50,697 nt of DNA from Deltaproteobacteria bacterium. Its GTDB lineage: Bacteria > Desulfobacterota > DSM-4660 > Desulfatiglandales > B25-G16. Positions 1-50,697 of the stretch are shown piece after piece. The position numbers and the translations under genes were made by a program. The stretch's first letter is position 1; the number at the start of each line of letters is the position of its first letter. Under the pieces are notes generated by a model, which was not told the DNA's origin, ran no database searches, and worked only from the letters and a program-made list of their open reading frames with translations. The stretch covers positions 1-50,697 of the forward strand of contig JAFDHR010000001.1 in the NCBI GenBank assembly GCA_019308645.1, written 5' to 3'.

Positions 1-114
1 GACCGAAGCCCATACCGAATCCCCGACCGAAGCTATTTTGATTACAATCGCTCTTGTCAAAGCGTTTCCTAAAGGACTTCCACACCAGATTATTTTAGGC
101 GGATATAGGCCCGC
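1..114. repeat. Terminal duplication showing circularity (copy 1)
   Basis: These 114 bases are identical to 50584-50697. The shared block has about 33 bp of low-complexity repeat and 81 bp of unique sequence, so the match is not just repeat slippage. It lies inside an open gene that reads straight through the junction. That favours a circular, or circularly permuted, genome of about 50,583 bp over a true physical terminal repeat, though a short direct terminal repeat cannot be excluded. Confidence 0.9.
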
Positions 115-249
115 TATTTTATACATTACATTAATAGCTTTTTCTGCATTAACTCTATCAGCAGGCTTTGTGCATCCACCTATCTCAGTCCACTTTTTCA
201 CATATTCAGGAAATTTTGCTTCCTGTTCTGCGGTTAGATGTGTGATCAA
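1..249 (-). CDS. DUF6745-like repeat protein, N-terminal part (continues at 50583 down to 49714)
   Basis: This is the N-terminal 83 residues of a 372-aa protein interrupted by the window edge. I place the start at TTG 249, preceded by AAAGGAGGG with 7-nt spacing; the TTG overlaps the TGA stop of the upstream gene (246-587), implying translational coupling. The N-terminus has the sequence LTAEQEAKFPEY followed by a helical segment ending in IIWCGSPLGNALTRA, a pattern I associate with DUF6745-type proteins. The rest of the protein is the SVxx repeat region and C-terminal domain described at 49714-50697. Function is unknown. The gene is intact only when the sequence is circularised. Confidence 0.75.
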   Translation of the reverse strand, partial: MITHLTAEQEAKFPEYVKKWTEIGGCTKPADRVNAEKAINVMYKIAGLYPPKIIWCGSPLGNALTRAIVIKIASVGDSVWASV

Positions 250-587
250 TCCATTACCCTCCTTTCGCCTTCCGGGTCATACTCAACCTGATGATGAATT
301 TCGTACCAGCCTGGCGACAACCAAATTGCTCCATGTTCTTGATGTGTTATTTTAGTACCAGGTTCAGCCACTTTCAATAATTTTTCTGCCTCACCTACGA
401 TTTCAAATAATTCTGTTTCGGGATAATCAGCTAATGCTATACTATGATGATGTCCAGTTGCTTCACCGTAAGCTAATATCACTCTATTGTTTACAGGCTT
501 TACTTTTTTCATCTTTTTGCTATCGAATTTTTTGTTCGTCTTAGTGATGCCTACATCTCCTTGTCTAAAGTGATTTTTGTTTCTCAT
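246..587 (-). CDS. Small conserved partner of the DUF6745-like protein
   Basis: This 113-aa soluble protein starts at ATG 587 behind AAAGGAG. Residues 10-12 (GDV), a GEATGHHHSI stretch in the middle, then HQEHGAIWLSPGWYEI and a C-terminal EYDPEGERRV match a small family I remember as regularly encoded next to DUF6745 or pentapeptide-type repeat proteins in bacteria. The clustered histidines suggest metal binding, but this is inference. Its stop codon overlaps the TTG start of the DUF6745-like gene, so the two are almost certainly made together. Function unknown; the pair lies directly downstream of the Tas-like locus on the same strand. Confidence 0.7.
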   Translation of the reverse strand: MRNKNHFRQGDVGITKTNKKFDSKKMKKVKPVNNRVILAYGEATGHHHSIALADYPETELFEIVGEAEKLLKVAEPGTKITHQEHGAIWLSPGWYEIHHQVEYDPEGERRVMD

Positions 588-667
588 ATCTATTCTCCTT
601 TCTTTTACTTCCGTTATGTTTTTGCTGTACTTATGTAATTGCGCATGATATCCCCCCTTTTTTTTGA

Positions 668-785
668 TTTTTAGCTCGGCACTTATGAAACTTCCTCAAA
701 TATTGGTTCACTCGCTTTCGATGAAACCATCTGGTAACATGGTTCACTCTCGAGTTGTGGTACTCTCATTCCCCGTGGCTCACTC
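668..785 (-). repeat. TIGR-like array 2 (downstream of Tas-like gene)
   Basis: Boxes of 10 bp recur every 18 bp. Read on the minus strand, A boxes (GAGTGARCCA) lie at 776-785, 740-749 and 704-713, and a B box (GAGAGTACCA) at 758-767. Degenerate B boxes keep register at 722-731 and 686-695, and a weak A-like box at 668-677. The 8-bp spacers between boxes are all different. A and B alternate, giving a 36-bp full unit. The array begins 7 bp after the stop codon of the 793-1674 gene and is in the same orientation. It shares box sequences and phase with the array at 1712-1883. Confidence 0.85.
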
Positions 786-792
786 AAAACTA

Positions 793-1674
793 TCATTCTG
801 CAAGCATGTGCATATTTGGCGGCTCAATTTCATGTGCATGGCCTAATATACTGATTGCAAAAGGCTTCGGTGGTCTTGTTTGATAATGATATGTATACCA
901 AAAAGTATGAAGATGAGAAAGAAATATCTTAGTTGCATATCTTTCTGCTCTCTGCTGTATGTGCGCAGGTGGCAACATGCCTTGTGAATACCATTTATAG
1001 GCGTCTGTGCTTTTACCTATATTTTTTTTCTGCAATATGCTTTTTGCCTGTTCCGCATATTCGCCGTTCTCATTCCTCTGCTGTTCATATGTTTTTCTTT
1101 CATCAAGGATTTTCCCGTATATATCGTTTTCTCTTGACTTTTGCTTCTTAAAGGAATCTCCTATTTTCCAGCAAAGGACTTTCAATGAAGCATTCCATGG
1201 TCTTTTTTGCCCCTTCGCCCACTTCTGCTGTGGGTTCAGCCCTGCGTAGCTCCATATATGCCCTGCTGTCGGTGCTTTCTCAATGTCAATGTGTGCCAAC
1301 AAGCCAGCTGCTATTACAGGACCTATCCCACATATGGACTTAGCCCATCTTCCTACTATATGATTGTTTGTGTAAACATCAAGCATTACCTTTATCCGTG
1401 TTTCAAAAGTATGTATGATGTCCGATAATACATTTAGGTTATCGTGTGGCTCGGGTACATAACTCTCTTTTTCTTCTTCTGTGGGCTTACGCTTTTTGCC
1501 GTCCTCGTCATAGTACACAGGCTCAACAATACTGCGTATCTGGTTGTCTATTGCCTTTCTAAATTCCTGCACCTGATAATACAAGTCTACAAAGTATCTT
1601 GCTTCCTTGTCTGTTAATTCGGTCCGCGCTTTCTTTAAATCCTTGATAAGATTGTTTAAAATTTGCTTTTCCAT
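793..1674 (-). CDS. Tas-like (IS110 Tnp20/Nop-domain) protein, no nuclease
   Basis: This 293-aa protein starts at ATG 1674 behind AGGAGGT. Residues 1-105 are charged and largely helical (coiled-coil-like). Residues 113-175 carry a helix-hairpin-helix core with GIGP at 116-119, AAGLLAHI and SYAGLNP at 142-148, the signature of the C-terminal Tnp20 domain of IS110-family transposases. A lysine-rich helical tail follows. The N-terminal DEDD/RuvC-like catalytic domain of a real IS110 transposase is missing, and no HNH motif is visible. The gene is flanked on both sides by arrays of alternating 10-bp boxes with 8-bp spacers. Tas proteins of TIGR-Tas systems are described as Nop-domain proteins related to IS110, with or without a fused HNH or RuvC nuclease, using 36-nt dual-spacer RNAs. 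I infer a nuclease-free Tas (TasA-like) protein. A decayed IS110 element is the main alternative, but the open frame and intact arrays argue against decay. Confidence 0.75.
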   Translation of the reverse strand: MEKQILNNLIKDLKKARTELTDKEARYFVDLYYQVQEFRKAIDNQIRSIVEPVYYDEDGKKRKPTEEEKESYVPEPHDNLNVLSDIIHTFETRIKVMLDVYTNNHIVGRWAKSICGIGPVIAAGLLAHIDIEKAPTAGHIWSYAGLNPQQKWAKGQKRPWNASLKVLCWKIGDSFKKQKSRENDIYGKILDERKTYEQQRNENGEYAEQAKSILQKKNIGKSTDAYKWYSQGMLPPAHIQQRAERYATKIFLSHLHTFWYTYHYQTRPPKPFAISILGHAHEIEPPNMHMLAE

Positions 1675-1711
1675 GATATACCTCCTGTTTTTTTATTTGG
1701 CTTCTGGCATA

Positions 1712-1883
1712 TGGTATTCCTTTGTTATATGGTTCACTCTAGACACTTGGCACTCTCGGGTGCAATGATTCACTCAGCTTGCGTGGTACTCTCAAGAACG
1801 ATGGCTCACTCCAACTCTTTGTTACGTTCTAATACAATGGCTCACTCTCAAATCATGGTACTCTCATGACTTTTGGTTAGCTT
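1712..1883 (-). repeat. TIGR-like array 1 (upstream of Tas-like gene)
   Basis: Ten boxes keep an exact 18-bp register. On the minus strand, A boxes (GAGTGARCCA) are at 1838-1847, 1802-1811, 1766-1775 (GAGTGAATCA) and 1730-1739. B boxes (GAGAGTRCCA) are at 1856-1865, 1784-1793 and 1748-1757. Degenerate boxes stay in phase at 1874-1883 (A), 1820-1829 (B) and 1712-1721 (B). All 8-bp spacers differ, for example TGATTTGA, TCGTTCTT, CGCAAGCT, TTGCACCC, AGTGTCTA. One A box, spacer, B box, spacer unit is 36 bp, equal to the reported length of processed tigRNAs. The array lies between a 36-aa ORF and the Tas-like start codon, so one minus-strand transcript could carry array, gene and second array. Confidence 0.88.
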
Positions 1884-1930
1884 TCAAGACCTTCACGAAT
1901 ATAGCTTATATGCCCAAGCGTCATAACAAT

Positions 1931-2041
1931 TTACTTTTTATCACGCTCCCTTTTGGCCTTTATAGCTGCAATAATTTCCTCTTTTGTTTTGTAACCTTCC
2001 TGTCCCTTAATCTTGAATCTGAATGGTGGTAGTTTGTTCAT
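1931..2041 (-). CDS. Small basic hypothetical protein (36 aa)
   Basis: The frame opens at ATG 2041 behind a strong GGAGGTG with 6-nt spacing and ends at TAA 1931. The peptide begins MNKLPPFRFKIKG and ends in a lysine/arginine-rich tail. It has no recognisable domain. It sits between the XRE regulator gene (2107-2301) and array 1 on the same strand, so it would be the first or second gene of the leftward operon. The good ribosome site is the main support. Confidence 0.6.
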   Translation of the reverse strand: MNKLPPFRFKIKGQEGYKTKEEIIAAIKAKRERDKK

Positions 2042-2106
2042 GGCATTCACCTCCAATCAACTTCATCTAATGAAACTTCTTTACAAACATGCCAATCCCA
2101 TCTTGC

Positions 2107-2301
2107 CTAATCTAATAATTCTGATACAGGTATGCCCAAAGCATTCGATACAAGCTTTAAATTAACATTATTGATAGTCTTGACTTTCCCACTTTCGATA
2201 TCCGTTAATGTTGTATATGGGATTCCGGTGTCTTTGCTTAGCCTATATCTTGATATTTCCTTTAGCTCTCTTAATTTCTTGATTTTCTCTCCGACCAACA
2301 T
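2107..2301 (-). CDS. XRE-family (Cro-like) HTH regulator
   Basis: A 64-aa protein consisting almost entirely of one helix-turn-helix: residues about 5-60 contain KIKKLRELKEISRYRLSKD, the turn around GIPYTTLTDIESGK, and a C-terminal GIPVSELLD helix typical of Cro/CI-like folds. The frame is open to 2322, but ATG 2301 is preceded by AGGAGG and is preferred; the upstream ATG would have this AGGAGG inside its coding sequence. It is divergent from the plus-strand 39-aa gene, whose promoter overlaps this gene's 5' leader, so binding there could switch between the two directions. It likely controls the leftward early operon containing the Tas-like locus. Confidence 0.85.
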   Translation of the reverse strand: MLVGEKIKKLRELKEISRYRLSKDTGIPYTTLTDIESGKVKTINNVNLKLVSNALGIPVSELLD

Positions 2302-2315
2302 ATTTTCATGCCTCC

Positions 2316-2344
2316 TTGACATATTATTGTATTTCCGTTATACT
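2316..2344 (+). promoter_or_regulatory. Sigma-70-type promoter for the 39-aa gene
   Basis: TTGACA at 2316-2321 and TATACT at 2339-2344 are separated by exactly 17 bp. The site lies 50 bp upstream of the plus-strand ATG 2394 and overlaps the leader of the divergent XRE gene. Confidence 0.75.
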
Positions 2345-2393
2345 ATTGTCAGGTGCAGCGCCATGTGTCTCCTGATGGCACGGAGGTGATAAC

Positions 2394-2513
2394 ATGGCTA
2401 AAACTAAAACATCTGTGAGCGGCAAGCAACGTAAAAAAATCGTTGTTGTCAAAGGCTACCGTAAAGCCAATGGCAAAAAAGTTCGGCGCCACAGACGTTC
2501 GACACCTGAATGA
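2394..2513 (+). CDS. Very small basic protein (39 aa)
   Basis: ATG 2394 follows GGAGGTG with 5-nt spacing, downstream of a near-consensus promoter. The peptide is strongly basic; its core VVVKGYRKANGKKVRRHRRS resembles the short 'VKGYxRxNGxxVxxHxR' motif found in many small phage and bacterial proteins. It is followed immediately by a hairpin (2516-2541). Nucleic-acid binding is plausible from charge alone; no function is known. It is transcribed opposite to both neighbours. Confidence 0.65.
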   Translation: MAKTKTSVSGKQRKKIVVVKGYRKANGKKVRRHRRSTPE

Positions 2514-2515
2514 CG

Positions 2516-2541
2516 GGAGGGTACTTTTAACAGTGCCCTCC
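2516..2541 (+). terminator. Intrinsic-terminator-like hairpin between convergent genes
   Basis: A 10-bp stem (GGAGGGTACT pairing with AGTGCCCTCC, one G-T pair) with a 6-nt loop begins 2 bp after the stop of the 39-aa gene and 4 bp before the end of the rha-like gene. The T-tract is poor, so termination efficiency is uncertain. Confidence 0.55.
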
Positions 2542-2544
2542 GTC

Positions 2545-3195
2545 TTATGCAGAAATTAAATACTTCCTGCTTATCTCTGCCTTTATATCATGATAGCTGT
2601 ACCCAAGTTCAATGAGTACGCTTATCTGTCTTTCAACTTTCAGCACCTTATCAAGTTCAGAAGCGGAAAATCTATTACGTAAGTTGTCATTCTTTCCAAG
2701 CCCGTATTCCTCTCTAAGCTGTTTTGCGTTCTTGCCGAACACTACTTTATACGCCAAGTCAGTATAATGCTTATATTTCATAGACTTGTGAGGACTTTCG
2801 GGTAATGCTTGAATTGCATTTGTCAAGGCTTCCCGTGCTTCCTTTCCTATTTCCCGGGTAACTTTCCTTGATGTTAATTCCTTTTGCATGATATAGAATT
2901 GTTTGACAAGTGCCTTTTTAAACTTGCGGACAGGTAATGTATTTTGCATATAAGTTATGAGTAGTGTTGCCTGTTCTTCATTCAGACGATATATTTTTTC
3001 AGGTCTTCCTCTTCCAGATTTTGTTTTACGGATTTCAAATCCGATTATTCCAAATTCCTCAATGTCCTTTCGATAATTTCTTATCAATCTTTGTACAGTA
3101 TCATGAGCAACCTTTCCATGCTCCGCAATAACTTCTGATGTGGTAAATGGTACCTCCTGAACGTCATCAGGCTCTAAGAATACTAGCTTTTCCAT
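2545..3195 (-). CDS. rha: Rha-family phage regulatory protein (antirepressor-like)
   Basis: This 216-aa protein matches the phage regulatory protein Rha pattern: an N-terminal winged-helix-like region (residues 15-110) with TTSEVIAEHGKVAHDTVQRL, then IGFEIRKTKSGRGRPEKIYR, and the helix reading TLLITYMQNT. The C-terminal half (about 115-216) is helical with no clear family. Rha-type proteins are phage DNA-binding regulators, often grouped with antirepressors. It starts at ATG 3195 after AGGGAGGAG and has its own consensus promoter, which is embedded in a palindromic operator. It is divergent from the repressor gene at 3386, the usual place for a lysis/lysogeny switch. Confidence 0.8.
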   Translation of the reverse strand: MEKLVFLEPDDVQEVPFTTSEVIAEHGKVAHDTVQRLIRNYRKDIEEFGIIGFEIRKTKSGRGRPEKIYRLNEEQATLLITYMQNTLPVRKFKKALVKQFYIMQKELTSRKVTREIGKEAREALTNAIQALPESPHKSMKYKHYTDLAYKVVFGKNAKQLREEYGLGKNDNLRNRFSASELDKVLKVERQISVLIELGYSYHDIKAEISRKYLISA

Positions 3196-3213
3196 AGTTT
3201 ATCTCCTCCCTTG

Positions 3214-3249
3214 TTTTACATTATACCGGAATTCCAGTTTAATGTAAAA
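3214..3249 (-). promoter_or_regulatory. Promoter of rha-like gene inside an inverted-repeat operator
   Basis: On the minus strand TTTACA (3243-3248) and TATAAT (3220-3225) are 17 bp apart. The two hexamers lie in a perfect 10-bp inverted repeat, TTTTACATTA at 3214-3223 and TAATGTAAAA at 3240-3249, centred on a GGAATTCC palindrome. A dimeric repressor bound here would cover both promoter boxes. The adjacent 3386-3760 repressor is the natural candidate. Confidence 0.75.
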
Positions 3250-3318
3250 TTTTTAAACTGTTATTTCGGTGCATTGTAATAAATTATCTCATTTATCATT
3301 GTTTTTTCTTTAATTATC

Positions 3319-3347
3319 TTGACATTACGTAGTATCTCCATTATCAT
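3319..3347 (+). promoter_or_regulatory. Promoter of the repressor/integrase operon
   Basis: TTGACA at 3319-3324 and TATCAT at 3342-3347 are 17 bp apart on the plus strand, 39 bp before the TTG start at 3386. This would drive the repressor and probably the integrase. Confidence 0.65.
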
Positions 3348-3385
3348 ATATACGGTATTTCGTTATATTACACGGAGGTGGAATT

Positions 3386-3760
3386 TTGTTTAATGAAAAT
3401 AGGTTATTTGGTGACAGACTTAAAGAAGTGCTCGAAGCTAAAGGTGTTTCAGGATATAAGTTGGCAAAAATTACAGGCATACCTCAAAACACAATAAATG
3501 ATGTTAAAAAAGGCAAATCCAAAAGCCCTGCATTAGACTTTGTTATCAAAGTAGCCAAAGCGCTCAACATGACAGTGTCTGAACTTATAGGAGAAACAGA
3601 AGAAAAGTATACAAGTAAAGTAAAGCGACTTGCGGATATAGCAATGAATTTATCTAATGCAAACGTAGACATACTTATTGACATGGCTAACGCACTTGTT
3701 TTAAAGGATAAAGCTTACAATGAAGTAACTGCTACGAGAAGAATTTTAAAAAATGCTTAA
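3386..3760 (+). CDS. XRE-family repressor (CI-like)
   Basis: A 124-aa protein with an N-terminal helix-turn-helix (residues 7-66: RLKEVLEAKGVSGYKLAKIT, then IPQNTINDVKKGKSKSP, ending MTVSELIG) and a helical C-terminal tail that may dimerise. There is no peptidase S24 domain, so it would not self-cleave like lambda CI. The start is TTG 3386, set by GGAGGTG at 3374-3380. It is divergent from the rha-like gene and followed by the integrase, the order expected for the lysogeny control region. Confidence 0.8.
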   Translation: MFNENRLFGDRLKEVLEAKGVSGYKLAKITGIPQNTINDVKKGKSKSPALDFVIKVAKALNMTVSELIGETEEKYTSKVKRLADIAMNLSNANVDILIDMANALVLKDKAYNEVTATRRILKNA

Positions 3761-3806
3761 CAATGTTATATATTTGAATTTTAGGAATACGGAGGCATGA
3801 GGCAAA

Positions 3807-5204
3807 ATGAAAGCGGCTATATATATAAGAGTATCAACCGAAGAGCAGAGCAGGGAAGGTTTTTCCATTCCGGCGCAGCTTAAAGCTTTACGACAATATT
3901 GTAAACAAAACAGAATAGCCATATATGATGAATACATTGACGAAGGAATTTCGGGAGCCAAAGAGGATAGGCCCGAATTTCAAAGAATGTTATCCGACGC
4001 AAAAAGGAGTTCTTTTAACGCCATTCTTGTGCATAAATTCGATAGATTCGCAAGGAAGGTAGAATTGTCTCAGAGAATAAAAAACCAGCTCAGAAAGGCA
4101 AATATTAATGTTATAAGCATAACTGAGCCGATAGAAGATTCTCCTATAGGATTTTTTCAGGAAGGAATGCTGGAACTTTTAGGAGAGTATTATATAAGAA
4201 ATTTATCCGCAGAAGTTAAAAAAGGTCAAAAAGAAAAAGCTTCTCAGGGCTATGCTTTAAATCGTGTTGCGTATGGGTATAAGAATAAAGGTGGCAAAGT
4301 AGAAGTTGTTAAAAGTCAAGCTGCAATTGTGCAGAAAATTTATAACATGTACATTTGCGGAGAAGGTACTACCAAGATAGCAAACTGGCTGAATGATAAT
4401 AATGTGCCAACATATACAGGCATAGGGATATGGAACAGCAGTCAAATTACTTATATTTTAAGAAATTCGACATATATAGGAAATTTAAAATGGGGCAAAA
4501 AAATTTATCCTGACGTGTTCCCTGCAATAATAGACAAAGAATTATTCATAAAGGCACAAACACAATGGCAAAGTGCTGGCCCACGTCCGAGAAGGCATAT
4601 ATACTATAATCAATTTCTTTTATTGGGTTTGCTTTATTGCGGCAACTGCGGGTCGCCTATGCGTATATCAAAAATGCGTTCTAACGGAGGGAAGGGAAGC
4701 AAAGAGTATTTTTATTATACTTGCAGGCTTGCTAGATATAATAAAAAAGAATGTAGATTTTCAAAACTGTATCAATACAAGCTCATTGAAAAACAGGTAA
4801 TAAACGAACTCAAGGGCATACTTAAGGAAATGCCGACTCATATTAATATTAACGAATTAAAGCCTGTAAACATCAATGACTATCTTTCTGATAGAAAAAA
4901 CAAGATACTATCCGAACTTGAACGTGCAAAACAAGCCTATTTAGCAGAAGTTTTTAGTCTTGATGAGTACAAAAAAGTTAAAGAAAAACTTGAAACTGAT
5001 CTTAAAATCATAGAGTTTGAAGAAGTAAAGGACGACAAAAATAAAAGCAAGTTGAACCGAGAAAAGTTAAAAAACAAAATAAAAAATATGTGGGAACAAT
5101 ACCAAGCGGCAAACACTCCGAAGCAAAAAAAAGAGGCTTTAATGGAAGTGGTTGAAAAAATTACAGTCTTTGAAACGCACACAGATATTGTGTTTTACGT
5201 ATAG
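3807..5204 (+). CDS. Large serine recombinase (integrase)
   Basis: A 465-aa site-specific recombinase that should insert the phage at attB and help excise it. Residues 1-150 are the resolvase domain: KAAIYIRVSTEEQ supplies nucleophile Ser10, followed by DEGISGAKEDRPEFQRML and VHKFDRFAR. A recombinase domain follows (about 160-260), then a zinc ribbon with paired cysteines near 277-280 and 306-315, and a coiled-coil insertion near 360-425. Length and order are typical of phage serine integrases. It is separated from the repressor by about 46 bp. No attP core could be identified without a host junction. A strong terminator follows at 5264-5296. Confidence 0.93.
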   Translation: MKAAIYIRVSTEEQSREGFSIPAQLKALRQYCKQNRIAIYDEYIDEGISGAKEDRPEFQRMLSDAKRSSFNAILVHKFDRFARKVELSQRIKNQLRKANINVISITEPIEDSPIGFFQEGMLELLGEYYIRNLSAEVKKGQKEKASQGYALNRVAYGYKNKGGKVEVVKSQAAIVQKIYNMYICGEGTTKIANWLNDNNVPTYTGIGIWNSSQITYILRNSTYIGNLKWGKKIYPDVFPAIIDKELFIKAQTQWQSAGPRPRRHIYYNQFLLLGLLYCGNCGSPMRISKMRSNGGKGSKEYFYYTCRLARYNKKECRFSKLYQYKLIEKQVINELKGILKEMPTHININELKPVNINDYLSDRKNKILSELERAKQAYLAEVFSLDEYKKVKEKLETDLKIIEFEEVKDDKNKSKLNREKLKNKIKNMWEQYQAANTPKQKKEALMEVVEKITVFETHTDIVFYV

Positions 5205-5263
5205 CATACCTAAAATAACAATAGTCCTTGCTATTAATTAATTTGGAATGCTGAATATATAAA

Positions 5264-5296
5264 TAAAAAGGCCCCGATATATAGTCGGGGCTTTTT
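5264..5296. terminator. Bidirectional intrinsic terminator
   Basis: GCCCCGA at 5271-5277 pairs with TCGGGGC at 5285-5291 around a 7-nt loop. It is flanked by an A-run on the left and T5 on the right, so it works for both the rightward integrase transcript and the leftward lysis/late transcript ending at 5311. Confidence 0.9.
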
Positions 5297-5310
5297 GCTG
5301 TAAAGCTATC

Positions 5311-5490
5311 TTAAAACTTTGTCGGGTTAGTAGGATTGTTTAAAATCCCAAACAGTGTCAAAATTTCTATGACAGCAGTTGCAATTACCTTAACCTCATT
5401 GGCAATGTCGGGCAAGCATAAGCCGATAATCAATAAGATTTGCGCCAACACTGACATCCACACCACTTTGCTTTTAAGCCTGTTCTGCAT
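5311..5490 (-). CDS. Phage holin, phiLC3-type
   Basis: This 59-aa gene starts at ATG 5490, overlapping the end of the amidase gene by 17 bp. The sequence NRLKSKVVWMSVLAQILLI, a short break, a second hydrophobic helix (VIATAVIEILTLFGIL) and the tail NNPTNPTKF match the phiLC3-type holins of Gram-positive phages, where LGILNNPT near the C-terminus is typical. Two membrane helices would form the pore that lets the amidase reach the wall. It is the last gene of the leftward late operon, just before the bidirectional terminator. Confidence 0.85.
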   Translation of the reverse strand: MQNRLKSKVVWMSVLAQILLIIGLCLPDIANEVKVIATAVIEILTLFGILNNPTNPTKF

Positions 5491-6112
5491 AACTAATCAG
5501 CTCCTTTAAATTTTTTAATAGATTTTTATATTCCAATTCCCAGTCCGTCAAAGGAATTTTAATATCATAATATTTGCATAAAGCTTTATATATGGCTTTT
5601 GCCTCAGCTTCGCAATCTGCAGGTTCATCAATTTTTTTGTAGTCTTCCGGATTGTCAATAAAAGCAAATTCAGTTATTATGGCTGGCATTTTTGTGTACC
5701 TCACAACCCCATACCAATCTTCACCTGTGCTGTTTTCTTTAGAAAATATTCTTCTTATGTTTTGCCCGATAGCTTTAAATTCCTCTGCTATCATTTCAGC
5801 AATTTCATCACCCTGGCTTTTGTCTGTCCATATGGTATGAATTAATTCCGCCCCTTTTGCCTGACTTAAAGATGCATTATGATGAATTGATATAAATACA
5901 TCTGCGCCCCATTCATTAGCCATGTCCGCACGTTCTCTTAAAGACAAGTATTTATCAGTTTCCCGTGAAGCCTTTACTTCAAAAAACTGGCGCAAAAAAG
6001 GAATTAAATATTTGCCAACCTTTAAATTTATCCATTTTTCTTCTGTTCCATCAACTGCTAAAGCTCCCGGTTCCTTGCCGCCATGTCCAATATCTATAAA
6101 TATTTTTTTCAT
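5474..6112 (-). CDS. N-acetylmuramoyl-L-alanine amidase (endolysin)
   Basis: A 212-aa endolysin with an Amidase_3 domain over residues 1-175. Predicted zinc ligands are visible: His10 in FIDIGHGG, a Glu at 24/25, a His in SIHHNA (77/78); Glu148 in ITEFAFIDN is the likely catalytic glutamate. It cleaves the MurNAc-L-Ala bond. The last ~35 residues are helical with no recognised cell-wall-binding repeat. There is no signal peptide, consistent with holin-dependent release. It overlaps the XhlA-like gene by 4 bp upstream and the holin downstream. Confidence 0.93.
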   Translation of the reverse strand: MKKIFIDIGHGGKEPGALAVDGTEEKWINLKVGKYLIPFLRQFFEVKASRETDKYLSLRERADMANEWGADVFISIHHNASLSQAKGAELIHTIWTDKSQGDEIAEMIAEEFKAIGQNIRRIFSKENSTGEDWYGVVRYTKMPAIITEFAFIDNPEDYKKIDEPADCEAEAKAIYKALCKYYDIKIPLTDWELEYKNLLKNLKELISYAEQA

Positions 6113-6315
6113 TTCAATCCTCCTCTTATCTCGTCAAGCCTGTGATGCGCTGACTTAGTTGACTGTTCTACAATAACCATTCTTTCAATCAGGTTATTGT
6201 GTTTGTCCTGCTTTTTCTCAAGGTACCTCAGCTTGGTGAGCAATGCACCTGCCAGACTCCCCATACTGATACTATAGACTACAATCTGAATCCAAAACTC
6301 TGTTGATAGCTGCAT
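6109..6315 (-). CDS. Small membrane protein, XhlA/hemolysin-like (lysis accessory)
   Basis: A 68-aa protein with one N-terminal membrane segment (about 7-28, IQIVVYSISMGSLAGALL) and a charged helical remainder with heptad spacing. ATG 6315 follows AAAGGAG. The stop overlaps the amidase start. Its size, position and topology (in reverse order to classical XhlA, which has the membrane segment at the C-terminus) suggest a holin-like or lysis-regulating role; the family is not certain. Confidence 0.55.
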   Translation of the reverse strand: MQLSTEFWIQIVVYSISMGSLAGALLTKLRYLEKKQDKHNNLIERMVIVEQSTKSAHHRLDEIRGGLK

Positions 6316-6328
6316 AATTTTACTCCTT

Positions 6329-7045
6329 TCATTTTAATATTATTTGCATACCGGCTGTTATATCAACACTTGACAAAGAACTTGCTGCCGAAAGTTTTAT
6401 GTCTGTTCTTTCCCCAATTGGGGTAGGTGCAGGCGTGTGAAATATCCTTAAATCCTCATAAGACGGCATATCTATGTCGCAAACAAAAACTTCACCAAAC
6501 CGTCTAGTATTGACACAAACTGTGCAGTCTTTTCCCGCTGCAGTACTAACATAGAAAAACTGTGAATAACCCGTCCTTCCTGCAGGTATAGTATAAATAC
6601 CCATGTAGGTTCTGTTTCTCCCGGCATTCATTTGTGCATATATTGTACCGCCATATGTGGCAGTTATTACACCAGCGTTTTTGCAGCCAGTTCCCGCTGT
6701 CCTTACTCGCATATTGAAAATTCTTAATACATTGGGTATTTCAACTGCATTAGTGCCGTCCATGTTAATGGTCGTTGCGAATTCTGCATAGCTTCCGTTT
6801 AGACCGAACACAGTCAGAGTCCTAGCTCCCGTTCCTTCAATTGTATCATTTTCATCATCAGATTGAATGCTTATGGTTGCAGCACTCGATAAATACGTAT
6901 AATTTTCGGCTCTTTCCCATATTGTTATTTCTGTTGTTCCGACTGTACCTTTAGCGACTAAATTCCTTACGTTACGATTTATGGCACTTCTATAATTTTT
7001 ATCCTCCAACTCACTTATTATCCTGTCGACAAAAACAGTGCTCAT
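6329..7045 (-). CDS. Virion structural protein, beta-rich
   Basis: A 238-aa protein rich in Thr, Gly and short beta-strands. The central part (ATISIQSDDENDTIEGTG, then a GLNGSYAEFATTINMDG stretch and VLRIFNMRV) resembles a common phage structural protein with a jelly-roll-like fold. It lies between the largest virion protein and the lysis genes. A head or tail decoration/appendage role is inferred from position only. Confidence 0.6.
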   Translation of the reverse strand: MSTVFVDRIISELEDKNYRSAINRNVRNLVAKGTVGTTEITIWERAENYTYLSSAATISIQSDDENDTIEGTGARTLTVFGLNGSYAEFATTINMDGTNAVEIPNVLRIFNMRVRTAGTGCKNAGVITATYGGTIYAQMNAGRNRTYMGIYTIPAGRTGYSQFFYVSTAAGKDCTVCVNTRRFGEVFVCDIDMPSYEDLRIFHTPAPTPIGERTDIKLSAASSLSSVDITAGMQIILK

Positions 7046-7066
7046 TTAATCACCGCCTATACAAAA

Positions 7067-10000
7067 TTAATCAATCCATTTATCCTTATATGTCTTTTCA
7101 GCCTTTCTTACTAGTTCATTTCTTTCGGCTTTCAACTTATTGATTTTATCCCTTTTGGCATCCTTTGAATAAATTTTACTTTCTTGAATTTGCCGTATTC
7201 TCTTTGACAACTCTCCCACTTTGTTTGTTATATTGTTCAAGTAATTATACTGGGCTGTCTCTAGAAATCTGCTTTTTGTTAGCTTCGCTTCATTTTTTAA
7301 CCTTCTTAGTCTATCCATTTCACTATAAACAAAGTCCATTGACCTACCAGTCGCAGTCTCGTTAACGGTAAATGCACGTAAAAGAGGGTACTGCGATACA
7401 TTAAGAGAAGGTTTATCCATATCCCCAAGAATAATATCTATCGCATTTAGCCCATATCTACCCAAGCCTCCTGTCAAACCAAGTATTGTGTTTTCCATTA
7501 TTCTCGGTGATGAGAACGGCGTTTCTTCTCCAAAAGTTTTTTCTACCAATCCGGCTGCTGCTTTTGCTGCTTCTGATGTGTATACATCTGCCTGAAAACG
7601 CCTAGGGTAATATTGCTCTCTTTGAGGGATTATTTGTGTTTCTCTAAAGAAGGAATAATTTGTAAGACCTTCAATAATAGGCAATATCCCTGTAAACATA
7701 GTAGGTATTGACTGCTCCTTAACTGTAGCCTTTATAAAACCGTCAAATGCGTCCTTATCCTCCTTCAAAGCAAATCTTAAAAATCTTTCCATTACGTTTG
7801 AAACAAAAGCCACATCAAAAGGTTTAGGTATTCTTGCCACAATATCAGTATCAGGCACAGGTATTAACCAAAATGTATCTCTTAACCAATCTGGCGCATC
7901 ATCAATTGTGGCCTTTTGATTTTCGTTAGCCAAATAATGATATGCTGCATATGCGCCCAGCGAAGAAGCCGTCATCGTGCTAAACAGTTTAGCTGAAACC
8001 TTTATAGGATCTTCTTTTATGGCACGTATCAATTTGCTTTTGCCTTGAATATTTGCATTGAGGAAAGCCACAACTTTGTTAAGTTCTTTAACTGAACTTC
8101 CTGCTCTCGCAAAGTCCATCAAGTCTCTTGCTCTGTATGCAGCTTCTTCAACTGTTGCTCCCTTTCTTAAAGCTGCTCCGAATTCCCCAATTTTTGTAGC
8201 TGATTCTGTAGCATCTGCTATGTTTCTCATTACCGCAAGCCATGACTTAGGGTTTAAAACATTTATAAACTTTTTTGAAGGTGGCTGCTTTACTATCTTT
8301 TCAAGGGTCTCTCTATGCAAGGTCCTATCCATTGATATAATGTTTCCGTACCCAGCATTAGCCCTTAAAAACTTATCGTATAACTCTCCTTTTTTTATAT
8401 AACTGGCAAGTCCGGCCACAAAATCTAAAGGCGTAAACCCTGAACTGCTGACGATAAAAGCATTAAGCACATCACGTATAGGGTTTCTTATAGCGAATTC
8501 GGCTGTCAATGTAGCTCCTGCTCTCAAGAGGCTTGCAGGTTTAGATAAAGCTTTTATCCATAATGGCGACATTTCAGAATTTAAGCTAAGCATAGCTTTA
8601 TATACGCCGGGCTCAACTTCATATTGCACTTTTTCGCCAAACTCATATATATTTACTACATTTTTACGGCCGACTGCTTCTCCCGGTTCAAGCCTGCGTA
8701 CAAATTGATGTTCAACGTCTGCCTTTGCAATTTCCCCCAGTTCAAGCCCTACTCTGCTTCTGCCGGCAACATTTTCAATCTGAAAAGTATTTCTTACCAT
8801 AGACTCGATAGGATCAACGATTTCACGTTCGCTTCCTTTAAGTTTTTTAATCGGTTTTCCTATATTTGCGAATGACTGTCTTAATCCCTTGCCTAATTCC
8901 ACCTTAGCATCATCAAAACTCCTGCTAAGAGGCATGTAATTGGGCCATTTCCTCATCATTGCTGTGGCTTCTGTAGGGTTTATCACTTGTGTTTCAACCA
9001 GTTTTGCCAATAGGTTGTTATTGTAGTTTACTAATTGTTTCCTTGCTTCTTCCATTTCAGGCGAACCAAAACTCTTTATAACATCATCTATTTCTGCATC
9101 AGTAAACCCACTTTGAAGTCCTGCTGCGTTTACGTCTTTTGCATGTACGGCTTCTGCATATGCTCCCAATTGCCTGTAATTATATCCTGCATCCTCAACA
9201 CTTTTTATAATCGGACGTAAATCAGCATCAACAATTCTGTTTGCCCTTTCAGGAACACCTTGAAAAAGCCTGGCTTGCTTATATAAACTTTTTTCTGCTG
9301 AAGGTATTTTGCCTTTGACTCTTTTTTCAAGTTCTTCTAATTCGGCAAATCTGTCAATAAACTGCTCACGTGCTTTAGTCCACTTTTCCCTAAAGCTTGC
9401 TTTAGGCTTTTTCGGGTCATAGTTAATCTTTTTCATAAAAGATTCAGTGTTTTTATTTGTTTGTTCTGCTGCGTTAATTACAGTTTTATTAATTTGTTCT
9501 ATACCCGTCAATTGGCTTGGTATAGTCTTTTCTATTAGTTCCAATTCATTGATTCTATTTTTTAATTTACTAATATTTTGACTTATGTTTGCAAATTCAG
9601 GGGTAAGGGACTTTCCGCTATTAAACAAATCCATTTGTTTTTTTTCTAATGTATCAAGATGTTTTTTTGCAAAAGGTAATGCATCTGCACTTTTTTTATA
9701 ATCCTGTAACATTTCCAAATAATCATTAGCTATTTTAATACTATCATCAAAATTAAGTCCATATTCATATTTTCGATATGTCAAATCATCAATTACATTT
9801 TCTTGTTGTTTTATAGCATTATTTATTCTTTGCGTTAATGATTGTGGTTTTGAAACTTCATTTAATTGTGTCATATTCTTTATTGCATTAGGACTTCTCA
9901 TATTTTCAGATAATGCCTTTAATCCTTTTCCTAATCCATAAAATGCCGCATTAGCAGCAGTATCAAAAAGTAAGTTCTTTGCCGCTTCTTTTGGGATATC

Positions 10001-10612
10001 TTTTGCAGGTAATCCTTCTGACAATGCATCTGCTATACCTAAAGGCCCGCCAATAGCAATGTCTTTTGCACCTTCAACAGCCAATTCTTTTAAAAAACCG
10101 CTTCCTATCTTCCCTGTAATAGGAGAGACAGCTTTTTCTATTGCTGGACCTGCCAAATTATATAAGGTCGCATATTTACTTACGGTACCAGCAATATTGC
10201 CAGCGGTATAAGCTCCCGGGCGTGACTCCCTTGCTATGTCAAATAATTCTCTTCCTCTTTCTCCTGGGAGTAAAAACTTTGAAACACCACCGGTCAAACC
10301 GTAACCGAAAGCTCCTGTTGGCGTTCTGGCGAATTCTTTCATTTCCTCTTGCTTTTGCTCTATAGGCTTTTCGGCCTCCCTTTGAAAATATGAAAATATA
10401 GTTTTAGGGAATTCAAAAGGTGTTATTAATTTTTGCAATGTGCTTCTGTCTCTTGTTGGCTCAATCGTTATCTCTTGTTCAGGAGATGGCTCTTGCTCTT
10501 CTTGCAATCTTCTTCTTTCCAATGGTGTTAAATATTCGATTGTGGTTTTTTCTTCTTTGACCTCTATTTTTTTACTACGCCTGCGCTCTAAAGGCGTTAA
10601 ATATTCAGCCAT
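7067..10612 (-). CDS. Large virion (internal/ejection) protein
   Basis: An 1181-aa protein, the largest in the genome. The N-terminus repeats a short motif twice (EYLTPLERRRSKK and EYLTPLERRRLQE, residues 3-15 and 27-37), a proline-rich linker follows, then long helical segments (residues about 255-450), and a C-terminal half with amphipathic and hydrophobic helices such as ATLTAEFAIRNPIRDVLNAF. The AIRNPIRDVLNAF and the helix 'AGSSVKELNKVVAFLNANIQ' remind me of large polyvalent-protein (LPD38-type) regions of phage internal virion proteins. In podovirus-like phages such proteins are ejected into the cell and form a trans-envelope channel. That role is inferred. Confidence 0.65.
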   Translation of the reverse strand: MAEYLTPLERRRSKKIEVKEEKTTIEYLTPLERRRLQEEQEPSPEQEITIEPTRDRSTLQKLITPFEFPKTIFSYFQREAEKPIEQKQEEMKEFARTPTGAFGYGLTGGVSKFLLPGERGRELFDIARESRPGAYTAGNIAGTVSKYATLYNLAGPAIEKAVSPITGKIGSGFLKELAVEGAKDIAIGGPLGIADALSEGLPAKDIPKEAAKNLLFDTAANAAFYGLGKGLKALSENMRSPNAIKNMTQLNEVSKPQSLTQRINNAIKQQENVIDDLTYRKYEYGLNFDDSIKIANDYLEMLQDYKKSADALPFAKKHLDTLEKKQMDLFNSGKSLTPEFANISQNISKLKNRINELELIEKTIPSQLTGIEQINKTVINAAEQTNKNTESFMKKINYDPKKPKASFREKWTKAREQFIDRFAELEELEKRVKGKIPSAEKSLYKQARLFQGVPERANRIVDADLRPIIKSVEDAGYNYRQLGAYAEAVHAKDVNAAGLQSGFTDAEIDDVIKSFGSPEMEEARKQLVNYNNNLLAKLVETQVINPTEATAMMRKWPNYMPLSRSFDDAKVELGKGLRQSFANIGKPIKKLKGSEREIVDPIESMVRNTFQIENVAGRSRVGLELGEIAKADVEHQFVRRLEPGEAVGRKNVVNIYEFGEKVQYEVEPGVYKAMLSLNSEMSPLWIKALSKPASLLRAGATLTAEFAIRNPIRDVLNAFIVSSSGFTPLDFVAGLASYIKKGELYDKFLRANAGYGNIISMDRTLHRETLEKIVKQPPSKKFINVLNPKSWLAVMRNIADATESATKIGEFGAALRKGATVEEAAYRARDLMDFARAGSSVKELNKVVAFLNANIQGKSKLIRAIKEDPIKVSAKLFSTMTASSLGAYAAYHYLANENQKATIDDAPDWLRDTFWLIPVPDTDIVARIPKPFDVAFVSNVMERFLRFALKEDKDAFDGFIKATVKEQSIPTMFTGILPIIEGLTNYSFFRETQIIPQREQYYPRRFQADVYTSEAAKAAAGLVEKTFGEETPFSSPRIMENTILGLTGGLGRYGLNAIDIILGDMDKPSLNVSQYPLLRAFTVNETATGRSMDFVYSEMDRLRRLKNEAKLTKSRFLETAQYNYLNNITNKVGELSKRIRQIQESKIYSKDAKRDKINKLKAERNELVRKAEKTYKDKWID

Positions 10613-10615
10613 ACA

Positions 10616-12058
10616 TTATTCCTCCTTTTCTTCTTTTTTCTTTTCTTCTTTTTCAAGCGGAGGATTATTACGTTTGCGCTCATAAGCATTTACAAGTCTG
10701 TTGTATTCAACTGAACCTATCTCTGTTATATAGTCATTAATATGCTGTATAAGTTCATCAAGCGCTTCTTCTGCACTTAATTCATCTAAATCTTTTGTAA
10801 TGGCACTCAGTTTTTGTTCTGGAGTAATTTCTTGCTCCTGTGGCATTCTCCGTTGCAATTCATTAATCAATTCATTGTATAGCGTTTCATTGCCATTGAG
10901 GTAATTCAAAGCATTTAGTCTACCTTGTGGACTTAATGCGTATCTTAATGTTTCTTCTGGACTTCTTTGAACTGCACTAAATTGAGGATTCAAGTACGCA
11001 TCAAGTAATTGATTGTATCTGTTGACATCTTCTTGAGTATAGCCGGCAATACCTTCTCCTGCAGCTCCCGAAATCTCCTGCTTTTCCCTGAACAAATCAA
11101 GCTCATTTTGAAAACGCTCCCTCTCAAGAGCGATTCTATCCTGCAAATCTCTTTCTGCAGCTCTGTTTTCTGCTTCTATCTGTTCCATGAATTCTCTTGC
11201 TCTTCTCGATGGTGTTCCTGCAGGTACGCCAAGTATCTGAGAAGCTTCATTGTCCACATATCCTAATTCATTTACTCTGTCCCATGCTCTATCAATGTTT
11301 TGCTGTGATATTTCAATTTCATTAAGCGCCTGCTGATATTGGAATTCTTTTTGCTTCCAATCCCTAGCCCATTGGTCTGCTATTCTGTTATATGATTGTT
11401 GGTCTAGACCCTGCAAAAACTTGCCATAGTCCATTAGTCTGTCAGTTTCACTCATATATTCATTGAAAGCAATCTGCCTATACTGAGGTATAAGTATAGC
11501 AGCTTCCTGAGCTGCCCTATCTGCCGTTATAGTACTGCTCAATATTCCTCTTGAAGCCATTTCTTCACTAACTTTATTTATCGCCTGCTGTTGTGCCTGC
11601 TGCAATGCAATGTCTTTGGCCGGGTCATATTGGAACTGCCTACCTTGAAGCTGCTGTATTATGTCCTGTATTTGCCCGGTATATGGTGACTGATAGTTGA
11701 ATTGTGGCATTTGTGGCAACACAGGTTGTTGCGGTGTCTGCTGTACCGGCTGTTGAATTTGCTGTAAAGGCTGTGCCGTAGGTTGAGTTACAGGCTGTTG
11801 TGTTGGTTGTGTTGCCGGTTGAACTCCTGCGAGTGCTTGTTGCAATGCTCCAGCTGTTTCAGGCCCATATATAGCATCCGCCTGTATATCTTGCTCTGTT
11901 TGAAATTGTCTTAATGCTCCGGCTGTTTTTGGGCCAAATATATTGTCTATAGGACCAACGTCATAACCTAAGTCGGACAATGCACCTTGAAGCTGCCCTA
12001 CTCTTTTATCCGTCATACCTTCCCTTAAATAAGTATCATAACCGGGAACTGTAGCCAT
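10616..12058 (-). CDS. Virion protein with two peptidoglycan-binding modules
   Basis: A 480-aa protein. Residues about 14-77 contain two tandem PG_binding_1-like modules, seen as LGYDVGPIDNIFGPKTAGAL and DAIYGPETAGALQQAL. A Gln/Pro/Thr-rich linker follows (about 80-125), then a long helical region with NYQSPYTGQI at its start and Q/E-rich coiled coil (about 130-330). The C-terminus is extremely charged (EKEEKKKEEKEE). A wall-binding virion protein acting at DNA entry is the best inference. It precedes the large ejection protein by 3 bp and its ATG 12058 follows GAGGTGATA. Confidence 0.65.
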   Translation of the reverse strand: MATVPGYDTYLREGMTDKRVGQLQGALSDLGYDVGPIDNIFGPKTAGALRQFQTEQDIQADAIYGPETAGALQQALAGVQPATQPTQQPVTQPTAQPLQQIQQPVQQTPQQPVLPQMPQFNYQSPYTGQIQDIIQQLQGRQFQYDPAKDIALQQAQQQAINKVSEEMASRGILSSTITADRAAQEAAILIPQYRQIAFNEYMSETDRLMDYGKFLQGLDQQSYNRIADQWARDWKQKEFQYQQALNEIEISQQNIDRAWDRVNELGYVDNEASQILGVPAGTPSRRAREFMEQIEAENRAAERDLQDRIALERERFQNELDLFREKQEISGAAGEGIAGYTQEDVNRYNQLLDAYLNPQFSAVQRSPEETLRYALSPQGRLNALNYLNGNETLYNELINELQRRMPQEQEITPEQKLSAITKDLDELSAEEALDELIQHINDYITEIGSVEYNRLVNAYERKRNNPPLEKEEKKKEEKEE

Positions 12059-12081
12059 ATTATCACCTCGTTTTGAGCATT

Positions 12082-12105
12082 AAAAAAGCATCCCGTAGGA
12101 TGCTT
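12082..12105 (-). terminator. Terminator after the prepilin gene
   Basis: On the minus strand an 8-bp stem (AAGCATCC with GGATGCTT, 4-nt loop) runs into T6. It ends the prepilin transcript before the 10616-12058 gene. Confidence 0.85.
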
Positions 12106-12129
12106 TGAATAATTTAAATTTTGCTTTGT

Positions 12130-12564
12130 TTATAAATCTTTACCAGCTAAATTGTTACCTTCTCCAGTTGCAACCTCTGAATCTTCCACATCAACTTCAC
12201 CATCTGGACTGATAACTAATCTTAAAGGTTTTCCATCTCCATCCTTCGGCCATTCATCCAAAAATCCCGATAATCCATCTTGGTCCTCTCCTGTTGCTAA
12301 TGCATCTACGTCTGCTAAGGTTGTACATTCAGCATTTGTTTCCGTAGGCAAAGTAATTTCATCAGCCGATATAGCTAATATTGCTGCGTTATAAAGTAAT
12401 CTTGCATTAGAATTTGTTGCATTTTGTCTCGCAGTTCCTATAAATCCCATAATTCTTGGCACAATCAAAAGTGCCAATATCGCCAAAATAGAAATTACTA
12501 CAATCAATTCAATAAGCGTAAATCCCTTCTTACTCTTTGCTTTTTTTAATACTTTGTTTAACAT
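12130..12564 (-). CDS. Type IV prepilin-like protein
   Basis: A 144-aa protein with a textbook prepilin N-terminus: a basic leader, then KSKKG at 10-14 and FTLIELIVVISILAILALLI from residue 15. A prepilin peptidase would cut after Gly14, leaving Phe1 and the conserved Glu5 on the mature 130-aa chain. The body is short and acidic, as in small pilins or pseudopilins. I chose ATG 12564 (7-nt spacing from AGGGGG) over an upstream TTG. No prepilin peptidase, ATPase or platform gene is in the phage, so it would depend on host machinery. Own promoter and terminators on both sides mark it as a moron inside the late region. Confidence 0.9.
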   Translation of the reverse strand: MLNKVLKKAKSKKGFTLIELIVVISILAILALLIVPRIMGFIGTARQNATNSNARLLYNAAILAISADEITLPTETNAECTTLADVDALATGEDQDGLSGFLDEWPKDGDGKPLRLVISPDGEVDVEDSEVATGEGNNLAGKDL

Positions 12565-12590
12565 AAACAAGCCCCCTTTTTTTTTCTTAC

Positions 12591-12620
12591 ATTATAAATG
12601 ATTTTTTGAAGGTTTTTCTA
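12591..12620 (-). promoter_or_regulatory. Probable promoter of the prepilin gene
   Basis: TATAAT (12591-12596, minus strand) lies 26 bp upstream of ATG 12564. A weak TAGAAA -35 lies 18 bp further up at 12615-12620. It is just downstream of the 12626-12663 terminator. Confidence 0.6.
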
Positions 12621-12625
12621 AAAAA

Positions 12626-12663
12626 TAGGACTAAATTACTATAAAAATAGTACTATAGTCCTA
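12626..12663 (-). terminator. Terminator between DUF5658-like and prepilin genes
   Basis: Minus strand: TAGGACTA...TAGTCCTA (8 bp) encloses a second 6-bp stem (TACTAT/ATAGTA) and is followed by T6. It overlaps the last codons of the DUF5658-like gene and insulates the prepilin from upstream late transcription. Confidence 0.75.
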
Positions 12664-12982
12664 CATATCTACGAACAAGTAAAGGCACTAAAGGAATAAA
12701 CCAGTTCAAATGCATAATCATTACATAAATCTTTATTCCTAATACAAATATAAGCCCACTTTTTGCAATCTTAGACTTGTTCTGTAGCTTAAATATAATG
12801 TATAATCCTCCACCTGTCATAAGTGCAACCAATACTATAGCCAATAAATAAGAATAGTTATAGATAAAAGCAAATAGTGGATTAGCTTCTTCAATAAGAC
12901 CTACTTTCAATCCCCATGTTGTAAAACATATGTCAAATATAGTAAGGATTATTATGAGAATATATAACCATTTGTTTTTCAA
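12653..12982 (-). CDS. DUF5658-like small membrane protein
   Basis: A 109-aa protein with about four hydrophobic segments (5-25, 40-65, 75-92, 93-105). The sequence ILTIFDICFTTWGLKVGLIE followed by EANPL is the pattern I associate with DUF5658. Function unknown. The start is TTG 12982 behind AGGGGG; no in-frame ATG gives a complete first helix. It has its own promoter (12999-13027) and terminator, so it is a second independently transcribed cargo gene next to the prepilin. Confidence 0.7.
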   Translation of the reverse strand: MKNKWLYILIIILTIFDICFTTWGLKVGLIEEANPLFAFIYNYSYLLAIVLVALMTGGGLYIIFKLQNKSKIAKSGLIFVLGIKIYVMIMHLNWFIPLVPLLVRRYVGL

Positions 12983-12998
12983 AATATCCCCCTATACA

Positions 12999-13027
12999 AA
13001 TATATACCATATTGAAAATTTCGTCAA
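12999..13027 (-). promoter_or_regulatory. Promoter of the DUF5658-like gene
   Basis: Minus strand TTGACG (13022-13027) and TATATT (12999-13004), spacing 17 bp, 17 bp upstream of TTG 12982. Confidence 0.65.
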
Positions 13028-13296
13028 CAGTCTAACGAATCCTTAAATTCATCCTTCTGTTTTACTAATTCATAGAATTGTGCTCTCAAATCTTTTGTAT
13101 GGTCTATCTCTACATTCTCAAATTGAAAAGGCATAACACCAACATGCTGCTTATTTGCACGCCTTGCAGATTCGTCTTTGTATTGAAGCATTTGAACTTC
13201 TGCGTTGTTCCTTTTATAGTCGTATGCTATTACGCCTATATTATGATATGTTGCAATAAATCCACTACTCATTTCCTTATCTTTTTGCAATGCCAT
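13024..13296 (-). CDS. Hypothetical protein (90 aa)
   Basis: ATG 13296 follows AAAGGAGAGTG; upstream in-frame starts lack a ribosome site and overlap the fibre gene. The protein is soluble, mixed charge, starting MALQKDKEMSSGFIATYHNI and ending with a charged helix. The location just after the tail fibre gene suggests a fibre-associated or assembly protein, but nothing in the sequence proves it. Confidence 0.6.
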   Translation of the reverse strand: MALQKDKEMSSGFIATYHNIGVIAYDYKRNNAEVQMLQYKDESARRANKQHVGVMPFQFENVEIDHTKDLRAQFYELVKQKDEFKDSLDC

Positions 13297-13316
13297 ATAA
13301 TCACTCTCCTTTATTT

Positions 13317-16300
13317 TTATGAACTTGTTATAGTTTCCCATGCGTTTGTATATACACATAGTTTTGATAAATCTGTATCATATACAACCATACCTGCCGC
13401 AGGCGTTCCTATTGCATTTTTTTGTACTGTTGTCATTCTTGGTGGCATAAATGCCTTTGTTGTGCTTGCTATATCCAATGCGGCATTTGCGTTAGGTGTT
13501 TTTGTGCCTATGCCTACTTGTGCCGTAAATCCCAATATACCATTATCAAACTCTCCATATATAAGCGGTGTTGCAGTATTTGTGTTTGAAATGTAGAGCT
13601 TATTACTACCAGTTTCATTGTACCCTGCTTGATAGCCTATCATTACATTTGCTGAATCAGAAGTGCCTATGTTGTATCCAGCCTGATGCCCGATAACTAC
13701 GTGGTTTGAGGCTGCGGTAAAGACTGCACCTGTACCATATCCACAAGAATAACCACCTATGCTAATATTGTTATTTCCAGTCTGTGAATGACGCATTGCA
13801 TAAGAACCTATAGCCGCATTAGCAGAACCAGTTGTGTTACTGCGCATTGCAGTAAAGCCTATTGCTGCGTTAGTAGAACCAGTTGTGTTGTGATACATTG
13901 CCGCATAGCCTATAGCTGCGTTAGTAGAACCAGTTGTGTTATAATGCATTGTTGTATATCCTATAGCCACATTAGCAGAACCAGTTATGTTACTGCGCAT
14001 TGCCGCATAGCCTATTGCTGCATTAGCATAACCAGTTATGTTATTCTGCATTGCCGCATAGCCTATTGCTGCATTATAATGTCCTATTGTATTATTCTGC
14101 ATTGTCGCATAGCCTATTGCCGCATTATAATGTCCATTATAATTATTTTTCCCACTATTATAACCGATAAAGAAATTATACAAAGTATTAGTTCCACTCC
14201 GCATTTCTGCACTTACAGCCCCACCAGAATCCTTTAATTCAATCAATGCTGCCAAATCAGCCGTAACTTGTTTGAATGAAATATCATCCAATTTACCATT
14301 AAATGTTCCCGAAGGTGTGAACATCAGAGAATGTGCTGCTGTGGCAGTAGCTTTCCAACTGAAATAATAAGTATTATCTGTACTTTGCGCATATCCATTT
14401 ACCCCATTCAGAGAAGGTGTCAATGTTCCTGCTGTTCTTCCTGATATAGTAAAAGCTAAGACATAATACTCATCTAATGTGACATTTACATTCTGACTTA
14501 TTGTTTCAGTGTTACCATCACCATTATGGATAGCTGCACCTGTAGCATCCCATGTCCATTTTGTGCCTGTATCTGATATTGTCCAACCTGATAAGTCACT
14601 GTCAAATGTACCGTTTGTGACAAGTTCACTACCTAAAGTTGCGGCATCCGAAGCCGCGTTACCTTTGACTGTTGCTTTTGGCGTCAAGGTTTTGTTTGAT
14701 ACCTCTTGTGTATTAGTTGTGCCCATGATTGCCCCTGTAGCTCCGTGTGTTTCAGTTAGTGTCGCATGAGTAGCAACCGCTCCTGCGTCCTCATAATCAG
14801 TGTCATTATGCCCTGAATCTTTCGGCAGCCCATTAGCATCAAAAGATACAAAGTTATCTTCTGTTGCTCCCCCTACTCCGTTATGGTCATCGGTACCGTT
14901 TATGTCATGCTTCCTTGAATGTCTTGCTGTTGTATTTGCTGCAACATCTGTATTGTTACTTACCTCAGTATCAAAATCGCTTATTGTACTTGCCGCTTGT
15001 GTACCTGTATGATTACTTCTTGCTCTATCGGATGCATGATAATGTAATGTTGAGTCTCCACTATCCGTTAAATCTGTAAAATCACTTGCCTCAAGGTTTC
15101 TAAAAGCATTCCATTCCTCATTTGCATTGTCCCATATTAATTCATAATATTCGTCAGCCGTTAATTCTATATTACTAACAGGATAATATGTTCCCCAGCT
15201 ATTAACTCTGACATATGCTGTTAATCCTGCTGTTTGAGTTGCGCTTGGTATTATTCTTAATACTTCACCATCCGTAAAATTAAAAGCTCTTTGCGTTAAA
15301 GCTGTATATAAATAAATATCCGTACCATCTGAGGCTTGTTCGGCACCATTATAACATTGCCCATCCTCACCGCCCTGATTTGCGATTATTTCCTTGTCAA
15401 CACCGAAATTATTATTAAAAAGATATTCATATGTCGTAATCCCTTTTACAATTTTCAGGTTATATATTGTTTTCGTGCCATAATCCGTTTCCATCCGCAA
15501 ATATTCACCGTCTGCGGAATCGTCAAAAGCTTCAAGAACATTTGAGCTTGAAGTTTGAAATGCTTGTGTGTAATTTTGCCCATTTGTAGAATAATATCCT
15601 GTAACTGTATTCCCTTCTCTTACCAATCTCAACCAATATTTTGTGTCCTTACTCATATTTTTATGAAACCAAAATGTTTCATTGCCTGAATCTGAATAAG
15701 TATACAATCTTGGTCCGTCATCATTAGGCCATGATGGACTAGACCATCGAATTGCCCATCCATTACCGCCTGATGTTTTTTGAAATATTATATCTGAGGT
15801 ATTTATTCCATCGCTTGTTTCAAAAGCAAAATCCAATTGAAAGTTTTCTGAAAAATCTCCTACTATAGACGGAATAGTCGCATAATCATTATCACCTGTT
15901 GTTGTTAAAATAAGCTTCCCTTGAGCTGATGTGTGTGATGTCTGATAATAATAGTCATTTGAAGATTCTTCTATTGCTTCACCATAGCCATTACCAACAC
16001 TTCTCGGGCCATCCGTATATGAAGAAGGATATTTCTCTGTATAATCCGGCTCTATTATTACACCGTCAATATAAGCATCCTCAGAACCATCAGAATTTTC
16101 AAACTTAACTTTTATATCTGTAGAGGTGGAATGTGCCAACCATACCGTATAAGAGGCAGACTCCCAATTTGCGTTATAGGCGTACTCAATATACGTACCC
16201 GTATTTCCATTCTCATCCGTCAGGGTGTAAGCTGTGTCTGCATTATCCCCGTCCAATACGGAAATCTTCACCGCACCGCCTTTTTTGTGGAAACTCACCC

Positions 16301-16706
16301 TTGTTTTTACCGCAACATCATTATACCATTGTGGATTGATTAGATTAGCCCCACTTGTTGATGTTTCAGTCGGTACTAATTTTAGACTGTAGGAACCGTA
16401 AAAATTGCTATCAGGACTACTTACCCCCCCGCTCCAACTTTCAGGCACACTGCTGCTGTCGAATACCTCAAATGACGAATTATAGCACATATTCTTAAAC
16501 CATTTGATAAAGGCAGGATTAATACCGTTCCTGTCCCACATTTCGGCTGCGTTATTGCCTATTATTTGGTATATATTATCTTGATTCAAATGAGATAACA
16601 AATAAGTCAGTTCTTTGCGAAGCATAATATTATTATCATACAATTCAATTATGTCTTTCTTTGCATCCCCACTTAAGTGTGGTAAAGGTGTATTAATTAT
16701 CGGCAT
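13317..16706 (-). CDS. Tail fibre/spike with YadA-like head repeats
   Basis: An 1129-aa receptor-binding protein. The N-terminus (1-70) is helical and probably attaches to the virion. Residues 75-230 and 245-425 look like beta-sandwich, carbohydrate-binding or lectin-like modules (SWSGGVSSPDSNFYGSYSLKL at the start of the first). A Thr/Ser/His-rich linker (about 545-655) contains HRS-type motifs common in fibres. Another sandwich module follows (about 690-800). Residues 861-979 hold seven 17-residue repeats of the form NAAIGYAAMRSNTTGSA, similar to the YadA/Hia head beta-roll, then a VGIGTKTPNANAALDI segment and C-terminal tip. No S74 autoprotease is obvious. Repeats at DNA level (51 bp) invite recombination and length variation. 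Confidence 0.85.
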   Translation of the reverse strand: MPIINTPLPHLSGDAKKDIIELYDNNIMLRKELTYLLSHLNQDNIYQIIGNNAAEMWDRNGINPAFIKWFKNMCYNSSFEVFDSSSVPESWSGGVSSPDSNFYGSYSLKLVPTETSTSGANLINPQWYNDVAVKTRVSFHKKGGAVKISVLDGDNADTAYTLTDENGNTGTYIEYAYNANWESASYTVWLAHSTSTDIKVKFENSDGSEDAYIDGVIIEPDYTEKYPSSYTDGPRSVGNGYGEAIEESSNDYYYQTSHTSAQGKLILTTTGDNDYATIPSIVGDFSENFQLDFAFETSDGINTSDIIFQKTSGGNGWAIRWSSPSWPNDDGPRLYTYSDSGNETFWFHKNMSKDTKYWLRLVREGNTVTGYYSTNGQNYTQAFQTSSSNVLEAFDDSADGEYLRMETDYGTKTIYNLKIVKGITTYEYLFNNNFGVDKEIIANQGGEDGQCYNGAEQASDGTDIYLYTALTQRAFNFTDGEVLRIIPSATQTAGLTAYVRVNSWGTYYPVSNIELTADEYYELIWDNANEEWNAFRNLEASDFTDLTDSGDSTLHYHASDRARSNHTGTQAASTISDFDTEVSNNTDVAANTTARHSRKHDINGTDDHNGVGGATEDNFVSFDANGLPKDSGHNDTDYEDAGAVATHATLTETHGATGAIMGTTNTQEVSNKTLTPKATVKGNAASDAATLGSELVTNGTFDSDLSGWTISDTGTKWTWDATGAAIHNGDGNTETISQNVNVTLDEYYVLAFTISGRTAGTLTPSLNGVNGYAQSTDNTYYFSWKATATAAHSLMFTPSGTFNGKLDDISFKQVTADLAALIELKDSGGAVSAEMRSGTNTLYNFFIGYNSGKNNYNGHYNAAIGYATMQNNTIGHYNAAIGYAAMQNNITGYANAAIGYAAMRSNITGSANVAIGYTTMHYNTTGSTNAAIGYAAMYHNTTGSTNAAIGFTAMRSNTTGSANAAIGSYAMRHSQTGNNNISIGGYSCGYGTGAVFTAASNHVVIGHQAGYNIGTSDSANVMIGYQAGYNETGSNKLYISNTNTATPLIYGEFDNGILGFTAQVGIGTKTPNANAALDIASTTKAFMPPRMTTVQKNAIGTPAAGMVVYDTDLSKLCVYTNAWETITSS
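13770..14126 (-). repeat. Seven 51-bp coding repeats in the tail fibre
   Basis: Seven in-frame units of 17 codons, each starting with an NAAIG-type motif. Differences concentrate at positions 7-8, 10-12 and 16-17 of the unit. Confidence 0.9.
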
Positions 16707-16710
16707 AATA

Positions 16711-18111
16711 TCACCTCATTTTTACTCTGAATTTTTTTTCAATAGAATGTATCTTAACATGTCGAGTACCGGAAAACTGCAATTTATACCAATTAATATT
16801 TTGTAAATCAGTAGTTGGTATATTTAATTGAGTTGAGCTTATTTCCGTTGATACATTTGTCGAAGGATACAAGGCATTTACATTTGTAGAATTTATATTA
16901 GTGGAATAATCTATTTTTATTGTTGCACCACTTGAACCTTCGGTTATCATATACATATCCGATAAAGTCTTTTTCCCAGATATTGTTCTATCATTATATG
17001 CCTTAGTTACAAATTCCCATGAAATATCTGTGCTATTATCTTGTCCTGTTTGTAAAGTACTTTCCATATTCCATACTCTATAAGTCGTAGTTTCCATGCC
17101 ATATAAAACATCTTGAATATTGATATAATGATTAAAATTTCCACTTTGTACTGTCCATGTTTCTGCATATGTGTCATATACCAAAATTCTGTTTAATTCT
17201 GTTGAATTATATGGAATTGATAAAAAATATTTATTATCTTTTACACCTGCTGCACATAAATTTACATATGCCCAATTTATGCCATCAATATATTTTTTAA
17301 CTTTATCTGATACTTTACGAGGAAGTCCCCCTGTATAAAGATAAATTCCTGTATAATCAAGCCAAAACAATCTACCTTTGACTTCTGCTACTGTTTTTTG
17401 CCCAACACACCCAACATCATTAGTTATGTCTTTTAATTCATAATTGTCCGGATTTGTTCCATATAATTCATGCATAGAATTACCGCTCCATACAATTACA
17501 TGATCATTATATGCCTTTATTGCTGTTCCCAACCCTACAGAATTAACTATGCTAATATATCCTGCCCCAGTAGAAGACCAATCTGTAGGATCATTTAATC
17601 CTGAAAACCATAAATCATTATCATCTAAAGCATACATCCTTGACTTATGAATACAAAACAATTTAGTAAAGGGCATGTTTGTATCAGAAAAATCCAAAGC
17701 TGAAGAATCTGAACTCATCCAGTATTTTTGTTGTGTGCCATTCATCATAATTACTCTACGGTCAGTTCCGCGAACAAATTCATCAAAAAATCCTTCTGTA
17801 CTATTTAACGAAGATGATAAATTTACCCAATTACTTGAATCATCAAAATATTTCCAATATTTCCCGTCCAGCGCGTGGATATAAGTATTGTTATACTCTC
17901 CAAGCCCATTCATTTCTGTAGTTACCAACCCAGATGATAAAGGTACTCTATCATTTCTTGTCCTGATTGCGGGTAAATCATCCGAACACATATTTAAACA
18001 GTCAGTCAATTCCCCGTCTTGAATCTCGAAAGAAGTTAAGAATGTGTTTATGCCTGAGCCAAAAGTATTCGTATACACACTTGTTTTGAATTTTAAAGGC
18101 TTCCAATACAT
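16711..18111 (-). CDS. Tail/stabilization protein (beta-propeller-like), podovirus type
   Basis: A 466-aa beta-rich protein with repeated aromatic/Asp-Gly-containing strands (HALDGKYWKYFDD, SRMYALDDNDLWFSGLNDPT, GRLFWLDYTGIYLYTGG). This is typical of the 'stabilization' or tail-hub proteins of short-tailed phages. It lies between the connector-like protein and the tail fibre, with 1-4 bp gaps. It probably plugs or extends the portal/connector and anchors the fibre. Confidence 0.65.
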   Translation of the reverse strand: MYWKPLKFKTSVYTNTFGSGINTFLTSFEIQDGELTDCLNMCSDDLPAIRTRNDRVPLSSGLVTTEMNGLGEYNNTYIHALDGKYWKYFDDSSNWVNLSSSLNSTEGFFDEFVRGTDRRVIMMNGTQQKYWMSSDSSALDFSDTNMPFTKLFCIHKSRMYALDDNDLWFSGLNDPTDWSSTGAGYISIVNSVGLGTAIKAYNDHVIVWSGNSMHELYGTNPDNYELKDITNDVGCVGQKTVAEVKGRLFWLDYTGIYLYTGGLPRKVSDKVKKYIDGINWAYVNLCAAGVKDNKYFLSIPYNSTELNRILVYDTYAETWTVQSGNFNHYINIQDVLYGMETTTYRVWNMESTLQTGQDNSTDISWEFVTKAYNDRTISGKKTLSDMYMITEGSSGATIKIDYSTNINSTNVNALYPSTNVSTEISSTQLNIPTTDLQNINWYKLQFSGTRHVKIHSIEKKFRVKMR

Positions 18112-18112
18112 A

Positions 18113-18775
18113 TTACCACGTCCATTCTTTATAACTCAGCTTAAATTTAGGTGTTTTCATTTTCTTTTGCGCCACGTCTTTTTTAATTTCTTTTAAAATT
18201 TCCAAATAGTCCGAATAGTAGTTGTTGGCTAACTCTACGTCAGGGTCATTGCCACTCTTTGCTATGATTTCAAGCGTTCCATATTTTAATATGTCATGAT
18301 ACTCAGAATCAAACAGAGGAGTACATCCCGACGTCTCCGTAGTTAAATCCGTGAGTTTTGTTTTGTAAAATACCCTCGCTACTCTAACTTCTGTTGATTC
18401 AGGGTATAATCCTAAATCCGTATTAAACCCGGTAGTATTGTAATGTTCTATTGTGGGAGTATAGTATTTATATCCCTCAAGCACATCATCAGCACCTAAA
18501 TAATCATGTTCTGTCCAAACAGTAGTTGAAGTTATATCCTCTATAGCTGTGGAATCTCCTGTATATACATGAGTAATCCTGTCCATACGTATAGAGGTAG
18601 ACAAAGTATACGCCATAGAAGATGATGCCACAAATTCATATACCGTTTCTATATCATCAAAATATTTAGTTAATTTTCTTTGAACATCATTCATCCATGC
18701 AAGTTTGGTTTCTTCAGTAAAAGAATTTGGTAATCTTGCATCTATATCATTTAATAATTGTATCACTGTTGCCAT
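18113..18775 (-). CDS. Head-tail connector/adaptor protein
   Basis: A 220-aa protein with an N-terminal helical region (LNDIDARLPNSFTEETKLAW), a central strand-rich part and a C-terminal helix (LANNYYSDYLEILKEIKKDV). This helix-strand-helix layout and its place just before the tail stabilization gene fit a gp6/gp4-like adaptor that docks to the portal. It shares no decisive motif, so the call rests on layout and synteny. Confidence 0.6.
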   Translation of the reverse strand: MATVIQLLNDIDARLPNSFTEETKLAWMNDVQRKLTKYFDDIETVYEFVASSSMAYTLSTSIRMDRITHVYTGDSTAIEDITSTTVWTEHDYLGADDVLEGYKYYTPTIEHYNTTGFNTDLGLYPESTEVRVARVFYKTKLTDLTTETSGCTPLFDSEYHDILKYGTLEIIAKSGNDPDVELANNYYSDYLEILKEIKKDVAQKKMKTPKFKLSYKEWTW

Positions 18776-18784
18776 AATATCACC

Positions 18785-19231
18785 TCAATACCATTCTTTT
18801 ATCGCAACTCTATACAATACATCAGTTGAATTGCTTGTCCCTGTAGTATTTGCATTAAAGCCAATCCTAAGATTAGTGCGATTGAACACCCCGCTCATTT
18901 CGTCATAAGTAAGCCCAGGAGTATACTGTTCTGTTGAAGGAGGTATGCTTGTGCTGCCTAAAAGCATATATGCGTCAGTGGCAATAGTAGACAGACTCGG
19001 CTCATAAGTATAATACCGTACGTCAACAGTATAGGTTGAAGGATTATAAAGCAAGGCCTGATAAACAAGCTTTGGGTTATCCGGTGCGGCAAAATCGACA
19101 TAAACTTCATCAGAAGATGCGCATGCTCCGCTTGAATTTGAAGAAGCCCTGACAGTTCCATAAATCATTGTAGAACCCCTGTCTCCACTTGTTGATATAT
19201 AATTTCCTAATGCATAATTTATTAATCTCAT
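18785..19231 (-). CDS. Virion structural protein (148 aa)
   Basis: Ser/Thr/Tyr-rich beta protein that begins MRLINYALGNYISTSGDRGS. No family recognised. Position between coat and connector genes implies a virion component. Confidence 0.55.
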   Translation of the reverse strand: MRLINYALGNYISTSGDRGSTMIYGTVRASSNSSGACASSDEVYVDFAAPDNPKLVYQALLYNPSTYTVDVRYYTYEPSLSTIATDAYMLLGSTSIPPSTEQYTPGLTYDEMSGVFNRTNLRIGFNANTTGTSNSTDVLYRVAIKEWY

Positions 19232-19278
19232 AAAATCACCTTCTTAATAAAGGATAAGAGGCATTGCTGCCCCTTTAT

Positions 19279-19839
19279 TTACGTTGTTGCGATTGTCACG
19301 TTTGACAATGTAGAATCCTCATGCAGTAATAGCCATTGCTGCGTGGATATTCCAAGCAAATTTATTGTGCATGCAAGTGTCGAGCCTGTGGAAAGTGTAA
19401 TTGCAGAACTATTTGTCGCTGCTGTGCTCCAAAACGAAAAGCCTAAATCATTATCCGTCGAGCCTGTTGTTTCAGATGAATTGATAGACCTTGCAACGGA
19501 GCTCCCCTGTGTAAAGATTATCTGTTTTCTGACTCCTGCATAAACGGGGGCAGACATTGAAAGGCTACAACCAGTGTCACCATGAAATACAGTTATTCCA
19601 TACCCTGTTATAGCTGTATCAGTACTGTCCGAGCCACTTGTCAATGTTTGAACCGCCCTCATATCGTATCCCCTATACAGAATTTCGCCTGAGCTGTTTA
19701 CAATCACATTGTCACTAGAATTTCCATACATAACCCTGCCTGCTATAACATCTCCGGTAGAAGTTATTACTTTGAATTCAGTTGAGCCATTTTGTGCGTA
19801 AAAATCCGCACCATTAGCCAGTACATATTTTTTAGCCAT
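19279..19839 (-). CDS. Virion structural protein (186 aa)
   Basis: Ser/Thr/Gly-rich beta protein with an N-terminal MAKKYVLANGADFYAQNGST and repeated short strands. ATG 19839 follows GAGGAGTG. Similar composition to the 20981 protein. Probably a head decoration or appendage protein; no family recognised. Confidence 0.55.
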   Translation of the reverse strand: MAKKYVLANGADFYAQNGSTEFKVITSTGDVIAGRVMYGNSSDNVIVNSSGEILYRGYDMRAVQTLTSGSDSTDTAITGYGITVFHGDTGCSLSMSAPVYAGVRKQIIFTQGSSVARSINSSETTGSTDNDLGFSFWSTAATNSSAITLSTGSTLACTINLLGISTQQWLLLHEDSTLSNVTIATT

Positions 19840-20049
19840 GTGTTATCACTCCTCTCATTTAAGCTATAGGCGGGATTTTAACCCCGCCCATGGCTAGGTT
19901 ATTAAACAAAAGTAAAAGAGTTTTTCGGTTCTATTACTTTTGTTTATTTGTTTGCTTATTGATATATTCCTCTAATACACCTTTGCATTATATATAAATA
20001 TTACATAACATATATCAATAATTGCCAACAGGCAAATGCTTATAATGCG
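19840..20049. other. Intergenic region after the coat gene, two hairpins
   Basis: This gap holds a perfect 12-bp stem (AAACAAAAGTAA at 19904-19915 with TTACTTTTGTTT at 19934-19945) and a 6-bp GC stem at 19869-19888. Both lie downstream of the coat gene on the late transcript. They could reduce readthrough or protect the coat mRNA 3' end. No ORF with a ribosome site is present. Confidence 0.5.
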
Positions 20050-20952
20050 CTATGCGCCTGCATTGTAAATTATTCCCGCGTTCGGCAAGCAATACGTTTC
20101 ATACATACTTACAGTATTGTAATAGAAATTCAATGTATCCTTTATATCTTCGTAAGCATTGTGATAAACATCCCTGAACATATCAAGCCTTATATGGTCG
20201 TACCTTCTATCCCACATCATCCATGCTGTAGTAGATGAACAATAAGTTGAATAGTTCCACTTAATTGTGGGAAGTACATTCTTCGTGTTAGAGAACTCAT
20301 TAGCTTTCTTATCGGAAAAATAAATTTCCTCAATATCTGCCATGTTATACCTGTGTGTCAACCCATCGGTCGGATAAAACTTCATAGGACCGCCGGCATG
20401 GTTTTTAAAATCTGCAAACATCTTAATCATTGTCTTATGATTTTCCGGGTCCGTTAATGAACTCGCAGGTGCCAATGTGTCATTGAACAATCCTGAATTT
20501 ATTAGCGGATGTGAATTTGATGCCAATGGAACGCCGTCTGCAAGATTGTAAGCTGTGCTTTCTGCATTATCAAACCATCTTATTGCCCTGTTTTCCTCAA
20601 ATTCCCTCATAGTCCTTGCCAATTCCAAAGCCTGGGCCTCGGAAGTACCCTTGTACAAATCATATGACTTAGCCTCGATGCTAAAAGAAATACCATTTGT
20701 GATTGTTTTCATGGTAACAGTGGTTTGGTATGCTTGGGTTATTTCCCTGTAGGTTATTTTATCTCCTTCTGTTTTTATACTTGCCCCTGAAATATTACCC
20801 ATGCTATCATATTTCATGACTTCTTTGTCAGCAGTTTTCTTTTTGCAGTACCCCGGCCATTCAATAGGATACGCTTCAAAGTTTTCGGTGAAAACTTCGG
20901 TTATTCCTGCTTCTAACATTCTTGATATATCACTTGTTAATGTTACTGCCAT
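20050..20952 (-). CDS. Major capsid protein
   Basis: A 300-aa protein in the coat position after the scaffold, beginning MAVTLTSDISRMLEAGITEV. It contains an ADGVPLASNSHPL segment, a feature I know from HK97-fold major head subunits of the Mu gpT-like type, and an EENRAIRWFDNAE helix typical of the long spine helix. ATG 20952 is set by GGAGGGAG; an upstream TTG has no such site. Followed by an unusually long untranslated region with hairpins. Confidence 0.75.
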   Translation of the reverse strand: MAVTLTSDISRMLEAGITEVFTENFEAYPIEWPGYCKKKTADKEVMKYDSMGNISGASIKTEGDKITYREITQAYQTTVTMKTITNGISFSIEAKSYDLYKGTSEAQALELARTMREFEENRAIRWFDNAESTAYNLADGVPLASNSHPLINSGLFNDTLAPASSLTDPENHKTMIKMFADFKNHAGGPMKFYPTDGLTHRYNMADIEEIYFSDKKANEFSNTKNVLPTIKWNYSTYCSSTTAWMMWDRRYDHIRLDMFRDVYHNAYEDIKDTLNFYYNTVSMYETYCLPNAGIIYNAGA

Positions 20953-20980
20953 ATAAATCAACTCCCTCCATTATTTAAAT

Positions 20981-21544
20981 TTAGCTGGTTATTACACCAG
21001 GATCATACACTACTTCTGCGGTTTTATGGACAGTTGAGTACGAATTCAGTCTGAACACATTTCCTGTGCTCCAATCAGAAACGTTTGTCCCTGTAGATAC
21101 ATTCAAGTATGAACGTCCTACTGCCTGCTGAGTAACATTTGTCGAATCTGAACTGAACCCGGGCCTATAAAACATACCGATATTCGTTGTATGCAAGTCC
21201 CCGGAACTGCCGCTTGTGTAAGTTGCAGTCGTATAGTCGACTTCCAGTATGTCCCCTGGTAAAATAGGCTGTACCCACAATTTGCATGAAGTAGAACCGA
21301 ATGTTGAACAGCTGGATTCGTCAAGCTCATACTCCGGCTTAACAAATATTCCAGCCAGTACCACTGAACCATCCGTTGATAAAAAACTTATTGTCGTTGA
21401 GCTCATTGCATGTACAGTGTTTGACGACGCCATTACCAGCTTGCCTGCATCAGATGACACCGGCAGATAATCACTGCTTGCGTTTGAAGGTATATACGGG
21501 CAATATTTGCCCTGCAATGCTCCGTTTAATAGTCTAAATGCCAT
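20981..21544 (-). CDS. Probable head decoration protein
   Basis: A 187-aa Ser/Thr/Gly-rich beta protein between scaffold and coat genes, the usual place for decoration proteins. The segment MAFRLLNGALQGKYCPYIPS starts it; there is a VQPILPGDILEVDY segment in the middle typical of beta-barrel decorations. No specific family. Confidence 0.55.
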   Translation of the reverse strand: MAFRLLNGALQGKYCPYIPSNASSDYLPVSSDAGKLVMASSNTVHAMSSTTISFLSTDGSVVLAGIFVKPEYELDESSCSTFGSTSCKLWVQPILPGDILEVDYTTATYTSGSSGDLHTTNIGMFYRPGFSSDSTNVTQQAVGRSYLNVSTGTNVSDWSTGNVFRLNSYSTVHKTAEVVYDPGVITS

Positions 21545-21557
21545 TTAAATCAACTCC

Positions 21558-22346
21558 TTATCTTATTTTTGTTTCAATATCTCTCTTAGGTTTTACTACT
21601 GTTTCGTAATACTTTTTATTCGTCCACCCTTTTTCGGGATGTGCTTGCTGAAGCAGTTTAACTATTCGCTTCTCGTCATCTGTCAAAGGGTATTTGCTGC
21701 CAGACTGAGAGGACACTGAAGGAGTCGGCTCCTTATCTCCTGACCTTCTGGCTATGGCAGCTCTTTGTTCTGCTTCAAGCTGCATTTCTCTTGTACTTTT
21801 ACTCGGGGACATTAACCTGTAAGCATCCTCGATTGTGAAATCAGGGTCAGCTTTACGATAAAGCTTAACCTTTTCAATTATTTCTTTTTTGTAGCTCTTT
21901 GCTTCTGGATACTCTTCCAAAAAATCATTAAAATCCTCAAGTATTTCAGTTTCTTCCGCGTCTTGCTTAGGGATAAGTGAAATAAGCTCTCCTGCAATTT
22001 CGCCGAATATCTCGGCGACATCATCGTCAAGGCCTCTTTCTTTGGCACGAGAACGTATCTTTTCAAGCCGGCTTTTATTCTCACGCTCAAATTCGCTTTC
22101 TTTCAATCTTCGTAATTCCCTTTGCAATTCTCTTGAATTTCTTTTCCACTTTAAGGCTACTTCTTTAGGAATATATTTGTCCTTGTCTACTTCCGCATCT
22201 GAAACTTTCGATTCATTGACTTCCTTTGAATCTTTGTTCGCTTCTGTTACTTCTGTATTTTCAGCAGCCTTATTTGCGTCTGTGTTTTCATTAACCTCTT
22301 CGTTTTCTACTTCGCCAAATAATTGCAAATCAATGTTTGACAACAT
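21558..22346 (-). CDS. Capsid scaffolding protein
   Basis: A 262-aa, highly charged, mostly helical protein. It starts with the sequence MLSNIDLQLFGE, characteristic of Gram-positive phage scaffold proteins (gp20-like), then an Asn/Glu-rich disordered stretch, a long coiled coil (about 60-170) and a basic C-terminal tail for coat binding. ATG 22346 follows AAAGGAGA; the frame is open 12 codons further upstream but without a site. No internal protease domain is visible, so maturation may not need cleavage. Confidence 0.8.
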   Translation of the reverse strand: MLSNIDLQLFGEVENEEVNENTDANKAAENTEVTEANKDSKEVNESKVSDAEVDKDKYIPKEVALKWKRNSRELQRELRRLKESEFERENKSRLEKIRSRAKERGLDDDVAEIFGEIAGELISLIPKQDAEETEILEDFNDFLEEYPEAKSYKKEIIEKVKLYRKADPDFTIEDAYRLMSPSKSTREMQLEAEQRAAIARRSGDKEPTPSVSSQSGSKYPLTDDEKRIVKLLQQAHPEKGWTNKKYYETVVKPKRDIETKIR

Positions 22347-22457
22347 AGTTATTTCTCCTTTCGATTTAACCTTCTCAGGCATAATAAAAAGCGTTTAGTC
22401 ATAAACACTCGAAAAAGGTTTTTACGGGTATCCTTCCCGAAATTACATAGATTAGCT

Positions 22458-22814
22458 CTATGCAGCTTTTTTTACTTCGTGCAATGATTCTTTTAAAGCT
22501 TTTACAACATCTATCTTTGTTGCATGTCTATAATCTAATTTAAGCTTTCTACCCTTGGCAATTTTCTTTAGAACAGTTAGGCTTAAATCTTCAAGCTCAT
22601 TAATTGCAGTATCAACAACCTGCAATCCGTCAATTTGATTGTTTATCAAAAGTAAAACTGGTGAATCTTTCATCTTGCCTATGCACTGAACTCTCCCGCC
22701 ATAGAAATTGTCATTGAGATTATATCCCTCATATTTTTCAATAGGAATAAGCTGAATAGCTACATTTAGCCGAGAATAGTCATTGTCAACTATTTTTGTA
22801 TTAAGTATAAACAT
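22458..22814 (-). CDS. Hypothetical protein (118 aa)
   Basis: ATG 22814 follows GGAGGGAAAAGG. The protein has a mixed beta N-terminal half (NTKIVDNDYSRLNVAIQLIP) and a helical lysine-rich C-terminal half. No family recognised. It sits between portal and scaffold genes, so a head-assembly role is possible. An 111-bp gap to the scaffold gene holds no clear ORF. Confidence 0.6.
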   Translation of the reverse strand: MFILNTKIVDNDYSRLNVAIQLIPIEKYEGYNLNDNFYGGRVQCIGKMKDSPVLLLINNQIDGLQVVDTAINELEDLSLTVLKKIAKGRKLKLDYRHATKIDVVKALKESLHEVKKAA

Positions 22815-22825
22815 CCTTTTCCCTC

Positions 22826-23167
22826 CTATTCGCCATATGCTGGCAATGCTTTTTTCCGTTTTTCTTTTTCTTGCTGCAACATCCATCTGCAAGTCGTTTC
22901 GTCTATATCATAGCCGCTTGCCAGATATGTTGCATATGTTATTGGTTTCTTTGTATACGTCCCGCATGTAGGGCAATATGCTGTCCCGCCTTTATTCCAG
23001 TAGGCCAGCTTTTCACAGTGACCGCATACTGGCAATCTTGTTAATGGATAGCTGTTTTCGTATACGGTAATCTTTTTTATCTGTTTAGAACTCATTACAT
23101 GCTTTAAGTGCTTATTGCCATCAAATACAACTTTTATCAGGTTATTATGTGTTTTAATGTCAGCCAC
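22826..23167 (-). CDS. Zinc-ribbon protein (113 aa)
   Basis: Two cysteine pairs (CGHC and CPTC, about 18 residues apart) make a zinc ribbon. The N-terminus is beta-like and the C-terminus helical and basic (LQQEKEKRKKALP). I prefer GTG 23167, 8 nt after AAGGAG, overlapping the portal stop by 8 bp. Function unknown; a similar arrangement occurs downstream of portals in some Gram-positive phages. Confidence 0.6.
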   Translation of the reverse strand: MADIKTHNNLIKVVFDGNKHLKHVMSSKQIKKITVYENSYPLTRLPVCGHCEKLAYWNKGGTAYCPTCGTYTKKPITYATYLASGYDIDETTCRWMLQQEKEKRKKALPAYGE

Positions 23168-25064
23168 CGGCGCCACTCCTTATCTTAGCTAAATTAGACA
23201 TTGTAGGCCTACTGTTTGAAGTTAACCCCTGCCCTTGTGCGCTCTGTAATGGTTGCATTTCGCCTGTAGGCTGAGACATTGGAATATTTGGAGGGTTTTG
23301 AGGCATTGGCCGCTTCATTATATTGTCGAGCTCATTGTCGCTTATGGGAAGCCCGACAAACTTTTTAAGAAATCTCCTGAATTCATCCCAAAATACTGCA
23401 GGCTTAGGTTGGCCGTCTTTATCTATAAGTGCTAGTTGAGATATGTCCTGCATAAACCGTGTTATAAATGCCTTGTTTTTCGGTAGTCCTGCTCCAATCG
23501 TTATCTCTATGTCAAGGTCAATGTTTTTGGTTAATGCTTTGCCGTCGTCTCCGGTCAGGATTTCCCACTTAGGTGCTTTCTTGTCAGAGTTTTTGCTTTT
23601 GAAATTGTCTATATAGTTTTGAGTAGCGGGCTTCCTTACTGGGATATCCCTCATTTCCCTGAAATCTATCCACCTATAATCGTTATCATTTTTGCCGACT
23701 CTGAATGATTTTCCTTCGGTGTATTTCTCAATCATAATCCCAAGTATATAAGTTGACATTTCTATCAAAGTATCTTGTATTATGCTTTTCTTGTCATCAG
23801 TAGACAAGCTTCCTTGTTGATGCTGCAGGGCAGACTCAGTTGCCGAATCTGCGTCGCCTCCACCACCTGTCATAATATTATAAAACCTTGTTATGTTCTG
23901 TACTTCGGACTGTATAGAACCTAGTAAACGCCACCAAGACTCATTTATCCTCCCCCATTCCACAACATAAACAGGCTTATCCCCCGTAGTCCCGTCGTAT
24001 GGTCTCGGCTCAAGAGAATTATCGTCATAGTCGCTTAAATCTATTTCAGCATTTATGTCATACAAAATCAGGTTTGGCCTTGCGCATATTCTTATTTTGT
24101 CATACAGCTCATTTATAAGTTTTTGAAGAGGTAGAATCAACTTGCCATCTCCAAAGCTCCAGAAGTTTCCCTCCCTTTCGTAAAGAGAAGCTAAAAATAG
24201 CGGATATTTATTATCGACATATTTGTAATACGGCTTGTGATTGTATTCCGACTCCTTCTGGTTGCTTTTTCTGCTATCTCCCTTGTGTGAATCGTATAGC
24301 AACATTCCGCATCCTGAAAATTCCTCCAACCTTAATTTCCCTTCGTGCCTAGACCAAAACTTTACAAGCGTTGCCGCTTCGTCATCTTCACTTGAAGAAT
24401 CAAGCGTGAATATGCTATTACTGTCAAGAAAATTTTTGTCACCGTAAATAATGGCATTAGCCTTTTCTTCTCCATAAATATCCTTAAATTGAGTTTTTGA
24501 CATCCATTGTGCAAATGCCACATACTCGCCATCTTGATATCTTATAGGGTCTTTTATTTTTCCGTCTATAAATATCTGAGTGAGCGGCAAGGAATATATT
24601 TCAACAAGTCCAAATTTATTCAATGCATCCGGATTGAACTGGACGGTAAAATCTCCCACACCGAACTTTATGAACCTTCTGGCAAATTGTTTAAATGGCC
24701 TTTTAAAGTAATTTTTCTTGAATGTCCATTCAAGGCCGATTCTTGCGTCCTCAGCATATTCTTGGTCTTCGGAAGATTCTCCGCTTGTCATAATAGCCAT
24801 TTCCTGCTCTGCCATCATCGATACTTGTCCTTCTATGTTAGCATTAAGTATATTTACTTTAGTGTTAGGCATGTTCACAACTTCATCTTGCTCATTCTCG
24901 TAATATTTCTCTATCTCTGAGTATTCATCATATATTGATGACAAACTGCCTTGATTATTTCTAAGTTTTGAAATATAGTCTTTTATTCGTATCTCCTCTT
25001 CTTGCGTCATAAAATCTTTGCGCATTAAGGCTCGTTCCTGAATCTCAGCCTTTGAATAAGGCAT
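23160..25064 (-). CDS. Portal protein
   Basis: A 634-aa portal, the dodecameric ring through which DNA is packaged and released. Long N-terminal helices (KDYISKLRNNQGSLSSIYDE), a central strand-rich region with VVEWGRINESWWRLLGSIQS, then the GGGGDADSATESALQ segment and helical crown-like C-terminus fit podovirus-type portals. Length is in the range of P22-like portals. ATG 25064 follows AAAGGATG; an upstream in-frame start lacks a site. A strong terminator lies 30 bp upstream, so portal and downstream genes either rely on readthrough or have their own promoter. Confidence 0.8.
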   Translation of the reverse strand: MPYSKAEIQERALMRKDFMTQEEEIRIKDYISKLRNNQGSLSSIYDEYSEIEKYYENEQDEVVNMPNTKVNILNANIEGQVSMMAEQEMAIMTSGESSEDQEYAEDARIGLEWTFKKNYFKRPFKQFARRFIKFGVGDFTVQFNPDALNKFGLVEIYSLPLTQIFIDGKIKDPIRYQDGEYVAFAQWMSKTQFKDIYGEEKANAIIYGDKNFLDSNSIFTLDSSSEDDEAATLVKFWSRHEGKLRLEEFSGCGMLLYDSHKGDSRKSNQKESEYNHKPYYKYVDNKYPLFLASLYEREGNFWSFGDGKLILPLQKLINELYDKIRICARPNLILYDINAEIDLSDYDDNSLEPRPYDGTTGDKPVYVVEWGRINESWWRLLGSIQSEVQNITRFYNIMTGGGGDADSATESALQHQQGSLSTDDKKSIIQDTLIEMSTYILGIMIEKYTEGKSFRVGKNDNDYRWIDFREMRDIPVRKPATQNYIDNFKSKNSDKKAPKWEILTGDDGKALTKNIDLDIEITIGAGLPKNKAFITRFMQDISQLALIDKDGQPKPAVFWDEFRRFLKKFVGLPISDNELDNIMKRPMPQNPPNIPMSQPTGEMQPLQSAQGQGLTSNSRPTMSNLAKIRSGAGG

Positions 25065-25093
25065 ATAATCACATCCTTTACTTCTTATTGGCA

Positions 25094-25136
25094 CAAAAAA
25101 ATAGAGGCCCATCCATTGTTAATGTGGATAGGCCTC
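25094..25136 (-). terminator. Strong terminator between the cargo cassette and portal
   Basis: Minus strand: GAGGCC(T)ATCCA pairs with TGGAT(G)GGCCTC around a 9-nt loop, followed by TAT7. It closes the sugar cassette transcript upstream of the portal gene. Confidence 0.9.
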
Positions 25137-25146
25137 TGTTGGGCTC

Positions 25147-25344
25147 TTAAATTATATCATCATCAATTCCTGTAGAATCTGCGGAATCAAGAAGTATTGA
25201 AGTCTTTTTTTTGCATCTCGGGCATTTTATTTCGATGTTTAATCGCCTGTCATTAAAATCAATCTCAGTACTCGGAGTTATTAATACTGAACCATTTTTC
25301 AGCTCTCCGAACATTTTGCTGCATGTAAAACATCTTATGTCCAT
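25147..25344 (-). CDS. Com-like zinc-ribbon protein (65 aa)
   Basis: Two CxxC pairs (CFTC near 5-8 and CPRC near 41-44) with a hydrophobic strand between, similar to Com/Mom-type small zinc proteins and other phage zinc ribbons. Its ATG overlaps the upstream stop (TAATG). Possibly nucleic-acid binding; no proof. Followed at once by the strong terminator. Confidence 0.6.
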   Translation of the reverse strand: MDIRCFTCSKMFGELKNGSVLITPSTEIDFNDRRLNIEIKCPRCKKKTSILLDSADSTGIDDDII

Positions 25345-25496
25345 TATTTTCTTTTCCTCCCAAGCAACCCTGTTACTGGGTCTCTAAATTCTTTGTATTT
25401 GTCTTTAGCAGGCTTCTTAACTATAATAACGCCTGTAACCACTAAAAGATTAAATACAGACAAGCATATGGATATTGTAGATATTATGAGTTCCAT
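25344..25496 (-). CDS. Small single-span membrane protein (50 aa)
   Basis: Starts at ATG 25496. Residues 3-26 are a membrane helix (ELIISTISICLSVFNLLVVT) followed by a basic cytoplasmic tail (DPVTGLLGRKRK). It overlaps the preceding dehydrogenase-like gene by 13 bp and the next gene by 1 bp. Function unknown. Confidence 0.6.
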   Translation of the reverse strand: MELIISTISICLSVFNLLVVTGVIIVKKPAKDKYKEFRDPVTGLLGRKRK

Positions 25497-26197
25497 TTTA
25501 TCACCTGCTCTACTAATTCATTTGGATATTGTTCGTTAAGTATCTTTGCGTTTGGCACAACACAATGCCCGCCAATTTTACCTTCTGGCGGGTCAAGTAT
25601 CGGCCTTGTGTATTTTCCGCCTCCCAAAGCCTTATACAATGCATTATAGCAAAGATTGTACCCCTTATAATCATTAAAATTCATATCAATGTCATCACAT
25701 ACTTGTTTTGCGTATCTTGTATATTCAATCATTACACCATAAAAAGTAGTTGACAACAACTTCAATGCTTCCGTATGTTCAGGCTTTTTTACTATATATG
25801 CAAAGTTACCGGCTTCCTTGGAAAACTCATTTACGGTTTCGTTATAACCTCCCATAAGGAATTTCCATTCCTTTAAATAATCTGCCATATGAATGGTTTT
25901 ATCATTGTGTTTCCCTTCAATCGGTGAATGTACGGCATTTTCTATTTGCGATGTTGTTCCTATTGCCACAGTACTAAAAATAACAGTCGCTTTGGGATTA
26001 AATTGTTTCTGATAATCCTTTACAATCTTAATAAAATCCTTGGAATACGGAATACATATAAGCATTACATCATATATTTTACAATGCTTTTTATTAATAT
26101 AACCATTCACATCATATAAATCTATATTGTGATGCGGTGCAAAAACTCCATATATTCCTTTTCCAACTTCACCATAACCTATCAATATCGCATTCAT
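25484..26197 (-). CDS. Short NDP-sugar dehydrogenase-like protein
   Basis: A 237-aa protein with a Rossmann GYGEVGKG at 8-15. Its C-terminal PPEGKIGGHCVVPN resembles the catalytic-cysteine motif GxGGHCIPVDP of UDP-ManNAc/UDP-glucose dehydrogenases. It is only about half the usual length, lacking the C-terminal substrate domain. It may oxidise a nucleotide sugar or act on a related substrate; it may also be a reduced paralogue with another role. It is the last enzyme in the cassette, 3 bp after neuA-like. Confidence 0.6.
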   Translation of the reverse strand: MNAILIGYGEVGKGIYGVFAPHHNIDLYDVNGYINKKHCKIYDVMLICIPYSKDFIKIVKDYQKQFNPKATVIFSTVAIGTTSQIENAVHSPIEGKHNDKTIHMADYLKEWKFLMGGYNETVNEFSKEAGNFAYIVKKPEHTEALKLLSTTFYGVMIEYTRYAKQVCDDIDMNFNDYKGYNLCYNALYKALGGGKYTRPILDPPEGKIGGHCVVPNAKILNEQYPNELVEQVIKWNS

Positions 26198-26199
26198 TT

Positions 26200-26820
26200 T
26201 TATGACCTCCTGGGATTCTTTAATATGCTTTCCACGATGTAAAAATCGTCCATATCGTCCACGTCAATGCTTCTGCTTTTTGGCATCTGATATTCTATAA
26301 CTTTGTCCCATAACTTGCCTTTATTTAGCAAGTCAATCTTTGTTATGAAAATAGCTCCGTTTCTTTGAAAATGAAAATCTCCATTTTCTTTGCTGTCTAA
26401 CTTTTCTTTATGCTTTATTCTCATGTTATAACCACTATACAAGCTATTCCAGCCAGAATATTGATATTTTTTGAAATAAGCTATGGCCTTGTTAATATCC
26501 TCCGCAGTCCTTAGCGGTGAAGTAGGCTGCAAAAGCATAACAGCATCGACTTTGTTGTATTTTTTTTCATATTCATTTACACAATATTGGCTAAATTCTA
26601 TTTTCCATGAACTGCTATACGCAAATTCTTTCGGCTCTGTTATGCCATAATTTTTATACTGAAAATACTTGTCAGTGAACACAAGCCAGTCGTCAAGCAT
26701 GCTTTCCTCTGCTGCTTCTATCGTATATTCAATCATAGGCTTGCCACATAAAGGATATATATTTTTATTCGGAATTCCCCTTGAATCCCCTCTGGCCGGT
26801 ATGATTCCAAGTATAAACAT
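26200..26820 (-). CDS. neuA: CMP-nonulosonate (sialic/legionaminic) cytidylyltransferase
   Basis: A 206-aa cytosolic enzyme that activates a nine-carbon sugar acid with CTP. Family marks: IPARGDSRGIPNKN (7-20), LLQPTSPLRTAEDI in the middle and SIDVDDMDDF near the C-terminus with metal-binding Asp residues. Length fits short NeuA proteins. With neuC- and neuB-like genes nearby it completes a route to a CMP-activated nonulosonic acid. The exact sugar (sialic, legionaminic or another) cannot be read from sequence. Confidence 0.9.
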   Translation of the reverse strand: MFILGIIPARGDSRGIPNKNIYPLCGKPMIEYTIEAAEESMLDDWLVFTDKYFQYKNYGITEPKEFAYSSSWKIEFSQYCVNEYEKKYNKVDAVMLLQPTSPLRTAEDINKAIAYFKKYQYSGWNSLYSGYNMRIKHKEKLDSKENGDFHFQRNGAIFITKIDLLNKGKLWDKVIEYQMPKSRSIDVDDMDDFYIVESILKNPRRS

Positions 26821-26821
26821 A

Positions 26822-27409
26822 TTATCCCCCTATATACTTACCATAATATTCTTTGCTTAATATGAGATTATATTTTATCTGTGGCATGTAAATAAAATGC
26901 CTATTCAAAAATTTGTTTTTGTATTCATAGCCCTTAAGCTCAATAATATAATTTTCCCCTGTTTTGCTTATTGACACAGCATTGACAAAAGAACTTTGCA
27001 CATGCTTTTCTCCGCTATAGTTTTCTTGTTCTTCTGTGAAATAGTAAACACAATTGTCTGCCCGCCTTATGTCTATTATTTGAGTTTTTGATTCCGTCAT
27101 ATTTGACAGGGCAGTACTTGAAATAATCGCAGCTGCCAGTAATACCACATGAGTCGCCACAATAGACGCACCTATGCAAATCAAGAAATAATCTATTGCA
27201 TCGAAACTACTATCTTCGTTCATCGAGAACAACGTTCCGCATGTTATGATTAAAGCCCCTGCAATTATTCCAGCTGTTAAACATATACAGCATAGCGCAA
27301 TCGTTATGGCTATACATACATACAAGGCGTATTTGCGCTGATTTAAGTCTAGCTTAAACTTGCTTTTCTTGTTGCCATCTATATATTCTTGTACTTCACA
27401 TATATCCAT
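26822..27409 (-). CDS. Membrane protein of unknown function (195 aa)
   Basis: Two long hydrophobic regions (about 27-62 and 70-102, possibly three spans) with a soluble C-terminal beta-like domain. No family recognised. It lies directly after the PspA-like gene and before neuA-like on the same transcript, so it may work at the membrane with either. Confidence 0.6.
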   Translation of the reverse strand: MDICEVQEYIDGNKKSKFKLDLNQRKYALYVCIAITIALCCICLTAGIIAGALIITCGTLFSMNEDSSFDAIDYFLICIGASIVATHVVLLAAAIISSTALSNMTESKTQIIDIRRADNCVYYFTEEQENYSGEKHVQSSFVNAVSISKTGENYIIELKGYEYKNKFLNRHFIYMPQIKYNLILSKEYYGKYIGG

Positions 27410-27433
27410 TATACCCTCCTTGCAGGAAGGGGA

Positions 27434-27910
27434 TTACTCCCCTATCCCATAGAAATCCTGCTTTGCCATCATCTTATCTTCCATGGCCGCAATCTTTTCT
27501 TCCATACGTGCAAAGGTCGAAGTGTCTATATCAATATCCAAATCCTTCAACAGTTCCATAGCTTCCTCTGTAGCCTCTACCACAGTCGCCCTTGCTTCCA
27601 GTACGGCTATTTTACTCTTGCTCTGCTCGATTTTGTCGCTTACATAGTCGTACTTGTCGCCAAGCTTCTTAAGTGCCTGCTCAAGCTTCTCTATGTTCTG
27701 TTCAAGGTAAGCCTTTGACACTTCGTCCGCGATGTCTTTCCGTTTGAGTCCTCTTATATTCGTGTCAAGCTGTACAATCTTTTCGCCTAATGCAAGCTTT
27801 TGTTTCTCCATATCCCTTACTGCCTGCCTTAACATTTTCTTAGGTTCTTCCAGTCTGTCTATTAAGTCATTCCCATGTGCCTTTACTATTCTTTTGATTC
27901 TATTTAACAT
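27434..27910 (-). CDS. PspA/IM30-like protein (shortened)
   Basis: A 158-aa almost fully helical protein. The start MLNRIKRIVKAHGNDLIDRL, followed by EEPKKMLRQAVRDMEKQ, matches helices 0-1 of PspA/IM30, an ESCRT-III-related family that coats damaged inner membrane and stops proton leak. The long coiled coil continues to about residue 110. Typical PspA is about 220 aa, so the C-terminal helices are reduced. A phage-encoded copy among envelope-sugar genes suggests protecting the membrane during infection; inference only. Confidence 0.75.
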   Translation of the reverse strand: MLNRIKRIVKAHGNDLIDRLEEPKKMLRQAVRDMEKQKLALGEKIVQLDTNIRGLKRKDIADEVSKAYLEQNIEKLEQALKKLGDKYDYVSDKIEQSKSKIAVLEARATVVEATEEAMELLKDLDIDIDTSTFARMEEKIAAMEDKMMAKQDFYGIGE

Positions 27911-27913
27911 ATA

Positions 27914-28936
27914 TTATCCCTCCGCTAATATTTTAATTATCTTTTCGCTTGCCGTTCCATCTCCAAATCTGTAATCAGGCTTATATCTGCCATGTCCAAT
28001 TTGCGAATAAGCAGCTCTTAGTATGTTTGACTCGTTCATGTCAACCTGTATTACATTATTTCCTGTTTCCCTGCCCTCCTGCCGATTTCCAACAAGAACA
28101 GCCGGAATGCCTAAATATGCACCTTCTTTTATGAAGCTTGAGCTATTCCCTATGCAACATCTGGCATTGTATATCAAGTCAATATATTCATCAGGCGATA
28201 AGTCTTTCACAAACTCTGCAGGAGCATAATGTATACGCTTCAACATTGCCTTGGCCCCTGCGTCCACATTCGGATTTACCCATACTTTTTTATACGGCAT
28301 AGACTTAACGGCTTCAATAAGCGGATTTATATCTTCCGGGTCCGTAGTGTTTGGATGATGAAGTATTACAACGTAGTCACCTGGCTTATTCATTGGGTTT
28401 AAGCCATCAAGTGCTGTACTGCCAACCGTATATATATAACCGCATTTTGCTGTTCGCATTACCTCTTTATTACACTCACCATAAACAATGTCATATATTC
28501 TGTCTGCCGAATAATCTGTAACAGGAAAATGTATGTCAGCCAATGCCGTTATAGCATCCCGTACTTTATCATCAATAGTCCCGGTAACATCTCCACCTTC
28601 TGTATGAGCTAAAGTTATATTCTGATAACTTGAAGCAATAGCGACAGATAGCACTTCGTATCTGTCGCCATGAATTAATACACAGTCAGGCTGGATCCGT
28701 TTTAAAATACCTGTTATTTGAGTTAAAAGTAATCCAGCAGTTAAACACATTCCGCTTGTTGTATCTGCATTCACAAGACATTCTACTGTTTCATGTGGGT
28801 AATCTATTTTTGTCCATAGTCCTGAAGCTCCAATTATTAGTTTCAGGTCAATGTCTTTGTGCTCGTGAGCTATCTTTATTACAGACTTAAGCCTACCATA
28901 ATTAGCTCTTGAACCTACAAATACGCATAGTCTCAT
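27914..28936 (-). CDS. neuC: UDP-GlcNAc 2-epimerase (NeuC-like, hydrolysing)
   Basis: A 340-aa enzyme of the UDP-N-acetylglucosamine 2-epimerase family, making ManNAc or a related 2-epimer for NeuB. Visible marks: FVGSRANYGRL (6-16), VLIHGDRYEVLSVA, ALAHTEGGDVTG-type motif with LAHTEGGD, and IGNSSSFIKEGAYLGIPAV near the C-terminus. Length is close to NeuC/NnaA/LegG. It overlaps the upstream gene by 4 bp and precedes the PspA-like gene by 3 bp. Confidence 0.9.
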   Translation of the reverse strand: MRLCVFVGSRANYGRLKSVIKIAHEHKDIDLKLIIGASGLWTKIDYPHETVECLVNADTTSGMCLTAGLLLTQITGILKRIQPDCVLIHGDRYEVLSVAIASSYQNITLAHTEGGDVTGTIDDKVRDAITALADIHFPVTDYSADRIYDIVYGECNKEVMRTAKCGYIYTVGSTALDGLNPMNKPGDYVVILHHPNTTDPEDINPLIEAVKSMPYKKVWVNPNVDAGAKAMLKRIHYAPAEFVKDLSPDEYIDLIYNARCCIGNSSSFIKEGAYLGIPAVLVGNRQEGRETGNNVIQVDMNESNILRAAYSQIGHGRYKPDYRFGDGTASEKIIKILAEG

Positions 28937-30099
28937 AGTATGTGATTCAGCATATCTACATATGCTGATTTTGCTCCTCTCATTTCAGCCATTGCCAATT
29001 GACTCTTGTTCATTATTTGCACGGCTTGGCTGTATTGGCTATTGCTTTTCTTAAACTTGCTATCCACGGAATTAATTCTTGACTTGCAAAGCAGCCTTGC
29101 CTTGTTGTCAGTGTCAAACCCATACAGCTTTCCTCCAGGTGGTGTCAGTAAGTCACAATGTTCGGGTAATACAGGACATTCCATTTTCCTGTTCTTATAT
29201 TTATTGGCATAATAAATACCGTATATCACACCAAGCCAGTATTCACATGATGGCCTCTGCTTGTTGAATTCCCCATCAGTTGCCATGTTCACACCATACA
29301 TTTCAATCTGTTCAAATCCTGCATATATTGCCATTGCCAACATCCACGCAGGCTGACAAGAGAAATACTTGAACGGAACAGTTTCGCCTTTCCCATCGGT
29401 CCAACCAAAATGCTTACACAATTCATCTTTAGGAAATGGAATACTGGTTGGCATGTCATCGTAATGCTCCCACATATACACAGGTATCTTAGCCCTCTGC
29501 AGCCATGTTATATGCTCGGGTATATTTTTAGTCGGGCTATACCTAGAATGAATTTCAAACCACCTTGTGGCCTTTGCGTATTGAGGCGGCAACTGAGCTA
29601 AAAACTTGTAAAATTCATTTAGACACCATATTTCACAATCGCTGTTATCAATCCATTTACCGTCTTTGTCTTTGAAAGCCTCTATCCATCCTGGTGCAAA
29701 TCCCATTATCTTTACTTTTTTTGCAGGCTTAGTTTGAGGTTTGCATATTGCTAAAGCTCTTTGAAATTCCTCGTTGCTAAGCGCTCTTTTTTTGAATGCG
29801 TCAATTTGTTTCATTTTTTCTTTAGTCAGTTTTTCTCCTTCGTTTGCTGATATCAAGTCGTTAATATCAATGTCTTTATCTGCATCAGCATTAGAAGTTG
29901 CTGCATACTTCCTGCCCTCAGGGCTTGCCATTAACTCATTATACATGCGTACAACATCTTCTGGCGGAACGAATATGTCCTCGTTTTTTTCTTTGCTTTT
30001 CAATTGATCGATTTTGTTCTTGATTTCTGCTTCTTCAGTCTTTGAAAGCTTTTTTGTTTCTGTTAACTTCTTGCTGTTCTCTGGCATCTTTGTACTCAT
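28933..30099 (-). CDS. Possible glycosyltransferase-like protein of the sugar cassette
   Basis: A 388-aa protein with a charged, disordered N-terminal 110 residues and a globular part (about 125-330). Landmarks: KIMGFAPGWIEAFKD, a CEIWCLNEFYKFL segment, RWFEIHSRYSPTKN, FEQIEMYGVNM and RPSCEYWLGVIYGIYYANKY. The last resembles a phage family of the form QRPxCEYxLGLxxG and distantly GT42/DUF115-type proteins that transfer or handle nonulosonic acids. Location between neuB and neuC fits a transferase using the CMP-sugar. The family call is weak, the position is strong. Confidence 0.5.
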   Translation of the reverse strand: MSTKMPENSKKLTETKKLSKTEEAEIKNKIDQLKSKEKNEDIFVPPEDVVRMYNELMASPEGRKYAATSNADADKDIDINDLISANEGEKLTKEKMKQIDAFKKRALSNEEFQRALAICKPQTKPAKKVKIMGFAPGWIEAFKDKDGKWIDNSDCEIWCLNEFYKFLAQLPPQYAKATRWFEIHSRYSPTKNIPEHITWLQRAKIPVYMWEHYDDMPTSIPFPKDELCKHFGWTDGKGETVPFKYFSCQPAWMLAMAIYAGFEQIEMYGVNMATDGEFNKQRPSCEYWLGVIYGIYYANKYKNRKMECPVLPEHCDLLTPPGGKLYGFDTDNKARLLCKSRINSVDSKFKKSNSQYSQAVQIMNKSQLAMAEMRGAKSAYVDMLNHIL

Positions 30100-30102
30100 C
30101 GC

Positions 30103-30882
30103 CTACCTCCATCTGTTAATATATTTTCTATTTTTTATCTCTTCATCCGACAATGTCGGGAATGGATAACTTGTTAAACGTGCCATGTCCTCTGGCGTAC
30201 TGCTTACTATGTCATCTTTTTTCCCTGTTTTTTCAAGGGTAAAGTGACGTTCGATATAGCCAGGCTTAAGCCCCTTCATTATCGTTAAGGCGTTTGTGCT
30301 ATCCTCTGAATGGTCACTTAGCCCCCACTCCTTAAAGTTTTCTTTCAGATATTCCATTGCTCTGAAATCGTCTACTGTGTATTGTTTTACAGGGTATAGT
30401 GACCTGCAATACATCGGTATTACATTTGTCGCTTTCTCAATAGGCACTAACAATAATCTTTTTACTTCATACCCGTGGTGCATTCCCAGTGAAATAAATA
30501 CTTTGCTAAAATTAGTCAAGCAATAGTAAAGTAGCTCCCAGTTGTTGCAGTCAGGAGAAGCTATTTTCACAGAACTGCCACCTGAAAATTTGTGCCATAT
30601 TTTCGCGCTTTGAATGTCAAATGCAGTAGCAAGTGGTATTATGCTTTTTCCCTTTGCAGTATCAATTATGAATGATAAATCTTCTTCGCTTAACTGGCAT
30701 TGCTTGTAATGCTTGTATGCGTTCTCATAGTCAGGCCAGTCTTTGTTCAGCTTTTCTGCGTCAAAAAGCTGAAATTTGATGTAACTTGCCCCTATTCTAC
30801 TTGCTTTTTTTATAAATTTTTCCATCAAAAAACGCTTGCCTCCATGATTACAGCAAGCGTCACAAATAATTTGAGTTTGCAT
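30103..30882 (-). CDS. neuB: N-acetylneuraminate synthase-like (NeuB, TIM barrel only)
   Basis: A 259-aa NeuB-type condensing enzyme (phosphoenolpyruvate + N-acyl hexosamine to nonulosonic acid). Features: CDACCNHGGKRFLMEKFIKK at the start, IKFQLFDAE, ATAFDIQSAKIW, VKIASPDCNNWELL, SLGMHHG and WGLSDHSEDS, then IERHFTLEKTGKKDD. The C-terminal SAF (antifreeze-like) domain normally found in NeuB is missing. ATG 30882 follows AAGGAG, which is encoded by the last codons of the HNH gene. Confidence 0.85.
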   Translation of the reverse strand: MQTQIICDACCNHGGKRFLMEKFIKKASRIGASYIKFQLFDAEKLNKDWPDYENAYKHYKQCQLSEEDLSFIIDTAKGKSIIPLATAFDIQSAKIWHKFSGGSSVKIASPDCNNWELLYYCLTNFSKVFISLGMHHGYEVKRLLLVPIEKATNVIPMYCRSLYPVKQYTVDDFRAMEYLKENFKEWGLSDHSEDSTNALTIMKGLKPGYIERHFTLEKTGKKDDIVSSTPEDMARLTSYPFPTLSDEEIKNRKYINRWR

Positions 30883-30886
30883 TTTT

Positions 30887-31522
30887 TTACTCCTTTTTAT
30901 ATCCACTGCTTTTATTTAATGCTTTTTCTAACGGCCATTTATTTTTTAATCTCCAGTGTAATAACTGCGGGCTTATATTAATAATTTCTGCCCATTCATA
31001 TACACCTCTTGTTTGCCCTTTATATGTTATTTTTCTGTTATTTCTTTTATTGTTTTGTTGTATTTTCATTGTTGCCCATTTGCAATTTTCTTTGCAATAT
31101 CCTTTATTGTTGTCAATTCTTTCAAGTGTTAAGTTGTCATTATAACCTTTTTTCATATCATCCCAAAAGCCTTCAAATGTGAGCCATTTTTTTGATATGG
31201 TAATTCCTCTGCCTCCATATTTTGAATAATTCTTGTTTTTCAAGTTTGTGCACCTACTTTTCATATGAGACCAAGTATTGTATTGCCTTGTCTTTTTCAT
31301 ATTATGAGTTGTGTTGCTTTTGCCCACTTTGCGGATTTTTTCTTTATTTAAACATCCACAACTTTTTGTATGCCCTCTTGTTAAGTCATAAGTTATAACT
31401 TCAACCAATTTTCCACAATCGCATTTACATAACCATCTCCTTTTATTGTTTTTGCTTTTTGCTTGTTTTAATACTAATAGACGGTTAAATTTTAAACCAG
31501 TTAAATTTTTATGTTTTCCCAT
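30887..31522 (-). CDS. HNH homing-type endonuclease (AP2/HNH)
   Basis: A 211-aa free-standing endonuclease: N-terminal GLKFNRLLVLKQAKSKN, a zinc-binding CKCDCG...SCGCL module, the NTWSHMKSRC region, then the HNH core LTLERIDNNKGYCKENCKWA. It is most like mobile HNH genes that nick DNA at sites they then occupy. It lies between a decayed neuB start (31555-31671) and the intact neuB, and its stop is 5 bp before the neuB ATG. Its ending KKE codons provide the Shine-Dalgarno for neuB, so the insertion is well adapted. Confidence 0.85.
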   Translation of the reverse strand: MGKHKNLTGLKFNRLLVLKQAKSKNNKRRWLCKCDCGKLVEVITYDLTRGHTKSCGCLNKEKIRKVGKSNTTHNMKKTRQYNTWSHMKSRCTNLKNKNYSKYGGRGITISKKWLTFEGFWDDMKKGYNDNLTLERIDNNKGYCKENCKWATMKIQQNNKRNNRKITYKGQTRGVYEWAEIINISPQLLHWRLKNKWPLEKALNKSSGYKKE

Positions 31523-31554
31523 AATAACACCTCTAATATACTATTTAAGCGTTA

Positions 31555-31671
31555 TTATATCATATTACACATGTTTATGCATCCTATTTCAGCAGCTTTT
31601 TCAATGTATTTCTGCATTAAAAAACGCTCACCATTATGGTTGCAGCAAGCGTCAGCCACTACGCGTGTCAT
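31555..31671 (-). pseudogene. Relic of a second neuB (5' end only)
   Basis: ATG 31671 has a good GGAGGTGG site and encodes MTRVVADACCNHNGERFLMQ then KYIEKAAEIG, clearly homologous to the intact NeuB N-terminus (CDACCNHGGKRFLMEKFIKKASRIG). After about 30 residues homology stops and the frame ends at TAA 31555, just before the HNH gene. DNA similarity to the intact copy is roughly two thirds, so it is an older paralogue, not a recent duplication. Confidence 0.8.
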
Positions 31672-31672
31672 G

Positions 31673-31774
31673 TTAACCACCTCCATGTTCGGTGATTTTT
31701 AATTTGAGAAATATAACTTCGGCTTAATCCGTCCACTCAATAGGCTTTAAATTAACGTGTTTCTGTGTACTCAT
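31673..31774 (-). pseudogene. Decayed short ORF with in-frame stop
   Basis: ATG 31774 overlaps the methyltransferase stop (ATGA). It reads MSTQKHVNLKPIEWTD, hits TAA, then continues in the same frame as AEVIFLKLKITEHGGG and stops at 31673. The two-piece frame looks like the remains of a larger gene; identity unknown. It borders the neuB relic. Confidence 0.4.
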
Positions 31775-32646
31775 CTCATGGCACCGACTGTCATCATAGC
31801 TTTTAATATGCATAAATCGTTTGCGCAACTCAAAAATGCCTTGAGCTTTTCAATGTCAGGCTTTTTATACTCTGGTTCCTGTGGCTTTGCTCTCAAAGCA
31901 ATAATATACAGCTTGTTTCCGATTTCTTCTGGTATATAATTAGAAAATATCGGTCTAAAACCTGTTTTCACAAGCATGGCTGCCAATGTTTTTTCTGTAA
32001 AATTATATAAATGTGCATTACTTAAATATGCATCCATGGTTATTTGTATATTGGTATTAAGCAAATCAGGAACACTTACCATTAATGCAGCTTTTTCATC
32101 CATTATTGAGTGTATTTTTTTCAATACTTTAACAGGAGAATGCATGTGCTCTAATGTATTCAGCATGGTTATACATCTAAACTTTATGTCAGTTTCATAG
32201 TCTAATATGTCGACTTTCTGAACGTTTTTTGCTTCCTGAGCTGCATCTATGCCAATAACAGGAGCTACTACTTTATTGATTTTTGCAATATCTTTTACTG
32301 CGTCAACCAACTTTCCTGTGCTGGCTCCTATGTCAAGGAACGGAGTAACTAATGTCTTTGTCGCTATTAAAAAGTCCAATGCATTTTTAGCATGATTCAT
32401 TTCAGCTTTCGGGTTTAATTTGTATGTTTCCCTGTAATGCTTTCCATAAAAATCTTTTAGTCCTTCTCTATCCATCTTAGGAATAATATATACGAGGCCG
32501 CAATTATTACAAATAACGTTGCCCCCATTAATAATACTGTTATTTTCATCTCTTATCACCTTGCTATATAATTTATTTTCTTTATCACGCTCCGTCTTGT
32601 TCCATATTTCTGTATAGTCTGTATTCCCGCACAATTCACATTTCAT
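31771..32646 (-). CDS. SAM-dependent methyltransferase with zinc-binding N-terminus
   Basis: A 291-aa enzyme. Residues 1-50 have CELC and CNNC pairs, as in the sugar C-methyltransferase (TylCIII/NovU-like) layout. The class I Rossmann core follows with FLDIGASTGKLVDAV (about 104-118), the acidic IGIDAA and a NTLEHMHSPVKVLKKI segment. Probably methylates a sugar or lipid in the cassette pathway; the acceptor cannot be deduced. It is co-directional with the neighbours on the cargo transcript. Confidence 0.8.
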   Translation of the reverse strand: MKCELCGNTDYTEIWNKTERDKENKLYSKVIRDENNSIINGGNVICNNCGLVYIIPKMDREGLKDFYGKHYRETYKLNPKAEMNHAKNALDFLIATKTLVTPFLDIGASTGKLVDAVKDIAKINKVVAPVIGIDAAQEAKNVQKVDILDYETDIKFRCITMLNTLEHMHSPVKVLKKIHSIMDEKAALMVSVPDLLNTNIQITMDAYLSNAHLYNFTEKTLAAMLVKTGFRPIFSNYIPEEIGNKLYIIALRAKPQEPEYKKPDIEKLKAFLSCANDLCILKAMMTVGAMR

Positions 32647-32665
32647 GATTGACCTCCTTGGGTTC

Positions 32666-33067
32666 TTATATATCCCTTAATAGTTTTTTATATTTATCTC
32701 TATCTTTGCAATACTTTTCATAACGTCCATATATAGAATCCTTGCAATACTTTTCATAACGTCCATATATAGGATCCCTTATTTTTATATATCTTTTATA
32801 AGGACAATAAGGGAAAAACAAAAACCACTTATGGTTTTTGTCGCACAAATTATTATTCTTGTCTATTTTACATCTTAAGTTGCTATCGAGATGCTTACAT
32901 TGATACCATGCGTAAAGTCCGCATCCATACGCGTGCCCTTCACATATAATTTTTATGCCTTTACATTTTCTTATAGCTTTACGTTTTTGCAATGCTTCGC
33001 CTAAATATTTTTTAAACTCTTTTCGCTTTTTTGTACGTTCTTTGAGAAAATCCTCTTTAATTTCCAT
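32666..33067 (-). CDS. Cys-rich small protein with tandem 12-residue duplication
   Basis: A 133-aa basic protein, very Lys/Tyr/Cys-rich. A central region contains several cysteines and histidines (KIICEGHAYGCGLYAWYQC) suggesting zinc binding. Near the C-terminus IYGRYEKYCKD occurs twice in tandem, reflecting a direct DNA repeat at about 32705-32775. No family recognised. Confidence 0.6.
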   Translation of the reverse strand: MEIKEDFLKERTKKRKEFKKYLGEALQKRKAIRKCKGIKIICEGHAYGCGLYAWYQCKHLDSNLRCKIDKNNNLCDKNHKWFLFFPYCPYKRYIKIRDPIYGRYEKYCKDSIYGRYEKYCKDRDKYKKLLRDI

Positions 33068-33156
33068 TTATCGGCCTCCTTGGGTTCTTAATTAACTCTT
33101 ATTAAAAAGCATTATTAATAAAATTAATAATATAATGCATATAGGTATGCAATTTA

Positions 33157-33300
33157 TTAAAAAACTTTTTTATAAAATTCTTTGTCAATATTTTCGTTGC
33201 ATGATTTACATATATAAGCATAATCAAATGTGCCTGGTCCCGTTTCTATCGTTGTTAAATTATTTATAGACCCGCACTTTATGCATTTTCTCATTAACAT
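33157..33300 (-). CDS. Tiny zinc-ribbon protein (47 aa)
   Basis: ATG 33300 overlaps the dehydrogenase stop (TGATG); an alternative ATG at 33294 is better spaced from GGAGG. It has CIKCGS and CKSCNE pairs around a short strand region, a minimal zinc ribbon. Function unknown. Confidence 0.6.
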   Translation of the reverse strand: MLMRKCIKCGSINNLTTIETGPGTFDYAYICKSCNENIDKEFYKKVF

Positions 33301-34079
33301 CAGCCTCCTCGGGCTCTTATATATTCAACAATTTTGTTTGCAATATAAATGTCTGTTGCTTCCCTTGCTTCTTTGCAGTTTCCGGAAATATGGTTGGTTT
33401 GCGCAGCTCCGTACTGAGTAATGTCAATTTCATTTTTAAAATCATCTGCATAATATAATATTTTATCTTTCAAATATGGTATTAATGCTTTTATATCAAG
33501 AACTTGTTGTCTTGATGTGTTAATAATCAATGTATTTGGCTTTATAATTTCAAGTTCTTTTTTGCCTATGAAATTTTTATTATCGTCAAGTGGTATATGA
33601 ATACTTATTATGTCACTTGTTTTAAGTAAATAATAAAGTTTATCTTTAACAGGGTCATTTTTAGTGTCATACGTATAAATATCCATTCCGTAAGCTTTTG
33701 CTCTTTCTGCTACCATTATCCCTATTCTTCCATATCCTATAATTCCAAGCCGTTTTTTGTATAGTTGAGCAGGTATTTTTTTTATTAGGCTTTGCATTAG
33801 CCACATTGTATGCTCTGCTGTTGATGTAACCTTTTGGCCTTCTGTGCGTTTCCATTCTGCATCAAGGTAGATGACTTTAGGGGCTTTTATGTGATCAACT
33901 CCTGTGCATGGACAGAATACTGGAACATCAATTTTAATTGGTGTGAATTGAGTATAAACATAATCATATCCACAACATTCATTGTATCCGCGCCATGAAG
34001 TATCACAATACGCCGCACTCTCCATTATATTTCGTGCTTTCAAATGTGGCTCGTCAAGCAATAGTATTCTTGGTCTCAT
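33300..34079 (-). CDS. D-2-hydroxyacid dehydrogenase-family protein
   Basis: A 259-aa NAD-dependent enzyme of the D-isomer-specific 2-hydroxyacid dehydrogenase family. GYGRIG marks the Rossmann motif; SIHIPLDDNKNFI, LIINTSRQQVLD and THHI-type catalytic region (QTNHISGN) follow in family order. It is shorter than usual (about 310-330 aa). ATG 34079 was chosen because it is 9 nt after GGAG. In the sugar cassette it might reduce or oxidise a keto-sugar acid; substrate unknown. Confidence 0.8.
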   Translation of the reverse strand: MRPRILLLDEPHLKARNIMESAAYCDTSWRGYNECCGYDYVYTQFTPIKIDVPVFCPCTGVDHIKAPKVIYLDAEWKRTEGQKVTSTAEHTMWLMQSLIKKIPAQLYKKRLGIIGYGRIGIMVAERAKAYGMDIYTYDTKNDPVKDKLYYLLKTSDIISIHIPLDDNKNFIGKKELEIIKPNTLIINTSRQQVLDIKALIPYLKDKILYYADDFKNEIDITQYGAAQTNHISGNCKEAREATDIYIANKIVEYIRARGG

Positions 34080-34095
34080 TGGACTCATTCTCCTT

Positions 34096-34227
34096 TTATT
34101 TTTTGCGTTTTTTAGGCTTCCACCCTTTTTTTCGCATAGTTCCATAGATATATGCGTTCTTTCGCTTACCCTTCAATCCTTTTTTTCTTGCCTGCTTTTC
34201 CAGTTTCTTTTCCAGTTTCTTTGGCAT
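34096..34227 (-). CDS. Small very basic protein (43 aa)
   Basis: MPKKLEKKLEKQARKKGLKG followed by KRKNAYIYGTMRKKGWKP is a lysine-rich peptide of a kind seen between terL and portal in many phages. ATG 34227 follows GAGGTG. Function unknown; probably nucleic-acid binding from charge. Confidence 0.6.
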   Translation of the reverse strand: MPKKLEKKLEKQARKKGLKGKRKNAYIYGTMRKKGWKPKKRKK

Positions 34228-34231
34228 ACAA

Positions 34232-34402
34232 TCACCTCAATTTATCATATTTGCCCTTGCTTTTCGGGTTATCCTGATTGAAGTCGTCTATGTCGATTTG
34301 TCTATCACTAATACCTACCCTTAACGCCCATATGGATATGGCAAAAGCTGTTATAGATAAAGTTATGTCTAATACCTCAAACCAACTTGATACTATCGGC
34401 AT
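34232..34402 (-). CDS. Small membrane protein (56 aa)
   Basis: One membrane helix (about 10-30: VLDITLSITAFAISIWALRV) and an acidic/polar C-terminal tail. ATG 34402 follows AGGAGG, just after terL. Function unknown. Confidence 0.6.
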   Translation of the reverse strand: MPIVSSWFEVLDITLSITAFAISIWALRVGISDRQIDIDDFNQDNPKSKGKYDKLR

Positions 34403-34403
34403 A

Positions 34404-35960
34404 TTATCCTCCTATTATTTTGATTTTACCCTTCTTCTCAAGTAACAATATTTCTCTTTTATTAAGTCCTCTCATAAGAAGTTCAGACATAAAATAGTTT
34501 CCTCCTACTTTGTATCTACCGTCTGTTTCAGCCCCTTCGTATGGGTCCGGTTTCGTCATGGCGTAATACCTCAGTTCGTCCATACTATGGTCGTTAGTTT
34601 TCTTTGGCCTTTCCTCCGGGTTTACTCCCTCTTTGGGCTCCATCCATCTGTAAGACTTGATTTCTCTAATCATGTTTGTACAGTTTGCAAAAATAAATAA
34701 TTTCGGTTTGCCCCTCGGCCACGCCTCTTTATCCGGATGCTCTCTCAGCCTTAAATACTGCTTAACTCTTTGTATACCTGTCCATACGTCCTTGTTTACC
34801 TTTGAGTTGCACACTATTCCATGTTCATGTAATAACTGAACAACAGATTTTTCAGATGCAGCCGTCCTTTGGTTTGCTGCACTGTCTATTAATGCTCTTA
34901 ACTTTCCATTTGCATTTCTAGGCCAATTCAAGCTATCGGCTATTTTCTTAATTTCTTTTGAATGATATTCTATCGTTCTCTCAGCCTCATAATGCTCTGC
35001 TATCACTAATATATTGCCGTCATTGTCTACTGCATAGAAATGGCAGCTTAAAGGGTTTGTGTAACCCGGGTCTATGCTTATGTTGTCGTACCAATCTACA
35101 GGCACTTTAAAAGGTTCTATTACATGAATGTCGTCCCTGAATTCTTTATACACAAGCCCTGATAGTGCAACAAAATGTCCGTACTGTCTTGCTTCCCTTT
35201 CTTCTTCTGTCATAGTACTTTCAAGGACTTTTATTTCATTTTTGCTTAGCCATGGGTTATCATCCCACGCCATTGTCCAGTATTTTATATTTGGGTCATC
35301 TGACTTGTTTAGATATATATTATCGTATATCCACGTCAAGCCCTTGAGCGGTGTCATGGTAAACCATATATCGCCCTGTGTGTCTAAAACTCTCATTCTG
35401 CATTCTCGGTAAATATCTTCCGGAGGTTCCTCGTCAAACCATATCCAGCCCTTTGATGTTCCCTGAAAGCTTTCCCTTCCCTGCTCGCAACTCTTAAAAC
35501 CGATTGTTTCTCCGTTTTTTAGTATAATTTTGTCAAGTATCGAATTTTCCGGGTCGTCCTTCCTCCCATGCCGGATAATTATGTCCCTGATTTCCTTCTT
35601 TGGCAGCCAGTGCAGGATTTCTTTCTGTGCTACATCACGCTGTACCTCATTAGACAGTGATACAACCCACCCGGAAGAAGGTTCTAGTTCTCTGAATCTG
35701 CAATTTCCCGTTGCATGAAAGACTGCTTCTGTCGCTCCACCCACCGTTTTGCCGGTCCTATTCCCGCCAAACAAAGCTTTTATCCTGTGTGCATCCCTGT
35801 GAAACTCTACTTGTTTTTTATGTATTTTAGGAGTTTTTCCAAGGATAGGCTGGTCGTAATTATATATCTCTATCCGGTTTTCGTTAATTTGCCGGTCTAT
35901 TTGCTTTTTTAAAGATTCTATGTGTTTCGCAAGTTTTTTTATTTCGGTTTCAGTATGCAT
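34404..35960 (-). CDS. terL: Terminase large subunit
   Basis: A 518-aa packaging motor. An N-terminal coiled coil precedes the ATPase: Walker A GGNRTGKT (65-72), Walker B GWIWFDEE (about 171-178). The nuclease domain has SIDPGYTNP, ALIDSAANQ and NDHSMDELRYY acidic motifs. It converts ATP energy to DNA translocation and cuts concatemers. The frame is open to ATG 35981; I favour ATG 35960. It overlaps the winged-helix gene by about 22 bp. Confidence 0.93.
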   Translation of the reverse strand: MHTETEIKKLAKHIESLKKQIDRQINENRIEIYNYDQPILGKTPKIHKKQVEFHRDAHRIKALFGGNRTGKTVGGATEAVFHATGNCRFRELEPSSGWVVSLSNEVQRDVAQKEILHWLPKKEIRDIIIRHGRKDDPENSILDKIILKNGETIGFKSCEQGRESFQGTSKGWIWFDEEPPEDIYRECRMRVLDTQGDIWFTMTPLKGLTWIYDNIYLNKSDDPNIKYWTMAWDDNPWLSKNEIKVLESTMTEEEREARQYGHFVALSGLVYKEFRDDIHVIEPFKVPVDWYDNISIDPGYTNPLSCHFYAVDNDGNILVIAEHYEAERTIEYHSKEIKKIADSLNWPRNANGKLRALIDSAANQRTAASEKSVVQLLHEHGIVCNSKVNKDVWTGIQRVKQYLRLREHPDKEAWPRGKPKLFIFANCTNMIREIKSYRWMEPKEGVNPEERPKKTNDHSMDELRYYAMTKPDPYEGAETDGRYKVGGNYFMSELLMRGLNKREILLLEKKGKIKIIGG

Positions 35961-36481
35961 GATGAATCTATGTCCCCCCATTTTACATCGTTTAGCACAC
36001 GGATTTTATAGTTCTTAAACATTGTCTTTAATACCTTGTTGACTCTGCTACCTTTTGCAAATAACCACGGATTTACAAAATATTGCCTTGATTTGCTGTT
36101 CCTTCCCTTGTACAGAATATCTTTGGCAATAAGACTCTTGATAGTCGCATAAACCGTTTTGCGACTCATGTTTGTTATTTCAACAAAATCCTCAGTCCCA
36201 ATATCGCGGCTGTTGTTTTTAAACTGCAGATGACAATCGTCATAAGATATATACGGAGCAACAGAAAATAAAAAAGCCTTTTCTGTTTGCGAGAGGTCTA
36301 TGTTCCATTTTGCAATTTCTCCTGTATGCCCTTTATAAAAGTTCTCCATCTTCCATACGGTAGTTTCGTTGTAAGAATCTATGCTTTTTTTTCTTAAAAT
36401 CCTATCACCGGAATTTATTTCAGTTACAATTTCTCCGGTCTCAGAACAAACAACATAATCTTTTTTTCTCTTTTCACTCAA
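35939..36481 (-). CDS. Winged-helix DNA-binding protein (RepL-like)
   Basis: A 180-aa protein. Residues about 70-150 read LSQTEKAFLFSVAPYISYDD, IVEITNMSRKTVYATIKSLI-like helix-turn-helix, then LAKDILYKG and YFVNPWLFAKGSRVNKVL, similar to RepL-type replication initiators and phage winged-helix proteins. Placed between terS and terL, it may regulate the late genes rather than start replication. Two operator-like direct repeats lie 37-68 bp upstream. Confidence 0.65.
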   Translation of the reverse strand: MSEKRKKDYVVCSETGEIVTEINSGDRILRKKSIDSYNETTVWKMENFYKGHTGEIAKWNIDLSQTEKAFLFSVAPYISYDDCHLQFKNNSRDIGTEDFVEITNMSRKTVYATIKSLIAKDILYKGRNSKSRQYFVNPWLFAKGSRVNKVLKTMFKNYKIRVLNDVKWGDIDSSCILKPK

Positions 36482-36517
36482 AACCGCACCTCTTTTTTGT
36501 CTGTATAAGTCTCATTT

Positions 36518-36565
36518 GTGGTAAAATTTACTCAAAAATAGGGGTTTTTGTGGTAGAATTTACTA
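36518..36565. promoter_or_regulatory. Paired operator-like sites upstream of winged-helix gene
   Basis: GTGGTAAAATTTACTC at 36518-36533 and GTGGTAGAATTTACTA at 36550-36565 differ at two positions and are 32 bp apart (three helical turns). Each contains the near-palindrome GTAAAATTTAC. They overlap the end of the 51-aa ORF. Confidence 0.5.
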
Positions 36566-36683
36566 CATATAAAAAATCCCTATACCTGTTGATATAAGAG
36601 CTTTTAAAGCTTGTTTTTGCCCATTTGGCCCCTCTTATTCTTAATTCGGGCAAACTTAGCTCTTTTTGTTGAACCCGCCTCAT
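36528..36683 (-). CDS. Small basic hypothetical protein (51 aa)
   Basis: ATG 36683 is preceded by AGGAGGTAATT. The peptide starts MRRVQQKELSLPELRIRGAK and is Arg/Lys-rich. Between terS and the winged-helix gene on the late transcript. No family recognised. Confidence 0.55.
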   Translation of the reverse strand: MRRVQQKELSLPELRIRGAKWAKTSFKSSYINRYRDFLYVVNSTTKTPIFE

Positions 36684-36883
36684 ATAAAATTACCTCCTGG
36701 CAGATAATAGATTCCTTAATGGATTCCTTTTACCTACCCCTGCTGTGGAAGAGGGAGGAAATATAACAGGGGGGGATATGGAGAGTCCTCAAATTAAACA
36801 CGCGGGGACTCAACATTATACAAAATGATGATTTTGTCTAATCATATGATGAAAAAACCCTACATTAATATGATGAAAAAACC
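36684..36883. other. Intergenic region with 20-bp direct repeat at terS 3' end
   Basis: A perfect 20-bp direct repeat starts at 36844 and 36868 (24-bp period); the second copy runs into the last codons of terS. A GAGTCC/GGACTC stem lies near 36782-36812. No ORF with a ribosome site seen. Confidence 0.6.
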
Positions 36884-37312
36884 CTACCCCGTCACCATAG
36901 ACTTGTATTTTGCCAATGCCCTTGCGTACTGGTGTAGTAGCTCCGGCAGACTGTCCTGCCTCTCCTGTATCTGAGTTGGCTCACCGGCCAACAGTTGCGC
37001 CTTGTCAATCATGGTACCTGCGACTATTGCACTGTCACGGGCAGAGGCCTTGCCGATGACGTCCGGCTCTTGCAAGTGTTGCATATATTGAGATGCTATG
37101 TTGTGAGCTTGTATAATGTGCTCCTGTTTTTTGGCTGCCCGAAGTCGCAGAAAAGTATCGTCATCCAAGAGCTGAGGCATAAGTGTATCTACTGTCGACG
37201 GAGGCAAATTTACAATTTTTGCTATATCCCTATTAGACATCTCTGGATTTGTCTCCTTGAGCGCTCTTATCTGCTCCCGTGTTGCCTCTGATGTACGTTT
37301 GCCTCTTGCCAC
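36884..37312 (-). CDS. terS: Terminase small subunit
   Basis: A 142-aa protein with an N-terminal helix-turn-helix (RGKRTSEATREQIRALKETN then MSNRDIAKIVNLPPSTVDTL) and helical oligomerisation region, typical of small terminases that bind pac/cos DNA and present it to TerL. GTG 37312 follows GGAGGTGA. The frame extends upstream through a transcription terminator, so the upstream start is rejected. Confidence 0.75.
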   Translation of the reverse strand: MARGKRTSEATREQIRALKETNPEMSNRDIAKIVNLPPSTVDTLMPQLLDDDTFLRLRAAKKQEHIIQAHNIASQYMQHLQEPDVIGKASARDSAIVAGTMIDKAQLLAGEPTQIQERQDSLPELLHQYARALAKYKSMVTG

Positions 37313-37341
37313 AGTCTCACCTCCCACCCAAAAGAAATCAT

Positions 37342-37372
37342 AAAAAAATAGCAATTGCTGTTGCAATCGCTA
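37342..37372 (-). terminator. Terminator-like hairpin in the late-operon leader
   Basis: Minus strand TAGCGATTGC (37363-37372) pairs with GCAATTGCTA (37349-37358) around AACA, with one G-T pair, followed by T7. It is 30 bp upstream of terS GTG and downstream of the presumed late promoter. That position suits an attenuator or antitermination target controlling late genes. Confidence 0.75.
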
Positions 37373-37405
37373 TATAACAAATATACCACTCATAACCCAA
37401 AAAAT

Positions 37406-37447
37406 CTTATAGTCTTTTTATAATCGACATAGGACTTAATAGGACTT
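37406..37447 (-). promoter_or_regulatory. Possible late promoter with tandem activator sites
   Basis: Minus strand has -10-like TATAAA (37417-37422) and TATAAG (37406-37411) but no TTGACA. Instead AGTCCT repeats lie at 37431-37436 and 37441-37446, exactly 10 bp apart. This looks like an activator-dependent promoter. Confidence 0.45.
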
Positions 37448-37520
37448 TGGTCCCATGACTCACACCACTAAATCACAAATTTTTCTTACAGCCAAGCGGA
37501 TTTGGTGGTATTTAGAAAAA

Positions 37521-37567
37521 ATAGGACCATAGTCCTATAGACATACGGTTGCCACCCGTGCTATAAT
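37521..37567 (+). promoter_or_regulatory. Promoter of the plus-strand small-gene cluster with palindrome
   Basis: TAGACA (37538-37543), 18-bp spacer, TATAAT (37562-37567). Directly upstream and touching the -35 is a perfect palindrome ATAGGAC-CATA-GTCCTAT (37521-37538), which shares the AGGAC motif with the divergent late promoter region. Confidence 0.6.
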
Positions 37568-37574
37568 GTTAGTG

Positions 37575-37626
37575 TGGACGGCGGGGACGCCGACACAAAA
37601 AAATAGGGTGGCGACCTACCGCTGAG
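37575..37626 (+). promoter_or_regulatory. Structured leader of gene 37643 (copy 1 of family)
   Basis: Two hairpins: CGGCG...CGCCG with flanking GTGT/ACAC, then the conserved module GGTGG-CGAC-CTACC followed by GCTGA. The ribosome site GAGGAGG and ATG 37643 follow. The second module recurs at 37847, 38854 and 39612. Confidence 0.7.
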
Positions 37627-37642
37627 ATATGAGGAGGTAATT

Positions 37643-37831
37643 ATGAAATTATTGAAATTGGAAAAGTACGGAATCAGCCGAGAGGTTGCCTTTGACCACA
37701 AAGGCAACGCTATTGTTAGATATATCAAGGGACGGATATACTGTCCCGCCTGCATGACACACCATGCAGATATTGTAAGGGAGGTTAAGGTACCGGCCTC
37801 CTACTTATGGAGGCAAGACAGGAACTTTTAG
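37643..37831 (+). CDS. Small hypothetical protein (62 aa)
   Basis: Starts at ATG 37643 after GAGGAGG. It has a CPAC pair and THH downstream, so possibly one half of a zinc site, and a basic strand-rich N-terminus. First gene of the plus-strand cluster. No family recognised. Confidence 0.6.
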   Translation: MKLLKLEKYGISREVAFDHKGNAIVRYIKGRIYCPACMTHHADIVREVKVPASYLWRQDRNF

Positions 37832-37846
37832 CCGTTGTCCCCCCAA

Positions 37847-37900
37847 GCCCGCCGGAGCTGAGAGTCCGGCCCAAAAATAGGGTGGCGACCTATCGCTGAA
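37847..37900 (+). repeat. Structured leader repeat, copy 2
   Basis: 54 bp, nearly identical to copies 3 and 4. First hairpin GCCGGA/TCCGGC with an 8-nt loop, second hairpin GGTGG-CGAC-CTATC; the C-to-T change relative to other copies still allows G-U pairing. 17 bp later is ATG 37918. Confidence 0.8.
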
Positions 37901-37917
37901 TTAAAGGAGATTAAATT

Positions 37918-38097
37918 ATGAACAGAATAAATGTAATTAAAAAAATAAAACAGGAAGTCGACGAATACATCGACATCCTGGAACAGTGGGAAGACTCCCA
38001 TTGCGACACTCTCTACGAAGAGATGCAACGTAGAGAGAAGGATATCGCAGATATCTGCAATACTTACATCGAAGATGTAAGCAGATATGGATATTAA
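37918..38097 (+). CDS. Small acidic helical protein (59 aa)
   Basis: ATG 37918 follows AAGGAGA. The peptide begins MNRINVIKKIKQEVDEYIDI, is almost entirely helical and acidic (Asp/Glu-rich). An anti-host or DNA-mimic role is conceivable from charge, but nothing proves it. It is too short for most ORF callers. Confidence 0.6.
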   Translation: MNRINVIKKIKQEVDEYIDILEQWEDSHCDTLYEEMQRREKDIADICNTYIEDVSRYGY

Positions 38098-38109
38098 AGA
38101 GAATAGGAT

Positions 38110-38193
38110 AGTCCCGGAGCACTCGCCAAAGTAACGCCGGGACTGTAAGCACAGCACAGGTCGCTGTAAATACATTATACATGTAGCGGCCTC
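38110..38193 (+). promoter_or_regulatory. Structured leader of radC
   Basis: Two hairpins precede radC: AGTCCCGG (38110-38117) with CCGGGACT (38137-38144), and GGTCGCT with AGCGGCC (38158-38193 region). The sequence differs from the repeat family but the two-hairpin plan is the same. Confidence 0.55.
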
Positions 38194-38214
38194 AAAAATC
38201 AAGGGGGGTTGGAC

Positions 38215-38808
38215 ATGAAGTACGAGCAGGTATTAAAAAGCGATTTAGCCGATAAAATCGAGGAGCTTATCGGCGTAAGCAGCAAAAAAATTAGAGAGAA
38301 GGGAATCAAGTTTTCTTTGGAGCATCCAAAGGCAATAGGAATTAGCCCGATGCAAGTTAGGAAATTAGAAGTGCTAAAATCCTTTGTATCACAGCTCAAT
38401 GAGCTTGTGTTTGTGCAGGAGGAAACGGTTTTGAATAGCAGCTCAAAAGCAGCTGAATATTTTGTAAATCGCCTAAATAACAAGTTTGACAAAGAATGCT
38501 ACGAAGTGGCCTTGCTGAACATGCAAAACAGGCTAATTGCGACTGTCGTAATTGCTGAAGGAACGCTTAACGAAGCCCCAGTATACGTCCGGGAACTTGT
38601 TAAGACAGCGCTTGACCACGACTCAAAAAGCGTTATTTTGGCGCATAACCACCCCGGAGGCATCTCCAGGCCGTCTGATGCTGACGTGCGCTCTACCAGG
38701 AGGGTTAAACAAGCCCTTGAAGCTGTCGGCATACAGGTAATGGACCATATCATAGTTGGCGCTGGCACTAAGGAGTCAACAAGTCTTGCCGAAAAGGGGC
38801 TTTTATAG
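38215..38808 (+). CDS. radC: RadC-family protein (JAB1/MPN domain)
   Basis: A 197-aa protein. The C-terminal MPN/JAMM domain is marked by VILAHNHPGG near residue 142 and a downstream SDADV, the metal-binding H-x-H...S/D pattern. RadC proteins are found in many phages and defence-associated islands; despite the name a repair role is not established. The N-terminal part is helical and lacks the usual HhH region. ATG 38215 follows GGGGGG; a TTG 6 bp upstream is less likely. Confidence 0.88.
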   Translation: MKYEQVLKSDLADKIEELIGVSSKKIREKGIKFSLEHPKAIGISPMQVRKLEVLKSFVSQLNELVFVQEETVLNSSSKAAEYFVNRLNNKFDKECYEVALLNMQNRLIATVVIAEGTLNEAPVYVRELVKTALDHDSKSVILAHNHPGGISRPSDADVRSTRRVKQALEAVGIQVMDHIIVGAGTKESTSLAEKGLL

Positions 38809-38853
38809 CCCCGGTTGACAAGCGGTAACCACTTGTAGCATAATAAGACAACA

Positions 38854-38907
38854 GCCCGCCGGAGCTGAGAGTCCGGCCCAAAAATAGGGTGGCGACCTAC
38901 CGCTGAA
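38854..38907 (+). repeat. Structured leader repeat, copy 3
   Basis: 54 bp matching copy 2 except one base in the second hairpin. 16 bp later is ATG 38923. Identity with copy 4 starts earlier, at the preceding AGACAACA. Confidence 0.85.
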
Positions 38908-38922
38908 TTAATGGAGGTAATT

Positions 38923-39072
38923 ATGACAGGCTTAGAATTTTTGAAAAAATATGGATGTAATCCCAATAGGATTAAGACTCCGGACGGATACGTCTATACG
39001 GAGTCAGATTTGGTAGGAATGGATTCTGACGACTACCAGGAGGTAATGGAATTTGGGGAGGTGGAAGAATAG
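38923..39072 (+). CDS. Small acidic protein (49 aa)
   Basis: ATG 38923 follows ATGGAGG. Starts MTGLEFLKKYGCNPNRIKTP, C-terminal half Asp/Glu-rich. No family recognised. Confidence 0.6.
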   Translation: MTGLEFLKKYGCNPNRIKTPDGYVYTESDLVGMDSDDYQEVMEFGEVEE

Positions 39073-39088
39073 CACTAAAATCCCCCCA

Positions 39089-39150
39089 GCCCGCGGGAGC
39101 TGCGAGTCCCGCGCCAAAATTATCCCCGCACCGGGGGAATAGAAATACGG
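39089..39150 (+). promoter_or_regulatory. Diverged structured leader of gene 39171
   Basis: First hairpin keeps the same 6-bp stem and 8-nt loop layout (GCGGGA, TCCCGC) with compensatory base changes. The second is replaced by a TCCCC/GGGGA stem. Paired changes in the stem support conserved RNA structure. Confidence 0.6.
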
Positions 39151-39170
39151 TGCAATAAAAGGAGGTAATC

Positions 39171-39326
39171 ATGAAACTATTATACGAAGGAGAAGTTGTA
39201 GGAGAAATCATGACAAATAGAAGCATGCACCTAGAAGAGTGCTTTGAGCTTCTGGGGATAGACATTGAGGAAGAAGAAGGCGGAATCCCTGTTTGGGACC
39301 CCGAAAAATTTGAAATGCAATATTGA
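39171..39326 (+). CDS. Small acidic protein (51 aa)
   Basis: ATG 39171 follows AAGGAGG. Starts MKLLYEGEVVGEIMTNRSMH and has an EEEE run. No family recognised. Confidence 0.6.
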   Translation: MKLLYEGEVVGEIMTNRSMHLEECFELLGIDIEEEEGGIPVWDPEKFEMQY

Positions 39327-39343
39327 GCCAATGTTGCAATAAA

Positions 39344-39405
39344 GCCCCGGCGCAGGCTTAAATGCGCCCCAACATTATCGCCTCTGCCGGCGAATATAAG
39401 TAGGC
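39344..39405 (+). promoter_or_regulatory. Structured leader of gene 39428
   Basis: GGCGCA (39349-39354) pairs with TGCGCC (39363-39368) over an 8-nt loop, again a 6-8-6 plan, then a second stem around GCCTCTGCCGGC. Sequence is unrelated to the repeat copies. Confidence 0.5.
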
Positions 39406-39427
39406 AGGTAAAAAGAAGGAGGTCGTT

Positions 39428-39628
39428 ATGGAAACTATAAAAACCTTAAAAACGCCTAGGGGAAACTTAAACATTAAGGCTGTTTTTAAAACAGTACGAG
39501 AGGCAAAAGCGGAGGGATGGAGTGAGTATTTCACAAATGAGGACGGCACGCAAATATTCACTAAACATTACTCTGAGTATAGTGTATATTTTTCTATAGT
39601 TGCAGACAACAGCCCGCCGGAGCTATGA
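39428..39628 (+). CDS. Small hypothetical protein (66 aa)
   Basis: ATG 39428 follows GAAGGAGG. METIKTLKTPRGNLNIKAVF begins a compact alpha/beta protein. Its last codons (NSPPEL) are contributed by structured repeat copy 4, so the repeat overlaps the 3' end and supplies the stop codon. Confidence 0.6.
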   Translation: METIKTLKTPRGNLNIKAVFKTVREAKAEGWSEYFTNEDGTQIFTKHYSEYSVYFSIVADNSPPEL

Positions 39629-39662
39629 GTCCGGCCCAAAAATAGGGTGGCGACCTACCGCT
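39612..39662 (+). repeat. Structured leader repeat, copy 4, overlapping a gene end
   Basis: Same two-hairpin sequence as copies 2 and 3, but it overlaps the end of the 39428 gene and is followed by coding-like sequence lacking a start, not by a ribosome site. Confidence 0.85.
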
Positions 39663-39734
39663 AGCAAAGAATATTATAAGAAATACTGGGATGATGTAGA
39701 TTTTAAGCTAAGGCATCCAACAAAGATTTGTTAG
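39663..39734 (+). pseudogene. Gene remnant after repeat copy 4
   Basis: An open stretch reads SKEYYKKYWDDVDFKLRHPT to TAG 39732 but has no start codon or ribosome site after the repeat. It looks like the 3' end of a gene whose 5' part was replaced when the repeat arrived. Confidence 0.4.
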
Positions 39735-39747
39735 AGGAGGCTTGATT

Positions 39748-40038
39748 ATGAGAATAATAATAGACTGCTCGCAGGAATTCCGTGAGACCGTGCTCGAAAG
39801 AACCCGGCTTCTCGGGTTTTCCTCATACAAAGACTACTTGGTCCATCTGGCACAGTCGGAAGCTAAAGGTCTTCTGACTCTCGGACCGGACTTATTTGAA
39901 TCCGGCAGAACCGCCAGGGTCAACTTTGACTGCAATGAAAGCTTCAAAAGGCTTGTATGCACAAGGTCAAAGGTAACAGGGTGCCAGTCGTATAAGGAAT
40001 ACTTCCAAAGGCTGGTATCAAGAGAAAAAGCCCTTTAA
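39748..40038 (+). CDS. Internally duplicated small protein (96 aa), possibly RHH-like
   Basis: Two tandem ~45-residue halves: first RIIIDCSQEFRETVLERTRL, second RVNFDCNESFKRLVCTRSKV. Each has a strand followed by helices, as in ribbon-helix-helix or MetJ-like folds, so the protein may fold as a single-chain dimer. ATG 39748 follows GAGGAGG. Last gene of the plus-strand cluster before a terminator. Confidence 0.65.
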   Translation: MRIIIDCSQEFRETVLERTRLLGFSSYKDYLVHLAQSEAKGLLTLGPDLFESGRTARVNFDCNESFKRLVCTRSKVTGCQSYKEYFQRLVSREKAL

Positions 40039-40049
40039 ACAGGGCTTTT
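40026..40049. terminator. Terminator between converging transcripts
   Basis: AAAAGCCCT (40026-40034) pairs with AGGGCTTTT (40041-40049), loop TTAAAC. It overlaps the stop of the 39748 gene and precedes the converging early-operon end. Confidence 0.8.
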
Positions 40050-40057
40050 CTGTGTTC

Positions 40058-40243
40058 TTAATCCTTGCATTCAGGACATATATTTTGCCATACTTTTTCT
40101 GTTCCCGTTATTATTAAATTTCTTTCCCATTCATTTTCTTTCCCATAATCAACTGCATTTTGGAATGTATCAAAACCATCTTCTGCATACATCCCGCATA
40201 TATCACATATTAAATTGTACCTGCCGTATTCTTTAGCAATCAT
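40058..40243 (-). CDS. Small zinc-ribbon protein (61 aa)
   Basis: CDIC near residues 13-16 and CPEC near 56-59 form a zinc ribbon with a helical middle (FDTFQNAVDYGKENEW). Last gene of the leftward early operon. ATG 40243 follows GGAGAG. Function unknown. Confidence 0.65.
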   Translation of the reverse strand: MIAKEYGRYNLICDICGMYAEDGFDTFQNAVDYGKENEWERNLIITGTEKVWQNICPECKD

Positions 40244-40302
40244 TTCTCTTCACTCTCCTCATCCACACATCTTCCAAACAACTCATGAGTCCCGCTTTTT
40301 GC

Positions 40303-40752
40303 TTACACAAGTGCGTCCAGCCCGAACAGCGCTACTGCAAATTTCTGTAATGCCATGTCTCGGACTTGGTACACTCTTGGTACTGATATATGCATGTCCT
40401 CTGATATATCGACTATCTTATCTTTTCTCAGATAAAACCGTATTAGCAGTTCTCCGTAATTTTCGCAGCCTTCATCAAGACTGATTATCTTAAGATTATA
40501 GTCAATATGCCTTATTTTATCCTCTGTTTTTGCTTTTTTCCTCTTGAGCTCCGTAAGCCTGTAAAGCTTGTTAAGTGTATCGTCCTCTATCCTGCTACCC
40601 TTTATGCCTGTTTCGCTTATACTCGCAGGTTTTATTTCGTTTGGGGCTGAGGCGGCGACAATTGCATTAATTTCATAGTCCAGGTTTTCGACTGCTTTTT
40701 TCAGCAGGTTGTAATTTTTCAAGTACATCTCCGCTTCTTTCTTATAGTCCAT
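40303..40752 (-). CDS. ArpU/RinA-like late transcription regulator
   Basis: A 149-aa protein. The N-terminal half is coiled coil (MDYKKEAEMYLKNYNLLKKA), and the C-terminal half has a sigma-region-4-like helix-turn-helix: LIRFYLRKDKIVDISEDMHI then SVPRVYQVRDMALQKF. Such proteins sit at the end of early operons in Gram-positive phages and switch on late genes. ATG 40752 follows GGGAGAG. It is a candidate to act at the hairpin and AGTCCT repeats upstream of terS. Confidence 0.75.
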   Translation of the reverse strand: MDYKKEAEMYLKNYNLLKKAVENLDYEINAIVAASAPNEIKPASISETGIKGSRIEDDTLNKLYRLTELKRKKAKTEDKIRHIDYNLKIISLDEGCENYGELLIRFYLRKDKIVDISEDMHISVPRVYQVRDMALQKFAVALFGLDALV

Positions 40753-40780
40753 CCTATTCACTCTCCCTTTCGATAAAACA

Positions 40781-40969
40781 TTAGTCAATTGCGTCTGTTT
40801 CTAGTAGTTCATATGGCTCAACATTTTTCCCGTCTACTATGAGTGGGTAGAACCATATTCCAGGCTTTTCAGGCAAGCTATATATCACTATAGCATCCCC
40901 TTTCATTTTTTCAATGTTTATTATCCTTTTACGTTTTACGTCATACCCTTTGGCTACTTTACGCTTCAT
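40781..40969 (-). CDS. Small basic hypothetical protein (62 aa)
   Basis: Starts MKRKVAKGYDVKRKRIINIE; overlaps the upstream Cys-repeat gene by 4 bp (ATGA). Beta-strand rich. No family recognised. Confidence 0.55.
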   Translation of the reverse strand: MKRKVAKGYDVKRKRIINIEKMKGDAIVIYSLPEKPGIWFYPLIVDGKNVEPYELLETDAID

Positions 40970-41478
40970 TCCCCTACACTCTCCTTAAATAATTCTCTTA
41001 CCTTTTCAATTTCTGCAAAATATTGTTTGGCATATTGATTTGTGCCATGTGTACTATTAACTTTTTCTTCAAATTCATCTATAGTTCCCCAAAAGCATCC
41101 GCACTTCGCATATATTTTTTTGTTGTAGTAATAAAAATGCGCAACGTCAGACCGAGGGCCGATTGGTTGTGTTCCGTATGCCATATGTGAAAATCCAGTA
41201 TATCCCCTGCAACCAATGCAATCAAGGCAATCACTGCAACTCCTGCAATCAAGACAATCACTGCAACTCCTGCAATCACTGCAACCCCTGCAATCATTGC
41301 AACCAATGCAATCAATGCAACCAATGCAACCCCTGCATCCCCTGCAATCACTGCAATCACTGCAGTTAGTACAATTAATTAATGATTTGCTTAATTCTTC
41401 TGCTCTGTGCTTAGTGTATTTATTTATATTCCATCTATTATCATTTCCGTCAACCCAATATCCGTTCTCTTTTTTCAT
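40966..41478 (-). CDS. Cysteine-triplet repeat protein
   Basis: A 170-aa protein. Residues about 36-92 contain 19 consecutive C-x-x units (CSDC, CRGC, CIGC, CLDC), with a Cys at every third residue; at DNA level an 18-bp (two-triplet) period. Flanks are ordinary: an N-terminal WVDGNDNRWNINKYTKHRAE and a C-terminal NKKIYAKCGCFWGTIDEF domain. The regular spacing suggests a left-handed or beta-solenoid with a cysteine ladder, possibly metal- or disulphide-linked. Function unknown. One of four short-period repeat proteins in this operon. Confidence 0.75.
   Translation of the reverse strand: MKKENGYWVDGNDNRWNINKYTKHRAEELSKSLINCTNCSDCSDCRGCRGCIGCIDCIGCNDCRGCSDCRSCSDCLDCRSCSDCLDCIGCRGYTGFSHMAYGTQPIGPRSDVAHFYYYNKKIYAKCGCFWGTIDEFEEKVNSTHGTNQYAKQYFAEIEKVRELFKESVGE
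41209..41373 (-). repeat. 9/18-bp coding repeats (CxxCxx)
   Basis: Nineteen cysteine codons at regular 9-bp spacing inside the 40966-41478 gene. Confidence 0.85.
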
Positions 41479-41644
41479 TTCTCTTCACTCTCCCTCTCCA
41501 AATTCTTATTCCCTGTTCTGTTTCTAATTGCCCACAGGAAGGGCAAAAAAGTGCCCTAATTTTCGTTTTCTTATCCGCATAATAAATTGACCTTACTGCT
41601 TGCCGAAAACACAAAGAACACCGCAAATTTTTTGAATCCTGCAC
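41450..41644 (-). CDS. Small zinc-ribbon protein (64 aa)
   Basis: CSLC and CPSC pairs, basic C-terminus. GTG 41644 is 9 nt after GGAGG and preferred to an upstream ATG inside the RecU-like gene. Overlaps the Cys-repeat gene start. Function unknown. Confidence 0.6.
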   Translation of the reverse strand: MQDSKNLRCSLCFRQAVRSIYYADKKTKIRALFCPSCGQLETEQGIRIWRGRVKRNEKRERILG

Positions 41645-41645
41645 A

Positions 41646-42131
41646 TTATATCCCCTCCAAAAACTTTTTGATGTCATACCTGTATCTCGAAATTAGTTTT
41701 CTGCTTTCAATTTCAACACCCTTTGACTCGGTCCAGTCAATAGGTATACTCTTTCTGTCTGCGTGATAGATATAATGCTCAACGTCGTTGGCCTTGACGA
41801 AAAACGTCTTCACTATATCCCGAAAATTAAATACGTACCCTGAAATTATCCGTCTGTACGTTCCTGCCTTCGACATTTCCTCAAGCTTTTTCCCGCCTGT
41901 TATAGCTGAAAATGGAATACTTTTGCCCCTATAGCTCTTAAGTTCTAACAGAAACAGTTTGCCGTCATAAAATAGCATACAGTCGCACATATTCCTTGCC
42001 TGGAATCTCACGTTCTCATTCTTTTCTCCTGCAAAGTTAGCTGTCCCATCCCTAAATCTGTAGTAGTAAACCCATTCCGGTACTGAATTTTTCCAGTCGT
42101 CCTCGAACTTCTTTCCTTCGTTCTTAGGCAT
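41646..42131 (-). CDS. recU: RecU-like Holliday junction resolvase
   Basis: A 161-aa nuclease. The core has Asp50 (MCDCML), then LFLLELKS with Glu63 and Lys65, and SIPFSAI, matching RecU/PD-(D/E)XK resolvases of Firmicutes and their phages. It would resolve recombination intermediates during replication together with RecT. Overlaps the PAPS-reductase-like gene by 8 bp. Confidence 0.8.
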   Translation of the reverse strand: MPKNEGKKFEDDWKNSVPEWVYYYRFRDGTANFAGEKNENVRFQARNMCDCMLFYDGKLFLLELKSYRGKSIPFSAITGGKKLEEMSKAGTYRRIISGYVFNFRDIVKTFFVKANDVEHYIYHADRKSIPIDWTESKGVEIESRKLISRYRYDIKKFLEGI

Positions 42132-42843
42132 TAGTTCGTGCCTCCCAAATGCTTATTTGGTGTCCGGCCCACCATATTTCACTCTCAAATCTTTTTTCAA
42201 GTTGTTCGAATTTGTAATCTAGCCTGAATCTATTCCTGCTTTTTTCATCCATTTTTTTGAGTCTCAGCCATAATTCAGGGTAATACCTGTATAGGCTTTT
42301 CAGTTCTTTCAAATTCTTCAACGGGCAACACCAACAACTCACCCTGTCAAATCTTTCGTATAAGCCGTTCCAGTCAAACCCTTTGTCATAGCAATACTTT
42401 AATGCCTGGCTTTCTACTATTCCCCATTCTATAAGCGGGTACATGACCTTCTTTTCATTGTTCTTTTCTGCTCTACGTAGTTCGTCTGCTGCTATACCGT
42501 GATACTCAATCACATCATCAAATTGTTTCAAATGCTTGCTTATCTGCTGTTTTTTGAATATCTGTGTACACCACCTGTTGCGAAAATCTGGCCATGCGTA
42601 CCCTTGCTGTCCATTCTTCTTCTTGTGCTCAAACATGTAATACTCAAATGTTTTGTCTGATTTCAGCCTCGTTGCTTCCCTGCCAATATGCTTTTCTACT
42701 TTGTCAATATGAGTGTACATGTCAGGGAATTCCATCCCTGTATCACAGAACACTATTTCATCAACTCGCATACCTTTTTCTATCATCATCAGCAACATAG
42801 CTGTTGAATCCTTCCCTCCTGAAAAACTTACTACATGTACCAC
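42124..42843 (-). CDS. PAPS reductase-family protein
   Basis: A 239-aa PP-loop enzyme: SGGKDS at 8-13 binds nucleotide; RWCTQIFK and CWCCPL cysteines are typical of phage and DndC-related relatives. Phage members may supply sulfur, act in DNA modification, or act as decoys; no partner dnd genes are present. GTG 42843 is about 11 nt after GGGAGG. Confidence 0.8.
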   Translation of the reverse strand: MVHVVSFSGGKDSTAMLLMMIEKGMRVDEIVFCDTGMEFPDMYTHIDKVEKHIGREATRLKSDKTFEYYMFEHKKKNGQQGYAWPDFRNRWCTQIFKKQQISKHLKQFDDVIEYHGIAADELRRAEKNNEKKVMYPLIEWGIVESQALKYCYDKGFDWNGLYERFDRVSCWCCPLKNLKELKSLYRYYPELWLRLKKMDEKSRNRFRLDYKFEQLEKRFESEIWWAGHQISIWEARTNA

Positions 42844-42861
42844 CTTATTCGCCGCCTCCCT

Positions 42862-42981
42862 TCAAACTCTCACTAAACTCCGCTTCCCTCTCATCCAGTA
42901 CTCAGCTATGATTACAAATATCAAAAACAATATGTGACCGAATAAAAACAAGTTCCCATCAATGTCCTTTTTTTTCTTCAT
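42862..42981 (-). CDS. Tiny membrane protein (39 aa)
   Basis: ATG 42981 after GGGAG. Residues 10-27 (NLFLFGHILFLIFVIIA) span the membrane, ends basic. Overlaps the replication gene by 23 bp. Confidence 0.5.
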   Translation of the reverse strand: MKKKKDIDGNLFLFGHILFLIFVIIAEYWMRGKRSLVRV

Positions 42982-43684
42982 TTGACTTCGCTCCCTTCCT
43001 CTTGTAGAGATTGTCAAAAAAATCGTCGTCATAGTTCCTCTGCTCAAAATTGCCGGCCTGCGGAATTTTGCTGTTGTCGTTCCCTCTTTTCTCCCATGTC
43101 CTTACCGCAGCTTTCCAGTCTTTCATTTTGTTTTTGCCTATCATCCAGTTTTTTGCTGTGTAAAAATCATGCCACTTTGCAGGATCAACCTTGTTTCCTC
43201 GTTCCTTGCAATAAGATTTAACTTCTTCAAGAGAGGGGGGAATGAATTTTTTCCCCCTACTATCTTTTTTCTTACATTCTTTCATTCTTACATTCTTGTT
43301 TGTGTTATTTTGTTGTTCATTTGTTGTTATTTTCTTATTCATTTTGCTGTTACTTTTTTGTTCATCAGATTGGTACAATTCATAATTTACAACATTTATA
43401 AGAGAATATTTGTTGTTGCTTTTGATGTTGAGAAATCCGCCACTTTCAAGACGTTTTAATCTCGCATATGTCGTGTTTGGATTTTGGTTTAAAGCCAGTG
43501 CAATTTCAAATCTACCGGCAACAAACTGCCCTCTCTCAACAGTGATTTCATCCTTTCCCCAAAATGCTTTTCCTTGTTCATGGTTAGCTTTTAAAACACA
43601 ATAAACAAAAAGCTGTAGCATATGGGGTTTTCTAAATATAGGATTTTCTATTATCTGTCTGTGCAACTTTACCCAGCCTTGCAT
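42959..43684 (-). CDS. DnaD-like replication protein
   Basis: A 241-aa replisome organiser-type protein. N-terminal MQGWVKLHRQIIENPIF and LFVYCVLKANHEQGKAFW are classic phage DnaD/replication winged-helix markers, with ARLKRLESGGFLNIKSNNKY in the wing. The middle is a low-complexity Asn/Lys linker and the C-terminus has WHDFYTAKNWMIGKNKMKDW-type helicase-loader motif. It likely binds the origin and loads host helicase. Confidence 0.85.
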   Translation of the reverse strand: MQGWVKLHRQIIENPIFRKPHMLQLFVYCVLKANHEQGKAFWGKDEITVERGQFVAGRFEIALALNQNPNTTYARLKRLESGGFLNIKSNNKYSLINVVNYELYQSDEQKSNSKMNKKITTNEQQNNTNKNVRMKECKKKDSRGKKFIPPSLEEVKSYCKERGNKVDPAKWHDFYTAKNWMIGKNKMKDWKAAVRTWEKRGNDNSKIPQAGNFEQRNYDDDFFDNLYKRKGAKSNEEKKGH

Positions 43685-43697
43685 TAACCCACGTCCT

Positions 43698-44399
43698 TTA
43701 TGCTATAATTACCACCTTACCCGTAATGCCTTGAATCTCTTTCTTTGCCTGCTCTATGTCAATGTTCTGTGCCGAATGGTGAAGCAAGTATATTTCCTTC
43801 ACCTTTGACAAGTCATTTGCCCTCAAAAATTCCTTCACGTTCTCTAGCGAAAAATGTGACTGTATTAAGCGTTTTTTGAGCGCAGGAGATATATTACCTT
43901 CTGCAATATTTAAATCCAAAATATCAGCCGAATAATTGCACTCAACCATAACATGAGTCAAACCCTTAAACTTGTACTTGACATAGTAAGTGTCTGTAGC
44001 AAACAGGAGTTTTTCGCCTGTGGTCTTGCTGTACAGCAAAAACCCCAATGGCTCTGCTGCGTCATGCCGCGTGTCAAAAGGTAACACTGTGAATGTCCTA
44101 ATAACAAATTGTTTCTTGCTTTCAATTGCGTGTACCCTGTGCCCTGCAAGTTCCATGACATCTGCTGTACCTCTGCTTGTGTATATGTCAATTCCTGCCC
44201 TTATCAAGTCGCCGCAAGCCTTTGAGTGGTCTTTGTGCTCATGGCTTACAAGCACACCGGCTATGTCTGACAGTCTAAAATTCAAGGCTCTTTTAATTCT
44301 CGCTATATTTATGCCTGCTTCCAGCAGCAGGGAAGTCTTGCCGTCTGATACTCGATAGCAATTTCCTCTGCTGCCAGAAGCGATTACCTGAATGTCCAT
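43698..44399 (-). CDS. Metallo-beta-lactamase-fold hydrolase
   Basis: A 233-aa protein with SHEHKDH (His53, His55, Asp57, His58), FATDTYYV and LLHHS, the full metal-binding set of the MBL fold. Phage members of this type sit in replication modules and are probably nucleases or phosphodiesterases. ATG 44399 overlaps the preceding stop (TAATG). Confidence 0.88.
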   Translation of the reverse strand: MDIQVIASGSRGNCYRVSDGKTSLLLEAGINIARIKRALNFRLSDIAGVLVSHEHKDHSKACGDLIRAGIDIYTSRGTADVMELAGHRVHAIESKKQFVIRTFTVLPFDTRHDAAEPLGFLLYSKTTGEKLLFATDTYYVKYKFKGLTHVMVECNYSADILDLNIAEGNISPALKKRLIQSHFSLENVKEFLRANDLSKVKEIYLLHHSAQNIDIEQAKKEIQGITGKVVIIA

Positions 44400-45139
44400 T
44401 ACGCTCTTATCCCTGTCACTTCATAGAATATGTCAGAATCAAATTCGGGCAATGACTTAAGGTATTCTATGGCTTCTTTCGGCATATCCTTCCATGCCTC
44501 ATCTTTTGATAGTGCTTTTGCGTTTTTTATGGGCGCTTCTTTCCAGTCTGAACCATGTTTCGTCTTAATATTGTTAAATGTCGGCTTCCAGTTATTAAGT
44601 TTTTCAAAAAAACTCTTTCTAACCTCAATAAACCTTTCTTCCGACACTTCATTGCCAAATATGCTGTAAGTGCGTGGCTTATTCGCCAAAAATAAAGCGG
44701 CGTCGACTCCATAGCTGTTAATTACCCCATAAGACCCATTCACGCCATAAGACCAACTCACGCCATCAGACCCATTCACGCCATTAGACCAACTCACGCC
44801 ATTAGACCAACTCACGCCATAAGACCCATTCACGCCATCAGACCTATTCACGCCATAAGACACATTCACGCCATTAGACCAACTCACGCCATAAGACCCA
44901 TTCACGCCATAAGACCCATTCACGCCGAATGAATTAATTACGCCACATAGAACATACAATCTAGCGTCTTGTTGCACATGTTCATAAAACCACCACACAA
45001 AATCAGTATCAATATTTCCTTCCGCCAGTTCTTTTACTGCTTCTTCAATAGTAGTGCCATTCGGAAAGCGTTCCTTAAACCACTCTATACCTCTCTTGCA
45101 AGCACCTTTTTTTTGAAGTAATTCCTTTGTTATTTTCAT
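44399..45139 (-). CDS. Hexapeptide (GVNxSx) repeat protein
   Basis: A 246-aa protein. N-terminal domain (1-65) starts MKITKELLQKKGACKRGIEW, then about 13 tandem hexapeptides of the form G-V-[NS]-x-S-[YND], such as GVNGSYGVSWSNGVNVSYGV, and a normal C-terminal domain with VRKSFFEKLNNWKPTFNNIK. Coding repeats of 18 bp. Likely a beta-solenoid. Function unknown, possibly anti-host or DNA-binding by mimicry. ATG 45139 follows AGGAGG. Confidence 0.75.
   Translation of the reverse strand: MKITKELLQKKGACKRGIEWFKERFPNGTTIEEAVKELAEGNIDTDFVWWFYEHVQQDARLYVLCGVINSFGVNGSYGVNGSYGVSWSNGVNVSYGVNRSDGVNGSYGVSWSNGVSWSNGVNGSDGVSWSYGVNGSYGVINSYGVDAALFLANKPRTYSIFGNEVSEERFIEVRKSFFEKLNNWKPTFNNIKTKHGSDWKEAPIKNAKALSKDEAWKDMPKEAIEYLKSLPEFDSDIFYEVTGIRA
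44707..44936 (-). repeat. 18-bp coding repeats (GVNxSx)
   Basis: Thirteen hexapeptide-coding units, with the DNA period identical to the TIGR-like half unit but different sequence. Confidence 0.85.
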
Positions 45140-45161
45140 TTAAACAAACCTCCTCAAATTA

Positions 45162-46055
45162 TTAGAACGGATCGCCGGATTTAGTCGCAGTATCAGTTGA
45201 GCTCGGTGCTTCATATGCTGTATCTGTCTCTGGCTCAGGCTCAGGCTCAGACGTAACGTCAATAACTTCACTATTCGCATTTTCTTCAATCTCAGCCTGT
45301 ACATCTTCTTCCTCAATGTACTCGTTCTCTGTAGTTCTATTGAAAGTAGATATAACAAGGTCGCTATCATCAGAAGTGTTGATGAAGTTCTTGCAAGCCC
45401 TGTTTATGACGGTTTTCTTTGCCATTTCCTGAGTGAATTTCCCATGAGTGCTGTCTGCCTTAACGTTCCCACTTGCATCAATAGGCGCCACCTTGCTTTG
45501 TTTCCAGGCTTGCTTAATCTCATCAAATGTCATAATCTCTGTATACTGCTTATTGCCACTGTCATACATAATTACACAATACGCAGCTAGAATGTTTTTC
45601 CCATTTACATTCTCGAGTTTCTGACCGTGCTTGGTTATAAACTTGTTAGCCCCTCTTATCTCATACTCAAACACATCCCCCTTATAAACTACCTGAGAAA
45701 AGATTTCGCAATCTTTTAGAATCCTTTTGACTGCTGACTCTGTGCCGAAATATGACCGTTGAAGCTGTAGTTTGTTTCCGTACACAATGAAGTAACATTG
45801 TTTCTTTGCAGGGGAAAGGCCTTGAATAACCATGTCCAGTAATGCATTTGCAATACTGTCTTTTGTGCAAACTTCCAGTGCGGGCTTTTTGTTCCTGTCA
45901 ACTGTTTCCTGTAATGTCAACCATGCTGATTTCATTGCATTTTCAGGTGAATAGTTCGGGGGAAAATGAAGCTCTCCCTTCTCCTGAAACTCTCTTACCT
46001 TTGCGGCCACCACATCAACGGTGTCACGCTTAATTAATGCTAATTGATTTGCCAT
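45162..46055 (-). CDS. recT: RecT-family single-strand annealing protein
   Basis: A 297-aa protein. Family signs: ALLDMVIQGLSPAKKQCYFI, YGNKLQLQRSYFGTESAVKR, FKFTQEMAKK-type end with INRACKNFIN. The C-terminal 50 residues are acidic and disordered. It anneals strands in phage recombination. No RecE-type exonuclease is seen; the partner may be the SbcC-like ATPase plus another nuclease, or the host. Confidence 0.92.
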   Translation of the reverse strand: MANQLALIKRDTVDVVAAKVREFQEKGELHFPPNYSPENAMKSAWLTLQETVDRNKKPALEVCTKDSIANALLDMVIQGLSPAKKQCYFIVYGNKLQLQRSYFGTESAVKRILKDCEIFSQVVYKGDVFEYEIRGANKFITKHGQKLENVNGKNILAAYCVIMYDSGNKQYTEIMTFDEIKQAWKQSKVAPIDASGNVKADSTHGKFTQEMAKKTVINRACKNFINTSDDSDLVISTFNRTTENEYIEEEDVQAEIEENANSEVIDVTSEPEPEPETDTAYEAPSSTDTATKSGDPF

Positions 46056-46098
46056 AACAATTACCTCCTGTTTATTTTTTTAGACAGCACGCATTAAA

Positions 46099-48045
46099 TT
46101 ACTCAACCCTTAATTTCTTGTCTTTTTCTGACACAACAAGCTTTATGGTCTGTGCCTTTGTCGGTAATAAGCTTGTGACCGACTCGGCAAAATCAATGAA
46201 TATTGGAGCCTCAAAACTATAAAATTCCGATAGCACATTAATAATGTCCAATCCCCCGTTAACCTTGGACCCATGGTTTAAGCTGTTGTAAGGAACGCCA
46301 TTGATTGTCATTTCGCAACACAGATCATTACCGCCGTTTACAAAATTTTTAAAAAGTTTGAAGTTTGCTATTTGAAACCTGTTGTTGACTTTTGACTCTA
46401 GCATTTCAGCCTGAGTTCTTTCAAATTCTTCACAAAGGTATAATTCTTCCTCAAGCTTTTCAATCTCAGCCGCTAGCTTGCGTTCTTCTTCTCTAAGTTC
46501 TTTAATTCGACTGTTTGCGTCCTTGAATTGTTGTTCTTTTGCAACCTCAATCTGAAGCTTTTCAATCTCCTTTTCAACAGCTTCGATTGATTCTTCAAGT
46601 GCCTTAGTTTCATTTGCTCTGCTTTCTCTTATGAACACTATCTCTGACTTAAGCTTTTCTTTTGCCGCAAGCTTTTCCTTATAAGTTTTTGATTCCTTCA
46701 CGTCGCCTATAGATTCGCTCAGTTCTTCGATTTCCGCAATAATGCCATCCAGTTTTGAGTTGAGCTGGCTTACTTCTGTTGACAAGTCTGTCTTTTTTGT
46801 TTTAAGTTTATCGAGTTCGGCTTTTTTGTTTTCAAGCTTAGTCTTTTTGTCTAAACCCTCGGTCTTGATTTTTTTAATCTTTTCAGACTTCTCAAGATTG
46901 AAGTTTTCAAGGGATTTACGTCTGGCTTCCTCAATTTGTTCCTCTGGTAACTCCTGCCCGCATGAAGAACAAATGGTTTTAGCTTCGGGAGACACAAATT
47001 CACTTTTATCAAGCTCGTGATATTTTTCAAGAAGCTCTTTCTTGTCTTTTTCTATGGTTTTGATACTTGCTTCCAGCTCGTCAATGTCCTCCTGTATTCG
47101 TGCAATGGCTCTGTCTTTCTTGCAAATGTCATCCTCGATATTCCCCTTCTTTTTCCCCAACTCCGCAAGTTCTTTCTTTAACTTTTTCCCGTGTTCATTC
47201 TCAAGCTTGATAAGCTCTGTTTCAATTTGTACGATTTCTCTCTGTTTTTTTGCCACGTCGATATTATTCTTGATGTCGCTCAATTGCTGTCTTGATTGCT
47301 CTATCCCTTCCGTGTAGCCTTGTATGCGTATTCTCAAATCCTCAAAGTCCATCCCTGAAATGTCTGGTTTCCCCCGATTGACTTCATCTATCCTGTCGGG
47401 AATAGATTCAAGCCTGCCATTGATTTTTTTCTGCTTTTCCTTGATTACCGCCTTGTGCTGTTCAATCGTTCTTTTGCCGATTACGTCAGCCAACTTTGCA
47501 AGTTTGTCATTTTTGCTTACAACTTCATTGTCCGATATGTCGCCGCATACCTTAACAAGAATGTCCCTCTGCTCTTTCCAGTGGAGGTGTTCGTTAAAGT
47601 AGAAAGGATTTGTGAGCAGCTTAAACACTGATTCATCAGCAAGTTCAGAGATTTTGTCCGTGAAGTCTTTTTTCTTTACGGGGACTTCATCTATATAATA
47701 ATCTGTTGTATGTCCTGAAAAGACCTGTTTTGCCGCGCCTCTCGCCTTTGTCCATTTTTCTTTAAACACCTTCTTTAAAATGAGCTCCATGCCGTCTATA
47801 TCTAACACGGCCTCAACCTCGCTTTCAAGCCCATGAATAGGCTCGTTATTCTCGGCCAAAGGCTTTATCTCAAAGTTGCTTTTGTTCATGCTGTCTTTGT
47901 CGAACAAAAGCCATGTAAAGGCGTCAAACACTGTGGTCTTACCTGTGCCGTTGTTTCCGTAAATTGTTGTGTACTTCCCATTTGCAATAAATTCAAACGA
48001 CTTAATACCCTTGAAATTTTTTATAGATAAGCTATTTAGCTTCAT
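46099..48045 (-). CDS. SbcC/Rad50-like AAA ATPase
   Basis: A 648-aa coiled-coil ATPase. Walker A GNNGTGKT at 30-37; long coiled coil (about 210-540) with zinc hook CSSCGQELP near 355; ABC-like signature region SLNHGSKVNGGLDI and Walker-B APIFIDFAESVT near the end. Walker B has Asp-Phe in place of Asp-Glu, so catalysis may be altered; phage relatives share this. ATG 48045 follows AAAGGAG. A matching SbcD nuclease is not recognised nearby. Confidence 0.85.
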   Translation of the reverse strand: MKLNSLSIKNFKGIKSFEFIANGKYTTIYGNNGTGKTTVFDAFTWLLFDKDSMNKSNFEIKPLAENNEPIHGLESEVEAVLDIDGMELILKKVFKEKWTKARGAAKQVFSGHTTDYYIDEVPVKKKDFTDKISELADESVFKLLTNPFYFNEHLHWKEQRDILVKVCGDISDNEVVSKNDKLAKLADVIGKRTIEQHKAVIKEKQKKINGRLESIPDRIDEVNRGKPDISGMDFEDLRIRIQGYTEGIEQSRQQLSDIKNNIDVAKKQREIVQIETELIKLENEHGKKLKKELAELGKKKGNIEDDICKKDRAIARIQEDIDELEASIKTIEKDKKELLEKYHELDKSEFVSPEAKTICSSCGQELPEEQIEEARRKSLENFNLEKSEKIKKIKTEGLDKKTKLENKKAELDKLKTKKTDLSTEVSQLNSKLDGIIAEIEELSESIGDVKESKTYKEKLAAKEKLKSEIVFIRESRANETKALEESIEAVEKEIEKLQIEVAKEQQFKDANSRIKELREEERKLAAEIEKLEEELYLCEEFERTQAEMLESKVNNRFQIANFKLFKNFVNGGNDLCCEMTINGVPYNSLNHGSKVNGGLDIINVLSEFYSFEAPIFIDFAESVTSLLPTKAQTIKLVVSEKDKKLRVE

Positions 48046-48328
48046 TAGCTTTTCTCCTTTCGTTCTCTTCTCTGGTTTCAATAACTTTTACAATAGATCC
48101 TAAACCGTACCCTGTGTCCTTGAAATACTCCATGTCAAGATTATAAAGCCCGTGATTATGAATAGCCTCGATTAACATTAAAGCACTCTTGGCAGAACCT
48201 ACCATTAAAGCCTTTTCCTTGCCGCATCTCTCCACTTTTGCATACAAAATATCAAGAAGATCCTTTTGGGCAGACTGTATTTCCTTCTTTGCCTTTTCCC
48301 TAATATATGCCTCTAAAACTGATGGCAT
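48032..48328 (-). CDS. Hypothetical helical protein (98 aa)
   Basis: Starts MPSVLEAYIREKAKKEIQSA, helical and charged with an ALMLIEAIHNHGLYN segment. It overlaps the ATPase start by 14 bp, so the two are likely coupled. No family recognised. Confidence 0.55.
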   Translation of the reverse strand: MPSVLEAYIREKAKKEIQSAQKDLLDILYAKVERCGKEKALMVGSAKSALMLIEAIHNHGLYNLDMEYFKDTGYGLGSIVKVIETREENERRKANEAK

Positions 48329-48344
48329 TTCACATTTCCCCTCT

Positions 48345-48857
48345 CTAATTAATTGAGAACTCTTTTTTAAGCTCTTTACATGCCTTTCTTACCTTCCTGC
48401 TAACATGTGCCTGCGACACGTTGTCCATTTTTGCGATTTCTTTCTGCGTATAGCCTAACATTACGCCTCTCAGGTACTTGTTTTCCTTTGCTTCCCTCAA
48501 AATGTCCATGCTGTCAAAATCCTGCTCGTATCCTATTCTTTCACCAAGTTCAAGTTCCACTCCTTCATCATCGGCATAAGCTGTTTCCTGCATAGAAATT
48601 TCATTTGAATAATATTTCTTAATTTTCCTGTTATATAACTTTTGAAGATCCCTCGATATGCTGAACCCTGCATATGTAGAAAACTTAATGTCTTTGTTTT
48701 TATCGAAATGCACACAGGACCTGTAAAGTGCGAATTGAGCTTCTGAAATTATGTCGTCGTGCCACTTTTGAGGCACAAAGCGAAGGTATTTATTTGCAAA
48801 ATACCTTACAAGCCCCTGATTCTTTTCGCACATTTCAGATATTTTTGCTCTGTTCAT
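48345..48857 (-). CDS. Sigma-70-family RNA polymerase sigma factor
   Basis: A 170-aa small sigma factor. Region 2: NQGLVRYFANKYLRF to FSTYAGFSISRDLQKLYNRK. Region 4: MLGYTQKEIAKMDNVSQAHV followed by SRKVRKACKELKK. It is close to sporulation/flagellar-type sigma factors. It may direct host polymerase to phage promoters. ATG 48857 follows GGGGAGG. Confidence 0.88.
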   Translation of the reverse strand: MNRAKISEMCEKNQGLVRYFANKYLRFVPQKWHDDIISEAQFALYRSCVHFDKNKDIKFSTYAGFSISRDLQKLYNRKIKKYYSNEISMQETAYADDEGVELELGERIGYEQDFDSMDILREAKENKYLRGVMLGYTQKEIAKMDNVSQAHVSRKVRKACKELKKEFSIN

Positions 48858-49334
48858 CTAAACCTCCCCGCATTCATCGACTCTGTGAAACTGGTTTGCA
48901 ATTTTCTTAAGTGCTTTCTGGGCGTTCTTGACTTCATCATCATCACAGACAAGCCTGCAAAAATGATATGCTAACTGCGCAGCTATCCTTTTGTCAACTA
49001 CCACATCGAAACTGCAGCACCATAAAGGCCAAGCTGAAAAATCAATGTCTGCTTCTCTCAGGTCTGCTTTTCTCAGGTCTGCTTCTCTCAGGTCTGCTTC
49101 TCTCAGGACTGCCATTCTCAGGACTGCCATTCTCAGGTCTGCTTCTCTCAGGTCTGCTTCTCTCAGGTCTGCTTCTCTCAGGTCTGCTTTTCTCAGGTCT
49201 GCTTTTCTCAGGTCTGCTCCTCTCAGGCCTGCTCCTCTCAGGTCTGCCCCTCTCAGGTCTGCTTTCCTCCCGCCTTCATTGTTTACCCATTTCTTATGCT
49301 CCCGCAATATTTTATCAAGTTTCTGTCTATCCAC
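48858..49334 (-). CDS. Pentapeptide-repeat protein
   Basis: A 158-aa protein. Residues about 25-98 are 14-15 pentapeptides of the form A-[DG]-L-R-x ([24 protein letters not shown]), the square beta-helix fold (Pfam Pentapeptide). C-terminal domain [18 protein letters not shown] and a helical tail. Related proteins (e.g. MfpA/Qnr) mimic DNA and block gyrase; whether this one does is unknown. GTG 49334 after GGAGGTG. Confidence 0.85.
49040..49262 (-). repeat. 15-bp coding repeats (ADLRx)
   Basis: About fifteen 15-bp units inside the pentapeptide gene. Confidence 0.85.
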
Positions 49335-49337
49335 CCT

Positions 49338-49519
49338 CTACACCTCCTTCAAAAAATATATAGCCTTTACGACTTCTTCGACAAATGTGTCAATGTCAAC
49401 TCTTTCAAAGCTAGTTAAAAGTTCATAAAATTATTAAAAGCAAAATTAATGCAGCTATTCCATTCATAATCAGTCACAGACGTAATGTTTTTGTTGTACT
49501 TATCTGAAATTTTCATCAT
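49338..49519 (-). pseudogene. Possible frameshifted small gene
   Basis: One frame reads MMKISDKYNKNITSVTDYEW to FAFNNFMNF and stops; the -1 frame continues FYELLTSFERVDIDTFVEEV to LKEV and stops at 49338. Together they look like one about 58-aa protein broken by a one-base change, or a sequencing error. No ribosome site is obvious. Confidence 0.35.
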
Positions 49520-49682
49520 CATTTGAAGCCGTTGAGTTTAAAATATTTAATCTTACGTTTCTGGACTCGCTTATAAGCTTTTTCCACTCTAGCCACATGT
49601 CGTGCATCCCCCATCCGACAGCCATGAGCGTAATAACGCAAGCCAATATTAAGATTGCCCTCTGTAATTCTGATGCCATCAT
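49500..49682 (-). CDS. Small membrane protein (60 aa)
   Basis: One membrane helix (about 9-30, AILILACVITLMAVGWGM) and a polar C-terminal tail. Start is ATG 49682 or the next ATG, behind AGGAGGGGG. Function unknown. Confidence 0.6.
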   Translation of the reverse strand: MMASELQRAILILACVITLMAVGWGMHDMWLEWKKLISESRNVRLNILNSTASNDDENFR

Positions 49683-49713
49683 TTACCCCCTCCTTTCCCC
49701 AATTCTATATTAT

Positions 49714-50697
49714 CTATTTTTCAACTATAGGCATAAAATTTTCTATACGAGGGAAAGTGCTTTGTACAGCTTCTTGCGCAGTTTTACAACGCGGACTGAC
49801 GCGCAGGATATAATCCCTAAATGTTCCATCCGGTTCCGGAGTACTATTTACAACTTTTACGAAACAGTATGGTTCGCTATTAATGTCTCGTATTGCCTCG
49901 TTCCTGTATAACGTGCCCCATTCGTCTGTATGAATCTTTTTGCAAGTAGGTAAAGACAAAAACTTTTCCCGTCCAAACTTCTCAATCATAACACGTCTTA
50001 TTTCTGCATTTTTTTCCGTAAAAATTGTATTAGGTGTTATAGTATGAGGCTTTTCTATTACCCATTCAGGCACCTTTACCCCATGATAATAATATAGACT
50101 CCATCCATCAGGGTATTGTAAGGCTACACCATTTTCACAATGTAATCTCCCTTGTTCGTCTTTTCTTAAAATATTATGCCGCTCGGATACCCAACAAATA
50201 TTTTTGTGCGGCAGTGCCCATCCTGCAGATTTGCACAATAACCATAATCCCCTAAGTTGAGAAAGGTTGATACTAAGTTCATTGCTAAAATAATCGAAAA
50301 AACTTAACCAATTCGCATCATGTTGCCCATATACTGACATCCCGACCGAATCTCTGACCGAAGCCCAGACCGAATCCCCGACCGAATCCCCGACCGAAGC
50401 CCAGACCGAATCCCCGACCGAAGCCCTGACCGAATCCCCGACCGAAGCCCTGACCGAAGCCCAGACCGAATCCACGACCGAAGCCATGACCGAAGCCCCG
50501 ACCGATTCATAGGCCGAAGCCACGACCGAATCTCTGACCGAAGCCACGACCGAATCTCTGACCGAAGCCCATACCGAATCCCCGACCGAAGCCCATACCG
50601 AATCCCCGACCGAAGCTATTTTGATTACAATCGCTCTTGTCAAAGCGTTTCCTAAAGGACTTCCACACCAGATTATTTTAGGCGGATATAGGCCCGC
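49714..50697 (-). CDS. DUF6745-like SVxx-repeat protein (rest of the gene that starts at 249)
   Basis: With the N-terminal part at 1-249 this makes a 372-aa protein. After the N-terminal domain come about 24 tetrapeptides of the form S-V-x-[DA] (SVGDSVWASVRDSVVASV), a 12/24-bp DNA period. The C-terminal domain has NLSQLRGLWLLCKSAGWALP, HNILRKDEQGRLHCENGVAL and YPDGWSLYYYHGVKVPEWVI, a signature I associate with DUF6745. Function unknown. The final 114 bases (50584-50697) duplicate the window start. Confidence 0.75.
   Translation of the reverse strand, partial: AGLYPPKIIWCGSPLGNALTRAIVIKIASVGDSVWASVGDSVWASVRDSVVASVRDSVVASAYESVGASVMASVVDSVWASVRASVGDSVRASVGDSVWASVGDSVGDSVWASVRDSVGMSVYGQHDANWLSFFDYFSNELSINLSQLRGLWLLCKSAGWALPHKNICWVSERHNILRKDEQGRLHCENGVALQYPDGWSLYYYHGVKVPEWVIEKPHTITPNTIFTEKNAEIRRVMIEKFGREKFLSLPTCKKIHTDEWGTLYRNEAIRDINSEPYCFVKVVNSTPEPDGTFRDYILRVSPRCKTAQEAVQSTFPRIENFMPIVEK
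50335..50616 (-). repeat. 12-bp coding repeats (SVxD/SVxA)
   Basis: Twelve-base units encoding S-V-x-D alternating with S-V-x-A over about 24 copies; extends across the circular junction. Confidence 0.85.
50584..50697. repeat. Terminal duplication (copy 2)
   Basis: Identical to 1-114; shows the genome is circular or circularly permuted. Confidence 0.9.

Follow-up and report, generated by a model that had tools for sequence, protein, structure and literature searches.

A phage genome, represented here by a window of 50,697 bases (the whole stretch of DNA analysed), carries a TIGR-TasA locus. It spans about 1.2 kb of the minus strand (668-1883) and consists of a gene for a 293-aa solo Nop-domain protein, tasA, with a co-oriented array on either side; together the two arrays comprise eight dual-spacer units. 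Read along the minus strand, on which all these features lie, a Cro/C1-type HTH regulator of 71 aa (2107-2322; Pfam HTH_26, 8.7e-11) is followed by a small 41-aa ORF (1931-2056), the upstream array with five units (1694-1883), the motif AGGAGG (1681-1686), tasA itself (793-1674), the downstream array with three units (668-785) and, beyond it, a 113-aa ORF with no assigned function (246-587); the 41-aa and 113-aa frames are taken from the ORF list. The AGGAGG, placed after the upstream array and ahead of the tasA start codon, resembles a ribosome-binding site, and the downstream array begins 7 nt past the tasA stop codon. The upstream array runs from a degenerate 5' edge repeat (1883-1874) to a degenerate 3' edge repeat (1703-1694), the latter added by eye to a parser call that stops at 1704; the downstream array closes with a 3'-truncated terminal edge repeat (677-668, GAGCTAAAAA). 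A promoter-like site on the same strand (CTGACA - 18 - AATAAT, 10/12, 2323-2352), predicted by a consensus scan, could start one transcript through the HTH gene, the first array, tasA and the second array; the prediction is weak, since 20 such sites occur in 1-3900 against 12.5 (sd 3.6) in shuffled sequences. The 71-aa HTH protein is a possible regulator of the locus transcript. On the plus strand, two promoter-like stretches near two HTH regulators, 2315-2346 (TTGACA...TATACT) and 3318-3349 (TTGACA...TATCAT), are 72% alike over 32 nt and may share an operator. A simple consensus scan gave no terminator-like site after either array.

The 293-aa protein is matched by the curated NCBIfam model for TIGR-Tas proteins (NF052498) at 1.1e-60, with 205 bits against a cut-off of 100, and phmmer relates it to TasR (9mty, 4.5e-13) and TasH (21kl, 5.4e-10). 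TasH and TasR are also the best PDB structural matches of its predicted model; middling matches outside the TasH, TasR, IS110, Prp31 and Nop-type chains were set aside as helical bundles. Of the HMM and structure searches proposed in the preliminary description, the former placed the protein above the TIGR-Tas cut-off and the latter ranked TasH and TasR first. That description had reported an IS110 Tnp20/Nop-like core, marked by the motifs GIGP and SYAGLNP, in a protein lacking DEDD, RuvC and HNH domains, and so it proved: both motifs are present, Pfam Transposase_20 covers residues 112-152 (1.6e-6), and none of the three nuclease domains has a Pfam match in the protein. Judged by the curated model, the sequence matches to TasR and TasH, the predicted fold and the shared array anatomy, the locus is a member of TIGR-Tas, as first proposed. 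When the predicted model is aligned with TasH, the match starts at residue 18-20 of the model (64-66 of TasH), and with TasR it starts at residue 23 (112 of TasR); a start at residue 18-23 therefore leaves no room for an N-terminal nuclease of the TasH or TasR type. The Pfam searches and the predicted model together support the TasA subtype, with the Nop domain alone, and bear out the nuclease-free form suggested at the outset; identity with TasH or TasR was rejected on the same two grounds, their N-terminal HNH or RuvC nuclease being absent. The protein retains 73 of the 74 columns that are invariant in the other 22 aligned relatives, residue 178 being changed, and carries an insertion of about 24 aa in its helical hairpin, common to 7 of those 22. 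No PADLOC model matches TasA, and both Pfam and PHROGs label it a transposase.

The arrays follow one pattern, edge repeat, 8 nt, loop repeat, 8 nt, with 10-nt repeats, 8-nt spacers and a period of 36, a spacing also given by an independent repeat finder; the preliminary reading of two alternating 18-bp half units adding up to 36 bp is therefore upheld. The edge repeat was told from the loop by its truncated copies at either end of an array, following the TIGR description in PMC12045711, and by the same pattern in relatives. The canonical edge is GAGTGARCCA, the canonical loop GAGAGTRCCA. Scanning both strands of the window, we found the exact box GAGTGA[AG]CCA six times (713, 749, 785, 1739, 1811, 1847) and GAGAGT[AG]CCA four times (767, 1757, 1793, 1865), all ten on the minus strand and confined to the two arrays; the remaining copies are degenerate. 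An alternating edge-loop model gives the two arrays scores of 79.3 and 47.0, whereas none of 100 simulated 5-kb sequences exceeds 11.6, the plus strand reaches 7.5 and the remainder of the minus strand 10.5; built from the family consensus, the model is not fully independent of the window, and the scores serve as a check of recognisability. A CRISPR array, which needs one repeat of about 25-36 nt with spacers of similar length, was rejected, the repeats here being 10 nt long and of two kinds.

Five loop repeats upstream and three downstream define the eight dual-spacer units, all on the minus strand. In U0, spacer A (AAAGTCAT, 1873-1866), the loop repeat (1865-1856) and spacer B (TGATTTGA, 1855-1848) were called by the parser, as were the spacer pairs of U1, the second upstream unit (TTGTATTA/AAGAGTTG), U3, the fourth (TTGCACCC/AGTGTCTA), and U4, the last (TATAACAA/TATGCCAG). 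U2 (1776-1811) is canonical, with edge GAGTGAGCCA, spacer A TCGTTCTT, loop GAGAGTACCA and spacer B CGCAAGCT. The first downstream unit, D1 (750-785), shows the same edge GAGTGAGCCA and loop GAGAGTACCA around spacers A CGGGGAAT and B CAACTCGA; D2 and D3, the second and third, hold the parser-called pairs TGTTACCA/TCGAAAGC and ATATTTGA/TAAGTGCC. Co-oriented arrays of 10-bp boxes and 8-bp spacers on both sides of the gene had been described before, and boxes, coordinates and strand stand; the description needs correcting in that four of the eight loops are degenerate (GAACGTAACA, AGGAATACCA, GATGGTTTCA, GGAAGTTTCA). Since the outer edges of U0, U4 and D3 are degenerate as well, some units may be decaying; the terminal CA is retained in all eight loops. 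Both repeats of the canonical units have box C/D-like ends (GA...CA). Across the window and its relatives, C occupies position 9 in 96% of 1,323 edges and 93% of 1,351 loops, and A occupies position 2 in 95% of the edges and 92% of the loops, percentages that lean upward because the parser model favours C/D-like end letters. Edge and loop have the same most frequent final two letters in 77 of 81 sources, and the same final three in 40 of 81.

Of 5,815 candidates from a protein search, 5,177 are homologous at E <= 0.001. We fetched the loci of the best 80 of 462 confirmed viral homologues, 16 from genome contigs and 3 from a single-sequence scan (one recurring among the 80); the resulting set of 100 loci includes the window's own virus record (L001) and the TasH locus of the Salicola phage (L005), and the window brings the sources to 101. 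Dual-repeat arrays accompany the gene in 92 of the 101, or in 80 of 89 (the window counted) once 12 near-duplicates, L001 among them, are dropped; the parser called no array in the other nine (L004, L070, L071, L073, L092, L093, L096, L099 and L100). This recurrence lends further weight to the TIGR-Tas reading. Positions were counted in the 87 loci that remain once L004, L099, L100 and eight near-duplicates are set aside: 59 have their arrays downstream alone, 11 upstream alone and another 11 on both sides, and 6 yielded no array. Flanking arrays are thus a minority layout, and not a new one, TIGR arrays being described as lying upstream and/or downstream (PMC12045711). Clustering of neighbouring genes across the loci gave no shared partner that was taken further. 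A search of a phage collection gave three distant records, with the proviso that entries lying very close to the window may be missing from such a search, and no TasA relative was found in a plasmid collection.

According to PMC12045711, TIGR arrays consist of two alternating repeats of 8-12 nt with spacers of 9 nt, with exceptions such as the 8 nt of SpTIGR, and their edge and loop repeats have box C/D-like end motifs in common. A truncated edge repeat at either end of the array, usually with a terminator behind it, is a typical trait of theirs but no defining one. Our locus resembles the dual-repeat TIGR-TasA type, such as FpTIGR of Flavonifractor plautii, in its solo Nop protein, alternating edge and loop repeats, 36-nt period and arrays upstream and/or downstream, and in belonging to a family present in phages (PMC12045711). 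It departs from FpTIGR in having 8-nt spacers and 10-nt repeats, where FpTIGR has 9-nt spacers (18 nt per pair; PMC12045711), and in its short arrays of five and three units, the degeneracy of half its loops and the hairpin insertion. With TIGR-TasH (Salicola phage CGphi29) and TIGR-TasR (9mty) it shares the Nop core and the array logic, and with the TasH system also the 16 nt per spacer pair (PMC12045711), whereas TasH and TasR possess the N-terminal HNH or RuvC domain that it lacks. The IS110/IS621 recombinases, by contrast, use one bridge RNA and a DEDD domain rather than a guide array without DEDD, and box C/D snoRNP-type proteins (Nop5, Prp31) act on RNA, whereas the target of TasA would be DNA.

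Closely related phages share their arrays only in part. In nine phage pairs whose tasA genes are 91-97% identical in nucleotides, some units are common and others are not; L042 and L044, for example, share 11 of their 24 and 15 units (up to four mismatches allowed), units having been lost or gained inside the array while the 5' end is retained and L042 has two extra units at the 3' end. Within the shared units of the nine pairs, 1.3 to 9.4% of spacer positions have changed, against a tasA difference of 3.3 to 8.5%; these figures come from overlapping pairs and are depressed by the matching limit. The repeats of shared units change too. Whole-unit gain and loss and point changes in spacers are seen in the arrays downstream of tasA in L042, L044, L045, L037, L062 and L080. 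One unit, TCAGTTGC/ATATATGA, is identical in L042, L044, L045 and L080, and since the tasA genes of L042 and L080 are only 75.6% identical (over 765 nt), the simplest explanation would be exchange of whole 36-nt units between phages. A comparable comparison of arrays is absent from the available text of PMC12045711 and from the TIGR-Tas literature we searched, a search that excluded supplements and most subscription journals.

The preliminary description had also proposed searching each spacer pair against phage DNA; such searches found no target, and the silencing of rivals, plasmids or host genes that it suggested stays a proposal. We took a target to be spacer A, a gap of 0-2, and then the reverse complement of spacer B, a presumed geometry that we worked out from the 8-nt 3' overhangs and from the cut rule given in PMC12045711. 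That paper states the rule in two forms, one placing the cut 5' and the other 3' of the fifth pair, and we adopted the one wording that fits 8-nt 3' overhangs in A-then-B order. Three wrong geometries, the opposite spacer order among them, and pairs flanking an edge repeat served as controls. In the window, the eight units have no site with 0 or 1 mismatch; with 2 mismatches there is one site, against two in each of the three wrong geometries and two for six edge pairs, and the inverted geometry additionally gives one 1-mismatch site. In the fetched DNA of their own loci (the window and the fetched stretches of its relatives), 1,170 loop pairs give no exact and 2 one-mismatch sites, against no exact and 0-3 one-mismatch sites for the controls, among them 1,154 edge pairs. 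Scans of pooled DNA required one half to match exactly or nearly so. In 1.43 Mb of loci, near-duplicates included, 1,281 loop pairs give 1 exact and 133 one-mismatch sites, which is no excess over 1,331 edge pairs (6 and 121) or over the loop pairs in wrong geometries (0-3 and 104-124). In 4.02 Mb of viral DNA, a test that omitted four units that had served to fetch loci, 1,047 loop pairs show no excess over 1,067 edge pairs at any gap from 0 to 5. The opposite spacer order, run as a wrong geometry, shows none either, and three loci with a related terminase hold no site at <=1 mismatch, against one in the inverted control.

Exact-pattern scans of the whole collection found 86 stretches for U2 and 8 for D1, and reading through both sets revealed no coherent target. 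We take the U2 matches (L101-L186) to be chance: their largest related group comprises 11 of the 86 proteins, and a single codon-phased motif, RKLKN, accounts for 33 of the 86, in proteins that are for the most part unrelated. The gap is 1 in 59 of these 86 stretches. Two units conserved in relatives gave at least 120 and 77 stretches, counted by gap only and with no wrong-pair scan as control, and here too gaps are uneven (gap 1 in 50 of 77; gaps 2, 1 and 0 in 61, 50 and 11 of 122); the bias is absent from the pooled 4.02-Mb test, and a codon-phase effect is likely behind the preference for gap 1. Overall, the tests argue against self-targeting as a frequent event and against a strong enrichment of targets in the sampled phages, with a reach mostly of sites at <=1 mismatch, so that host, rare or more-mismatched targets could escape them; the phage's own genome is the only possible target that they allow us to argue against.

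What, then, would the locus do? The protein family, the predicted fold, the array anatomy, the absence of a nuclease domain and the lack of own-genome matches at <=1 mismatch were computed here, and 36-nt processing, two-strand pairing, unwinding and bending are taken from TIGR relatives (PMC12045711). By analogy with these relatives, the arrays are likely transcribed and cut from mid-edge to mid-edge into 36-nt tigRNAs, each of which would be held by a TasA dimer, as in TasR and TasH. Spacer A would pair with one strand of the target and spacer B with the opposite one. Since TasA has no cutting domain, it likely binds, unwinds and bends its target, and transcription or replication would be blocked there; it could also recruit a cutting partner. 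The own phage is an improbable target, and other phages, plasmids or host genes would be the candidates. Taken as a whole, this reading (a TIGR-TasA locus whose eight guides yield tigRNAs that steer a nuclease-free TasA to two-strand targets, likely blocking them, the own phage probably not among them) is one that we hold with good, though not full, confidence.

The genomic setting bears on several other explanations. The virus record that holds the window (G001, 50,718 bases) begins and ends with an identical stretch of 36 bases and is therefore probably a complete phage genome with a circular map; its tasA lies on the other strand at 9900-10778, and the window is therefore a rotation of it. 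A serine recombinase and C1-like and Rha-like regulators make it likely that the phage is temperate, judging from gene content. Relatives of the recombinase bear the names Anaerosolibacter and Anaerotignum, also Caulobacteraceae, and a Clostridia host would be only a guess. Elsewhere, the minus strand encodes a PAPS-reductase-like protein (42124-42843) that matches the SspD (4.4e-29) and DndC models of DNA phosphorothioation defence, a pentapeptide-repeat protein (48858-49334; Pfam 6.5e-24, with a DNA repeat of about 15 nt), which adjoins a gene for a sigma-70-like protein (48345-48857), and two metabolic-type genes, for a UDP-GlcNAc 2-epimerase (27914-28936) and a D-2-hydroxyacid dehydrogenase-like protein (33300-34145). 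A 12-bp tandem repeat at 1-31 and about 50286-50697 (3143-3585 in L001) translates into repeats of four residues, SVxD/SVxA, in an ORF that runs across the ends of the window; DUF6745 is present in the part at 49714-50643, which probably belongs to this ORF.

The lysogeny region adjoining the locus, with HTH, Rha-type and C1-like HTH regulators and the serine recombinase within 1-5204, would suit a self-regulatory role, in which tigRNAs bring TasA to the phage's own operators or genes in a lysis-lysogeny switch. We nevertheless find this improbable: near-perfect sites are missing from the window for all eight units, 2-mismatch sites do not outnumber the controls, and nor do the sites of the 1,170 guide pairs in their own fetched DNA. 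The same shortage weighs on a role as a helper of integration, where the bend made by TasA would join att sites for the recombinase, since an att guide should match the phage; moreover, one att site would need one guide, and the guides are many and variable. Thus, even with the recombinase gene 2.1 kb away and with aid to phage integrases proposed in PMC12045711, such a helper seems very unlikely. That the locus is a decaying relic, its protein persisting beside inactive arrays, is suggested by the degenerate loops and outer edges and by the altered residue 178, but the tasA ORF is intact and nearly all invariant columns are kept, published arrays have truncated outer edges too, and every loop preserves its final CA; we therefore consider a relic unlikely. 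An IS110-type transposase fragment next to an unrelated tandem repeat, which the Pfam and PHROGs labels might recall, is scarcely credible: DEDD is missing, the IS110 model NF033542 stays far below its cut-off (32 bits against 140) where the TIGR-Tas model lies far above its own, and the recurrence of the repeats beside relatives refutes it.

TIGR-Tas systems of this kind were published in 2025 (PMC12045711), and the locus adds a member to them, not a new system. According to that paper, TasA is the commonest TIGR effector and its job is "less apparent"; it binds 36-nt RNAs, and the roles considered for it include blocking transcription or replication and assisting integrases. For phage TIGR-Tas, viral competition and anti-defence are suggested in the available text of a 2025 review, which does not use the name TasA (PMC12385481). 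The locus is a clean example of TasA and, being small and held in an apparently complete virus record, an easy test case for nuclease-free TIGR. Given the absence of own-genome targets and the unit-wise turnover with drifting spacers, the guides seem to be directed outward and quick to change. Tentatively, and well short of the confidence given to the reading above, we suggest that tigRNA-loaded TasA may act on rival or host DNA, and never on its own genome, as a programmable, cut-free, RNA-guided repressor of foreign DNA, whose guide set would turn over as whole 36-nt units are gained, lost and exchanged between phages, forming a rapidly evolving memory that has no acquisition gene.
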